A DNA stretch of 64,000 bases from Halicephalobus mephisto. Its lineage: Eukaryota > Nematoda > Chromadorea > Rhabditida > Panagrolaimidae. Below are positions 1 through 64,000 of the stretch, piece after piece; position 1 is the stretch's first letter; each line of letters begins with the position of its first letter. The DNA lies in NCBI GenBank assembly GCA_009193035.1, contig SWDT01000007.1, positions 558,001 through 622,000 on the forward strand, read 5' to 3'. The notes under the pieces are model-generated. The model had not been told where the DNA came from. It made no database searches and worked only from the letters and a program-made list of their open reading frames with translations. The translations under genes and the position numbers were made by a program.

Positions 1-485
1 GTATCGGATACATTAAGTTGATATCGGTGTATTGTATTAATGAGCAAGTACACTAAAATCGCTTTGATTTATCAGATACATAGTATTTAATACATCGATA
101 TATTAAGTTGATATCGGTGTATTGTATTCGATGTATGGATATATTAAAGCGATTGTAGTGTATCAGATATATAGTATTTAATACATCGATGTATTAAGTG
201 CAATATCGATGTGTTATATTCAATACATTGATATATTAAGTGCAATATCGATGCATTGTATTCAGCATATAGATACATTGGAATGGTTCTTATGTATCAG
301 ATACATGGTATTTAATACATCGATGTATTAAGTGCAATATCGATGCATTGTATTTAATACATCGATGTATTAAGTTGATATAGATACATTGGAATGGTTC
401 TTATGTATCGGATGTATTACGTTCAATTTACCGATACATTAAGCTGATATTTGTGTATGATATTTAACATACCGGTATATTGAAT
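1..485. repeat. AT-rich GATACATTA-type satellite, first block
   Basis: Degenerate tandem DNA built from short self-complementary words such as GTATCAGATACAT, ATACATCGATGTATT and AAGTTGATATCGGTGTATTG, repeated irregularly about every 60-90 bases. The same words return at about 13655-14110 and inside the 15120-16280 array. It continues for about 55 bases beyond the LTR insertion. No gene is visible. Positions 780-965 between it and the end of the mitochondrial IF-2 gene are plain AT-rich DNA. Confidence 0.8.
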
Positions 486-490
486 ATAAT

Positions 491-719
491 TGTTGGATTG
501 TGCACGATCTATTTGAGTGGAAGCTTGTATAACTTTGGTCCCAAAGGGAAATACCCTGAGGACCAACGAAAGGATACAATTGCCTTTAGGCGACATTTTG
601 AAGATTGCGCAATAATTTTCGTAGAGTTGTGTTTTATCTCGTGCTTGTGGCCTCAATAAAGTTATTTCCACATATTTGTGTCTACACACGGATCCGGATT
701 CCCCAGCGACGATCCAACA
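491..719 (+). mobile_element. Solo LTR of a retrotransposon
   Basis: A 229-base block of ordinary base composition sits inside the AT-rich satellite. It starts TGTTGG and ends CCAACA, the TG...CA ends with short inverted repeats expected of an LTR. It is flanked by a perfect 5-base duplication, ATAAT at 486-490 and 720-724. AATAAA at 655-660, near one end, suggests plus orientation. No internal gag-pol sequence is present, so this is a solo LTR left by recombination. The family (Gypsy or Bel/Pao) cannot be decided from the LTR alone. The 107-codon open frame across it is not a gene. Confidence 0.85.
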
Positions 720-965
720 ATAATGTATCTGATACATTACAACCATTTTAATATACTCTTTTTTGTATATATTCTTAATTAATTTGATTTTTTTATCGAA
801 AAAATCAATACCTTTTTCTATTATATTATCAAAGATTCATTAAACATATTTTTTATAGAAAAAAAATCAACAAAAAGCTTTTATGACCACTGATAAGATT
901 TTAAAACCTCAGATAAAACCTATTGTCGAAAGCAAAAACTGTTCTAATCTATAAAACCTAAGAAA

Positions 966-3900
966 CTAGAATCCAACCGGATACCAATCAATTTTTTGGG
1001 GAATAACTTCTTCTTCAAAAACTTCTATAATGTCATCTTCTTTGAATCTGACGTTCTTGTCTTCCAAAGCCACTCCGACTTCTGTTTTAGTTTTCGCAGC
1101 ACCGACAAATTCGTTTTCACATTTGAGAGATTCAACTTTGCCTTCATATATGACATCGTTTCCACGGACAAACCGGTAAATTGCAGATCTAAAAATACTT
1201 ATCACATTACAAAAACAAAAATTATCAGGAAATAAATTCAAAATTAAAAGTTTTAGAAGTTTATAAATTCTGGAAGCATTTGAAAAATCTACATCATACA
1301 ATTATCAACAGTAAATATTTTTAAATTGTTTAACTGCAAAATTTTAGAATTTTTGAGAAACAAAGATACCCAAAGGTCTATTCCGTAATCGATTTTTTAG
1401 AAGAATATTATAAAATAATTTAAAACTTATAATGGGACATTTCTGTCTCGAGCATTTATGTTCCAATTTTTAAAAATTTTTTAATTTAAAATTTAAAAAA
1501 CTATTTTAAATACCTTTATATTTGTTATATAGTGTTTTTAAATATTTTAGACAAATTTCTACTTTTAAATAGCTTTGATATAAAATTTGATACATCCTTA
1601 AAATTCAGAGTTAGTCTTCAGACTTCTGGATTTTGAAGGTCAATTATTGATTCTGGTCTTAGATTTAGAAACTATAGATTTTATTTCTTTAATAATATAA
1701 GTACTTTTTGTTCAACTTTAAAGATTTTAAAAATCCTAAAATCAAAATTGAAATCAATCTTCAGACCCCTGGATTCTGAAGGTCAATTATTGATTCTGAT
1801 CTTAGATTCAGAATCTAGGGGTTTTATTACTTTAATAATATAAGTACTTTTTATTCAACTTTAAAGATTTTAAAAATCCTAAAATCAATCTTCAGACTTC
1901 TGGATTCTGAAGGTCAATTATTGATTCTGATCTTAGATTTAAAAACTATAGATTTTATTACTTTAATATGATTACTTTTTGTAGAGTTTTAACTCTAAAA
2001 TTGGAATATAAATGTTCGGGACAAAAACATCACAAAACTCTAAACACCTTTTACATCAGAGTCACATAGGGTACAGAGCTCCCTATTCACCCTCGAGGTA
2101 CAATAAGCATTCAACAAACCTTAACTAACACTACAGTATCTCTATCGAAAATAATTTTTTTCTAATAATAACAATATTAAAACTTACTTGTTAAAAACTC
2201 CCCAATCAACCAGACATCCAGCAATAGGTACTTTTTTTTTGGTTTTTCCAGGTATCATAAATTCTTTCAAAACATGTCCTTCTCCAATTTGTTTCAATTC
2301 TATTTTTGGCGGAATTTTTTCTGACAATTTTTCCTTCAACGATTCCACAAGTCTATATATAACATTAAATTGTTCTAATTCAACATTTTTTTCTCCTGCT
2401 AAAATTCTAATATTTGCCGAAATAGAAATATTAAAACAATAAATAATCGAATTTGTTTCTTCTGCAAGTTCTATATGATTCTCTATCGGTGGTCCAACTC
2501 CAAAATCCACAATTTGTAAATCACATTGATTACTGTTATAAGTTTCGATCACGTCCAACAACGCTTCCAAGGTTCCATCTACGTCACTTCTTATGATTAT
2601 TCTTAAAATTGGTTTTTCATTTTTTTCAAATTTTTGAAATTTTTCTTCTTTTTTAACAATTAATTTATAAGTTGATCCGTATCTGATTCCTTTGTTTAAT
2701 AATTTTTGTCGATTTTCTAAATATTGTTTTCTATTTTCCATTCTTTTTTCTTCAATTATTTCTTTTTCATTTTCAGCTTTTTTATTTATTTCTTTCTTTT
2801 TCCTAAATTCCACTACTTGTTGAGCTTTTTGCTCATTTTCAACTTCTAGAATTTTCTCTCCAGGCGAAGGCAAATTATCACGCCATCCTAAAAAATTTTT
2901 AAAATTAATAAAATAAAAAATTCTGTTACCCGCTATCCTAACTGGTGTACTTGGTCCAGCTTCTTTCAAAGGTTTATTATTCTCATCCGTCATTGAACGA
3001 ACTCTTCCCCATGCTGTTCCAGCAACAAGAACTGTACCACGTCTGACAGTTCCTCTTTGAACGATCATTGTGCAGACTTTACCTAATCCTAAAAACAAAA
3101 CTAATCATAATATCACAAAAATATTTTTACAAAATCTCCTTAAAAAATTATTAAACAACAATGATAAAAAACCAAATTACTAAATTTACTATTTTCTATT
3201 CTATATGAAAATTCAAAAAAGATCAAAAAATTTTAAATTATAATTTTTATAAAAATCGAAAATATTTTAAAATTATAATTGTTACAAAAATCGAAAATAT
3301 TTTAAAATTATAATTGTTACAAAAATCGAAAATATTTTAAAATTATAATTTTTGCAAAAATCAAAAATATTTTAAAATTATAATTTTTGCAAAAATTGAA
3401 AATTTTATAATTTTTATAAAAATACTTACCTTGAGAATTTGTAGCTTCAATAACTACACCTTCAGATAATCCTTTAGAAGTACTTTTCAAATCCATCAAT
3501 TCAGCTTGAAGAATTAACGATTCTTGAAGAGCTTTGATGTTTGTTCCTTGAAGAGCACTGATTTCAACTACTTGCACATCACCTCCCATATCTTCCACCA
3601 CAATATCATACTGTAGAAGATCTCTTCTTGTTTTTTGTGGATTTGCTTGAGGTTTATCACATTTATTAATCGCAACCACTATAGGTACCCCAGCTTCTCT
3701 GGCATATTTAATTGATTCTACTGTTTGCTCATTCACTCCGTCATCTGCAGCCACAACGAGAACAACGATATCCGTCGCTTTGGCTCCTCTTTCTCTCATT
3801 GCTTTGAATGCAGCATGACCTGGAGTATCCAAAAATGTTACTTTTTTCTTCGTTTCTGGTAACTGAACAGAAAATGCTCCTATATGCTGAGTAATACCTC

Positions 3901-6201
3901 CAAATTCAGATTGAACAATCGATGAATTCCTCAAGGCATCCAACAAAGTAGTTTTTCCGTGATCTACATGACCCATAATTGTGACTACTGGAGCTCTTCT
4001 GATGCATTCTGAAGGCGACGGAGGAGGTCTAAAATTACGATATTTAAAAAAAATAAAAAATTTCGAAATTCTCTCTACATGAATTTTCTGGAATTTTCAG
4101 AACCCGAACTAACCTACAATTTTGATTTCACAAAATGGTTATTTCATAATCTTATACAATTTCGCAATCGATACTTTGCAATTATATCCAAATTTAAAAA
4201 CTTTTATGTCAAGGTTGCACAAAATACGAAATCCTGTTTATCTTCCAAGAGTGATTATTATTAGACAGTTCGGAAAGTAGTGACTATTTTCTTGATGCAC
4301 AGGTATTTTATCAGTCAACGGACACATCAGATGTCGTTAACTACAAAAATTTTTCCAGTTGGAATTTTAAATATTTCTTCTGTGTTCCTGCTTCGTCCTA
4401 TCTTGTTTCCTGTCGATTCTGCTGTTCTACAGGCTCCTGAATCTTCGATAGAAAAACGCCATTTTCGAGCTATTTTTCTTTATAAATTCAAATTGGACAG
4501 CAGCGCTTCTGAAACTACGAGAAAATCAATGAAGCCTTCGGACAAGAATCAGTTAGTGAACGGACAGTCCGCCAATGGCTCGAGAAGTTCCGAAGTGGAT
4601 ACTATTCCTTCAAAGATGAACAACGTCCCGGACGTCCACCTTCTGTCGACGATTCTATTCTGAAGAATATGGTTGAAGCTAACCCCGTGCAACTGTTCGA
4701 GAACTTGCGGAAGAGCTTCAAGTAAGTATTTCAGTCATTTCTGAACACTTACATAGAATTGGAAAGAAAAAAATTGGATAAATGGATCCCTCACGAACTA
4801 ATGGATCAGAACCGAAAGTGGCCTAAGAGAGTTTGTTGAATCCAGAAACCTGGCTTTCCCAACGGCAAGCGGTGGAAATGATATAACTCATTTCAAAAAG
4901 TCATCTTGAGTAAGTGGATTTGTAAGTTCCTCAAGAAATCACAACCCCCAAAGTACCCTATCGAGGACGAACTACTTTTAGCATTATGTAATAAGTAAAT
5001 AAAAATAAACCAACTGTGGAAAAACATCGTTTTCTTCCGACAATTCTTTGAGGATTTTCTCTTCATTGGGACGAGTGACGAACTTGGGCTTCACGTCGAA
5101 GATAGAACACAGATCCAAAATTTGTTTTTTATTCAATGTCAGATTTCCATCGAGGAACTTCATATTCGACTCATCCAATTCCACCAGACTGTCAGAAACA
5201 ACATCTAAATCCTGTTCTAGTATTCTCGACAATTCCCTGAAACATAAAAAATAAAACTTCATATATCAACTTTTATGAAAAACGAAATTTAATATATCAA
5301 CTTTTATGAAAAATGAAATTTCATAGATCAACTTTTATGAAAAATAAAATTTCATATATCAACTTTTATAGAAAAATAATTCTACTCCAAGTCCTTCTTC
5401 AAAATTATTCATATACCAAATTTTAAAGTTATTTAAGAGTAAATCCAGCATTTAAAACTTAATTTTTACAAATGCTATTTTGAAGCAAGATAATCTGGGA
5501 AATTCGAAAATTCAGTATTGCATTTTTTATTATTTAAAAAAACTAAATAGCTGTAATAAGTAGAAAATATAGATCTGATTACAAAAAATAATTATCAAAA
5601 TTGATCAAATTAAAACCGAAAATAAACATTTCTAAAATCAAAAATTCGTTAAAAATAAACAAATTTGTTTTTCCACTTTTCAGTCACTTTCTTGAGAAAC
5701 CAACTAAACTGTTATAATTACTAGAAAATATAGATCTGATTACAAAAAATAATTATCAAAATTGATCGAATTAAAACCGAAAAATTAACGATCCCAAAAT
5801 TCACTAAAAAAACGAATTTTTTTCAACTTCTGATATATGAAATTTTGCATTTTTGCCATATTCTTTCATTCTAGAAGAACAATTAGCAGAAATTAAAACT
5901 AGATCTCGGATATACATTAAATAAACCGAAAATTAGGTAAAGTCAGTTTAGAGTAAAATTATCTTTTTTATCGACTTAAAACTTACGTAATATCCATATC
6001 ATCGTAGACTTCCACAACCTTCTTCGTCGATTTCACATGTTTTACAACAACAGGCTCAATGAACTGTCTTCTTTTTCTTTGTTTTTTCAACAAAACTGAA
6101 GAAGAATGAAAATTTCGAAATTCCGTCATCCATCCCGTCGAAAAAACAGCCACATTCCTGGATAATCTTCCTAACAAAGTCCTCGTTATTACAGTATTCA
6201 T
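966..6201 (-). CDS. mtif2: Mitochondrial translation initiation factor IF-2, six exons
   Basis: GTPase that brings initiator tRNA to the mitochondrial small ribosomal subunit. Exons read as 6201-5987, 5236-5011, 4028-3430, 3088-2930, 2887-2188 and 1188-966, about 707 residues. The first exon begins with a basic, Ser/Arg-rich stretch ending FHSSS, typical of a mitochondrial presequence. Exon 2 matches the IF2 N-terminal helical region. Exon 3 holds the G domain: GHVDHGKT (G1), DTPGH (G3), NKCD (G4). Later exons give the beta-barrel, IF2 core ([16 protein letters not shown]) and C-terminal domains. All junctions agree in phase except exon 2 to exon 3, which is off by one base; that intron carries a mariner relic, so a micro-exon or unusual donor may be missed. 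The start is the ATG at 6201, 11 bases after a TTTTAG acceptor. It is the third gene of a putative operon. The 42-base intron at 2888-2929 is very short. Confidence 0.93.
1434..2030. mobile_element. Inverted-repeat element, copy 1, in mtif2 intron 5
   Basis: Roughly 600 bases with imperfect terminal inverted repeats: the left end reads through GAGCATTTATGTTCCAATTT, and the right end is its complement with several mismatches. The interior has about three head-to-tail copies of a 120-base unit containing GATTCTGAAGGTCAATTATTG and AAGTACTTTTTGTTCAACTT. The same terminal and internal words recur at 28808-29503. No coding capacity, so a MITE-like non-autonomous element. Confidence 0.65.
4264..4976 (+). 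mobile_element. Decayed mariner transposon in mtif2 intron 2
   Basis: The plus strand, with frame changes, encodes a mariner transposase N-terminal half: a helix-turn-helix region with [20 protein letters not shown], then [13 protein letters not shown] and a piece like LDKWIPHEL. The left end reads GACAGTTCGGAAAGTAGTGA after a TA. The right side shows only a partial complement (AACTACTTT near 4966). The catalytic domain is almost all deleted and frames are broken, so it is inactive. It lies antisense in an intron of the mitochondrial IF-2 gene, near the one splice junction whose phase I cannot reconcile. Confidence 0.8.
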
Positions 6202-6332
6202 CAATAACTATTCTAAAACCTTCAGATCCATTTATCCAAAAAAAAACAGAAAAGCACAATGGCAACAAACCACATTACGCCAAAAATTATAAAAACCAAA
6301 AAATTCAAAAAAATATAAACCAATAATTTTCG
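6202..6332 (-). promoter_or_regulatory. him-10/mtif2 intercistronic region with trans-splice-like acceptor
   Basis: 131 bases separate the him-10 stop from the mtif2 ATG. On the minus strand the region ends in a T-rich run and GGTTTTAG (AG at 6214-6213), followed by an 11-base leader and the ATG. No AATAAA was found on that strand. Spacing and acceptor fit an SL2-type operon junction; trans-splicing itself is inferred. Confidence 0.55.
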
Positions 6333-8039
6333 TTACGAGTTTTGTAAATCCCTCAATTCATTTTGAAGTTCTGTATTTTCATTCAACAATCGTTTTAATT
6401 CCTCAACATTCCTTCCACGAGCCGCTTGTAGCAGTTGATCATACAAAATTCCGCCAGTTTCGATCGATTGTTTCCCATTTTCATAAGTATTTTTTGCTTT
6501 CATTTTCAATTTTTGTACAAAATTCTTAGATTCGTTGAATTGTTTCTCCATTTCGTTAATTTTCCCTTCAAAAGCTTTTATTTCATTTAATCTTGTATTT
6601 TTTTCCTGAGCAAGGGTCTTTTGGGTCTGCTTAAGATCTTCAATTTCTCTGAAAATTTTAATTTTCATATAAAAATTTCTTTAAAAACTTACTTTTTTAG
6701 ACTTTTTAGGGAATTTTGACGAAATTCTATGTTTTGTTTTTCATTATTTCTGGTACTTTCGTAAGCTTCGATTTTCTCAAGTTGCTCAGATTCGTATGCA
6801 TTGTACGACCGTTCTGCCTGTTGCAAATTTTGTTGTTTATTTTCCAATATTATTTCAGCTTTTCTTTTTAAATTTTGTTCTTCTTGAACAACAATTTGTT
6901 TTTCTTGAATTTTTTGATTCTTTTTTTCTTCAAATTGTCCAATTTTCATATACATTTCTTCTGCATCGGCCAATTTTCTCGTCGATTCTCTTGCTTGTTT
7001 TTTATAATCAGCTATTGCTTCTTCAATTTGAAATACTTCTTTTTCCGTTCTTTCAATATCAGCATTCATTTTTTCTGGTGATGTTACAACTTCACTTGCT
7101 AATTGTTTCGCAACTAAACACGCATCTTCATAACTTCTTGTTAATGATTCTAATCTTGATTCCATTTGAACTATTTCCGATTCTTTCATTTGTGCATCTT
7201 TTTTAACTTCATCTTTCTTCAATTGCGCTTTATGAAGTTGATCTAGGAGCTCAACATGCTTCGATCCCAGTTCATTTCGTCTCCTTTTAGCCGTTTCGTT
7301 CTTACTTATTTGTTTCCCAATGTCATCTTGAAGTTTCGCAACTTTTTTTTGTTCTTCATCTAGTTGAGAACGAATACTTTCCATTTCATTAAACACATCA
7401 TCAACATCTTCCATTCTTGTCATTATAAATTTGTAGAATTTAATCAAAGAATGAAGGAAATAACAAGTCCTTTTGGCATCCGGCATAATCAAATCCGATA
7501 TCGTAAACACATGAGTATCATCCAAAGTTATATCGTCCGTCGATGACTGGATCAACTTCATAAGGACCATGAAACATGCTTGTGGATCGTTTTCATCTTG
7601 CATAAAATAATTATCCGGAAGACCAAAGATAGCAGAAACCAGACATTTATAAGCTGCATTCAGGACTTCTTGCTGAAAAAGTTAAAAAAATAATTTCAAA
7701 GTGAATTTTAGAAATTTCTAGGATAGTTAAAAACAGAATGAACACAGCAAGAATTAGTTTCTGTAACCACCAAAATTGCCATTTTTACACTTCTCTCATT
7801 TACGCGAGAGAGTAAAAATTCAACAAATCAGTCTTTTTAACTTTTACATCAAAAAAATAACTTTTTCTAAATTTCTACATCAAGAAAATAATTTTTTTAG
7901 ATTTTTATGTAAAAAATTGATTTTTCTTTAAATTTTTATATAAACAACTTACTTTTGGATTTCTACAGATATCAATGGTCAAACCGACTTCAGGAAATCT
8001 CTCCTGGAAGAATCTTATGATCTCACTGTGAGCACTCAT
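6333..8039 (-). CDS. him-10: Kinetochore protein NUF2 (HIM-10 homologue)
   Basis: NUF2 pairs with NDC80 to form the microtubule-binding arm of the outer-kinetochore NDC80 complex. Exons 8039-7953, 7672-6693 and 6648-6333 sum to 1,383 nt, 460 residues, with every junction in phase. The first ~130 residues (starting MSAHSEIIRFFQERFPEVGL) are the compact N-terminal calponin-homology-type domain. The rest is almost continuous coiled coil rich in Glu, Lys and Gln. The call rests on the N-terminal domain, the length, the coiled coil and the position directly behind ndc-80. The start ATG immediately follows TTTTTTAG, a trans-splice-type acceptor. A generic coiled-coil protein is possible, but the N-terminal motif makes NUF2 much more likely. 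Confidence 0.88.
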
Positions 8040-8173
8040 CTAAAAAATCCAAAAATTAAAAAACAAAAAAAAACAAATCCAAAAATATACAACTGTTTTA
8101 AACAGATATCATTCACAAATTTCTTCAAGATTACTGTATGTTAGAAAAACTCGAAAATGTTACAAAACAACAA
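8040..8173 (-). promoter_or_regulatory. ndc-80/him-10 intercistronic region with trans-splice-like acceptor
   Basis: Only 134 bases lie between the ndc-80 stop and the him-10 ATG. The minus strand ends in long T-runs and TTTTTTAG, with AG at 8041-8040 touching the ATG, so cis-splicing to an upstream coding exon is not needed. No AATAAA was seen here. This is the geometry of an internal operon junction in rhabditid nematodes. Confidence 0.6.
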
Positions 8174-10451
8174 TCAATCAGTAGTTGCGTCTTCATATTC
8201 CATATCTTCCACTTGTTTTAGTAACTGCATATATTCCGTCACAATTTTCGTCGAATTTTCATCTCTTTCAGATTGAACATTCACAAAATTCACTTGTTCT
8301 TGCATAAAATTCTCCAATTCCGCCGTCGCTATGTCTACTTCTTTCATGATTATATTTTTACATTGAGAATATCGTTCTCCAAAACTCACTTGAAGTTTAC
8401 CAGTTTTTTCTACAAGTTCTTTTACTTCCTTGTCTATTCTTTGTTTTTTTTGATTTTCTACATCACGTTTACTTGTTTCAATTTCTTCTTCCACTTTTAA
8501 TTTATGTTCTTGTCGTCGGATTTCCTCAATATCCCATTCTATTCCTTTCCGTTTTTCTGTTAAATCTTGATCAAGATGTTTTTTCTTCATCGACAATTCT
8601 TCCACAATCCTGTCACATTGACTACAATTTTCCTTACAAATCGCCGTTTGTTGTCTCAATTCAAAAGTGTAACAATCCATTTTCTCCAGGAGTAATTTTA
8701 AAAGTTCTTCAAATTTCTCCAATCTAGCAGTAGCTGCGGTCAAATCCATCGGTCTGTCTTCTCCAAGTGATGCAAATCCAAGAGTTACGAAATCTTGTTT
8801 CGAAAAATAAGATCCAGCAATTTTAGCCATGTCTTCTCCTACTTGAGACATTTTTTCTTGCAAAAGACCGAAATTTTTAAAAATCTGTCTTTGGAGATTT
8901 AGTGGTTCTTCTTGCCATTTCCCAAGTTCAATTCTGAATTCATGCAAACGACCTCGAAGACTATTCAAATGAGTAGTTTTTTGACGAGCTTCTTGTGCAC
9001 TCATTGTTTGATTTTGTATAGCTGTTCGTTTTTGGGAATTTTCATCTTCAATTTCCTTCAATACATTCATTTTTCTGTTGATTGATTCTGTTAATTCTTC
9101 GCGTTTTTTTTCTAACCCAACCAAAAATCCTTCAGCTTTTTCCAGATAATCCGCTAGAGCATTTATATCTGCTTGAACTCTGGTACATTCTTTTTCGATT
9201 TCATGGCATTCTGTTTCTTGACATGCTTCTCTTAATTGTTTTAATTCAGCTTCATAGGTCGCTTGTTCTTCGAGGATTTGTTCTCTATCAAGACATCCAT
9301 CTTCGTTCGCAACAAGACCATCTCGAAAATGCGCTTTTTCTTCAGTAAAAGCAGTCGGATCGTCGATGTTGACTTTCTTGGAAAGGTGTTTCTTGTAACA
9401 CGTCGTGAAATAATGATAAGCGTACTGCAAATAATTATTAACGATTAGTTCCAATCATTTTGTGGAAATTTACTGATCGAGTGGACTGGTTAATGTAATA
9501 GACAATCAGGGAATGAGAAAAGTCCGTTTATAGGGAGTTGAAGGTTCATTTAGAAGTTTATCTACATAGGTCAAAAGTCCATTCACAGGGGGTCTAGGGG
9601 TTCGTTTAGAGGATTTAGGGGTTTGTTCACGAAAAATCATGTAAAAAACTTGAATTTGGCCTAAATTTCTGAAATTAGGGACTTTTAAACACATCAAAAA
9701 CGAGAAAAATTCCTAGATTCTTGGGGAAATTTCAAGAACTTTGTCCAAAAACCATGGAAGTTTAGTTAGTTAGTAAAGTTGGAGATAAATATAAAACTCA
9801 CGGCTCTTTTTATGGTTTCTTCCTTGTTCCCGTGCATCAGCATGTCGGTGAGTTCGATATTCTCGTATCTTGTAACGAATTCAACCAACCATCCCAGAGC
9901 GTCGATGACGAACGGCCAAGAATGGGAAGCAGAGACGGTTTGCATGGTACTGGGCTTGATCTTGAGTGGATATCCGAGTGCAGCAAAGATTTTCGGAACT
10001 TCGTCAACGATATTAGTCAGTCTGAATTCAGAATCCAAGTAGACGTAGATGAACGAAAACATAGCTTCGAAATTCTTCTTGCTGGGCTCGTTGATGGCCT
10101 TGACATCGAATGCAGCGCCTTTTTCGATCAAGAAATCCCTAATAAGAGATTTCTGACGATCCATGTGTTCTCGATCCTTCGGATTACGGACTTGCTTCTG
10201 GGGACCTTGTCTGGTAGTGCTGCCGATGGATTTCTTCATACCAGAAGCCAGGATATTACTGCCCCCCAGGCTGAATCGTCCGAATCCCGCATCTGATCTG
10301 AAAACTCAAAAATTAAAACAAATTCATATATCAAAAACACTCACGGTCTTAATGATGGTCTGGAAACCATGTTGAACAAAGACTGACGGCCAGTAATACT
10401 GTTTTTGCTTCCGACCGGAGTCCGTAGATTGGCCTTGAATCGATCGTCCAT
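8174..10451 (-). CDS. ndc-80: Kinetochore protein NDC80/HEC1
   Basis: Outer-kinetochore microtubule-binding subunit. Exons 10451-10345, 10297-9802 and 9424-8174 total 1,854 nt, 617 residues, all junctions in phase, close to the family's usual length. The N-terminal ~70 residues are basic and Ser/Arg-rich, like the tail that Aurora B phosphorylates in known homologues. A calponin-homology domain follows at about 75-200, with the signature stretches VDEVPKIFAALGYP, SHSWPFVIDALGWLVE and MDRQKSLIRDFLIEKGAAF. The remaining 400 residues are coiled coil. The start is 7 bases after a TTTTTTAG acceptor. It is the first gene of the putative operon with its partner him-10 and mtif2. A GGCGGGAAA site lies about 190 bases upstream. 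Confidence 0.95.
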
Positions 10452-10458
10452 TTCTCAA

Positions 10459-10466
10459 CTAAAAAA
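10459..10466 (-). promoter_or_regulatory. Trans-splice-like acceptor before ndc-80
   Basis: Minus strand TTTTTTAG ends at 10459, then a 7-base leader TTGAGAA and the ATG. No upstream coding exon is evident, so an SL1-type acceptor or a leader-intron acceptor is likely. Confidence 0.5.
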
Positions 10467-10641
10467 TTACACAAAAGTCCTCAAACACCCACAAACACGT
10501 GGAACACACACGCTACAGTAAACTGTAATGATAAATGTACAAAAATGAGAAAGCAAGAAAGAAAAAATTTTAAAAATTTTAAATTTACATAAAAACAAGC
10601 GGGTATTCGAAAAAAACAAAGTGCGCGCGCTCGATTTTCGT

Positions 10642-10650
10642 GGCGGGAAA
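10642..10650. promoter_or_regulatory. E2F-like site upstream of the kinetochore operon
   Basis: GGCGGGAAA (complement TTTCCCGCC) fits the E2F/DP consensus and sits ~190 bases upstream of the ndc-80 ATG, next to a GC-rich GTGCGCGCGC run. E2F control of mitotic genes is well known in animals; function here is inferred. A similar GGCGGGAAA occurs at about 31154 and related GGGAATT words occur in a dispersed repeat, so chance is possible. Confidence 0.4.
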
Positions 10651-10989
10651 TCGTGATTCAAATCGACAAAACTGGTCATGATTCGATATAAGAACTTTGT
10701 TCAAAAATTTTATTTCTTTTTAGACAAATTTAGTTGATTGAAAGTCAATGTGTAGTTTTCTGAATTTCCATGGAAAGTCAATGAGAGTAGAAAAATGACA
10801 AATCTGGTAATTGTTGAAGTAGATTCGCTTTGTTTTTCTGTTTTTAACAAGTTTTGGAAATACTTAAAAATTTACATTGAAATATTTTAATTTTCGTAAT
10901 AGTGTGATTTTTTTGAATTCTTGTGTAAGAGCTAGTAAAACTAAAAAAAAGGTAAATCTGATAATTCATGAAAGTAGAGTCGCACTATT

Positions 10990-11175
10990 CTCTTTCTTTT
11001 CTCTCTTTTTCTCTTCCTCTTTCTCTCTTTTTTCTCTTTCTTTTTCTTTCTTTTTCTCTTTCTCTCTTTTTTCCCTTTTTTTCTTTTTCTCTCTCTTTCT
11101 TTTCTCTCTTTTTCTCTTCCTCTCTCTTTTCTCTTTCTTTTCCTTTCTCTCTTTTCTCTTTCTCTCTCTTTTTTT
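10990..11175. repeat. Polypyrimidine (CT-rich) tract
   Basis: About 185 bases that are almost pure C and T on the plus strand, in irregular TCTCTTTCTTTTTCTC words. It lies between the ndc-80 promoter side and the 3' end of the amidase gene. Open frames across it on either strand (Lys/Arg/Glu-rich or Phe/Leu/Ser-rich) are composition artefacts. The rest of 10660-11318 holds nothing recognisable. Confidence 0.9.
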
Positions 11176-11318
11176 AATCCTAAAATTTCTAAAGAATCCC
11201 GGAAATTCGCTTCCGTTTTGCAACAACTTTTATTTTTACAATTTAATTCTTAAAATCTTTGTCAAGACAATTTTGCAGATTTGTTCACTTTTAAAAATGA
11301 CTTTTGAACTTCTGAATA

Positions 11319-13131
11319 TCAGACGAACCAGCAGGGGTCTTGACATCGCTGGATGTAGCTCTCGAGGACAGGAGTGTTGACTTGCATGACAGTAGTGTAC
11401 ACTGTAGCTTTGTTCAAGTTCGGTTTCGAAGATAAAACTTGGAAAAGTCCGGAAAATCCGACATTTTCCTGAGAAAGTTCGTTCATACATTTGTGACCCG
11501 GACCCCGACGGTCATCTAAGTAAAGAACTTTTTTGTCCCAGTCGTAGTTCGTCTGGAGGACGTACCACCCGTTCGGTTGAGTATGGTCGATGGTCTGGAC
11601 GTGTTCCGTTCCGTTGGGGTTTCTCGTGATGATCGCTCCTTCTCCAGGGAGAGATCCTCCGACGATGAAATAGCCGTAGGCAAAAAGTGGAGTATTCTGG
11701 AGGTAATCCATTGCCTGAAGTAAAAATTATAAATTTTTGAAGAAAATTTTCCAAAATTTAGAAAATTGCGAAATCTTCAAGTTCCGAAAATTCAATGAAA
11801 ACTTTTACAAGATACAAAACTTCAAATTTTAAAAGTCAGTATGAAATTGTAGAAATTCGTGGTAAGATTATGTTGGAACCAAAGAAGTCAAGAACATGAG
11901 GACTAACATACTCCGGAGAATGGCTATTTTCAATACCTAGCAACTCGCAGCAGAATGCACAACAGAACCCCCAACCCTGAACCCCCAACCCTGAACCCCC
12001 AACCCTGAACCCCGAACCCTGAACCCCGAACCCCCAACCCTGAACCCCAACCCCGAACCCCCAGTTTTATCTGATCTACTTTCTTAGGGAGTTTGCCTAA
12101 AATATGCAAGGCTTACACGGCGCTTTTCTGGGAACCCCTCTTCCTGTAAGTCTTACATATTTTAGATAAGCTCTCTTATATATTCTATCCGCTATAACTT
12201 TACCTACATCCTACCCGTAAACCCTACTCTTAGATTGAACTTACTTTCCCCTGGGACTTAACAGACTATTTTGTAAGAGAATCTGTTTTTGATTTTATGA
12301 CAATTTGGTTCTCATCTTTTAACTCACCTCGGGGTAGTTGTTGGCCTTCTCGAGGACATCTCTGTCTGCGTAGATAAGGAACTGCCGTCCCATGGGTCCA
12401 TTGGCGAGGAAGCTGATGAGGTTGCTCATTGTGCTTCCAAATCTGGCATTGGTCGATAGTGTAAAAGCATGGGGTTTGAGTCCTGTCAGAACTCCCAGGT
12501 GTCCGGCGAAGGTGACTCCTTTGTAGACGACCTGGCCTCCTTTGACGAAGTTGACGTTGATCAAGAGGTCCCGAAGTCTTTCTGTCTGAGCCCATTGGTG
12601 GTTCTCAGGTCCTTCCCAGATGAAGAACGTTCCAAAGTCCTGATTTCTGGCGTGGTAGATGACTCCATTTGGGTCTTCTGCGACGACGGAAGTGCAGCCT
12701 TTGCTGATTTCGTAAAAAAGATTCAAAAGCGTCAGTTCTTCTATAGAAACCCCGCTAGCGTCGGCCATGCCTTTCAACTCGTCTCTATAGGGTTGGGGTA
12801 TTTGGGGGTAAGCCGTGTTCATCAACTGAATAAGTACATCCCACAGTAATCCATCGAGAATTATCCCAACCATGGCCTTCACAGTTTGAATCGTCGCTCC
12901 CATTTTCTTCCCGTATACTTTGCCTACTGTACTCCACCGAGTCATAGGGTCTTCGTCCAAGTTGACTTCGAACCAAGGGACCCCGAAGGCATCTGCCGGG
13001 TTGTAGAGTTCTTCTTGTCCGACGAGACAGACAGCTCCGTAGATGCCGAAGGGATCTGCTGGATCATCTTGAGCCAGAACCGGTCTCGAAATGAAAATTA
13101 AAAAAATCAAAGAAGAAAATAAAACCTTCAT
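11319..13131 (-). CDS. Secreted/lysosomal acid ceramidase or NAAA-type amidase, two exons
   Basis: N-terminal-nucleophile amidase that hydrolyses the amide bond of ceramide or N-acylethanolamines in an acidic compartment. Exons 13131-12328 and 11714-11319 give 1,200 nt, 399 residues, close to the usual ~395. Residues 1-20 are a signal peptide (hydrophobic, ending PVLAQ). The propeptide-type region runs to residue 145. GCTSVVAEDPNG places the predicted catalytic, self-processing Cys at 146, followed by YHARNQDFG, the family's conserved block. The second exon carries TNYDWDKK...DDRRGPGHKCMNE, matching the family C-terminal motif. The intron (11715-12327) holds a C-rich minisatellite. Acid ceramidase (asah-1-like) versus NAAA cannot be settled from this sequence alone. 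AATAAA on this strand lies at 11234-11229. Confidence 0.93.
11966..12062. repeat. C-rich minisatellite in the amidase intron
   Basis: Seven or so tandem copies of a 13-15 base unit like CCCCCAACCCTGAA, with CGAACC variants. Strand composition is strongly skewed to C and A. The ~200 bases on either side are also less AT-rich than other introns, as though an unrecognised insertion hosts the array. It is not the TTAGGC nematode telomere repeat. Confidence 0.9.
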
Positions 13132-13379
13132 CTTCGACGAAAAATGATGAGAAAGGAAAAAACTGAGGATTTAAGAAGACGGATTAGGCCTTATCAGGTT
13201 CATCATAGAGACAGTTTTCCGTTTGCCACCTGGATGTGTTGTAGCTTGAAAGTTAATCGAAAGAAGTTGGAGTCTTATGACGAAACCGGAGTCGAAAGTA
13301 TTAATCTGCATATCAAAGACGTTTACTTTACTAGGATTCTGCAGCAAAAGTCGGAAAGTTATGAATTTCATAAGTAGAT

Positions 13380-14400
13380 CGATGACAATTTCATCTATCT
13401 TGAGCTCTACAACAAAGGTCTAGTATTTGTGATTTCTCTTCATTGATTGATATTTGCTTTATGTTTTGTTATATCGGCATGGACCGGACTGATGTGTGAG
13501 GGAGATAAGAAACATAGCATCCTTGTTTGTTACTAACACAGATACTAGCAGTAAAGTAATAGCGACAACTACCTGTGAAAGTCGTGCTAGACTCGGCTTG
13601 TGTACCTACACTGGTCATTTATCACAAAAAGGGCACATTATAACGGCTCTAATTTACTAGATACATTATATTTAATACATCGACACATTGATATAATGTA
13701 TCTGATACATCAGAACTGGTTCAATGTGCCGGTTCATTAAGTTGAGGTCAGTGCATGATATTAAACATCTCGATACGTTAGATATAAGTATCTGATACAT
13801 CAGAATTTCTACAATGCATCGATACATATACAATACACCCGTCGCAATGTAATGCATTGATATATAAAATATAATAGATCGAATACATCAGAACCATTAC
13901 AATGCATCGATATATTATATACAATACATCCGTCGCAATGTAATGCATTGATATATGAAATATAATAGATCGAATACATCAGAATTGCTACAATGCATCG
14001 ATACATATATACGATACACCAATATCGTATTTAATATGTCAATACATTGAGTATAATATACCCAGTATACCAGAACCATTTTAATGCATTGATACGTGAT
14101 ATACAATGCACTTATCTTTTGTGTGTAGGTACACATTAATCTGATTACTCTGAGGATCGCTCATTATTCTCACAATCCAACATATTTAACGGAAATCAAT
14201 AACGAATATATCCCTAATAAAATTTTATTTATTTCAAGAATATCCATACATCTCTTTTTTGAACTTAACAAACATATTGCAGATTTATTTTTCCAAACAA
14301 ATTTTTTTAGTTTTTTATATCTTCAAAGTTTTATTATTAAATTTTACTACATAATTTGAAATTCGCGAACATAACTAAAAATTATTTCTTATTAATTTTC
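13380..14400. repeat. Intergenic block: satellite and mobile-element relics
   Basis: No gene is visible. Positions 13380-13640 are of ordinary composition and unrecognised. About 13655-14110 repeats the GATACATCAGAACCATTACA / ATGCATCGATACATAT words of the window's left-end satellite. 14115-14179 ends in CACAATCCAACA and resembles the terminal part of the LTR at 491-719, possibly a divergent LTR fragment. 14180-14400 is AT-rich with nothing identifiable. Confidence 0.6.
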
Positions 14401-14411
14401 AAAGATGTGGT

Positions 14412-14855
14412 TTATTTGTTAGAATCGATTTTGCAGATGAATGGCTGGTTGTTGAAACATGGAATAGTTTCGAATCCGTCATTGCCATCTAGAGTCCTCC
14501 AAGTGACACATTCTCCATCGACTATTGGATTGTCGTTGAACTTTTTGAATTTCGCCAGACTTCCATCGAGCCAAATCCATCGTTGATAACTCACAGAAGT
14601 GTCCTTCTTCAAGCCGATCCAGACGGGATAAAGTGGGACCATGGTGACAGAAAAGGACTTGAGATAGCCATATTCTTCTTGACTCATGATCGAAGTCAGA
14701 TAACCCCCCACATTGCTACAGTAAGAAACAGAATCGTTCCAGTTGAGGAAGATAGAAGGGACAAAGTAACAGTTGCCACCGTACCCGGCAGTCCAGTTTG
14801 AAGGACATTGAGCCGCAACTAATATTGGAAAAAATAAGAAAATAAAAAATTTCAT
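14412..14855 (-). CDS. Secreted single-domain C-type lectin
   Basis: 147 residues in one exon, start ATG at 14855. Residues 1-15 form a signal peptide ending VAAQ. The rest is one C-type lectin fold: an opening CPSNWTAGYGGNCYF, WNDSVSYC, VWIGLKK, a long loop with WLDGS, then ECVTW and a closing PCFNNQPFICK. At least six conserved-position cysteines can make the usual disulphides. The EPN/QPD-type sugar-binding triplet is not evident, although NDNPIVDGECV occupies that loop, so carbohydrate binding is uncertain. Nematodes carry large families of such clec genes, often immune- or gut-expressed. The orthologue cannot be named. Confidence 0.92.
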   Translation of the reverse strand: MKFFIFLFFPILVAAQCPSNWTAGYGGNCYFVPSIFLNWNDSVSYCSNVGGYLTSIMSQEEYGYLKSFSVTMVPLYPVWIGLKKDTSVSYQRWIWLDGSLAKFKKFNDNPIVDGECVTWRTLDGNDGFETIPCFNNQPFICKIDSNK

Positions 14856-15119
14856 CTTTTAATTCCCAACTTTCGAAAAATAGCAAATAATCCAAAATTA
14901 ATTTTTCAGTGATAAGTTGCAATCGCCTAATCTGATAATCAATAATCTTTAAGGTTTTTTCATTTTTATTTTTGAGGACGAGAATTCAACTTCCAACACG
15001 AAAGCCTTTGAAGATTATAATAAATTAAATTTTTTATTTGAGTAAATACGAATTTAAAAAATTAATGAAAAAAGTGAAATCATCTTTTGCTAGAAAATTC
15101 TTGACAACACAAAAAGAGT

Positions 15120-16275
15120 GCATTAAAGTGGTTGTAATGTATCTGATACATTAGATTCAATATATAGTTGCATTAAGTTCACAAAAAAGCGTAACTGTAG
15201 ACTTTTTAATAATTGTGAAATGTACCATAATCGTCATATATCTTATGAATATTCGGTATTTGTGAAAATTGTAACTTAATAGTGACGATTTGCATTTGAT
15301 ATTTGTTTAAAGATTACGCTTTTTTGGATGTTGATATCGGTAGATTATGTATGATATATGGATACATTAAAACGGCACTGATTATCTGATACACTAGATT
15401 CAATATATAGTTGCATTAAGTTCACACAAAAGTGTAACTTTTATATTAATAACAATTTTGAAATGTAACAATCGTCACATTTTTGATGAATATTTAGCAT
15501 TTGCAAAAATTGTAACTTAATAGTGACGATTTGCATTTGATGTTGGATTAAATATTACGCTTTTTTGGATGTTGATATCGGTAGATTATGTATGACATAT
15601 GGATACATTAAAACGGCACTGATTATCTGATACATTAGATTCAATATATAGTTGCATTAAGTTCACAAAAAAAGCATAACTTTTAAACCAGTAACAACTT
15701 TGAAATGTAACAATCGTCACATTTATGAATATTCGGTATTTGTGAAGATTGTAACTTAATAGTGACGATTTACATTTGATGTTGGATTAAAGATTACGCT
15801 TTTTTGGATGTTGATATCGGTAGATTATGTATGACATATGGATACATTAAAACGGCGCTGATTATCTGATACACTAGATTCAATATATATTTGCATTAAG
15901 TTCACACAAAAAAGCGTAACTTTTATATTAATAACAATTTTGAAATGTAACATAATCGTCACATTTATGAATATTTAGCATTTGTGAAAATTGTAACTTA
16001 ATAGTGACGATTTGCATTTGATATTTGTTTAAAGATTATGCTTTTTTGGATGTTGATATCGGTAGATTATGTATGACATATGGATACATTAAAACGGCAC
16101 TGATTATCTGATGCATTAGATTCAATATATAGTTGCATTAAGTTCACACAAAAAAGCGTAACTTTTATATTAATAACAATTTTGAAATGTAACATAATCG
16201 TCACATTTTTGATGAATATTTAGCATTTGCAAAAATTGTAACTTAATAGTGACGATTTGCATTTGTTCCTGAACA
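15120..16275. repeat. 241 bp composite satellite, about five copies, each with a palindromic MITE
   Basis: The landmark TTGCATTAAGTTCAC recurs near 15169, 15411, 15652, 15891 and 16133, a period of 240-243 bases. Each unit has two parts. One is a stretch related to the GATACATTA satellite (GATGTTGATATCGGTAGATT, GGATACATTAAAACGGC). The other is a nested hairpin: outer arms AAAAAAGCGTAA and TTACGCTTTTTT, inner arms AATCGTCAC and GTGACGATT. The hairpin interrupts the satellite word AAGTT-GATATCGG, so it looks like an inserted MITE later amplified with its host repeat. The last copy lacks the distal part. Confidence 0.88.
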
Positions 16276-16279
16276 AAAA

Positions 16280-17718
16280 GTTTCATTTTTTTGTGTAGTT
16301 GGATCTAGTTTTAACACCAATCTAAAAAATAAAGTTGATTTGTGTCACGAAAATTTCTGAAAATTATTGTCCACTCTGATTAATAAATAACAATGGAATC
16401 TAGCCTAAAAATAAAACCAAATATTACCAAATCGGCAATTATGGATTTTCTTGAAAAATCAAAAATTATAGTTTATTTACTTTATTTTTCTTTTTTATTG
16501 TTGTCATAAAACACAAGTTTTAAAACGATTTCATAAAAAACGTACCCTACTGATCGAGTATCGAAAAAACAGACCAGGGCATCAGCGAAAGCCTAAGGCA
16601 ATTAAGCAAAGTCAACAAAGCACTCCTAGTTGTAAAATATTCAGGAAATTTTTATAAAAAAAATGATTTTTTATGATTCTATATAAATTTAAAAGAATAT
16701 TATTTTCACATCTGCGATTATTTTATTTTTTTTGATTTTTATAAAAAATGATTTTTTACGATTCTATATAAATTTTAAAAAATATTATTTTCACATTAGC
16801 GATGATTTTATTTTTTTAAATTTTTTATGATTCTATGTAAATTTAAAAAAATATTATTTTCACATTTGCGATGATTTTATTTTTTTTGATTTTTATAAAA
16901 AATGATTTTTTATGATTCCATGTAAATTTAAAAGAATATTATTTTCACATTAGCGATGATTTTATTTTTTCTAATTTTTATAAAAACGAAAATAACTTGT
17001 TTTCGACAGGGCACTTTGGCGTCAATTACGGTATTTCCAGTGTGCAGTTGTGGATCTTAGAGGATAAAAAAGAAGTTTTGAATATCTTGATTCTAATCCA
17101 GAAAGTTGTGGAAATGTTTGAGGATTTAATTTTCAAAAATAATTACGAAATCATTGTTGAAAATATTTCTAAACTATTTTAATTCCTAAAAATTTGGAAA
17201 TTCGTGTCAGGACCATTTTGTAAAAATCCAAATATCTATTATCTCAATGATTACGAAATAATTTTAAAAATAAAAATTTAAGATTCTAAAATTTCGCGTC
17301 GAAACAATTTTTTAAAAACAATTAAAATTTTTCCAAATACTATAACTACCCAAAATCACAAAATATTAAATTTTATAATTTTGTCCCAAACAGAAAGTTC
17401 TAAAATTTCGCGTCGAGATAATTTAAAAATTTTTATTTTTTTAAAATTTCGAGTCGAGACTTTTCGAAATTTTTATTTTTTTTAAATTTTACGTCGAGAT
17501 AATTCAAAAATTTTTTTTTCAAATTTCGAAATTTTTATTTTTTCTAAAATTTCGAGTCGAGACATTTCGAAATTTTTAATTTTCTAAAATTTCGCGTCGA
17601 GACATTTCGAAATTTTTAATTTTTTAAAATTTCGCGTCGAGACATTTCGAAATTTTTAATTTTTTAAAATTTTACGTCGAGATAATTTAAAAATTTTTAT
17701 TTTTTTCAAATTTCAGAT
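16280..17718. repeat. AT-rich tandem repeats upstream of the dynein light chain
   Basis: 16640-16985 has four copies of an ~84 base unit (ATTATTTTCACATTNGCGATG, AAAATGATTTTTTATGATTC). 17280-17705 has an ~42 base unit with AAATTTCGCGTCGAGACATT. A short open frame at 16997-17182 follows CGACAG, but I see no family match. No other gene is evident. Confidence 0.75.
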
Positions 17719-18030
17719 ATGAGTAACTTCCAAGTAATCACAACCGTCAAAAAATCTACAATGACAAAACAAATGGAAATCCAAGCTTTACTATCTGCTG
17801 TAAAAGCTCTTAAAGAATGTAACATTGAAAAAAATGCTGCAAAATTAATTAAAACAAATTTCGATCAAAAATACGGCGGAAAATGGCATTGTGTTGTTGG
17901 AAGACAATTTGGTTGTTATATAAGTCATTTTCGAGGAGAATTCATTTATTTTTACGCCAATTCGGTTGCTGTAATGCTCTTCAGAACTGCCGATCATCCA
18001 GATGTTGCTTTTTTTCATTCTCAAAATTAA
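17719..18030 (+). CDS. LC8-type dynein light chain
   Basis: 103 residues in one exon, slightly longer than the usual ~89. LC8 proteins are small dimeric hubs in cytoplasmic dynein and many other complexes. The diagnostic core is present: FDQKYGGKWHCVVGRQFGCY, then FIYFYANSVAVMLFRT, aligning with the WHCIVGRNFGSYVTH / FIYFY core. The N-terminal helix region (SAVKALKECNIEKNAAKLIK) also fits. It diverges more from canonical LC8 than a housekeeping copy would and carries a ~13-residue C-terminal extension, so it is probably one of the lineage-specific paralogues. The start ATG follows AAATTTCAG by two bases, so an upstream leader exon or trans-splicing is likely. AATAAA at 18088-18093 is its poly(A) signal. 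Confidence 0.93.
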   Translation: MSNFQVITTVKKSTMTKQMEIQALLSAVKALKECNIEKNAAKLIKTNFDQKYGGKWHCVVGRQFGCYISHFRGEFIYFYANSVAVMLFRTADHPDVAFFHSQN

Positions 18031-18042
18031 AATTTTTTTTGT

Positions 18043-18093
18043 TTTATTGCACAATTTTCTTAAATATCATTAAATTTTCTTTAAAATAATAAA
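18043..18093. terminator. Overlapping poly(A) signals of convergent genes
   Basis: AATAAA on the minus strand at 18048-18043 serves cua-1, and AATAAA on the plus strand at 18088-18093 serves the dynein light chain. With cleavage 10-25 bases further on, each transcript should run to or into the end of the other's coding region. Confidence 0.6.
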
Positions 18094-18099
18094 TTTCTT

Positions 18100-21000
18100 T
18101 TATACAAGTTGTGCAAACATATCTTCTTCATCCATTGAAAAAATTTTTTGTGATTTCTTCGGAGTTGAATATTTAATCCCTTTCAATCTCGTTGGACTTG
18201 TATCTTTATGTCCAGCAATATCAATATCCAAACCTTTGTATACTGTAACTTCTGTATTTGAAATTTTCTTTTTAAATTTTCTAAATTCAGAAGTTTTCAA
18301 AGAACTTGGAGTCGGTTTTTTGAACGTTTTCAAAAATAACGAAGACGAAACAACAGACACACTCGACATCGCCATCGCAGCCGCCGCCATCCAAGGCTGA
18401 AGTGCTATTCCAAAAGGTTTAAAAACTCCAGCAGCAATAGGAATTCCAATAGCATTATAAATAAGTGCAAAAAATAAATTAAGTCTTATTCTTTTAACTG
18501 TTGCTTTAGAAAGTAAAACAGCTCCAACAACATCTAGAAGATTATTTTTCACTAAAACAATTCCTGCACTTTCAATAGCCACATCTGATCCATTTGCTAT
18601 AGCTATTCCTACATCCGCTTGAGCCAATGCCGGACTGTCGTTTACTCCATCTCCAACCATCGCAACTTTGTTTCCATAAGCCTAAAAACACTCCTTTTTC
18701 ATTTACAACCATGTTATTAAAAAGAAAAAAAAGTTGTAAAATTTCCAAAACTTCCAAAAATAAAAAAATTAAAATTACTACTTTTAGAATTTTCACAATA
18801 ACTCATTCATCTACACAAAGATTCAAAAACTTTAAAAACCAATATTCTTAAAATATTTGAAAATTCAAAGACAAATTATTAAAAAATTTTTAAATTGCAA
18901 AATTTAGGCAAAAAATAAGTTGATTTTTGCAACAAATTACAAAATTTACTACTTTTCTATTTTTCTATTTTTACAATATCCCTCATCTACAAAAAAACTA
19001 AAAAATCATAAAAATTTCACTACTGTAAAAATCTAAAAATTTACTACTTTCCTATTTTTACAATATCCCTCATCTACAAAAAATTACATTACTATAAAAA
19101 TCCAAAAATTTACAAAAAAGTAATTTCATACGAAATTTACTACTTTTCTATTTTTACAATATCCCTCATCTACAAAAAATTAAAAAATCATAAGAATTAT
19201 ACTACTGTAAAAACCCAAAAATTTACTACTTTTCTATTTTTACAATATCCTTCATCTACAAAAAACTAAAAAATCTTTTTTTTCTCAATATTTATTCAAA
19301 AACAAACCTGCAACTGTTTAATTTTGTCTTTCTTCTGATTAGGCAAAACTTCTGCAAATACTTCCTTAATTCCCACTTTTTTCGCAGTTGCTTCTGCTGT
19401 TTTAGCATTATCTCCTGTTAATAAAACAACTTGCATTCCCATTTTTTGAATTGAATAAACCGCTAACATTGCTTCTGCTTTAACTTGATCACTAATACTT
19501 ACAACAGCAGCAACTCTTCCTTGAATTCCAACAAGAATAGAAATATTTCCTGCTTGTCTTTCCATAGAAAGCACATTTTTAACTGTCCATGGAATAACGA
19601 TAGAATTTGCTGACAAATAACTTTCTGTTCCAATAATTACTTGAAATTCTGATAGTTCATTCCATTTTTCAGTTAAGTTTTTGGAAGAATCTAAAAAACA
19701 AAATAATTTTTTTAAAAAATTCTAGAAATTTACACAAAAAAATTTCAGAATTTTCTATAAAACTTTAAAAATTCCAAGATTTACTGAATTCAAAATTAAT
19801 AAAATTCCAAAAGTTCAAAGATCTACTAAATTCAATTTTTTTAATTTAAAAAAATTTTGAAATTCACTATATTCTAAAAATCACTAAAATTAAATAAATT
19901 TTGAAATTTAGTATATTCTAAAAATCACTAAAATTAAATAAATTTTAAAATTCACTATATTCTAAAAATCACTAAAATTAAATAAATTTTGAAATTTAGT
20001 ATATTCTAAAAATCACTAAAATTAAATAAATTTTAAAATTCACTATATTCTAAAAATCACTAAAATTAAATAAATTTTGAAATTCACTATATTCTAAAAA
20101 TCACTAAAATTAAAAAACCCACCGTCAATTAAAGGAGTAACTTCAACTTCACTTCCATCCAATCTCAACGTTCCTGGCTTCAACTCATCTCCATCAACAA
20201 GTTGCAAATTTGTCAAATTTTTGATAAAACTCGATCCAATAACTGCTTTCAAATTCGATATAACTCCACTAACACCATTTCCAGCCGATACACAAAACTG
20301 TGATACCGTACCCCATTGAGAATTTCCTAATAAATCTTTCGAAAATACAACAATAGAATTTCCGATAGGATGTTCTGAATTAGATTCTAGACTTCCTACA
20401 AGTCCAACAAGAGATTTAAAATTAATAACTTCCTGAGGCAATGTAGCATAAACCTTCACAACTCTCGGTTTTCCTTCTGTAATCGTTCCAGTTTTGTCAA
20501 AAACTACCGTATTAATCTTCTGAATCACTTCCAGCGGTTCTCCTCCTTTAATTAAAATTCCATTTCTAGCCCCAACTCCTGTTCCAACCATGATCGCCGT
20601 CGGGGTAGCTAAACCAAGAGCACATGGACATGCAATTGCAAGTACAGTAATCGCATATTCAAAAGCTGTTCTTATTGTCATTTCCCAATGTCCTCTCACT
20701 TCCTAAAAATAAAAATTCGCATTACAAAAATTAAAAATAATTATCATTACAAAATTTTTCCAAAACAAATTCCTAGAAATTTCAATTTCATACATCTTAA
20801 GTTCCTACAGTATTCAAAAACTACTAAAATACTTATTTTTATAAATTTCTAGAAGTTCTTACAGTATTCAAAAACTACTAAAATATTTATTTTTATAAAT
20901 TTTTTCAAAACAAACTTTAAAAATCTTTAGTTCTAAATCATTTTAAATTTTTACTGTATTCCAAAAGACCCTATATTCTTCAAAATCTCGATCATATTAT

Positions 21001-24000
21001 TATAAACCATAAAAATTACAACTTTTAAATTATTGATTTATAAAAAATATAAACCCCAAAAAATCTTATTACAGTAGAACTTGGATATGATACCCTTGCT
21101 ATGATATATCTCTTGTTATAGCATACAGTCTGAATGAGTTTGGTTAGTCTGTTTTCAAATTTATCCCCTATATAATATATCCTTTCTTATAACATACGCT
21201 TTACCCCAATTTCAAGAAGGTATCTTACATCCAAATTCTACTGTATTACAGTACTGTATACAATCAACTCTCGATTTAACGTAATTATTTTCAATCCCGG
21301 CAAAATTTCTTTTAAAATAATATAAATTAACTCTCAATTTAACATCATTTTTGCCCGGTCCTTTGGATTACGTTATATCGAGATTCGACTGTACTTATTT
21401 CCAAAATTAAAAAATACTAAAAACTCACAATATTAGGATCCGGTTCTTTAAAAATTCCAATAATCAACCACGTAATCAATGTAATTGATGATACAGTAAC
21501 CACAAATGGCACAAAATATCCAGAAAGTTTATCCGCTCTTTGTTGTAATGGTGCTTTAGAAGTTTGAGCTTCTTCAACAAGTTTAACTATTTGTGCTAAA
21601 GTTGCATCTTGTCCAACATGTGTTGCTTCAATAATTAACATTCCTGTTTGATTAATTGATCCACCTATTACTGGATTTCCTTGTTTTTTAATAACAGGCA
21701 TACTTTCACCTGTTATAAATGATTCATCTGTTGAACTTTTACCTTCAATAACAATCCCATCAACTGCTATTTTTTCACCAGGTAAAACTTTAATCAAATC
21801 ACCACGTTGTACAAGTTCAATATCTATTCCTCTCTCAGTCAATATATGTCCTTCATTATCCCTCGTTATTAATCTTGCTTCTTTAGCCTGCAATGACATC
21901 AACTTACTCAAAGCTTCTGATGTTTTTCCTTTAGCTTTGTATTCTAACCATCTTCCTAAAGATATAAAAACCAACAACATAGGAGGAACATCAAAAAACG
22001 TCATCGGACTTGAATCCCATTGTAAAAATATCGCAATAACAAGGATAGTGACTGAATATATATAAGCAATTGAAGTCGCCAAAACAATCAGAACATCCAT
22101 CGTTGTTGTTCCATGTTTAACCGCTTTCCATGCTTGAGTATAAAAATTTCTTCCTCCAAACCACTGAACAGGTGTTGATAATAAAAGTAATAAAACATTA
22201 TCCAACGACAAAGCAGGTACAATTATTTTTGTTTGTTTTTCTGGATGCATCGGAGTATGCATTAACCAATGAAAATAAATCATAATTGCCATAACAGGAA
22301 TTCCAAAAATAAGAGAAATAAGAAATGATGTTCTCCATCTCCTGATATCCTTCTCATGAGATAACGACTTCAATCTGTCCTCATGAGTAGCGAGTTCTGC
22401 AATGTATCCTAAGCCCTAAAAAACAATCATCAAATTAATGTGAAAATTAAAAACAAAAATTACTGTAAAATCATCTCAAAATTGTAGTTTTATAAAAATT
22501 TTTAGTTTTAAAAAACAAAAATTTCAACAAAATTACAGAATTTTATACAAATTTTCAAAAAATTCTATTAAATTTTAACTTTTTATAAAATTTCAGAATT
22601 TTTCATTAAATTATGAAAACATAAAATTTTTGGAAATTTTAGAAGCTTCCAAATTATTCAAAAATTTAATAAAATTTTACAAAGTATTTCTGGAAAATTC
22701 TAGAACCTATGAATTTTCACCAAACATTTTTATAATTTTTTTAAATTCTAAAATATTCAACGAACATTTGTAAATTTATAAAATTTCCATAAAACTTTAA
22801 GTGTTTCGTTTTCGGTTTATTTCGGACTCAAATTTGGGTGATTCAATAATTATCATAAATGTAAAATAAAAATATTAAATTAAATTAAATTTTGTTAAAA
22901 CTGTTAGTAATTTTTCTGGATCGATGACGTTATCGCTATTCCGATCATTAATCTTAGTAAATTAAAAATTAAACTTCAATTATTATAATAAATGTAAAAT
23001 AAAAATATTAAATTAAATAAAATTTCGTTAAAGTTACTAGTAATTTTTCTGGATCGATGGCGTTATCGTCGTTCCGATCATTAATCTTAAGAAATTAAAA
23101 ATTAAACTTCAATTATTATAATAAATGTAAAATAAAAGTGTTAAATTCAATAAAATTTCGTTAAAATTGTTAGTAATTTTTCTGGATCAATGACGTTATC
23201 GCCGTTTCGATCACTAATCTTAAGAAATTAAAAATTAAACTTCAATTATTATCATAAATATAAAATAAAAATATTAAATTCAATAAAATTTCGTTAAAAT
23301 TGTTGGTAATTTTTCTGGATCGATAGCCTTATCGCTATTCCGATCATTAATCTTAGGAAATTAAAAATTAAACTTACTTCAATAACTTCAATAATGTCCC
23401 GAGGACCGACACTTGCTGGGACGAATTCAACAACGGCCGAATTTGTTGAGAAATTTACCGTACAGTTTTCTACACCTCTCAGATTCATCAAATGACTTTC
23501 TATTCTTTTAGCGCAGTTTTCAGAATCCATATTTCCTATTGTTAAATTTATTTTAGAATCCGTATTTCCGGCGCCTTCAATGAGACTAGCACCGTAACCT
23601 GTGTCATTTATGGCATCACGAATTTTCTCCGGATCAATTTTGTCTGGATCATACAGAACATCCGCTTTCATGAACATTAACGAAACTACGATAGATTTGA
23701 TCCCGGGAACTTGACCGACTTGTCTCTCAATGAAGGCGACACATGAGGCACAGGTCATTCCTTCCACATTTAAAGAACACTTTTTTATTTCTCCCGGTAA
23801 CTCTTCTGTTTTCTTCGAATTCGGCATTACGATCACGGTTTCCGTGTTACTTGACGACGGAACAGAACGACAAGAATCATCAAAGACGTTTTCTTGACTA
23901 GTAAGTTTACAATCAAATCCCATGTCGTCTATAGTTTCGGCTACTTGATCTCCAGTCCATTTAGAAGGATCGAAAATAATCGTTCCTGAAAAATAATGAT

Positions 24001-24843
24001 TAAATTACGTACAAAAATAATTTGAAAAAACCATGCGTAAAAATGTCCAAAAAATATTATATGCAAAAATCCAAAAATTCTATGTTATCATATATGAAAA
24101 TTTTCAAATATCATGGCAGTACATCTAAATATCAAGAAATACCGTGATATTATATATGAAAATGCAAAAAATCAAGAAATTATAAATGTAAGTTTTCAAA
24201 TATCATGGTAGTATATCTAAAAGTCGAAAAATACCTTGATTTCATATATGAAAACTCAACAATTTTGTAGTATAATAGATGAAAATTTAAAAACACTAAG
24301 ATATTATATATGAAAATGCAAAAAATTAAGAAATTATAAATGTAAGTTTTCAAATATCATGGTAGTGTATCTAAAAGTCGAAAAATACTTTGATTTCATA
24401 TATGGAAACTCAACAATTTTGTGATATCATAGATGGAAATTTAAAAACACTAAGATATTATATATGAAAATGTATAAAATCAAGAAATTATAAATGTAAG
24501 TTTTCAAATACCATGGTAGTGTATCTAAAAGTCGAAAAATACTTTGATTTCATATATGGAAACTCAACAATTTTGTAGTATCATAGATGAAAATTTAAAA
24601 ATACTAAGATATTATATATGAAAAAAGAAATACTACGATATATGGGAATTTTAAAAATATAAAATTCTACAAAATCAACATACCTTCTTTCTCCTTGAGC
24701 AAAACTTTAATTTTGAAGATTCCATCCTTGGATCCTATGTTAGATTCGATGTTTTTGACGCAGGACATGCACGTCATGCCATCGATGGACACGACTGCTT
24801 TCTTTTTCGTTTTCGGAGATCCCAAAAGATCCGCATCTTCCAT
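18100..24843 (-). CDS. cua-1: Copper-transporting P1B-type ATPase (ATP7/CUA-1)
   Basis: Pumps Cu(I) across secretory-pathway or plasma membranes using ATP. Exons 24843-24684, 23985-23378, 22415-21429, 20702-20123, 19690-19308 and 18681-18100 total 3,300 nt, 1,099 residues, all in phase. Order: metal-binding domain 1 (GMTCMSC, Cys 25/28), domain 2 (GMTCASC, Cys 132/135), and domain 3 in which CxxC has decayed to MDSENC (residues 206-211). Then transmembrane helices, the TGES actuator loop near 498, the CPC copper channel motif at 610-612, DKTGT with the phosphorylated Asp 654, SEHPIG, TGDN and [12 protein letters not shown] short Ser/Lys-rich cytosolic tail ends ...MFAQLV. The ATG lies one base after TTTTCCAG, usable by trans-splicing or by joining to the upstream exon at 27024-27100. 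It converges with the dynein light chain; stops are 70 bases apart. Confidence 0.97.
21072..21243. mobile_element. Pogo/Tigger-like MITE, family 1, in cua-1 intron
   Basis: 172 bases flanked by TA, beginning CAGTAGAACTTGGATATGAT and ending in the near-perfect inverse ...ATCCAAATTCTACTG. Internal words TTATAGCATAC, GAGTTTGGTTAGT and TATAACATACGCTTT recur in every other copy in this window. TA target duplication and CAGT ends are the pogo/Tc1-mariner superfamily pattern. Non-coding. Confidence 0.85.
21261..21391. mobile_element. Pogo/Tigger-like MITE, second family, in cua-1 intron
   Basis: 131 bases flanked by TA. The left end CAATCAACTCTCGATTTAAC mirrors the right end, which read in reverse is CAGTCGAATCTCGATATAAC. 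The TIR differs from the neighbouring family-1 MITE only 17 bases away. Non-coding; an autonomous source is not in the window. Confidence 0.75.
22845..23372. repeat. Four tandem ~140 bp copies at an exon-intron junction of cua-1
   Basis: A ~140-base unit is repeated four times in intron 2, directly after the donor of exon 2. The unit contains AATTGAAGTTTAATTTTTAA on the minus strand, close to the exon end plus donor ATTGAAGTAAGTTTAATTTT, so the array may have begun as a duplication of the splice junction. Each copy can encode an EF-hand-like loop on the minus strand (see findings). Positions 22430-22840 are plain AT-rich intron. Confidence 0.75.
24050..24640. repeat. ~155 bp tandem repeat in cua-1 intron 1
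   Basis: About four copies of a unit with TTTTCAAATATCATGGTAGT, AAAAGTCGAAAAATACTTTG, GGAAACTCAACAATTTTGTA and AAACACTAAGATATTATATA. Intronic and non-coding. Confidence 0.8.
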
Positions 24844-24859
24844 TCTGGAAAACTCATAT

Positions 24860-27020
24860 ATTAAAATCGTACATAATCATCGAAAAAACAAAATTAAGGA
24901 ATCAAAAATGGAAACAAAGAAAAAAAATCCCAGAATTATCGAAAATCCTAGAGAAAAAAAAGATAAGAGAACATTCCAAGCAGAAATTTGGAACCAATGC
25001 AAGGACAAAAATCGAACTTTGACAAGAAACGAATTCTGTCAATTTTCTTTCAACAACCGGTTATATAAAAAATAAAAATTGAAACAGCCAAAGGCAAAAT
25101 TTTGTGAAAAATTTCACGTCATCGTTAACGAAATTCCATGTTTTCCTTTTTAAAGAAAATTGAAAACAACCACAAAATGTCGGTTTTGGCACGAAAGCGG
25201 CCACTTCCGACTTTATTTCGGAACAAAAGACTTCTTTGATCTTACTAAAAGTGGACTATCTGTCTCATATAAAAACAGTGAAATTTGGTTCTGGAACGAA
25301 AATGGACACTTGATGTTTTCTGAAAAACAGAAAAAAGTTCTTTGGTCTTGATAAAAATTGACTGTCTGTTCCAAAATCGACCAGTGAAAGATAGTTTCGG
25401 CATGAGATTGACCACTTTTGACGATTGTAAAAAATTAGGGAAGAAGGGTTCTTTGATGTCGCCGAAAATAGACAATCAATTCAAAAAACAAAAAAGTCAG
25501 TTTTGGCCCGAAATTAGCTAGAATTGACAATTTCGAAAAAATAGAAATTTTTTATTTTAGCGAGAACTGGCCGAAATAGCGCTCTCGGTCAGTTCTGCTT
25601 GTTTTTGGCCGTACAGCGTCACTTCTCTTTGATTCACGTTGATTTCGAAATTCTTTATTTTTTTAAATATTAATTTAATTATAGAAAAATTAATAAAAAA
25701 ATGAAATAAATGAGATAAATCTTAAGAAATAGAAGAGTAAATGTCGCTGGGGAAGAACTGCCGTACAGCCTCCGATTGTACATTACGAAATCACTTTCAT
25801 ATAAAATCGGTTCCGCGACGCTTCCCTCCCAGCGACGTTCGCTCTCCGTTTTTCATCTTTTTTCACATTTTTTTCACATTTTTCATCTTTTTTCACATTT
25901 TTTACCTTTTTTCACATTTTTTACCTTTTTTCACTTTTTCTCTCTAATTTCGAAATTATTTTTTTCTTAACTAAAATATTAATTTAATTTAAATATAAAA
26001 AATTAATATAAAAACGAAATAAATCCTACGAAAAAGGGGGAGTAAATATCGCTGGAGGGAAACTGCCATACAGCCTTATTTTTAGGCTTCCCTCAGACAA
26101 GCTGAAAGTTCCTGTTAGCTGCTTTATATTTATCGTTTTTCTTGTGACTTGGAACCAGACTACATCCAGAAGTCACAAACTAGAAAGTAGGCTACATTTC
26201 GTGGATGTTTTCTGGAATTTTTTGATTTTTATTTACACAAATTAAAATATATTTTTTAGAATCAGAACATTTTGAAAAATCCTAAAATTTTCAGCAGAAG
26301 TTTTAAAAAATATCCGAAATTTATAATTCTAAAAATTCGTCTCGGGAAAATTCTGTAAAAAATATTTATTTTTAATTTCCACAATATTGTAATTCCCAAA
26401 ATTTTAAAAATTCGTGTCGGGACAATTCCGTAAGAAATATTTATTTTTTATATAATTCCTAAAATTCGTGTCGAGACAATTTCGTAAGAAATATTTATTT
26501 TTAATTTCCACAATACTGTAATTCCCAAAATTCGTGTCGAGACAATTTCGTAAGAAATATTTTTAATTTTCATAATACTGTAATTTTTAAATTTCCTAAA
26601 ATTCTAAAAACTTGTGTCGAGACAATTCCGTAAAAAATTTTTATTTTTTATATAATTCTAAAAACTCGTGTTGAGACAATTTCGTAAGAAATATTTATTT
26701 TTTATATAATTCTAAACATTCGTGTCGAGACAATTCCGTAAGAAATATTTCTAATTTTCATAATACTGTAATTCTTAAATTTCCTAAAATTCTAAAAATT
26801 CGTGTCGAGACAATTTCGTAGAAAATTTTTATTTTTAATTTCCACAATACTGTAATTCCTAAAATTCCAAACATTTGTTTTGAGACAATTTTAGTTTTGA
26901 TTTTTATAGCAGTGTAATTTTATATCTATTAAAACCACTTAAATATCCATCTGACAAGTACTCAACTATACTAAAGATTATTTTTTCTTATTTATCAGCA
27001 AGAATCAAAAGCACGAAACT
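24860..27020. repeat. Repeat-rich stretch 5' of cua-1 (possible intron)
   Basis: No convincing gene. 25080-25560 is of mixed composition with repeated words such as GACTATCTGTC. A ~130 base direct duplication pairs 25640-25775 with 25946-26073, both containing GAGTAAATNTCGCTGG and ACTGCCNTACAGCC. 26330-26890 is a ~60-90 base tandem array around ATTCGTGTCGAGACAATTTC. If the exon at 27024-27100 belongs to cua-1, all of this is intron. Confidence 0.6.
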
Positions 27021-27023
27021 TAC

Positions 27024-27100
27024 CTCCATGACTGAAGTCGGGTGTACGTGAAATTTTCCGAATTGAGCGTTCTTTGGACAAACTTCCCAAAAATCTTCAT
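27024..27100 (-). CDS. cua-1: Candidate upstream first exon of cua-1 (longer N-terminus)
   Basis: An ATG at 27100 opens 25 codons (MKIFGKFVQRTLNSENFTYT, then RLQSW) plus two bases before a strong donor AG|GTAAGT. The two leftover bases join exactly in phase with the cua-1 acceptor at 24846-24845: AG plus A gives Arg, followed by the internal Met. This would add 26 residues, giving 1,125. Known cua-1 genes produce isoforms with different N-termini, which fits, but expression here is inferred. An unrelated small first exon is the alternative. Confidence 0.5.
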
Positions 27101-27139
27101 TCTATCAAATCTAATTGGCAAGTACAATTTTTCCTTGTT

Positions 27140-28165
27140 GAAAGACATAGATCTTCAAAAATAATATTTTCTATATAAATAAATTTTCAAAAATAATTTT
27201 TTTTCAAATATTTTCCATATAAATATAGGTTTTCAAAAATAATCTTTTTAAAATATCTTTTAAATGAACATAGATCTTCAAAAATAATTTTTTTTCAAAT
27301 ATTTTCTATATAAATATAGGTTTTTAAAAAAGTAATATTTTTTTCGAATATTTTCTATATAAATATAGGTTTTCAAAAAAGTAATATTTCCTTAAATATT
27401 TTCTATATAAATATATTTTCGAAAATAATTTTTTAAAATATCTTTTAGATGAACATAGATCTTCGAAAATAATTTTTTTTCAAATATTTTCTATATAAAT
27501 ATATTTTCAAAAATAATTTTTTAAAATATCTTTTAGATGAACATAGATCTTCGAAAATAATTTGTTTCAAATATCTTTTATACGAAAATTGTCGTCCACA
27601 TTCGGATAGTCATGTGTTTCTGACATTTCAGGGAGTCATTTTTCCGGTCCAAAACTGAAAATAAAAACGATCGAGACAGTTTTATTGTTTTTGGGGATAT
27701 GGGATTTTTCATCATGATTTTTTAATTTTTTTGGATTTTAACTTTCCTACTTTTTCAAATCCAAATTCATCTACAATATCGCGATTAATAAAAAAAATAA
27801 AAATTTACAATTTTGAAAACTTCGAAAAATCCACAATTATTAATTACATCAAAACAATGACCGACTTAGTTCTGAAATCTATAAAAAATCAAAATTAAAT
27901 CGAATTTCTGTATAAAAATTGAATAAACAGGCCAAATATTGCACGCAAACTGCAAATTTTGGACTTTAATGTTGACTTAGCTGCCTAAACATTGCACGCA
28001 AACTGCAGATTCCGATTTCGACGTTGACTTACCTGCCTAAATATTGTACGCAAACTGCAAATTTTACTTTAATTTAAAAATCTTCAAAAATAAAAATATA
28101 AAAATCTCCAACCTACTTGTCTAAACATTGCACGCAAACTGCAAATTGAACTTTGATCTCGATGT
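27140..28165. repeat. Two tandem arrays between cua-1 and the unknown gene
   Basis: 27140-27590 repeats ATATTTTCTATATAAATATA and GAACATAGATCTTC units every ~60 bases. 27925-28165 has four ~75 base copies of GCCTAAACATTGCACGCAAA with GACTTACCTGCC; relatives of this unit reappear at 56195-56625. No gene is seen in 27101-28327. Confidence 0.75.
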
Positions 28166-28327
28166 CGACTACTTCATAGACTTCTGTGTTATTTTAACTT
28201 CTTACATCCTTCAAAAACTAAAAAATATTCAAGCTAAAAACCTCAAAATCCATTTTATTAAAACTTTAAAAACTTCAAAATTAAAACTAGATTTAAAAAA
28301 CAAAAATTAAACTACAGTAATAAACAA

Positions 28328-30538
28328 TTAACTTTGAGAATAAACAACGTAACTAGCAGGTTCAACTCTCAAGTCAATTTTGAAAAAAACATTTCCGTCG
28401 TCTCCAGAAGCCACGATTCCGAGTTTTCCGTCCACATTCACTTCTGAATTACGAAATAATTGACGAATCTGCTTTCCGTAATTAGGAATAAAATCCAGAT
28501 TATAGACAACTCCAAGGTAGAGAAATCGACGGAAATCTAAACAAATTTTGACTGAGTCTAACGAACTGTTCAAAATTTCATTGAAAAATTCCTTTAATTT
28601 CGTCGGAATCAGAAGTTGGAGGGATTCTGGAGGAGCCATATAACTTAATGAATTAAATACAATTGATATTTCTTCAAGTTTGGGAAAAACACGTTTCAAA
28701 ATCCGAAGATAGTGAATCAAATTTTCATCCAAATCAATTCTTCTAGTTTCGAAGGAAAATTTTCTGACATCAGTCATTGAAAAACTAAAAATAATTAATA
28801 TTTTTATACACTTGTGTCTTAAATATTTACGTTCCAATTTCTACAACTTTAAAAAATTAAAAATATTTTAAACGCTTTTGTATTTTTACATCGAATTTTA
28901 AAAATTATTCTAAATTTATACTGTTTTATGGAATTCCGAAATTTTAGGTGTTTTAGAGTTGATTAATCTTCAGAATTCAGGATTCTAAAGATTAAATATT
29001 AGTTCTGATTTCAGATTCAGAGTTTACAGGACTTATTACGTTATTAAAAGTACTTTTTGTTCAGTTCTAACTATAGAATTGGAATATTTATGTTCGGAAT
29101 TTAAATATTTCGAATATAAATATCGAATAACTCAAAATCCAGGATTCTGAAGGTTAACTATTGATTCTGATTTCAGATTCAGAGTTTACAGGACTTATTA
29201 CGTTATTAAAAGTACTTTTTGTTCAGTTCTAACTATAGAATTGGAATATTTATGTTTGGGATACAAGTACTTGGAAGATGAATGTCGCATAACTGATTTT
29301 AGATGTCTTCAAATTCGAACAATAAGTACTTATAACAAGGTAAACAAGTCCGTAGATTCTTAATCTGAAGTCAGAATTCGGGATTCTGGGAGCTAGATAT
29401 TATTTCTGATTTCAGATTCAGAGTTTACAGATCTGATTAGTGTTGTACTTTTTGTTCAATTTGAACCACAAAAGTGGAACATAAATACTCAGGACACAAG
29501 TGTCTCATGATGACTCTTATTTAATAAAAATATTACCTTGGATCATTCCGGATGATTTCTGCAACTTCATTAAGGGTATTGTCACAGTTGATGAAGCTCA
29601 ATTCAACGGGAGAAAATTGTCTGACGATAGGTATTAACTTCCAAGAATTAGAATTCCGAACAACAACGGTTTTTGACGTGATCGGACGATGCAAAAGCAT
29701 TCGTAAAATGTAGTCCCTTCCTGTCAGTTTTTCCAAATAACGAGGTTTAGAAATAATACTGTAAAAAACTTTCTTATTGTGCCAGTTGTAATCCAGTTCC
29801 TCGAGGCCTAAAACGAAAAAACTACATTATTATGAAAATTACGAAAATTTTATAAAATTTCGAATTTTTTAAAGGAAATTTCAAAATTCTAAAACGATGA
29901 AAGTTGATCAATTTCGAAATTAACAAATTTATCGTTTTTTCCTTTTCTACAATATCTCAATCCTCTGGCAGGAATTCAAAAAATCATCTAGTAAATTAAA
30001 ATTCTTTGAATTTTTAGTTTTTAGGGATTTTTACAATTGCAAAAAAAAAAAGAATTGTTGGATTTAGTGTTTTTTTACAATATTTCATTCGCCTGTGCGG
30101 GAATTCAAAAAATTTTAAAAATTCATATATCAATTTTTAAAATTACGAAATTTGTAAAAAGAAACTCACGGTTATTCCTACGTAAACCATCGATAAAGTA
30201 CCTATCTGGCTCGGCGTTGATGACGACAGACCTGGCGTACAGACCGAAGTTGAAAGACATCGTTCGAAACAGATTTTTAGGGACATAAATTTGGATATTT
30301 TCGTCCTAAAAATATGTAAAAATAAAATAAATAAAAAACTTACAATTGTACGGATTATTACTGAGTAATACCGCGATTCCACGATGACGGCCTTGACGGA
30401 TGTGACGGTCTCCAAATAAGCAAAGTAAGGCTCTATTCCGCTGAGAAGAAACATCTTCAAGAAATACGGTCGATGAACGCTCTTGTCGAGGACCTGGATA
30501 CAGACATCTTTGAGGATAACCATGCTCGCGGAGGACAT
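28328..30538 (-). CDS. Unrecognised nematode protein, four exons, 352 residues
   Basis: Exons 30538-30344, 30305-30170, 29807-29537 and 28784-28328 total 1,059 nt with every junction in phase, so this is a real gene. The protein is soluble-looking with no signal peptide or membrane segment. It begins MSSASMVILKDVCIQVLDKS and has repeated Leu/Ile/Val-rich strands separated by charged loops (GLEELDYNW-like, SPVELSFINCDNTLNEVAEI, LRILKRVFPKLEEISIVF). That is leucine-rich-repeat style and recalls the nematode F-box-associated (FTH/DUF38-like) families. A clear F-box is not visible, although the first ~45 residues could be a degenerate one. Ligand and function are unknown. A TTTTTTAG acceptor lies ~35 bases before the ATG. 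Intron 3 carries an inverted-repeat element. Confidence 0.85.
28808..29503. mobile_element. Inverted-repeat element, copy 2, in intron 3 of the unknown gene
   Basis: Starts ACACTTGTGTCTTAAATATT and ends with the inverse, ...ACATAAATACTCAGGACACAAGTGT. The interior has about three ~130-base copies of ATTCAGAGTTTACAGGACTT and AAAAGTACTTTTTGTTCAGT. It shares ends and interior with 1434-2030. No target duplication is obvious. Non-coding. Confidence 0.75.
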
Positions 30539-31376
30539 TCTGGTTCGTCAACGAAAAAGTCAATCTTCAAAATCCTAAAAAATCCACAAAAAACATTAAA
30601 AATTAAGTTTCATAAATAAATTGTATATTTTAAAAGTTTCAAAATGGACATGAAAAATCTAAAGTCAAATTTTATAAAATTTTGAAAATAATTCAAAAAA
30701 TTCCTAAATTTTCATTTTTTAGTTTTTTTTCGAAAAATCAATTTAATAGTTGTAATAAGTATAAAAGTACATACAATAAAGGGAATTACCAAAATAAATA
30801 TAAATAAAATTGAAAAAACTTAAAATCCTAAAATTTACAAAAATGTTCGATATATGAAATCCCGGAATTTTTAAATTTTCCCTATTCAAAAAACACAAAA
30901 ATTCATTTAATTTTTAAAAAATATTAAAATAAACAAAATTTTAAAAATTTCAAAATTAAAAATCAAAAAATTTTACTTTTTTAATTTTGATATATGAAAT
31001 CCCGTGGATTTACTTAATCCTTTCTCTCCAGAAGACCGTTCAACAAAATCCAACCCCAGATTCACTTCAAAATAATTCACAACGAAATCCTAAATTTCCG
31101 TACTGAAAAGAAAAAGAAAATCAAAAACCAAATCATTTCTCCCGGAACGAATTTGCAAAAGGCGGGAAATTCAAACATTTCTCCCTCAACCCATTACCAA
31201 ATCCCCCAGATACTATCCTTGGTTGAAACTGAAATGCTGAGAATTTATTTCTGAATACTTAGTAAATGCAAAATTTCTGAATAAATGATACTACTGAATT
31301 CTGTAATATGGTGCTTTGTGCAGAGTGCAAACACAAGTGTGCAGATGCAAACAAGACCAAGAATGCTTCAAGTGTT
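30539..31376. other. Intergenic region between unknown gene and myosin 3' end
   Basis: AT-rich spacer containing the 5' leader of the unknown gene, a GGCGGGAAA word near 31154, and the myosin 3' UTR with AATAAA on the minus strand at 31249-31244, about 128 bases after its stop. No further gene is seen. Confidence 0.6.
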
Positions 31377-34300
31377 TTACAAATCTCGGGCATAAGAACT
31401 AGATCTGATGACAGCAGCAGAGGCAGAAGTAGCCAAACCTGGGGCTGCTGAAGCCGTGGCGCGGTTCTTGGAGCGGAGTTTGGAAAGGGAGTTCTCGGCA
31501 AGATCGGCTCTTTCCTCGGCAGATTCCTGAAAAAATTAATTTTCATATATGAAATCCATACAATTATAAAAACTAAACATGAAAATCACCATAAACTCAT
31601 TTGAGGAAAGATTTTAGGGGAGTTTTAGGTCTATTAAGAAGGAATAAAAAGAAACCAAGTCGATTTTATTTTGGAATTTTTTAAATTTATTATTTTTTAA
31701 AAATTAACTCGTTTACGTGGGGATTTAAAAATTATAAAAAAATAATAAACTGATAAGAAAATTAGTAAAATTACTGCGGAAAAAGTTTTTAAAGTTCTAA
31801 TTAGGAAATTTAGGTAAACGAACAAAAAGAAGCGCGAATGAGGACAGAGCGAGTCGAAATTCATGATAAATCATAAAATTGCCGTTTTTTCCATTTTTAT
31901 ATACCTCGCTTCTTTGCGCGGGAATTTGAAAATTACAAACAAGTTATATATCAATTTTCCTAAAAATTTGTACATTTTCATATAAAAAACAACTTACGAG
32001 TTGAGCCTGGAGTTGACGATACTTGCCCAAATTGAGGGAAGCAATTTCCTCGGCTTCTTCGACTTGTCTCTTGTAGACCTTGAGTTTGCCTTGGAGTTTG
32101 TCGATGAGGTCGGTGAGACGTTCGGCGTTCTTCTTGTCTTCTTCGACTTGGAAATCAAGTTCTCTGACCCGACGTTCGGCTTTACGGAAACTTTTGTCGG
32201 TTTCTTGATGACGACGTTGTTCACCATCGAGTTCTTGTTCGAGAGAACGGATTCTTTCCTCCAATTTCGCAATAATCTTCTTTCCACCCTTGAGAGCAGC
32301 AGCTTCGGCTTCATCAAGTCTAACTTGCATTTCTTTAATCTGTTGTTCAAGTCCATGACGAAGTCTATCAACATGTTGAGAATGCTCCTGTTCTTGACGA
32401 AGTTCCTCAGCAAGTCTAGCGGCATCAGCCCCAGCTCTCTTGGCAGCCTCGTCGGCGTTCTTGAGTTCAGTGAGGGTTTCATCGAGTTCCGTATGAAGAG
32501 CCGCAAGTTCACCTTCAAGTTTGCGTTTGATGCCTCCAAGAGAGTTGACCTGGTTGGACAAGTCGTTGACAGCTTCGCGGAGTTCGATAAGGTCCTGTTC
32601 CGCCGCACGACGAGCTCTTTCAGCAGCTTCAGCAGCATGAGCAAGTTCGTCTTTTTCAGATTGAAGAAGAGCATTTCTCTTTTCTGCATTGAGATATTGT
32701 TCACGCAATTCATCACGATTTCTTTGTTCTTCTTCAACTTGAAGTTGAAGTTCTCTAATTTGATCTTGATGACGTTTGATGGTCTTCTGAGCATCAGCAT
32801 AAGCTTTGTTGGCGTGATCAAGAGCAATTTCGAGTTCGTTGATGTCAGATTCGAGTTTTTTCTTGATTCTAAGAGCTTCTTGTTTGGCTTTGGATTCTGC
32901 TTCCAAAGTGGCTTGCATTGATTCAAGAGCTCTGGCGTGATTTTTACGAGTATTTTCGAATTCTTCTTCTTTTTCTTGAATACGTTTTTCGATTTCGGAA
33001 CGAATTTGAGAAACTTCAACTTGAGCTCGCAGAACTTTGGATTCTTCGGCTTCAAGAGCAGCTTCGGCTTCATCAAGAGCATGTTGGATTTCTTCTTTTT
33101 CAACTTCAAGACGACGGACGATCTTCTGGAGCTCGTGGACGGATCTTCCACCTTCTCCGAGTTGATCTGTGAGGTCCTTAATCTCCTGAGCTAAAGCCTT
33201 GTTTTCACGTCTAGTGGATTCCAAAGCTTCAGCAAGTTCGTCTTGAGCCGTTTTGGCTCTGAACAAATCAGTTGCCATATTTCTGGAATCACGTTGAGCT
33301 GCATCAAGTTCATTAGCAAGATCATTAGTCTTCTTTTTCCATTCATCAATAATTTTATCGAATCCTTTTTGTTTTCTTTCAAGACTTGCGGCATATGCAG
33401 CTGCTCTTTCAACATCGACCTGAGCATCGTCGATTTCTCCCATAAGTTTGTGACGAGTTTTCTCCAAACTTGCAATTTTCGTGTTTGCAGCTTCATTGGC
33501 GTCGGACAAATCTTGAACTTTTTGCTGAAGTTTACGTTTAGCTTCTTCGATTTCCTCGAGTTTAACCAATCCTTCTCCTTCGAATCTTGCTTTCCATTGT
33601 TGAATTTCAGCATTAAGTTTCGAAATTTGACGAAGAGATTCACCTTTAGCTTCTTGTTCGTCATCAAGTTGCTCACGAAGAGCGTCGTTCTCGTGTTGAG
33701 CATTCTTGAGTTGAGCAGCCAAAGCCTGACGTTCCCGAGATTCCTCGTCAGCAGTTCTCTTGGCTTCTTCGAGTTGAGAAGTCAGTTGACTCTTGAGACG
33801 ATGAAGACTATTAAGTTGGTTTTCGGCGTCTTCAAGTTGACGTCCAAGATCACTGTTCTCGTTCCCGAGACGAGCTTTCAAAGAAGAGAAATCGTTCAGA
33901 AGTCTGGCTTGTTCGTCGGTCTTAGTTTGGAGTTCGGCAAGTTGGACTTCGAGATTTTTAACGACTTTTTCGGCTTCTTGACGACCTCTAAGTTCAGAAT
34001 CAAGCTGAGAATTAGAATCTTCAAGTTCACGTTGAATCTGAGATTTGTCCTTCTCGGCCTTGACTTTGAGTTTCTGAAGTTGTTCAACTTGATCGGTCAA
34101 TTCAGCAACAGCATCTGTATGTTTCTTTCTGAGTGATGCAAGTTGAGTTTCGTGATTCATGTTGTTTTCTTCCAAATCACGTCTAAGTTTAGCCAATTCA
34201 GCTTCACGTTTTTTATTAACTTCAATCTGAGCCGCTGTAGCTCCTCCTGCTTCATCCAAACGTTCGGAAATTTCCTCCAATTCACGTTGAAGTTCAGCTC

Positions 34301-37300
34301 GGCTTCTGTCGGCCTTAGATCTAGATTGACGTTCAGATTCTAATTCTTCTTCAAGTTCGGAAATTCTGGCTTGAAGTTCCTTGATTTGTCTTTGAAGTTT
34401 CCCAACGAGGGATTGTTCATCCTCAAGTCTGGAAGACAAAGTATGAAGTTCGGCTTCTTTTTTCTTCAGGTTGTTTTCAATGTCATGTTTTTGTTTAGTA
34501 AGTTCGTCGATGTTTTCTTGAGCAACTTTAAGTTCGCCTTCGGTTTTTCTTTTTTGTTTATCAAGTTCTTGTTTTGAACGTTTTTCGCGTTCGACGGAAT
34601 CTTCCAAATCGTCCAGTTGTTGTTCGAGTTTCTGCTTCAGTTTATTCACGTGATTAACTTTCTCTTCTTCGGCTTGGAGATCCTCAACGAGCTTACGATT
34701 AACTTCTTCTTGATGTTTCTTTTCTTTGTTCAATTTCGCAATTGTTTCGTCAGAAGTCGCGAGTTCGTCCTGGAGAGACCGGATGTTGTGTTCACGAGCT
34801 TGTTTCTCGCTTTCGGCCTTGCGGAGGGACATCTCGAGATCTTGACCAGCTTTCTTGAGATTTTCAATTTCTTGTTCAGCCTTCTTACGAATACGTTGAA
34901 GATCGGCATTACGGTCTTCCATCTCGGCCACTTGGTCGTTGAGGTCATTGCATTGACGATCGAGGTCGTTCTTGAGAGCTTGGAGTTTGTTGGCTTTCTC
35001 TTCGGATTCGGCGAGATTAGCTTTTTCCTTCTCCAAGTTGGTGAACAAGGAGTTCTTTTCTTCGACGAGATTGGCGACTTGTCCTTCGAGTTCCTTTCTG
35101 ATGCCTTCTTCCTTCGCCAGAGCTTCTTCGAGGACCTTGATCTTCTCGTTGATCTTCTCGAGTTCTTCTTTTTCTTTTCCAGTCTTAAGAAGCGGCTTGA
35201 CGGATCCGTAAAGTCTGAACCATGGCCAAGTACGAAGAGTACACCAAGAACGGATGTTTCTGTGGAGGATAAGGACACCTGGAAGTGGGTTGATTCACTT
35301 TGCTCCAAATCAAGCCAAGTCAATCTCCTCACTTACCTGCTTTTTGCTGGATACGACGTTTAACATCAGCTTGAGCCAAGTACCAACGAATCTTAGATTG
35401 GAAGCCAGTCATGACTTCGGCGAGTTTCTCATCACGCAAGTCCTCGAGACGGGCGAGGATACCTGCCTTGAAGAACACCTTGGTGTTACCGATCTTGAAT
35501 TCTTCATCATTCAAGTTTCCTAAAATTTTCGATATATCAATTGTGAATAAAAAGTCGAGTTAGAAGTTTTTGATATATCAATTTTAAAGAACATCCAAAG
35601 TTGGAAGTTTCGAATATATCAATTCTGAATAAAACTCTGAATTTAAGGTTTTTGATATATCAATTTCATATAAAATCTCAAATTTAAGGTTTTTGATATA
35701 TCGATTTCGAACGAGATTAATAACAGACCTTCATTGACGAGTTTGTCAGTGATTCCGACAGAAGCCTTCTTCTCATCCGGATTCTGAGCAGCTTCACCGG
35801 CAAGAATAGCGTAACGGTGCTTGAAGTCGTTGTAAACCATTCTGTTGGGGAAACCTTTACGGCAAATACGGATACCTTCCAAGACACCGTTGCAAGTCAA
35901 TTGATTCAACACCAGAGCAGAATCAATAACACCAGAAGCCTTCTTCTCGTTGGGGATGATACAACGGATAAAGTGAGGATGAGTTTGGTAAAGCATAGTC
36001 ATCAAGTTGTTCAAGGATTCACGGTACATCATGGAGACAGTCATGAAGGACGAAGATTTGCCCTTCTTCTTTCCGGAAGTTTGGCCTTGTTTGGCAAGTT
36101 CGGCGGCTTCTTCCTGAGTGACGTAATCAGTCCAGATGTCGAGCATAAGCTGGTTATCCTGACTCGTCTTCAAAACAGACACGGCAGAATCGTTAAGAGG
36201 ATCTTTGTTCTTTTCCAAGAAGTTGTTAGCGTTGTAACGGACAGTGCCGGCGTAGTGGACGATGGCGAAGTGAGCTTCGGCTTGTTTTCCCTTCGGCGGT
36301 TTGGGTTTCTGGAAGTTCGGATGTTTTCCGAGATGTTGATCGATGAGTTTCTGGACGTATGTCATGTCGGTGGCCTTGGGGACGATGCATTCTTCGTCAA
36401 GCATGGAGATGATACCCAGAGGCTTCTCGATGAGCTCGATACAAGCCTGGAGATCGAGACCGAAGTCGATAAAAGTCCATTGGATTCCTTCACGTTTGTA
36501 TTCTTCCTGTTCAAGAATAAACATGTGATGATTGAAAAATTGTTGAAGTTTTTCATTGACAAAATTGATCCAAAGTTGTTCAAAAGAATTCAAATCGAAA
36601 ATTTCGAAACCAGCAATGTCGAGGACACCGATGAAGTACTTTCTCTCGATCGCACGAGCATCGAGGGTCTTGTTACAGCGGAAAATCAACCAACGGAACA
36701 TCCTGGCGTAGATGGCCTTGGCGAGACCGGAGACGGCCCAGCTGACCTGCTCCAGATTCTGGCCCTTGTTGACCCATTCGTTTCCGACACGAACTCTAGG
36801 TTTAGTCAAAGCTTTCAAGAAGGCTTCAGCGTCGATGCCGAAACAAAGACCGGCGTTCAAAGCGTCTGCATCGCCGTCGGGTTCAGCTTGTTCTTCTCGA
36901 GGCCGTTGTTTGAACTTCATTTCGCCCATGTGCATGATACCAGCGACATTTCTGTAAAGATTCGCAGTTTCAGCTTCTTCGAAACCCATGATGTCGAAGG
37001 CTTCCTGAGTAAGTTGCATCTCTTCCTTGTCATCCACGCCTTCGATGGTCAGCTCGGCCTGAGCACAGAAGTGGTAATACGATAGATCATTCGTCAGTTT
37101 CAGCTTCCCACGGAGCGACGAATCATATCCAGACATGACTTGGTAGAAAATATGGTAACAACGTTCCCCAGGTGCTTGTCGGACAACACGGGATTTTTCA
37201 AGAAGATAATGCTCGATATCGCCTCCGGCAAGTTTTCCTGATCCAGAGAAATGTGTTCGAATAAATTTACCAAAACGAGAAGAATTGTTATTTCTGACAG

Positions 37301-39976
37301 TTTTGGCATTACCAAAAGCTTCCAAAACAGGATTTGTTTGGACAATCTGCTCTTCCAATGTTCCCACTTTTTTGCCCTCGGCCTTCTTCTCGGCAGCTTG
37401 TTGAGTAGCTCCCACAATGGCGAAATACGAAATAACTTTTTTTGTGTTTTCTGTTTTACCGGCTCCAGATTCACCAGTAATCAACATGGATTGGTTTTCG
37501 CGGTCTTGTACCATGTTACGGTAAGCCTCATCGGAGACGGCGAAGAGATGAGGAGGCATCTCGTTTCTACGTTTGCCCATGTAGGCCTTGATGACGGATT
37601 CGGTGTAGATAGGAAGTCTCTTGTAGGGGTTGATGACGACGCAGAAGAGACCAGAATAGGTCTACAATCACACCATTATGAAAAATCAAAAATTTTTAAA
37701 AAAGTGGTCCCAGGAAGAACTTTTCGAAAGCTACAGTAACCTAAATAAAAAACTTAATTTTCTACCGTAACAACTTCGAAAACATCTACACCATTATGGA
37801 AAATCAATAATTTAAAAAAATGATCTCGGGAAGAATTTTTCGAAAACTACAGTAACCTAAGTAAAAATCTTAATTTTCTACCGTAATAACTTCGAAAACA
37901 TCTACACCATTATGAAAAATGGTCCTGGGAAGACCTTCTTGAAAACTACAGTAATCTCAGCAAGAATCTTAATTTTCTACCGTAATAACTTCGAAAACAT
38001 CTACACTATGAAAAATCAATAATTTTTTAAAAAGTGATCCTGGGAAGAATTCTAAAAGCTTATAAAAGTTACAGTAACTTAAGTAAGAAGTTTGATCTTC
38101 TTGATAGTGACTTCGAAATCAACTTTTCAGAACTATATTCTTCCTAGATAGCTCTAGAGCTTTCTGGATCAGGGCCGTATGGGGTGCTTAACCCCCTATC
38201 TACCCTCTAGGGTTGATTTCCACATATGAAAAATCTTAAAAATCTTCAAAAATTCTAGTTTTTAAAATTAAAAAAATAAATTTAAAATAAACTTACATAA
38301 ATCATCATAGCGGAGTACCGGTCCTTCAAGTTGTTCAAAACGGAAGCTTCGTTCAAGAAAGTCAAGTTAGCCATGTCTTCGGTCTTCGTAAACTTCGGCG
38401 GATTCATTTCCTGAGCTTCTTCTTTCTTGACGGTGACTTCATTGCCCTTCACAGTGACGACAGTAACCTTGTCACCAGTAGTCGACTTGATTTCAGCAGC
38501 AACGAAGCCTGAATTTTCGATTTTACATATCAAATTTGATTAAAATTAAGTTTCCATATATGAAAAATTTCACTCATGTTATATTCTCATATATAGAAAG
38601 CTTTAAAAAGTTTGATTTCCATATATTGAAATTTAATTTCCATATATCGAAATTTAGTTTTCATATATTGAAATTTAGTTTTCATATATCGAAATTTAAT
38701 TTTCATATATCGAAATATAATTTTCATATATCAAAATTTAGTTTCCATATATCGAAATTTAATTTTCATATATCGAAATATAATTTCCATATATCGAAAT
38801 TTAATTTTGATATATCAAAATTTAGTTTTCATATATTGAAATATAATTTTGATATATCAAAATTTAGTTTTCATATATCGAAATTCAGCTTTCATGTATT
38901 GAAATATAATTTTCATATATCGAAATATCATTTTGATATATCAAAATTCAGTTTTCATATATCGATGTTTTTCTAACTTTAGTTTTCAGATCCAAGAACT
39001 TTCAATCCCCTTCGGCTTTAGTATTTGAAGTTTTCAATCAATTTTGATGTTGTGGATTTTCTCCGATAAAGCGCGGGCGGCAGCGGTGTAAAGCCCATTG
39101 CCATTCATTCTTCTTCTTCCAGGATCGGCTGGCTCCATCAAACTCGAAAAGTTGGCAATTTTTGATCGCGTCAGTTGCTTTATAAAAGTTGTTTTGTTCT
39201 GTGCAAACTTTTGCTCTTTCTGGTGTGATTTCTAAAGACAACTGCAAAGTACCCTCAGGGCATGAGGTGAGCATTTTTAAAGTCAAAACTAAGAACAGTT
39301 GTTTCTTAAAAAACACACTTGGTTTGATCCAAAAAAAATTTTTCATTGCAAAAATAAAAACTACAATTTTTAAAAGATTAGAAAGAAAAATTTCAGAAAA
39401 AAATTTGTTTTAATTTTTATAATAGTATGATTGGCATTCATTCACATTTCGCAAGAGTCTAAATTTGGCATTTAGTCACATTTCGCCAAAAATTCAAAAT
39501 TTGGTAATATGCGCACTTTGCCAAAAATTCAAAGTTGGCATTCAGTCACATTTCGCCAAGAATCAAAATTGGCGTTCAATCACATCTCGCCAAAAATCAA
39601 AATTGGCGTTCAGTCACATTTCGCCAAAAACCAAAAATTGGCATTCATTCACATTTCGCCAAGAATCAAAATTGGCGATATGCGCACTTTGCCAAAAACC
39701 AAATTTGGCGTTCAGTCTCATTTTACTAAAATTTAATTCAAGTTTTCTAAACAGACTGAACATTCTAAGATTCTGAAGATTTTTCTCGAGATATTTTTTT
39801 TAAACTTTAGTAACATTCTGGTTTTCTTACTGTAAAGAAAACTCACCATCTTCGGCATCTGGAACCCAACAGTTTTTCTTGGAGTCGAAGGGCTTGGCAG
39901 TGAAGCCGATTTTTTCGTCGCGGGAAATTGCGAGGTAAGGATATCCTGGATCCTGTTCGAACGGATCTTGAGCCAT
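31377..39976 (-). CDS. myo-3: Muscle myosin heavy chain (body-wall type, MYO-3-like)
   Basis: Class II myosin motor that builds thick filaments. Exons 39976-39847, 38508-38297, 37661-35729, 35519-35337, 35278-31998 and 31526-31377 give 5,889 nt, 1,962 residues, complete and fully in phase, the normal nematode length. The start is ATG at 39976, with a TTTTTTCAG acceptor 28 bases upstream. Head: SH3-like N-domain, P-loop GESGAGKT at 177-184, switch [11 protein letters not shown], switch [10 protein letters not shown], actin-binding [12 protein letters not shown], converter helix [15 protein letters not shown]. Neck and IQ region are in exons 4-5, then an uninterrupted ~1,100 residue coiled-coil rod. 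The tail ends with a short non-helical Ala/Ser-rich piece. Muscle class II is certain. The MYO-3 assignment rests on N-terminal words such as [11 protein letters not shown] and [10 protein letters not shown], and is less sure than the family. Antisense open frames here are shadows. Confidence 0.97.
38536..38975. repeat. ~21 bp tandem repeat in myosin intron 1
   Basis: Around 20 copies of TTTTCATATATCGAAATTTA with A/G and C/T variants. The array directly abuts the acceptor side of exon 2. The open frame of period seven residues across it is an artefact. The same CATATATCRATTTT word is scattered in other introns (5260-5370, 35530-35710, 54050-54420, 59980-61800). Confidence 0.9.
39038..39346 (-). 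CDS. Possible nested small secreted protein inside myosin intron 1
   Basis: 102-codon open frame on the same strand as myosin, within its first intron. 39040-39270 is clearly less AT-rich than the surrounding intron and codon-like. The N-terminus has a hydrophobic stretch ([16 protein letters not shown]) that could be a signal peptide. The remaining ~75 residues are polar with four cysteines (29, 48, 64, 89) and a Trp-rich segment ([17 protein letters not shown]). I recognise no family. An alternative or relic exon, or a retrocopy fragment, is equally possible. No clear poly(A) signal is seen. Confidence 0.35.
   Translation of the reverse strand: MKNFFWIKPSVFFKKQLFLVLTLKMLTSCPEGTLQLSLEITPERAKVCTEQNNFYKATDAIKNCQLFEFDGASRSWKKKNEWQWALHRCRPRFIGENPQHQN
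39428..39722. repeat. ~34 bp minisatellite with TGGCG/CGCCA arms in myosin intron 1
   Basis: Eight or nine copies of TGGCGTTCAGTCACATTTCG followed by CCAAAAATCAAAAT, with a GATATGCGCACTTTGCC variant about every fourth copy. The unit is partly self-complementary (TGGCG...CGCCA). All three plus frames stay open because of the repeat; none is a gene. Confidence 0.9.
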
Positions 39977-40189
39977 TTTCAAAGTTCAACTCGGAAAGCC
40001 GGGTCTGAAAAAACAAAAATTACAATTTTTAACAAACTTTTAAAAATATAAAAATGACGCAAAATTCGGCTAAGTTGAAAAATCGGACATTTGTCGCGAA
40101 ATTTTCCGACTTATTTAAAAAATTCAAATTTTTAAACATGTTTATTAAAAAATTTTCGTCATGATTTTAGGATTTAAGATTTTGAGAAT

Positions 40190-40360
40190 GGATAAATTTT
40201 ACAGCAATGGAAGGCGTGTCCGGGAAAAGGTGGATGCCCTTAGGCAGGTCCATCCGGGCTGTGGAGGCGGCCAATTCAGTTCCCGAGAAATCGCGCCCCC
40301 GAAACAACTGCCGCTCATTGAAAATCAAAGCATTTTCAAAGATTAAATCCTCTGCCAAAA
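40190..40360. other. GC-richer block upstream of myosin
   Basis: About 170 bases of much higher GC content, some 210-380 bases before the myosin ATG. Both strands have ~60-codon open frames with no recognised similarity (minus 40358-40167, plus 40161-40346). Short inverted words such as GGATG...CATCC occur. It could be a muscle promoter/enhancer block or a non-coding first exon. The minus frame does not splice in phase to the myosin leader. Confidence 0.35.
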
Positions 40361-40564
40361 ATCACACATGTGTTATTTTATTTTTTTTTTGAAGAATAAA
40401 TTGTAAAAAAGAGAAATCAGTGCCGTTGGCAATTGCTGAAAAGAAAAATCAAATCTGGGGGTCGGGTATTTATCGACTCCAGATGTTCAATATTATCTCA
40501 ATCAAGCAAAAAATTTAATTCGTGAAAATAAAAACGACACTAATATAAAAATAGGAATTTTTAG

Positions 40565-40900
40565 TACTAAATTCACAAAAATGGTCCCGAGACGAATTTC
40601 CAAAATTTTCCAATCGAGACCAAAAATATCAAATTTACTGTGTATAAAAGTATGTAAGGTCTTAAATCACACCAATGTAGTAAAATTAACATATATTTCA
40701 TAAAATTCAGAAAAATGGTCTCGACGCGAATTTTCAAAATTTTCCAATCGAGACCAAAAAGACCAAATTTCTGTCTATAAAAGTATGTAAGGTCTTAAAT
40801 CACATCATTACAGTAAAATCAACATATATTTCATAAAATTCACAAAAATGGTCTCGACGCGAATTTTCAAAATTTTCCAGTTGAGACCAAAAATATCAAA
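40565..40900. repeat. ~125 bp tandem repeat with GGTCTCG/CGAGACC hairpin
   Basis: Three copies of a unit with ATGGTCTCGACGCGAATTTT and CCAATCGAGACCAAAAA, whose GGTCTCGA and TCGAGACC words can pair. The remainder includes AAAGTATGTAAGGTCTTAAA. The hairpin word recurs across the window's non-coding DNA. Confidence 0.85.
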
Positions 40901-40999
40901 TTTACCACTTCTATGATTATACAAGTTTTTAAAATTATCTAATATATTCTAGTAAATTGTGGGAACTTGTACATTGCTCTGTAATTTCATAAAAAGACC

Positions 41000-42220
41000 A
41001 AAAAAGTTGGAGTGAAAAAAAATAAAATCAGTAAATTCAAAAAAAGAGCGCGGTCTTTTGTCGTCTGTCTCCCTCGCTTCTCGCGCATTCCCAAATCGGC
41101 TGATTAAAAACAAATAAAACATCACTACTCGAGAACTCTTCAGCGATGATGTTACTGTAAAGCTTTAGGACAATTCTGAAGCAGATGATTGGGTTTGAGT
41201 ACACTGAGCTAATTTTAAATTTTTTATTTTTATCCTTGGAACTTGATAGGTTGTTTTTCGATCGCTTTTAAATTTGTAAAAATTGTTGACAACCGCAAAT
41301 CAGCTGGGACACGTGACATCCCACATTTCAAATATCTTTCAAAAATTACTGACAACTGATTTTGTCAAAAACAAAATTCATTGTTTCCGTTCTCGTGGTT
41401 TTACTTTTCCGTGAAAAATCTACTATCACGAAAATTGTTTCTGTTTTTGTTCAAAACTGAGGTTGAACTGGATCACGTTCAGAACAACTGCCATCCGCAT
41501 TCTTGCAAAGCCAGTTCTTTAAAAAAGTAGTCAAAAACAATAGTTAGCAGTTGTGTTATCCACGTATTCTTTTAAAAACCAACAATAATCAAAGATTGCT
41601 GAGCAAAGTAATATGAGGATGAATTTTGACGAAGTTTATTTTTGCCAAAAAACGAGAACTTTCGAAAATTCTAAAAATTAAAAGGACTTTTTACTTATCA
41701 GAGTGGGCTGGATGAGATATAAGAAGCAGAGCAGGGGAGTGGAATCAACTCTCAGCACGGAAATCTTTAAAATTTTTGATACTCTTGCAAGTACGAGTGA
41801 ACAACAGTGGATAAAATTAATCCAAAAGAGACTCAAATCAAGTCCTACCACGAGAGTCCCTAATGATCATAATGAAGTCTTCAACTAACCAGTGCGAGTT
41901 GAATGGGTATAAGAAGTAAAATGAAAGTAGCACTTTATCGAACGTTTTCAAAGGAATTACAATATAGGATTTACAACATAATATACTCAGGCTTAGATTT
42001 CTCTATTGTTTGCGCATCTCAGCCTTTTTGATCATCTTTAGGAAATTCTTCTTCTTACTAGGATCGTCTTCAAAAAATTCTTCTTCTTACTAGGATCATC
42101 TTCAGGAAATTCTTCTCTTACTATGATCGTCTTTTTGGTCCTTCTGATCTCGCTTTTATCTTTGATGAGTGCGTCTTAGCCGTTTGAAGTCAGATTGTGG
42201 CTGGCAAGGCCTGGATCTGT
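41000..42220. other. Intergenic stretch without a recognised gene
   Basis: Mixed composition with no convincing exon. 41040-41110 is a GC-richer, promoter-like patch (GTCTGTCTCCCTCGCTTCTC). 42040-42135 has three short copies of GGAAATTCTTCTTCTTACTA with GGATCGTC. Signal-peptide exons for the downstream cysteine-rich gene were looked for here without success. Confidence 0.4.
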
Positions 42221-42221
42221 A

Positions 42222-42293
42222 GTCTTCGGTCGGGAATCGAATCCGAGTCTCGTAACTTTGCAATCACATATACTACCACTGTACTACCGAAGC
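42222..42293 (-). tRNA. tRNA-like sequence, probably pseudogene or SINE head
   Basis: On the minus strand, GCTTCGG at the 5' end pairs with CCGAAG near the 3' end (six of seven pairs). TAGTACAGTGGTAG fits the D-arm/A box, and GGATTCGATTCCC fits the T-arm/B box with four of five stem pairs. The loop TTGCAAA would give anticodon GCA, but the anticodon stem pairs poorly and position 72 is mismatched. Overall it resembles a degenerate tRNA-Gly-type body. A functional tRNA is unlikely; a tRNA pseudogene or tRNA-derived SINE with working A and B boxes fits better. Confidence 0.5.
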
Positions 42294-42815
42294 AAATGAA
42301 AGTAGAATAAAACCAATTCTCGACACGGAATTTTTGATGGCAATCTTGTTAGATCATATCCTGTTGGATCTCTGTGGGCCGATGCAGTTGCATGAGAGAT
42401 GAGCAATATGAGATTCTCATTCATCCAAACGATAATAAGATTAAGCACAATCACCATATGTTAATTAACTAGTTAACACTTAATCTGCATGTAGACGGTA
42501 TGTCCACTGTTTAGCACGTGGGATTTTTCCCTTCGAGATCGTTAGACTGGCTTGCTTATGTAGTAGTCAGTTGATGGACCGATATAACATATACCATTCC
42601 ACAATTTACAAGATAGATGAAGGTGTTGTTTTAGTGTTGCTTTGTCGTTAGGGAATACGCAACTAACATTGAAATGATGCTTTGGTAATTCGGAGAACTG
42701 TGACTTGAGCAATACAAGTAAAAATGAAAGTAAAGTCCCATCAAAAAAACCTGGAAAAACAAAGTAACAAAGAAAAATCGAGAATTTGTAGATTATTTAG
42801 AAGGAAAAAATAATA

Positions 42816-43165
42816 CAGTAGAATTCGGATATAAGATACCCCTGGTATAAGATATTTTGGGTTATAGCATACGGTCTGAGTGAGTTGAGTTTGGTTAGTA
42901 TGTTTTCAAATTGGCTCCTGCTATAATATATCCTTTTTTATAACATACGCTTTGACTGATCCCAAGGGGTACCTTATATTCAAGTTCTACTGTATAATAG
43001 AACTTGGATATCAGATACCGTGCTATAACATATCTCAGATTATAGCATACGGTGTGAGTGAGTTTGGTTAGTTTGCTTTCAAATTTATCCCCTATATAAT
43101 ATATCCTTTTTTATAACATACGCTTTGACTGATCCCAAGGGATATCTTATATCCAAGTTCTACTG
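42816..43165. mobile_element. Tandem pair of family-1 pogo-like MITEs
   Basis: Two copies, 42816-42992 and 42996-43165, of the same element as 21072-21243, joined head to tail with only TATA-like bases between them. Ends CAGTAGAATTCGGATATAAG and ATCCAAGTTCTACTG. The second copy stops 20 bases before the splice acceptor of the cysteine-rich peptide exon. Positions 42300-42810 hold nothing recognisable. Confidence 0.85.
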
Positions 43166-43185
43166 TACTTATATATTGTATTTAG

Positions 43186-43341
43186 GATACTGATGCTTCC
43201 CGCGGATTGCGCATGAAGAGAAAAGCTGCTTGTAAGACCCACAAGCTTATGTGCTTCCAGTACATGTGCGATCGTTGCTGCAATCCTGGTTGTCAAGGCA
43301 AAAACTGTATCGATTTCATGTGCAACAGATGCTGTGGATAA
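43186..43341 (+). CDS. Last exon of a cysteine-rich secreted-peptide gene
   Basis: After a TTGTATTTAG acceptor, 51 codons run to TAA at 43339-43341, starting in phase 0. A basic stretch RGLRMKRK, a likely prohormone-type cleavage site, precedes a ~38-residue tail with ten cysteines. The tail contains a duplicated module C-x4-C-x2-CC (CFQYMCDRCC and CIDFMCNRCC) separated by NPGCQGKNC. This is the layout of a secreted, disulphide-rich mature peptide released from a precursor. AATAAA follows at 43462-43467. The exon carrying the start and signal peptide was not found upstream, so the gene is incomplete here. Family unrecognised; antimicrobial, toxin-like or signalling roles are all possible. Confidence 0.65.
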   Translation, partial: DTDASRGLRMKRKAACKTHKLMCFQYMCDRCCNPGCQGKNCIDFMCNRCCG

Positions 43342-43719
43342 ATCAATCAGTAGTTAATTTTGCTTGGAAGAATATCTCTCATAAATACTTTAAAATTCTT
43401 TTTTTTTCAATTTATTTTTTATATTTATTATATCACGATTTGTCAATGATTTTAATTTTTTAATAAACACTTTTTTCGGTAAAATTGTTGAATTTTATTT
43501 GTCATTTATAATTGAAGAAAATTACGAAATAAGTAGTGGAAAGATTACTGGGAGATCATACACCAATCTTTTTGAAGACAAGTAGCATCTGAAGTTACTC
43601 CTGATACGAACAATATCTGATTCTTTCTCCAATCATTTGCTTAGTTAAGAATATTTTAGGATTACTAATGGTATTTTGGTTGAAAAAATCAGACATACAA
43701 AACAAGACTGATATTTTTT

Positions 43720-44690
43720 ATTTTTTAAAATTTTCTATATTTTTTAAATTTTCTTTATTTTTTGAATTTTAAATTTTAAAATTTTTTTTATTTTTTAAAT
43801 TTTTAAATTTTCTTTATTTTCTTTATTTTTTGAATTTTTAAATTTTCTTTATTTTTTTAAATTTTTAAATTTTCTTTATTTTTAAAATTTTTGAATTTTC
43901 TTTATCTTCTTTATTTTTTAAATTTTTAAATTTTCTTTATCTTTTTAATTTTTAATATTTGAATTTTCTTTATCTTCTTTATTTTTTTTAAATTTTTAAA
44001 TTTCCTTTATTTTTTGAATTTTTAAATTTTTATTTTTTTAAATTTTTAAATTTTTAAATTTTTAAATTTTTAAATTTTCTTTATCTTCTTGATTTTTTTA
44101 ATTTTCTCTATTTCTTTATTTTCTTTATTTTTTTTTATTTTTTTCTGATATCATATTTCAATCAATAGTCTTAACACGAAGAATACTTCATTATTTTCGA
44201 ATCATGAGTTTTGTTATGCTCACGATTATTAAATAAATTGTCGAAAAAAATTTGAAAACCAAAATAGTCTGTAGTTTAGTTGGATAAGTCTACATCGAAA
44301 TCAAAGTTTGTTCGCAATATCCAGATAGGTAGAGTGAGATTTCCATATTCCCATTTGTGTAAACTTTCCAATTAAATCTGCAGCTTGCCCGCAACATTCA
44401 GACAAGCCAACATGCCTGATTTTTACGTACAAATTCAAACTTCGATTTTTACGTACAAATTTAAACTTCGAATTTTACGTACAAATTTAAACTTCGATTT
44501 TTACGTACAAATTCAAACTTCGAATTTTACGTACAAATTCAAATTTCGAATTTTACGTACAAATTCAAATTTCGAATTTTACGTACAAATTCAAACTTCG
44601 AATTTTACGTGCAAATTCAAACTTCGATTTTTACGTACAAATTCAAACTTCGAATTTTACGTACAAATTCAAATTTCGAATTTTATGTCG
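43720..44690. repeat. Low-complexity A/T tract and 27 bp tandem repeat
   Basis: 43720-44150 is made of TTTAAATTTTCTTTATTTTT words. 44417-44690 has about ten copies of a 27-base unit, TTTTACGTACAAATTCAAAC plus TTCGAAT. Because 27 is a multiple of three, the plus strand stays open for over 100 codons with a nine-residue period; this is not a gene. Confidence 0.9.
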
Positions 44691-44924
44691 GTAACTTTAC
44701 AAACTGTTGGAACAGAAAGAAAGGACCTGAAGCGATAGCCTGAATATCAGGGAACGTGAAATACTGTAGGACGTGAGTGAAACCTTCGGTTCTAATTGTA
44801 TGGGAAAAGATATAATAATGATCATTTGTATTTTATTGTGTTAATAAAAACCATTAATATACTTTTTTCTATCTTAACACAGACCTTAGGAGTTGTGATC
44901 AATACTACAGTAATCGGACAGCTA

Positions 44925-45451
44925 CAGTAGAACTTGGATATAAAATATCCCCTTGGGACGGGGCAAAGCGTATGTTATAAGAAAGGATATGTTATAGAGG
45001 GGGTAAATTTGAAAACAGGCTAACCAAACTCAACTCACTCAGACCCTATGCTATAATGTGAGATATATTGTAGTGGGGACATCTGTATCTAAGTTCTATT
45101 GTACAGTAGAACTTGAATATAAGATATCCCTTGGGATCAGTCAAAGCGTATGTTATAAGAAAAGATATATCATAGAGGGGATAAATTTGAAGGCAAACTA
45201 ACCAAACTCACTCAGACCGTATGCTATAATGTGAGATATGTTATAGCACGGTATCTGATATCCAAGTTCTATTATACAGTAGAACTTTAGTATAAGGTAC
45301 CCCTTGGGATCAGTCAAAGCGTATGTTATAACAAAGGATATATCATAGCAGGAGCCAATTTGAAGATATACTAACCAAACTCACTCACTCAGACCCTATG
45401 CTATAACCCGAAATATCTTATACCGGGGTATCTTATTTCCAAATTCTACTG
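44925..45451. mobile_element. Triple tandem cluster of family-1 pogo-like MITEs
   Basis: Three copies, about 44925-45101, 45104-45274 and 45277-45451, share terminal words ACAGTAGAACTTGGATATAA and AAGTTCTACTGTA and internal AAAGCGTATGTTATAAGAAA. Neighbouring copies share a single TA between them, so the end of one is the target site of the next. They lie in the opposite internal orientation to the pair at 42816-43165. Confidence 0.85.
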
Positions 45452-46209
45452 TATTTTTCTTTTTCAAGGGTGTAATTAACACTTAATGTTTTTGATTAAA
45501 AATGCAATAAAAGATAAAAATTAACGTTCAAGGAACTCGTAGACTTCGTCAACTTTCCTTCGTGAAAAAATTCTCGAGAACTCATTTGTCGTCGGAACAC
45601 CTGTCGACGAAAGCCTTTGTCTTAAATAATCCCAATCAATCCGCCTTCTTTGTTTTGATTTTTCTTATTTTCTCTTAAAATCATTATAAACAATAAAAAT
45701 AAAAAGTTTTACAAAGTTGTCTTAACGCGAAATTTTTTTAATTTTTTAATTTTTATTAAAATTTTGAATTTTTTACAGATTTTGAAAATTTAGAAATTTT
45801 TTGAATTTTAGAAACTGAAATTTATGACGATTTTGGAAGCTTCTATCAAGTCACGGAGGATTCTAGAATCGTCTACTGGATTCTGAAGGATTCTAAAAAT
45901 GTCCATGAAGTTTTTAAATTTTCCAGAATCTCCTATAAAATTTCCAAAAATTTCAGAATCTGTGTCTGTATTTTTGATGATTTTAAAAATTCCTAAAAAT
46001 TTCTAAAATATTCTCTTTGATTTCAGAAGTTTCAACAAAGATTTTGGAAAATTTCAAAATCCTCTACTGAATTTCAACTACATTCATTAAATTCCGATGA
46101 TTCTAGAAAATTCTGTAATATTTTCGAATAATTCAGCATTTTCCGTCAGATTCTAGAAGCTTCAACGAAACTTTTAAAAGTTTCAGAATCTCCCATTAGA
46201 TTTTGGAAA

Positions 46210-46770
46210 ATTCTGTAATTTTTAGTTATATCGTAAAAAATTTTAAAAATTTCGATAAAAGTATAAATAATTCTGTAAAATTTTCGAAGGTTTTAGAATC
46301 TTTTATTAAATTTTAGAAACTTCTATAATTTTTAGTTATATCGTGAAAAATCCTAAAAATTTCGATAAAAGTATAAATAATTTTGTAAAATTTTAAAAGT
46401 TTCAGAATCTTTTATTAAATTTTAGAAACTTCTATAATTTTCAGTTATATCGTAAAATATCCAAAAAATTTCGATAAAAGTATAAATAATTTTGTAAAAT
46501 TTTAAGTTTCAGAATCTCCCATTAAATTTTAGAAACTTCTATAATTTTCAGTTATATCGTAAAAAATCCTAAAAATTTCGATAAAAGTATAAATAATTCT
46601 GTAAAATTTTCGAAGGTTTTAGAATCTTTTATTAAATTTTAGAAACTTCTATAATTTTCAGTTATATCGTAAAAAATCCAAAAAATTTCGATAAAAATAT
46701 ATATAATTCTGTAAAATTTTAAAAGTTCCAGAATCTTTTATTAAATTTTAGAAACTTCTATAATTTTGAA
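46210..46770. repeat. ~110 bp tandem repeat upstream of the long-intron gene
   Basis: Five copies of a unit with TCAGTTATATCGTAAAAAAT, TTTCGATAAAAGTATAAATA and CTTTTATTAAATTTTAGAAA. It lies just upstream of the first recognised exon. 45460-46210 is AT-rich with related degenerate words (GATTCTAGAA, AATTTCAGAATC) and no gene. Confidence 0.8.
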
Positions 46771-46871
46771 AAGATTCTAAAAAACTTCAGAAACTTTAAA
46801 ATTTCCATAATTTTCTTGTGATATTCTTTGTATAAAATTAAATAATTTTTTTCAGAGAAAAGCGATCCAAA

Positions 46872-49800
46872 ATGTCGTTTCCAACAGATTCTGGAGAAAA
46901 AAATTTATTTCGGTCTCACTTCCGAGCTGCCAGTCCGATTCTGAAGTCAGAAGAACCGGATTTGATCATGGAAATCCAAGAAGACATTCCTGTGGAATCC
47001 ATCAGACAAATGACGTCAGAAAGTAAGTCTATCATTTGACCGCCAAAGTCGGGTCTTCGAAGGGGCTTTTTTCTTATCTTTTTCGTCACAACCCTGTCCA
47101 AACACAACCTCGTGCTCTTCCTGACTTCCTCCGGCTGTTACCAGATAAGGAAACATTCGAATAAATTTTCAGTTATTCGAGTAATTCCAAGATCGTAAAG
47201 CCATCCCTTTCTTTGGGAGGTTTCAGAGCGAAAAGGGGACACATTCAATGTGGAAGACAGGGCGAGTCCGAGTACTGCTGACCCCAGCGGACCCCTAAAG
47301 CCCATAGTTGATCCCTAAAGCTCATAGTTGACCCCTAAAGCCCATAGTTGATCCCTAAAGCTCATACTTGCCCCCTAAAGCTCATAGTTGACCCCTAAAG
47401 TCAATAGTTGATCCCTAAAGTTCATAGTTGACCCCTAAAGCCCATAGTTGATCCCCTAAAGCTCATACTTGCCCCCTAAAGTCCATAGTTGACCCCTAAA
47501 GCTCATAGTTGACCTCTAAAAACCAAAGTTGACCTTAGGGGTCAAGGTGGCAAGCCCATCTTCGCCATATCCAGAAGTTTCCCAAAAATTCCGGATATCT
47601 GCGGATTTGGAAAGTTCTGTCAAATTCGATTATTGGGCCCTTTTTATCTTTACCTTTTTTTATCGGGTAGTTCTAATCTGGAAAGCACACTATCGGGTTT
47701 TTTATAAAAAACGGTGATTTTTGCCACATGATCTCGAGGAAAATTTTTGACGTGGATTTTTGGAACTTTTCAATCAAGACCGGAAAGTTCATATTTTTAA
47801 AGTTAAATGATTTTTAAAAATTTCAACTTATGTGATTTTAAAGACAAAAATTTTTCATAAAATCTCAGAAATCTGTCTCGACGGGAATTTTTGGAGTTTT
47901 CCAATTAGGACCGAAAATTGTTAATTTTTAATTTTGCATGGTATTTAAAAATTTTAAATTATATTATTATAGAAAACAAAAGTTTCTACGAAATTTAAAG
48001 AATCTGTCTCGACGGGAATTTTTGGAACTTTCAAATTAGGACCGAAATATAGAATTTTTAAATTTTTCGAATTAGAACCAAAACTGCAAAAATAACTCTG
48101 AAAATTTCTAAAATCTTGTATGTTATATATTTTATTCAAAAATGATTTTTTTATTCGAAAATTATACTGTTTTTAGAATTAATTTTAAAAAATAATAATT
48201 TTATCAACTTTCTTGACAGGACCAAAACTGCAAAAATAACTTCAAAAATTTCTAAAATCTTGTATGTTATATATTTTATTCAAAAATGATTTTTTTATTC
48301 GAAATAATTTTCCTTTTTTTATTCGAAAATTATACTGTTTTTAAAATTAATTTTAAAAAATAATAATTTTATCAACTTTTTCGGCAGGACCAAAACTGCA
48401 AAAATAACTTAAAAATTTTAAAATCATAATTTTATCAAAAAATCTTTGAAATTATTTATTTTTCCTATATTTCAAAACCCCAGTTCTTTTCTGAATCGGT
48501 TAAGAAATATTGATCTTATTCACTTCCTGAACAAAATCAAAACTAAAAAAACTTTAAAAAATTTAAAAAACTTTAAAAACTAAAAAAACTAAAAACTAAA
48601 AAAATTAAAAATTAAAAAAACTTAAAAAACTTAAAAAACTAAAAAAATTAAAAACTTTAAAAACTGAAAAAAAATTAAAAACTAAAAAAACTGAAAAAAT
48701 TAAAAAAAACTAAAAAAATTAAAAACTTTAAAAACTAAAAAAACTTTAAAAACTGAAAATTTCGAAACCATACATTATGCCACGTAGTTTTATTTAAAAA
48801 TAAAAATCATAAAATAGTCGAAAACTATCTACTTTTTTCGCGTTTTTAAAGTTTACTTTTTTCAGACCAATTGAGGAATATTAATTTTATTTAGCATGTA
48901 GATTAAGTTATAGTGTAATAAGGATTTTAAAAACTTGAAAATTGTATGTTACGCAGGGCAATAGGAAAAAAATATAAAATGAGAAAAAATAAGAAGAAAA
49001 AAATATAAAAAGAAAAAATATAAGAGAAGAAAATATAAGAAGAAAAAAATATAAGAAGATAAAATATTAAGCCAATTATGATATCCCGGAATTTTACATA
49101 GTATTGTTATCACCATGATCTAGGTGCCTAAGCCCGATCCCAAAAGTCGATTTCCACACATAATTAGTCATTTATTTCATAATTTATATTTTTTTTCTTA
49201 TATTTTTTTTCTTATATTTTTTTCCTTATATTTTTTTCCTTATATTTTTCTCGTTCACGATTGCGTAGTGTTGTCCAAGTACTGTAAAGATGATTAAAAA
49301 CGACCAATTTTTATGTGTTTTCAAACTTCAGAGTTTCCATTCAATCAGCTGAGAAGACGGTGATCTCATGTACTTTTCGGACTGGGACCAAAATGTAGGA
49401 AAAACTTTGGAAATTCCAGAATTTTACATATCATATTACTTTGCTCAAAAATCATCCAGAAAATTTTCCAAAATAGTTTGTTTATTCCAAATTTCTAAAT
49501 CCAAAGTCTTAGTTAATCAGCTGGAAAAACAATGATCCCATCTGCTTTTTGGATTAGGCTAAAATATGGGGGATTCTAGGAAGTTTTACAATCATATATG
49601 ATGTTATACAGTGATCCAATAATCATTAAAAATTTTCCGAATGTAGTTCATCTCACATCCTCAAGTCTTAGTTTTTACTGAATCGACTGAAAAAACAATG
49701 AGCTCGTTCATTTTCTGAATTAAGTCAAAGTATAATATGAATTCTGAAAAGTTCTAATATCATATATAATGTTACATAGTGATATCTAAGGATTATCAAA

Positions 49801-52800
49801 AAAATTTCTCAAAGTAGTTTGTTTACCCCAAATCCATGAACCTAACCTCTTACTGAATCAGCTGGAAAAACAGTGATCTTATCTATTTTCTGGATTATCG
49901 AGAATTCTAAGAAGTTTTACGATCATATATAGTGTTACATGGTGATATTCAAAGATCATCAAAAAAATCTTCCAAAATACTTTATTTACCCCAAATCTAC
50001 GAACCTAACCTCTTACTGAATCAGCTGGAAAAACAGTGATCGTATCTATTTTCTGGATTATCGAGAATTCTAAGAAGTTTTACGATCATATATAGTGTTA
50101 TATAGTGATATCTAAGGATTATCAAAAAAAAATCTTCCAAAGCACTTTGTTTACCCCAAATCTACGAACCTAACCTCTTACTGAATCAGCTGGAAAAACA
50201 GTGATCTCATCCGTTTTCTGGACTGGGCCGAAAGTGCAGAGAAAACTCAAAAGACAGAGCGCGTGTTGCCTCCAGCCGCGTGACTCTGCTCGTGCTCTCT
50301 CGCTGGATGCCACATTGACTCTCTCACTGACCGAGACTCCTGACACGATTTTACTTTCATTGTTGCAAAATTCCACAATGAATTTCAACAATCTAGAAAA
50401 CTTAGTTGAAGACAGATTTGACATTTGATAGGCGCGGAAAATTGTTTTAAAAAATATTTTTTTTCAAAGACAGACAAACCGATTTTTTTCGTTTGTCTTT
50501 TTAAACAATCATTTTTTAAAAAAAAAAAAAATGATTTTGACCTCGTGTATTTGTTCATTATTTTTAACCGGAACGAATTTTGAACATTTTTCAACAAAAT
50601 TATCGATGTTTTTTAATCAAAATTTTCTTCGTCATTCGATTTTTAATTTTTTTTAAAATCAAACTTGTTCGATAATGTCGAAATCCATTTTTGGTCATAG
50701 TCTTTAAAAATTCGATTTTTATAAAAGTTAATTTCTGCAAAATTTTCGGGATGTTCTATGATTTTTAAATTTTTAGAATTTGTTAAATTTTAGAAAACTT
50801 AGAATTTTTAAATTTTTAAAATTTTGTAGAAATTTTTGAATTTTTAGAATTTGTTGAATTTTTTTAAAATTTTTAAAATTTGTTAAATTTTTTTGAAAAT
50901 TTTTAAAATTTTGTAGAAATTTTAGAAAACTTAGAATTTTTAGAATTTTAGAATTTTTTAAAATTTTAAAGTTTTAAATCAATTTTTTTGAAATAAATTC
51001 TTTTGATTTTTTAAATTTTCTTTAAATATATTTTTTAAATTTTCTTTAAATTTATTTTTTTGATTTTCTTTAAATATATTTTTTTGATTTTTTTAAAATA
51101 AATTTTTTTGATTTTTTAAATTTTCTTTAAATATATTTTTTAAATTTTCTTTAAATTTATTTTTTTGATTTTCTTTAAATATATTTTTTTGATTTTTTTA
51201 AAATAAATTTTTTTGATTTTTTAAATTTTCTTTAAATTTATTTTTTTAATTTTTTTAAAATTTATTTTTTTGATTTTTTTAAAATTAATTGTGTCATTAA
51301 TGATTGAAAATTAAAACCGATGATTTAATTGATGGACAGGAAAAAAGAAACATCAATCAGCTGTTTTGAGAACCTTGAATCGACAGATAATCGTTTACCA
51401 CGTGTTTCCGGGTCTGTGGGGTCTTTCAATTTTTTATTTTTTTCAGTCGAGGATTTAACTGATATAGCCAGAAGAGATTCGTTTTCATCCATCAGTAGCT
51501 GTGGTCAACGACAACAATTCAAAACAGCTTTAGTAAATCTCCAAGACACCTTATTTGGCGAGAGAGAGAAAACTCCAAAAAAAATCATGGATGTAAGTTT
51601 TTAATTTCTCAAACATTTTCGAAAATTAAATTAAAATTTTATTTTTTAAATATTTCCAAAAATCTTAAAAATTATAAATTAAAATTTTATTTTTTAAATA
51701 TTTTCAAAAATTTTCGAAAATTAAATTCAAATTTTATTTTTTAAATATTTTCGAAATTAAAAAAATTTTTTAAATTCAAATTTTATTTTTTAGATATTTC
51801 CAAAAGTTTTAAAAACTTTAAATTAAAACTTTATTTTTTTTAGATATTTTCAAAATTAAAAAAAATTTTTAAATTTAGTTTTTTTTTAATTTTTGAAAAT
51901 ATCTAAAAAAATAAAATTTTAATTAGTTTTTTTAATTTTTTTATTTATATTTTTTGATAGTTTTAATCTTGAAGGATCAGTAATCAAATTTTTGATTGAA
52001 GGATGATTCAGACCTTATTCATGATGAAACTGAAAATTGCAGTTTGTCGTTGAAGAAAAATCACTAAATAAAAAATATTGATCCCATCATGAATGATTTT
52101 TATTTTCCTTCTATCAGAAACTTAATTATTAGTTGTGAAGAAATTTTAAATAAAAATATAATTCAAAAATAATTAAGCATTTTTCGTGCCAGGACCAAAA
52201 GTAAAAATATTTCAAAAAAAATCTTTGGTCCTGCAACGAATAATTTTTTTTAATTAAAAATTTAATTATTGGTTTAGAAGAGATTTTAAATAAAAATATA
52301 ATTCAGAAATAATTAAGCATTTTTCGTGCCAGGACCAAAAATAAAAATATTTGGTTTTAACACGAATAATTTTTTTTAAATTAAAAATTTAATTACTAGT
52401 TCTGAAGAAATTTTAAATAAAAATATAATTTAAAAATAATTAAACATTTTTCGTGCCAGGACCAAAAAATAAAAATCTTTGGTCTTGCAACGAATAATTT
52501 GTTTTAATTAAAAATTTAATTATTGGTTTGAAAAAATTTTAAAAATATAATTCAGAAATAATTAAACAATTTTCGTGCCAGGACCAAAAATAAAGATATT
52601 TCAAAAAAATCTTTGGTCTTGTCGCGAATAATCCTTAATTTTTCCTTGAATCAAAACTTTGGTTACTTTACTTTTACTTTTACTTTTACTTTTACTTTTA
52701 CTTTTACTTTTACTTTTACTTTTACTTTTACTTTTACTTTTACTTTTACTTTTACTTTTACTTTTACTTTTACTTTTACTTTTACTTTTACTTTGCTCAA

Positions 52801-55800
52801 AAATCAAAAGCTTGCAAATACAAATTAATTATAATTGTTCTGCTTCTTTGACCTATAAAACTTTGGTTAATGATCCTAAAAAACTTAACTCGTGATCAAA
52901 AATGACTCAATCATTATTTACGTCAATACCACTTGAACCATGCACTTAGACAAAAAAAAAACAAAAATTGTCGAAAATTTTTCGGTCCTCCCACGAATAT
53001 TGTTTAGTTTTTATTTTCCGCAATTCAACTGTTTAAAAAATTTCTAATATACAGTAATCAAGGAAGAAACTAAAAATTATTCGTTTCTGGACCACTGAAT
53101 TATGTTTTTTAAATAAATTGGTCCCACCACGAATATTGTTTAGTTTTTATTTTCCGTAATTCAATTGTTTAAAAAATTTCTAATATACAGTAATCAAAGA
53201 AGAAGCTAAAAATTATTCGTTTCTGGACCACTGAATTATGTTTTTTAAATAAATTGGTCCCACCACGAATATTGTTTTATTTTTATTTTCCGCAATTCAA
53301 CTGTTTAAAAAATTTCCAATGTACAGTAATCATATCTATAATCAAAAACTATTTGTTTCAAGACCATTAAATCACACTTTTAAAAAATTGGTCCCGTCAC
53401 GAATATTGTTTTTTAAATTTGATCGATTTTTTTTGAAAATTTGTGTCAATAAAAATCAGAATATATGCAAAAATGGAAAATATTTTTATTTTGCAATTAT
53501 GACGAAATCTGGCCATGACCTCAAAATTAAAATTTTCGTTTTGCAGCCGACCGTCTCTCACACTGGAGATTCCGACCACGAATTCGAGCACTTGGATGCC
53601 CCAGATCCGGCTGAACTCGCTCAATACCAATCCGGAAAAGTTAGTTTTTAAAATTAAGCTAAAAACTAAAAACTAAAAATAAAAAAAAATTGATGTAATT
53701 TTTTTCAATTTTTGAATTCCCGCCAAACGAGCGAAGTAGTGCAGAAGAGGAAAAAGTGGCAAATCTGGCAAGTACTACGAAACCGACTCGCTATCTTATT
53801 TTTCTAAATTTTAGGATTTGTCAAGTTTTTTAAAAATCATTTTCAAAATTATTTCGTAAAAATTTGTTTTTCGAATTTTTTACAATAACATGGCTCTTTT
53901 GTGATTTTGAAATTCCCGCGCAGGTGCGAGTGAAAGCAAAAAAATGATAAATCTGACTGTGCATTTCGAAAGTTGACTAATTCTCACTTTTTATTTTTTA
54001 GTTGATTTTTGAAATTTTCTATAAAATCCTAAAAATTAAAATCACAGTGATTATATATTGATTTTTATTTTTTTAGGATGATTATATATATTTTTTTAGG
54101 ATAACTATATATCAATTTTTATTTTTTTACAATAATTATATATTGATTTCTATTTTTTTTACAATAATTATATATTGATTTTTATTTTTTTTACAATAAT
54201 TTTATATCAATTTTTATCTTTTAATAATAATTATATATCAATTTTTATTTTTTTAGGACAACTATATATCAATTTTTATTTTTTTTACAATAATTATGTA
54301 TTGATTTTTGTTTTTTTTACAATAATTATGTATTGATTTTTGTTTTTTTTACAATAATTTTATATCAATTTTTATTTTTTTACAATAATTTTATATCAAT
54401 TGCATTTTTTTACAATAATTTTATATCAATTGTATTTTTTATAGAAACTAGAGTGGAGTGATTCTCAACTGCCAAGTCTATATATTATCATTAATTAATT
54501 TTATATCCAATTTTTTATCATTTTTATTTCTTAATGGTAGAGCCAGCTATGTTCGCAGTTGTTGCGAACTCTGACGTGTTCTATGGTTTTCCCAGTCCGC
54601 ACTTGATCGAAGTCCTTTGCTTAGGGTTTGTCTCCTAATAACATGTCCCAGCAACGCCGACACAATGCAAATAGGATTAAAGCGATATATCACTAGCTGC
54701 ACTCTGTCATGGATAAGGTTCATATATCAGTGTTCGAATTAGTACTTCTGTTGTTCTTAGTAAGCACAAAATTCGTCTTTTAGGCCAGATCCCACTTGTG
54801 TTAGTAAACGAGTAAATTGATCTTGATAATCAGGGGCTTTCGTTGTGAGAATCGATTTTTTGCTTTTCGATAAAATTCACATGCCAACTTTGAACTTGAT
54901 ATACAGTCAAACTTGGATATAAAATACCCCCTTGGAATGGGGTAAAGCGTATATTATAAGAAAAGATATATCATAGAGGAGGTAAATTTGAAGACAGACT
55001 AACCAAACTCAGATCGTATACTATAATGTGAGATATGTTATAGCACGGTATCTGATATCCAAGTTCTATTCTACAGTCAAACTTGAATATAAGATACCCC
55101 TTGGGATCAGTCAAAGCGTATGTTATAACAAAGGATATATCATAGAGGGGGTATATTATATCCAAGTTCTACTGCATTAACAAATTACTAACTACAACAC
55201 TAACATAATATATTTTCCCTCTATAATGGTGATTCCAGAAATCCAGTTAATAAAATACATTAGAACTTGAATATAAGATACCCCTTGGAACCGGCCAAAG
55301 CGTATGTTATAAGGAAGGATATATCATAGCGAGGGTCAATTTGAATATATACTAACCAAACTCAGACCCTATGCTATAACCCGAAATATCTTATAGCGGA
55401 ATTATCTTATTTCCAAGTTCTGCTGTATTTTTCTTTAGATATATAATTGATTTTTAGACTAGGTTCTACTTTCATCAATATGAGGAACATTTTTTATAAT
55501 AATTAAAAATTCTTGTGTCAGAAGTTAGCTTCATATTTTTTGACAAATAGGATCTATATATCAATTTTAGACTTAATACTTTCGTTGTTCTTACTTTATA
55601 TGCATAGTTGTTATTTGTGCCCAACTTGTACTGGTAAAAATGGACCTACAGTAATCAGGAACTTTCGTGGCGAGAGTTGATTTCGTATTTTTAAAAAATA
55701 AAGTTCGTACATCAATTTTATACTTTTTACTTTGACATATTTGTTTTTACTTTACATATATGGTTTGCTTTTAGGCTAAATTTCATTAGTGTTTTAGTAA

Positions 55801-58800
55801 AAAAGAAATTTTTACAATAATTAAAAATTTTCACGACGAAAGTTGACCTTATTTCTTTTTTTAGGTTGTTTTTTTGTTTTTAATTTGAGTTCCATTGATA
55901 AATTAACGCACTAATCATGATAATTAAGAATTTTAACGACGAAAGCTCAAGTCTCATTCCGCAAGGACAGCTGGAACTCTCATTATCGCAGGACCGCCTC
56001 TGGCTCTCTTGCTCCCGACCAACAGCTGCCTTTTGCAGATTTTTTGTTTTCCTTTGAGTTATCGAAATATCTAATTTTGAAAAAAATTCTTACGTAATTT
56101 TAAAATTTTTAGTCAGTTATTTCCTGTTCCAAAGTCCGTAAAGTAGTTCAAATTAAAATCAAAGTTAAATTGACTTTTTGCGTAATTTAAGAAGTTTGTC
56201 TAAATATTGTAAGTAAATTGCGGGTTTTATTTTCATTTCGAAATCTTCGAAAAATATAGAAAAATGATCGATTTAGTACAATGTTGCAAAAAACCTATAA
56301 ATTCGACTTTGATGCCGACTTAGCTGTCTAAACGTTGCATGCAAAGTGCGGACTTTTGCATTGATTTCGAAATCTCCAAAAAATACAGAAATATAATCGA
56401 TTTAGTATAATGTTGCAAAAAACCTATAAATTCAACTTTTATGCTAACTTTGCACTTTGCATGCAACGTGTAGGCAGCTGACTTTTGCATTGATTTCGAA
56501 ATCTCCAAAAAATACAGAAATATAATCGATTTAGTACAATGTTGTAAAAAACCTGCAAATTCGACTTTGATGCCGACTTAGCTGTCTAAACGTTGCACGC
56601 AAAGTGCGGACTTTAATGTCAACCTTTTTATAGACCGCAACACTGAATTATTTTTTTATTTTGTTGTCGGATGTAATTGGCAAACATCCCGGATTCAAAA
56701 TTGTTCGTTGCGCTAAAATGAAACCGGAAACATTTTCCTTTTATCCTCGACTTGAATCCTAGGCAATTTTAATTTTTAATGTTTCCAAATATCCTAGCTT
56801 TTAAAACAAAAATTTACACTTGGCTGATTGAGGACAGAACACCAGAGATCGTAATTACTGAAAAATTACCGGATAAGAATGTTGTAGAATATTTTTAAAA
56901 TTTCAAAGTAATTTTAGAAAATTTTACAAAATTCTGAAAATCCGTCTCAGGATAATTTTGTAAAATTTCTTTTTTAAATAAGTTTTAAAATTAAAATCTG
57001 AAAAATTTTACAAACTTTGAAAATTCGTTTCGAGACAATTTTGCAAAATTTCTTTTTTTTAAATAAGTTTTAAAATTAAAATTCTGAAACTTTTTAATTC
57101 TGAAAAATTTTACAAAATTCTAAAAATTCGTCTCGAGATAATTTTGTAAAATTTCTTTTTTAAATAAGTTTTAAAATTAAAATCTGAAAAATTTTATAAA
57201 CTTTGAAAATTCGTCTCGAGATAATTTTGTAAAATTTCTTTTTTTAATAGTAAATTTCGAAACTAACACGTGAAATTCCCAATTTCGAAAGTCCCTAGAA
57301 AATATCAAAAATCCATTTTGAAATTGTGTCGAAAAAATGCTTTTTTATTTTTTAAATTGATTTCGAAATTAATATTTGAAAATTTAAAAAAAATTATTTT
57401 TTAATTTTTATTATTTTTAAAATTCTTCTCGGGACCATTTTATAAAAAATAATTTTTAAAAAATCATTTTTTAATTTTTATTATTTTCGAAATTCTTCTC
57501 AGGACCATTTTGTAAAAAATAATTTTCGAAATTCTTCTCAGGACTTTTTTATAAAAAATAATTTTCAAAATTTCTAAAAATCCTAAAATATAAAAATTAC
57601 TTTTAATTCCAGATATTTCTCAAAACGAATAATTTGTATTTTATTGATTCGGAACAGAACGCCAAAACATGTTTATCAAGTTTTGTTTTTGTCACTAAAA
57701 TTTATTTTTAACTTTTTGCAATCTTCCGAAATTCGGACTTCATCATATTTAAAAATTCCCAAAAAAAAATTTAAAAATTTTAATTTAAAAAATTTAAAAA
57801 TCCCCAAAAAAAAATTTAAAAATTTTTAATTTAAAAAATTTAAAAATTCTCAAAAAAGAAAATTAAAAATTTTTATTTAAAAAATTTAAAAATTCCCAAA
57901 AAGAAAATTTTTAAATTTTAAATTTAAAAAATTTAAAAATTCTCAAAAAAGAAAATTTTAAATTTTTATTTAAAAAATTTAAAAATTCCCAAAAAAGAAA
58001 ATTTAAAAAATTCCCAAAAAAAGAAAATTTAAAAATCCCCAAAAAAAAAATTTAAAATTTTTATTTAATTTTTGACTGTTATGAATGTGACCTTATTTGG
58101 TCGTGCCGAGCGTTCCTTCAATCGATGCCGCGTTTGTCGTCGAAGAAACCCGACCACTCGCACTTCCGTTAAAAACATTTTCCTCTGGCCAAAACCCTGG
58201 ACCAGTTTCGAGTCAGTCAGTCTATTCTATTACAAGTCCATTCCGGCAAGACTGGAATCCTAGTAGCCCCATAGAACTAGGATTTCCTAATGCTTTTAGA
58301 ATTTTCTGCAATTTTGTGAGAATTTTGAAATTTTTCTATAATATTATGAATTTTTTAAAACTTCGAATTTTCTGCAATTTTGTGAGAATTTTGAATTTAA
58401 ATAATTATGAAATTTTTTTATAATATTATGAATTTTTTTTAATCTAGGATTTTCTGCAATTTTGTGAGAATTTTGAAATTTTTTTATAATATTATGAATT
58501 TTTTAAAACTTCGAATTTTATACAATTTTGTGAGAATTTCGAATTTAAATAATTATGAAATTTTTTTATAGTATTATAAATTTTTTTTAATCTAGAATTT
58601 TCTGCAATTTTGTGAGAATTTTGAAATTCTAAATAATTTTGAAATTTTTCTATAATATTATGAATTTTTTAAAACTTCGAATTTTATACAATTTTGTGAG
58701 AATCTCGAATTTAAATAATTATGAATTTTTTTTATAATATTATAAATTTTTTTTAATCCAGAATTTTATACAATTTTGTGAGAATTTCGAATTTAAAAAA

Positions 58801-61800
58801 TTATGAAATTTTTCTATAATATGAATTTTTCTAAAACCTTCTAGAATCTAATGAAAAATTCTGAAATATTTAAATATATGTTAAAATCTTCTAGAATTTC
58901 TTACAATTTTGTGAGAATTTTAAAATTAAAAAAATTAGGAAATCGTGTGAATTTTTCTAGAATCTGATAGAAACTTCTGAAATTTTCCAGAATTTAGCGA
59001 GGACTTTGGACCTATCTAAAATTGAAAATTTTTAAAATTCCAGTTAGGACTATTTCGTTGAAAAATTTCAATTTTTTTAAAATAAAGTAATTTCAAAATT
59101 TATTTTTGAACCCTCAATTTTGGATTTTTATAGGAATATTATTCTGAGATATATGCAATTAACAATCCTTAAAATTCCAGTCAGGACCATTTCATTGAAA
59201 AAATTTATTTTTAATTTTTTTTAAATAAAGTAATTTTGAAATTTATTTCTAAACCCTCAATTTTGGATTTTTATAGGAAATTTTAGGATAATTTCGCAAA
59301 ACTCCCCATTTGGGCTTTTATAGTAATATTCTTCCAAAATATTTGCAATTAATAATTTTTAAAATTCCAGTCAGGATCATTTCGTTGAAAAATTTTAATT
59401 TTTTTAAATAAAGTAATTTCGAAATTTATTTCTAAACCCTCAATTTTAGACTTTTATAGGAAATTTTAGTCAGGATAATTTCGCAAAACTCCCCATTTGG
59501 GCTTTTATAGTAGTATTCTTCCAAAATATTTGCAATTAATAATTTTTAAAATTCCAGTCAGGACCATTTCGTTGAGAAATTTCAATTTTTTTAAATTAAA
59601 ATAATTTCGAAATTTATTTTTGAACCCTCAATTTTGGATTTTTATAGGAAATTTTAGGATAATTTCGCAAAACTCCCCATTTGGGCTTTTATAGTAGTAT
59701 GATTGGTGTTGACAGCCGCGCGAGAGAATTGGAAATCCTAATTAGAGTGTTCTGTGGAAACGACCGTTCTGTAACCTTAGCAATGAAAAGAAAAAGAGCC
59801 TCAAGGGAAGCATGCCAGTTTTTCCTCATAACAAAGGTTTCAAATTTTAAATTTGTGTAATGTTTCTTGACTCAAGTTCGACTTTCACTCGTCAATCAAT
59901 CTTCGAGAACCTGCTTTGTTGGTCATGAATGCCTCTGTTTGTCTGTTGAAATCGGGTCTTTTGTCCATTACAGTGCTTCCCGAAAAAATCCATATATCGA
60001 TTTCCATGTTTCGGATATAAGGAATGTTTACAGAGATTAGTCCCCGAAAATTGCATTGTTAGTAAAGCTTTAAGGAAGAAAATCCATATATCAACTTTTA
60101 TTTTTCTCATATAAAACATCTTAAAAAATAGTTTTCTAAAATTATGTTGTTTATAAACTTCTAAGATAGAAATCCATATATCGATTTCCATGTTTCGGAT
60201 ATAAGGAATGTTTACAGAGATTAGTCCCCGAAAATTGCATTGTCAGTAAAGCTTTAAAGAAGAAAATCCATATATCAACTTTTATTTTTCTCATATAAAA
60301 CATCTTAAAGAATAGTTTTCTAAAATTATGTTGTTTATAAACTTCTGGAATAGAAATTCATATATCAAATTTTATGTTTTTATGAAAGACACATTCAGAA
60401 CTAACAATCCTAAAAATCATGTTGTTACTGCGGCTTTAGGGAAAAATCCATATATCACTTAATTTTTTCATGTATGACACGCTAAAAATGGATTTATCCT
60501 AAAATCCCGTTGTTTACAAGGTTTACGGATGGAAGCTCATATGTTAGTATCCGTGTCTCTCATGTAAGAGATGTTTACAAAGATTAGTTATCGAAAATTG
60601 CGTTATTAATAAGACTTTAGAAAGAGAATTCATATATTCGTTTTCGTATTTTTGATGTAAGGGATGTTTATAAATATTTACTATTAACAAACAGTTGAAT
60701 ATTCTATTTTAATTATTATTTTTCATATATAAAAATATTTAAAAAACATTAATTTTAAGAGTTATGTTGTTAAGAAAGTTTTAAAACGAAAATTGATATA
60801 TTGGTTTTCATTTTTCATATATAAAAAGTATTTTAAAAGCATTAATTTTAAGAGTTATGTTGTTAAGAAAGTTTTAAAACAGAAATTGATATATCGGTTT
60901 TCATTTTTCATATATAAAAATATCTAAAAAGCATTAATTTTAAGAGTTATGTTGTTAAGAAAGCGTTTAAAACGAAAATTGATATATCGATTTTCATTTT
61001 TCTGATGTAGTAGACATTGACAAAGATTGATCCTCAAAACAACCACTATTAATCTTCTATTTTTTCTTTCGTGACAGTTGTTCTGAGGATGTGCATATAC
61101 TTGACACTTGTTAAATTTCTCTTTTCGCGCATCCATTGTTGTCCAAAAATTCCTCAAATAATGTAGGAAGACGTGAAAAGACTAAATTTAACCAGAAATA
61201 CGAGAGACTCAGTTGTCGTCCTGGTGCGCATCAAATTGAGTCGTGAACGCTTCTGGAAATTCTCATTTCGGTCAATTGTAAAGTTTCATTTTAGAATTTT
61301 CTTTTCTATTGAAAAATTTATTGAATTTCCGTTGTTTTTGTTCGATTTTTCAAAAATTGATATATGAATATTTAAATTTTTTTATTTTTTTTATTTACAA
61401 AAATTGATATATGAATTTTTAAATATTTTCAAATTTTTTTATTTTCTTTATTTACAAAAATCGATATATGAATTTTTAAATTTTTTAAATTTCTTTAATT
61501 ATAAAAATCGATATATGAATTTTTAAACATTTTCAAATTTTTTTATTTTCTTTATTTACAAAAATCGACATATGAATTTTTAAATATTTTTATTTTTGTT
61601 TGATTTTTCAAAAATCGATATATGAATTTTTAAAATTTCGTTTGAAAGTCAATTTTAAAAACTTGGATTTTTAAACATTTTCAAATATTTTTTATTTTTT
61701 TTATTTACAAAAATCGATATATGAAGTTTTAAACATTTTTAAACATTTTCAAATATTTTTAATTTTCTTTATTTACAAAAATCGATATATGAATTTTTAA

Positions 61801-63650
61801 AATTTCTTTCTTCTGAAATTTTTTTAGGATTTTTGTTTTTTTTATTGAAGAATTCATTACACTTTCATGGTTTTTGGAATATTGATATATGGATTTTGTT
61901 TGGTTTTGATTCAAAAAACCTTCATTTTCATCCGATTATGAAGTTTCCTATTGTTCTGCTTTTGTTAAGGAATTTATTAAATTTCCATATTTTTGAGGAT
62001 ATTAATATATTAATTTTTTGTACTTTGTTCATTTTCAACTTCAGGAATTGTGGTTTTATCAAATGGAAAAATTTTAGGATTGTTTGAAGTTTATTAAGAA
62101 ATTTATTAATTTTCTTAATTTTGTTTATTTTTAGGTTTTCATATATCAATTTTTTGAATTTTATTTAGTTTTAACTTTAGGAATTGTGATTTTATCAATT
62201 TTTCGAACTTTACTTTTAAATTTTAGGATTTCAAAAAATCGTTAATTTTGTTTATTTTTAGGTTTTCATATATCAATTTTTTGAATTTTATTTAGTTTTA
62301 ACCTTAGGAATTGCGGTTTCATCAATTTTTTGAACTTTACTTTTATATTTTAGGATTTCAAAAAATCGTTAATTTTTTCTATTTTGTTTATTTTTAAATT
62401 TTCATATATCAATTTTTTGAATTTTATTTAATTTCAATGTTTATACACGTTTATATGTGGATATTTACGTATTAAATGTGTATTTTGATATATGTTTGTA
62501 TATAATTTGTATTTATTTATATTTATTTATATTTATTTATGTTTATTTATATTTATTTATATTTATGTAATTTCGGTCTTTTCAGCTGACAATGTCTGAT
62601 CAGGAAACCTCCCCTGTTCACGTTCCTCAAGAACAAGGACTCGGAAACTACTTAGAAGAAGCAAAGCAAAAAGGACAAGATTTCGTGGAAGATGTTCAAC
62701 AAAAAACCCACGATTTTCTCGACGAAATTAAAAATCAAAATTTTTTTGAAAATGTTCAAAAAGAAGAAAATTTACTTGTTGATTTGAGTCCTCCTGAACC
62801 TCAAGAAAACATCCCTAAAGTCATCGATGATTTTTTTTCTCAACCACCTCCTCAAGAAAATCAACAATTTCCTGGAGACCCTTCGCCGGATATTGTGGAT
62901 AACGTAAATGAAGTTCTGCCTGAACCAATTCGTCATTCACCTCTGACAGAAGAAAGACAACAAATCGGTGAATTTTTTTATTTTTTAAAATTTCATAAAA
63001 TTTAAAATTCTAAAATTTCTAAAATTAAAGTTTTTTAAATTATTTTGATTTTTTGGAATTTTTAAAATTTTTTCAATTATGTTGATTTTCTTAATTTTAA
63101 AATTATCTGAAATTATTTTAAATTTTTAAAATTATTTTAATTTTTTTTAATTTTTAAAATTAATTTAATTATTTTGGTTTTTTAGAAGAAGGAATCCAGT
63201 CGGCAGTGAATGACACCCAAAATGAAGTCGAGGCTGTGCTTGGAGCGCTGAGCTCAGGATCCCCTCCTCCTGTGCCTGAGCAGAATTCGCCTTCTGGAGA
63301 TTCTGGAAGAGATACCCTTGCTGGATTGATTGGAGAACATCACGAATCTGAACCTCAAATTCCCGTCAGTGACTCATTGAGCGGAATGAGAGAAATTTCT
63401 CCTGATGAACAAACTTTCGATCGTCGTGGTCCTTTGACGATTCCGGAAAAATTTCCTAATTTTGAATCAAAAATTTTCAATGATATTCCATCTGTTCCAC
63501 TATCGAGAAATTTTGAAGAAGATTTTGAACAAATTCCTGAACAACATTCTCATTTTGACGACCTTCCTGCCAGACCCCCGACTCCCCCCAAGGACCTCAG
63601 CGACGAAGACGTCCAACCACCCTCCATCGACCTCGGCCCGCCTTCTCATG
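46872..63650 (+). CDS. Long-intron gene, N-terminal part only; possibly reticulon
   Basis: Five exons join in phase: 46872-47022, 51447-51592, 53547-53639, 62586-62967 and 63186-63650, about 412 residues, continuing past the right edge. The ATG at 46872 lies 16 bases after TTTTTTTCAG. The product is hydrophilic, acidic, Pro/Ser/Glu-rich and probably disordered, with words such as EFEHLDAPDPAELAQYQSG, ENLLVDLSPPEPQ and DLPARPPTPPKDLSDED. Exon 4 has its own in-frame ATG at 62592 (MSDQETSPVHVPQEQ), so a shorter isoform could start there. Acidic N-termini with an LLVDLS-like motif before a C-terminal membrane hairpin are typical of reticulons (ER tubule shaping), but the diagnostic reticulon domain is not in the window, so the name is a guess. 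Introns are 4.4, 2.0 and 8.9 kb, full of tandem arrays. Confidence 0.6.
47283..47545. repeat. 20 bp minisatellite in intron 1 of the long gene
   Basis: About 12-13 copies of CCTAAAGCTCATAGTTGACC with CCC/CTC and TTGATC/TTGCCC variants. Between 47550 and 48940 the intron has degenerate arrays around CTGTCTCGACGGGAATTTTT and AAACTGCAAAAATAACTT, then an A-rich run at 48540-48760. Confidence 0.92.
48950..49267. mobile_element. Possible inverted-repeat element with TACGCA/TGCGTA ends
   Basis: 318 bases bounded by TACGCA and TGCGTA. The left arm is purine-rich (AGAAAAAAATATAAGAAG) and the right arm is its pyrimidine-rich complement (CTTATATTTTTTTCCTTATA), so the two arms can fold. The ~110 base centre is of ordinary composition. 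No clear target duplication. Confidence 0.45.
49320..50240. repeat. ~170 bp tandem repeat, six copies, in intron 1 of the long gene
   Basis: The marker GAATCAGCTGGAAAAACAGT recurs near 49345, 49514, 49680, 49857, 50020 and 50185. Each unit also holds CATATATAGTGTTACATAGTG and TTTACCCCAAATCTACGAAC. Divergence falls towards the right, so the youngest duplications are the last three copies. Confidence 0.88.
50240..50360. other. GC-richer island inside intron 1 of the long gene
   Basis: A short patch (AGCGCGTGTTGCCTCCAGCC, GTGCTCTCTCGCTGG) much richer in GC than its surroundings. No exon with good splice sites was found. It could be an alternative promoter or an ordinary fragment of an inserted element. 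50430-51310 beyond it is a T/A-rich tract. Confidence 0.3.
52125..52645. repeat. ~120 bp tandem repeat in intron 2 of the long gene
   Basis: About four copies of AAGCATTTTTCGTGCCAGGA followed by CCAAAAATAAAAATAT and TTTGGTCTTGCAACGAATAA. 51600-52120 upstream is AT-rich with TTTTATTTTTTAAATATTTTC words. Confidence 0.85.
52663..52794. repeat. Hexanucleotide microsatellite (ACTTTT)n, about 22 copies
   Basis: An almost perfect 132-base run of ACTTTT. Because the period is six, every frame stays open, giving Lys-Ser, Leu-Leu or Phe-Thr polymers; none is a gene. Its purity suggests recent expansion and likely length polymorphism. Confidence 0.97.
52970..53400. repeat. ~130 bp tandem repeat in intron 2 of the long gene
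   Basis: Three and a half copies of TTGGTCCCACCACGAATATT, TTTTTATTTTCCGCAATTCA and ATATACAGTAATCAAGGAAG. It ends about 150 bases before the third exon. Confidence 0.88.
53705..54470. repeat. Dispersed CCCGC element pair and ~31 bp AT array in intron 3
   Basis: 53705-53960 has two copies of a dispersed unit with AATTCCCGCCAAACGAGCGA and GGCAAATCTGG; relatives occur at about 29940, 30060 and 31870. 54050-54440 is an array of ~11 units AATTATATATTGATTTTTAT with T-runs. Confidence 0.7.
54904..55425. mobile_element. Triple cluster of family-1 pogo-like MITEs in intron 3
   Basis: Copies 54904-55071, 55074-55174 (internally deleted to ~100 bases) and 55258-55425. Ends CAGTCAAACTTGGATATAAA and AAGTTCTACTG, internal AAAGCGTATGTTATAAG. 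The first two share one TA junction, as in the other clusters. Confidence 0.85.
56195..56625. repeat. Repeat related to the 27925-28165 array, in intron 3
   Basis: About four units carrying GCCGACTTAGCTGTCTAAAC and GTTGCACGCAAAGTGCGGAC, alternating with TCGAAATCTCCAAAAAATAC. The same ACTTAGCTGNCTAAANNTTGCACGCAAA core lies 28 kb away upstream of the unknown gene. Confidence 0.75.
56930..58070. repeat. AT-rich tandem arrays in intron 3
   Basis: 56930-57250 repeats a ~90 base unit with ATTCGTCTCGAGATAATTTT. 57420-57560 repeats TTCTTCTCAGGACCATTTTG. 57730-58070 is an A-rich array of AAATTTAAAAATTCCCAAAA. No exon is seen. Confidence 0.8.
58090..58280 (+). other. GC-richer, coding-like island in intron 3
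   Basis: A ~190 base patch in otherwise AT-rich intron. One plus frame stays open with a Pro/Ser-rich product (LPLKTFSSGQNPGPVSSQSV), like the composition of the gene's exons. No good T-rich acceptor lies in front, and its open frame begins only after a stop at 58088. It could be an alternative exon, an alternative promoter, or chance. Confidence 0.3.
58290..59700. repeat. Tandem arrays of ~150 bp and ~180 bp in intron 3
   Basis: 58290-58830 repeats AATTTTCTGCAATTTTGTGA with TTTTATAATATTATGAATTT. 59040-59700 has about four ~180-base units containing ATTCCAGTCAGGACCATTTC, AACCCTCAATTTTGGATTTT and ACTCCCCATTTGGGCTTTTA. 59700-59880 is unrecognised, less AT-rich sequence. Confidence 0.82.
59985..61030. 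repeat. ~90/180 bp tandem array in intron 3
   Basis: Two near-identical ~180 base copies (59985-60170 and 60170-60355) share AATCCATATATCGATTTCCA, GGATATAAGGAATGTTTACA and GAGATTAGTCCCCGAAAATT. More diverged ~90 base copies run to about 61030. 61365-61800 is a further ~60 base array of AAAATCGATATATGAATTTT, and 62100-62440 a ~130 base array of TTTTAGGTTTTCATATATCA. Confidence 0.85.
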
Positions 63651-64000
63651 GTTGGTTTTTGATTTTTTATATAAAAATACAGTTTTAAAAGTTTTTAGAA
63701 AGTTGTAGAATTTAGAAAAATGTTTTTGGAAGATTTTAGGATTTTTTAAAAACATTTAAATTTCGAAATTTTAAGAATTTTTAAATTTCTAGAAAATAAA
63801 ATTTTTTAAAAATTCAGTATTTATATAATTAATTATATTTAATTTTCTATGTAGTTAGTTTTTTGAAATTCTTATATAATTAATTATTTTAATTTTTTAT
63901 ATAATTAATTATTTTAATTTTTTATATAATTAATTATATTTTTAATTTTTTATATAATTAGTTTTTTAAATTTTTATTTAATTGAATATTTTTAGTTTTT

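Follow-up and report, generated by a model that had tools for sequence, protein, structure and literature searches.

A probable SL2-type operon of ndc-80, nuf2 and an IF-2 gene in the nematode Halicephalobus mephisto

Known nematode operons and the organization of the locus

Worm operons mostly combine unrelated genes, and deg-3/des-2 of C. elegans is an operon encoding two subunits of one receptor. According to PMC1657053, pdi-1/cyn-9 is a C. elegans operon of functionally related genes, fib-1/rps-16 forms an operon in both C. elegans and Pristionchus, and the rpl-27a/rpa-1 operon (CEOP1032) was found in six other nematode species. The same paper gives a distance of approximately 100 bases from the polyadenylation signal to the acceptor in C. 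elegans operons and reports that SL2-like leaders were once thought to be limited to Rhabditina; the title of a later paper, cited in PMC9303266, describes SL2 resolution as a widely conserved nematode trait. Regarding the two kinetochore genes considered here, the strain list in PMC6436928 places him-10 (nuf2) on chromosome III and ndc-80 on chromosome IV of C. elegans, in agreement with the earlier note on this DNA, which had given different chromosomes. Operon mentions in PMC6436928 refer to reporter constructs in the 12 of 23 places covered, and the literature searched for the pairing yielded no nematode operon that joins NDC80 with NUF2.

Within a stretch of 64,000 nucleotides of the H. 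mephisto genome (hereafter the window; GC content 30.1%), ndc-80 (10451-8174), nuf2 (8039-6333) and mtIF-2 (6201-966) follow one another in this order on the minus strand. The arrangement resembles C. elegans SL2 operons in the common strand, the short gaps, the acceptors near the downstream ATGs and the presence of SL2-type RNA genes, whereas it differs from that system in gene content, as him-10 and ndc-80 occupy separate chromosomes there. With pdi-1/cyn-9 and deg-3/des-2 it would share the placement of partners in one process within one operon, although different proteins are involved. The rpl-27a/rpa-1 pair is comparable in that it is also adjacent in this genome, on the same strand and with a gap of 171 bases, but it encodes two ribosomal proteins and carries an AATAAA after its first gene. 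The cluster is a probable member of a known nematode operon class, with a functionally pointed pairing of NDC80 and NUF2. What stands out is the grouping, as two strict kinetochore partners lie head to tail here compared to separate chromosomes in C. elegans. We assign a probability of about 0.82 to the reading of the cluster as an SL2-type operon of three genes.

Gene models, gaps and acceptor sites

Spliced models of the three genes were built with intron ends picked by eye; all three translate without internal stops, and all 9 introns are of the GT...AG type, their ends having been so picked. The ndc-80 model (NDC80/HEC1) comprises 3 exons (10451-10345, 10297-9802 and 9424-8174) and encodes 617 aa, the nuf2 model 3 exons (8039-7953, 7672-6693 and 6648-6333) and 460 aa, and the mtIF-2 model 6 exons (6201-5987, 5236-5015, 4028-3430, 3088-2930, 2887-2188 and 1188-966) and 705 aa. 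Less usual donors occur twice in mtIF-2, with GTTGGT at 5014 and GTAACA at 2929. The ndc-80 protein matched the N-terminal domain family Ndc80_HEC of Pfam (E 6.3e-22) and HEC1/NDC80 structures in the PDB (best E 1.1e-17). The earlier note had read the protein at 6333-8039 as NUF2, and the databases bear this out, with a match to Pfam Nuf2 (E 5.7e-9; 36.8 bits at a cut-off of 25; profile positions 10-141 of 141) and to NUF2 chains in the PDB (best E 2.3e-4). Ndc80_HEC and Nuf2 each had one match in the genome of 59,891,389 bases (59.9 Mb). The third protein matched GTP_EFTU (E 8.5e-37) and IF-2 (E 7.9e-26) and, judged from the family and its N-terminus, appears to be an IF-2 of the mitochondrial type. 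Spc25, sought as a further kinetochore gene, reached a best E of 0.342, below the family cut-off. The mtIF-2 intron 5014-4029 contains, in antisense, a mariner-type transposase fragment at 4513-4725 (+), which matched Pfam HTH_48 (Mos1 HTH; E 1.9e-7).

Several other features were noted in the window. A single-exon C-type lectin gene at 14855-14412 (-) matched Pfam Lectin_C (E 1.6e-11) and has an N-terminus that looks secreted. Exons of a P-type ATPase, of the copper type by eye, extend over 18100-24004 (-), and one of them matched Hydrolase (3.6e-8) and E1-E2_ATPase (6.9e-7). Large frames of a myosin heavy chain were recognized by eye at 31944-37661 (-), namely 35643-37661 and 31944-35294, and a tRNA gene was found with Rfam at 42222-42293 (-). 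Degenerate repeats with TACATCGATGTATTAAATA-like units are visible by eye at 1-500 and 13650-16150.

The spliced models confirmed the common strand, gene order, coordinates and gap lengths given in the earlier note. From stop codon to ATG, 134 bases (8040-8173, minus strand) separate ndc-80 from nuf2 and 131 bases (6202-6332, minus strand) separate nuf2 from mtIF-2, compared to 867 bases between ndc-80 and the preceding gene. The latter, whose first large exon is a Pfam NAAA-beta match, has an AATAAA 84 bases past its stop codon.

Each of the three starts is preceded by a putative leader acceptor TTTTAG on the minus strand, and the claimed distance of 0 to 11 bases from the ATG held for all of them: the motif ends 7 bases before the ATG of ndc-80 at 10451 (10464-10459), directly before that of nuf2 at 8039 (8045-8040) and 11 bases before that of mtIF-2 at 6201 (6218-6213). 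A TTTTAG that ends 0-11 bases ahead of the ATG was counted for 19 of the 981 ATGs on the minus strand of the window, among them the three starts, and for 8 of the 704 on the plus strand. The 3/3 starts in the cluster are far above this background, with a chance of about 1e-5 if the sites are independent, in a comparison made post hoc. Position 6212, proposed earlier for the mtIF-2 leader, is the first base past the acceptor; it is not the ATG, which lies at 6201. The common strand, short gaps and acceptor motif near each downstream ATG are features that define SL-type operons of nematodes, and together they argue for an operon.

As leader acceptors are found ahead of single nematode genes too, a TTTTAG by itself does not establish an operon. 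The cluster could accordingly consist of three closely spaced but independent genes, every one of them with a promoter and an SL1 leader of its own, and SL1-type RNA genes are indeed plentiful in this genome. With gaps of approximately 130 bases, however, each gap would have to accommodate a promoter in addition to a 3' UTR and a polyadenylation signal, and the genome also contains SL2-type RNA genes; together with the location of the E2F-like site described below, which lies upstream of ndc-80 and is missing from both gaps, this makes the absence of any operon very unlikely.

No AATAAA was found in either gap (134 and 131 bases scanned), as the earlier note had stated. Its use as operon evidence was rejected, because the rpl-27a/rpa-1 control in the same genome carries an AATAAA; the missing signal is thus not diagnostic. 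The scan for variants of the polyadenylation signal yielded just two in the gaps, an AATGAT at 8113 and a GATAAA at 6236, the latter 12 bases before the TTTTAG of mtIF-2. This acceptor is the weakest of the three, as just four T precede its AG. An additional upstream ATG, which opens a short frame, lies at 6231 on the 5' side of this acceptor, so that trans-splicing at the acceptor would remove this ATG from the mtIF-2 message.

The weaker acceptor and the lack of a polyadenylation signal at the usual place in the second gap would fit an operon of ndc-80 and nuf2 only, with mtIF-2 packed behind it under its own promoter. It would also agree with this arrangement that the best mtIF-2 exon match in a relative lies on a contig of 3138 bases, on which linkage is not seen. 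On the other hand, the gap between nuf2 and mtIF-2 measures just 131 bases and is as rich in T as the first (53% compared to 54%), and we regard a two-gene unit as unlikely.

Downstream of the three-gene operon proposed here, the region 965-423 on the minus strand contains neither TTTTAG nor TTTCAG. The open frame of 137 codons at 836-423 (-) had no Pfam family match up to an E of 1, and over the 4 kb that lie past the start of the window, minus-strand frames reach 74 codons at most. The frame at 836-423 may be due to chance, and it was not counted as a fourth gene.

Leader RNA genes, control operons and relatives

With a sequence pattern allowing up to 3 mismatches, 9 genes for SL2-type leader RNAs were found in the genome, while a reversed control gave 0. 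Three criteria of Guiliano and Blaxter (in the excerpt of PMC1657053) were applied to the leaders, and 9 of 9 have a spacer of 3-4 between GGTWW and CCCA, a spacer of 8 between CCCA and AG, and an AAG end. An Sm-like site is present in all nine genes, and the one that was folded formed three stem-loops (z -3.15). The genes are located on the assembly contigs 5, 219, 261, 295, 317 and 318 (L002-L008, L012 and L013) and represent four leader variants, which are useful for typing leaders in this species. With the Rfam model for SL2, 34 matches up to an E of 10 were obtained, of which 4 exceeded the cut-off and several of the weaker ones are SL1-type by eye; the Rfam model for SL1 returned 50, 0 of them above the cut-off. 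Among the loci fetched, the canonical SL1 leader was present in 32 distinct sequences.

Two C. elegans operons served as controls for conservation, and one of them is kept. The rpl-27a/rpa-1 pair has its AATAAA at base 22 past the first stop codon; rpa-1 was picked from three Ribosomal_60s matches by eye and from its position. Fib-1 and rps-16 have one match each and lie on different contigs, so this pair is not kept. The nine SL2-type genes and the adjacency of rpl-27a and rpa-1 support an SL2-type reading of the cluster, and the SL2-operon-like geometry recognized earlier is thus backed by the gaps, the acceptors, the leader RNA genes and this control. Against an operon stand the gaps with no signal beyond the two variants at 8113 and 6236, the short T-run before mtIF-2 and the split of fib-1 and rps-16.

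The protein search with NDC80, in which the 7996 candidates sharing most words were scored, yielded three proteins. The closest one (P0002, JGI) is 90% identical, has a length of 537 aa and derives from a contig of 1856 bases; it spans the junction of ndc-80 exons 2 and 3 without a break, as a transcript would. The second one (P0003, ENA) is 88% identical and occurs on 2 contigs, the longest with 6786 bases, and the third, a Panagrolaimus NDC80 with 33% identity, is the nearest named one among the candidates scored. The corresponding search with NUF2 (7177 candidates scored) yielded one protein alone (P0005, ENA), which is 87% identical and also occurs on 2 contigs, the longest with 6786 bases. 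For the mtIF-2 exon, the best match (P0006, ENA) has 95% identity and is the one on the contig of 3138 bases, which speaks neither for nor against linkage of the third gene. Because P0003 and P0005 agree in contig number and longest length, NDC80 and NUF2 are probably linked in a relative as well, which lends support to the operon reading. The earlier description of the arrangement as lineage-specific holds in comparison with C. elegans only, and at least one relative probably has the linkage too.

The equal contig number and length in another source also bear on the quality of the assembly. As it consists of 331 contigs, misjoins are possible, and the neighbourhood of the cluster could in principle be an artefact. 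Nevertheless, the window lies inside a contig of 859,149 bases, and together with the matching contigs of the relative this leaves an artefact a scarcely credible explanation.

Putative promoter region and the proposed three-gene unit

E2F sites and CHR sites are marks of cell-cycle promoters. A scan of 868 bases upstream of ndc-80 found one TTTSSCGC, the E2F-like site TTTCCCGCC at 10650-10642 (-), followed downstream by a CHR-like TTCGAA at 10611-10606 (-). The pair lies some 155-200 bases ahead of the ATG of ndc-80. TTTSSCGC occurs 4 times in the window and is absent from both gaps of the cluster, an indirect indication of a unit with one promoter. The CHR-like TTYGAA is not discriminating, as other copies are present at 10705, at 10662 and, within the gap between nuf2 and mtIF-2, at 6309. 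The ordered pattern TTTCCCGCC-N10-40-TTYGAA has 31 matches in the genome, and its reversed form, run as a control, has 1; 3 of the former look by eye like SL1-type RNA genes and 4 are two local repeat pairs. The genome-wide pattern of an E2F-like followed by a CHR-like site can be taken as a lead to a promoter mark, and the region 10606-10650 as a putative cell-cycle promoter for the whole three-gene unit. Between the upstream gene and this region, 188 bases (10988-11175) on the minus strand are unbroken purine (GA).

Under the operon reading, RNA polymerase II would start upstream of ndc-80, probably at the promoter with the E2F-like site. The polycistronic pre-mRNA would then be cut and polyadenylated behind ndc-80 and again behind nuf2. 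Three mRNAs would result, with an SL2-type leader joined to those of nuf2 and mtIF-2 at their TTTTAG acceptors. Co-transcription of this kind would provide both NDC80-NUF2 halves and the mitochondrial translation factor jointly, most likely in dividing cells, and it may bring a stoichiometric benefit. It is tentatively conceivable, though we hold it with considerable doubt, that selection keeps the operon since it places NDC80 and NUF2 under one cell-cycle promoter and couples them to mitochondrial translation, in place of the separate regulation implied by the C. elegans chromosomes.

A shared unit for two strict kinetochore partners would offer a natural test of whether operons are selected for stoichiometry, and a comparison of NDC80 and NUF2 levels between nematodes with and without the linkage could serve for this purpose.
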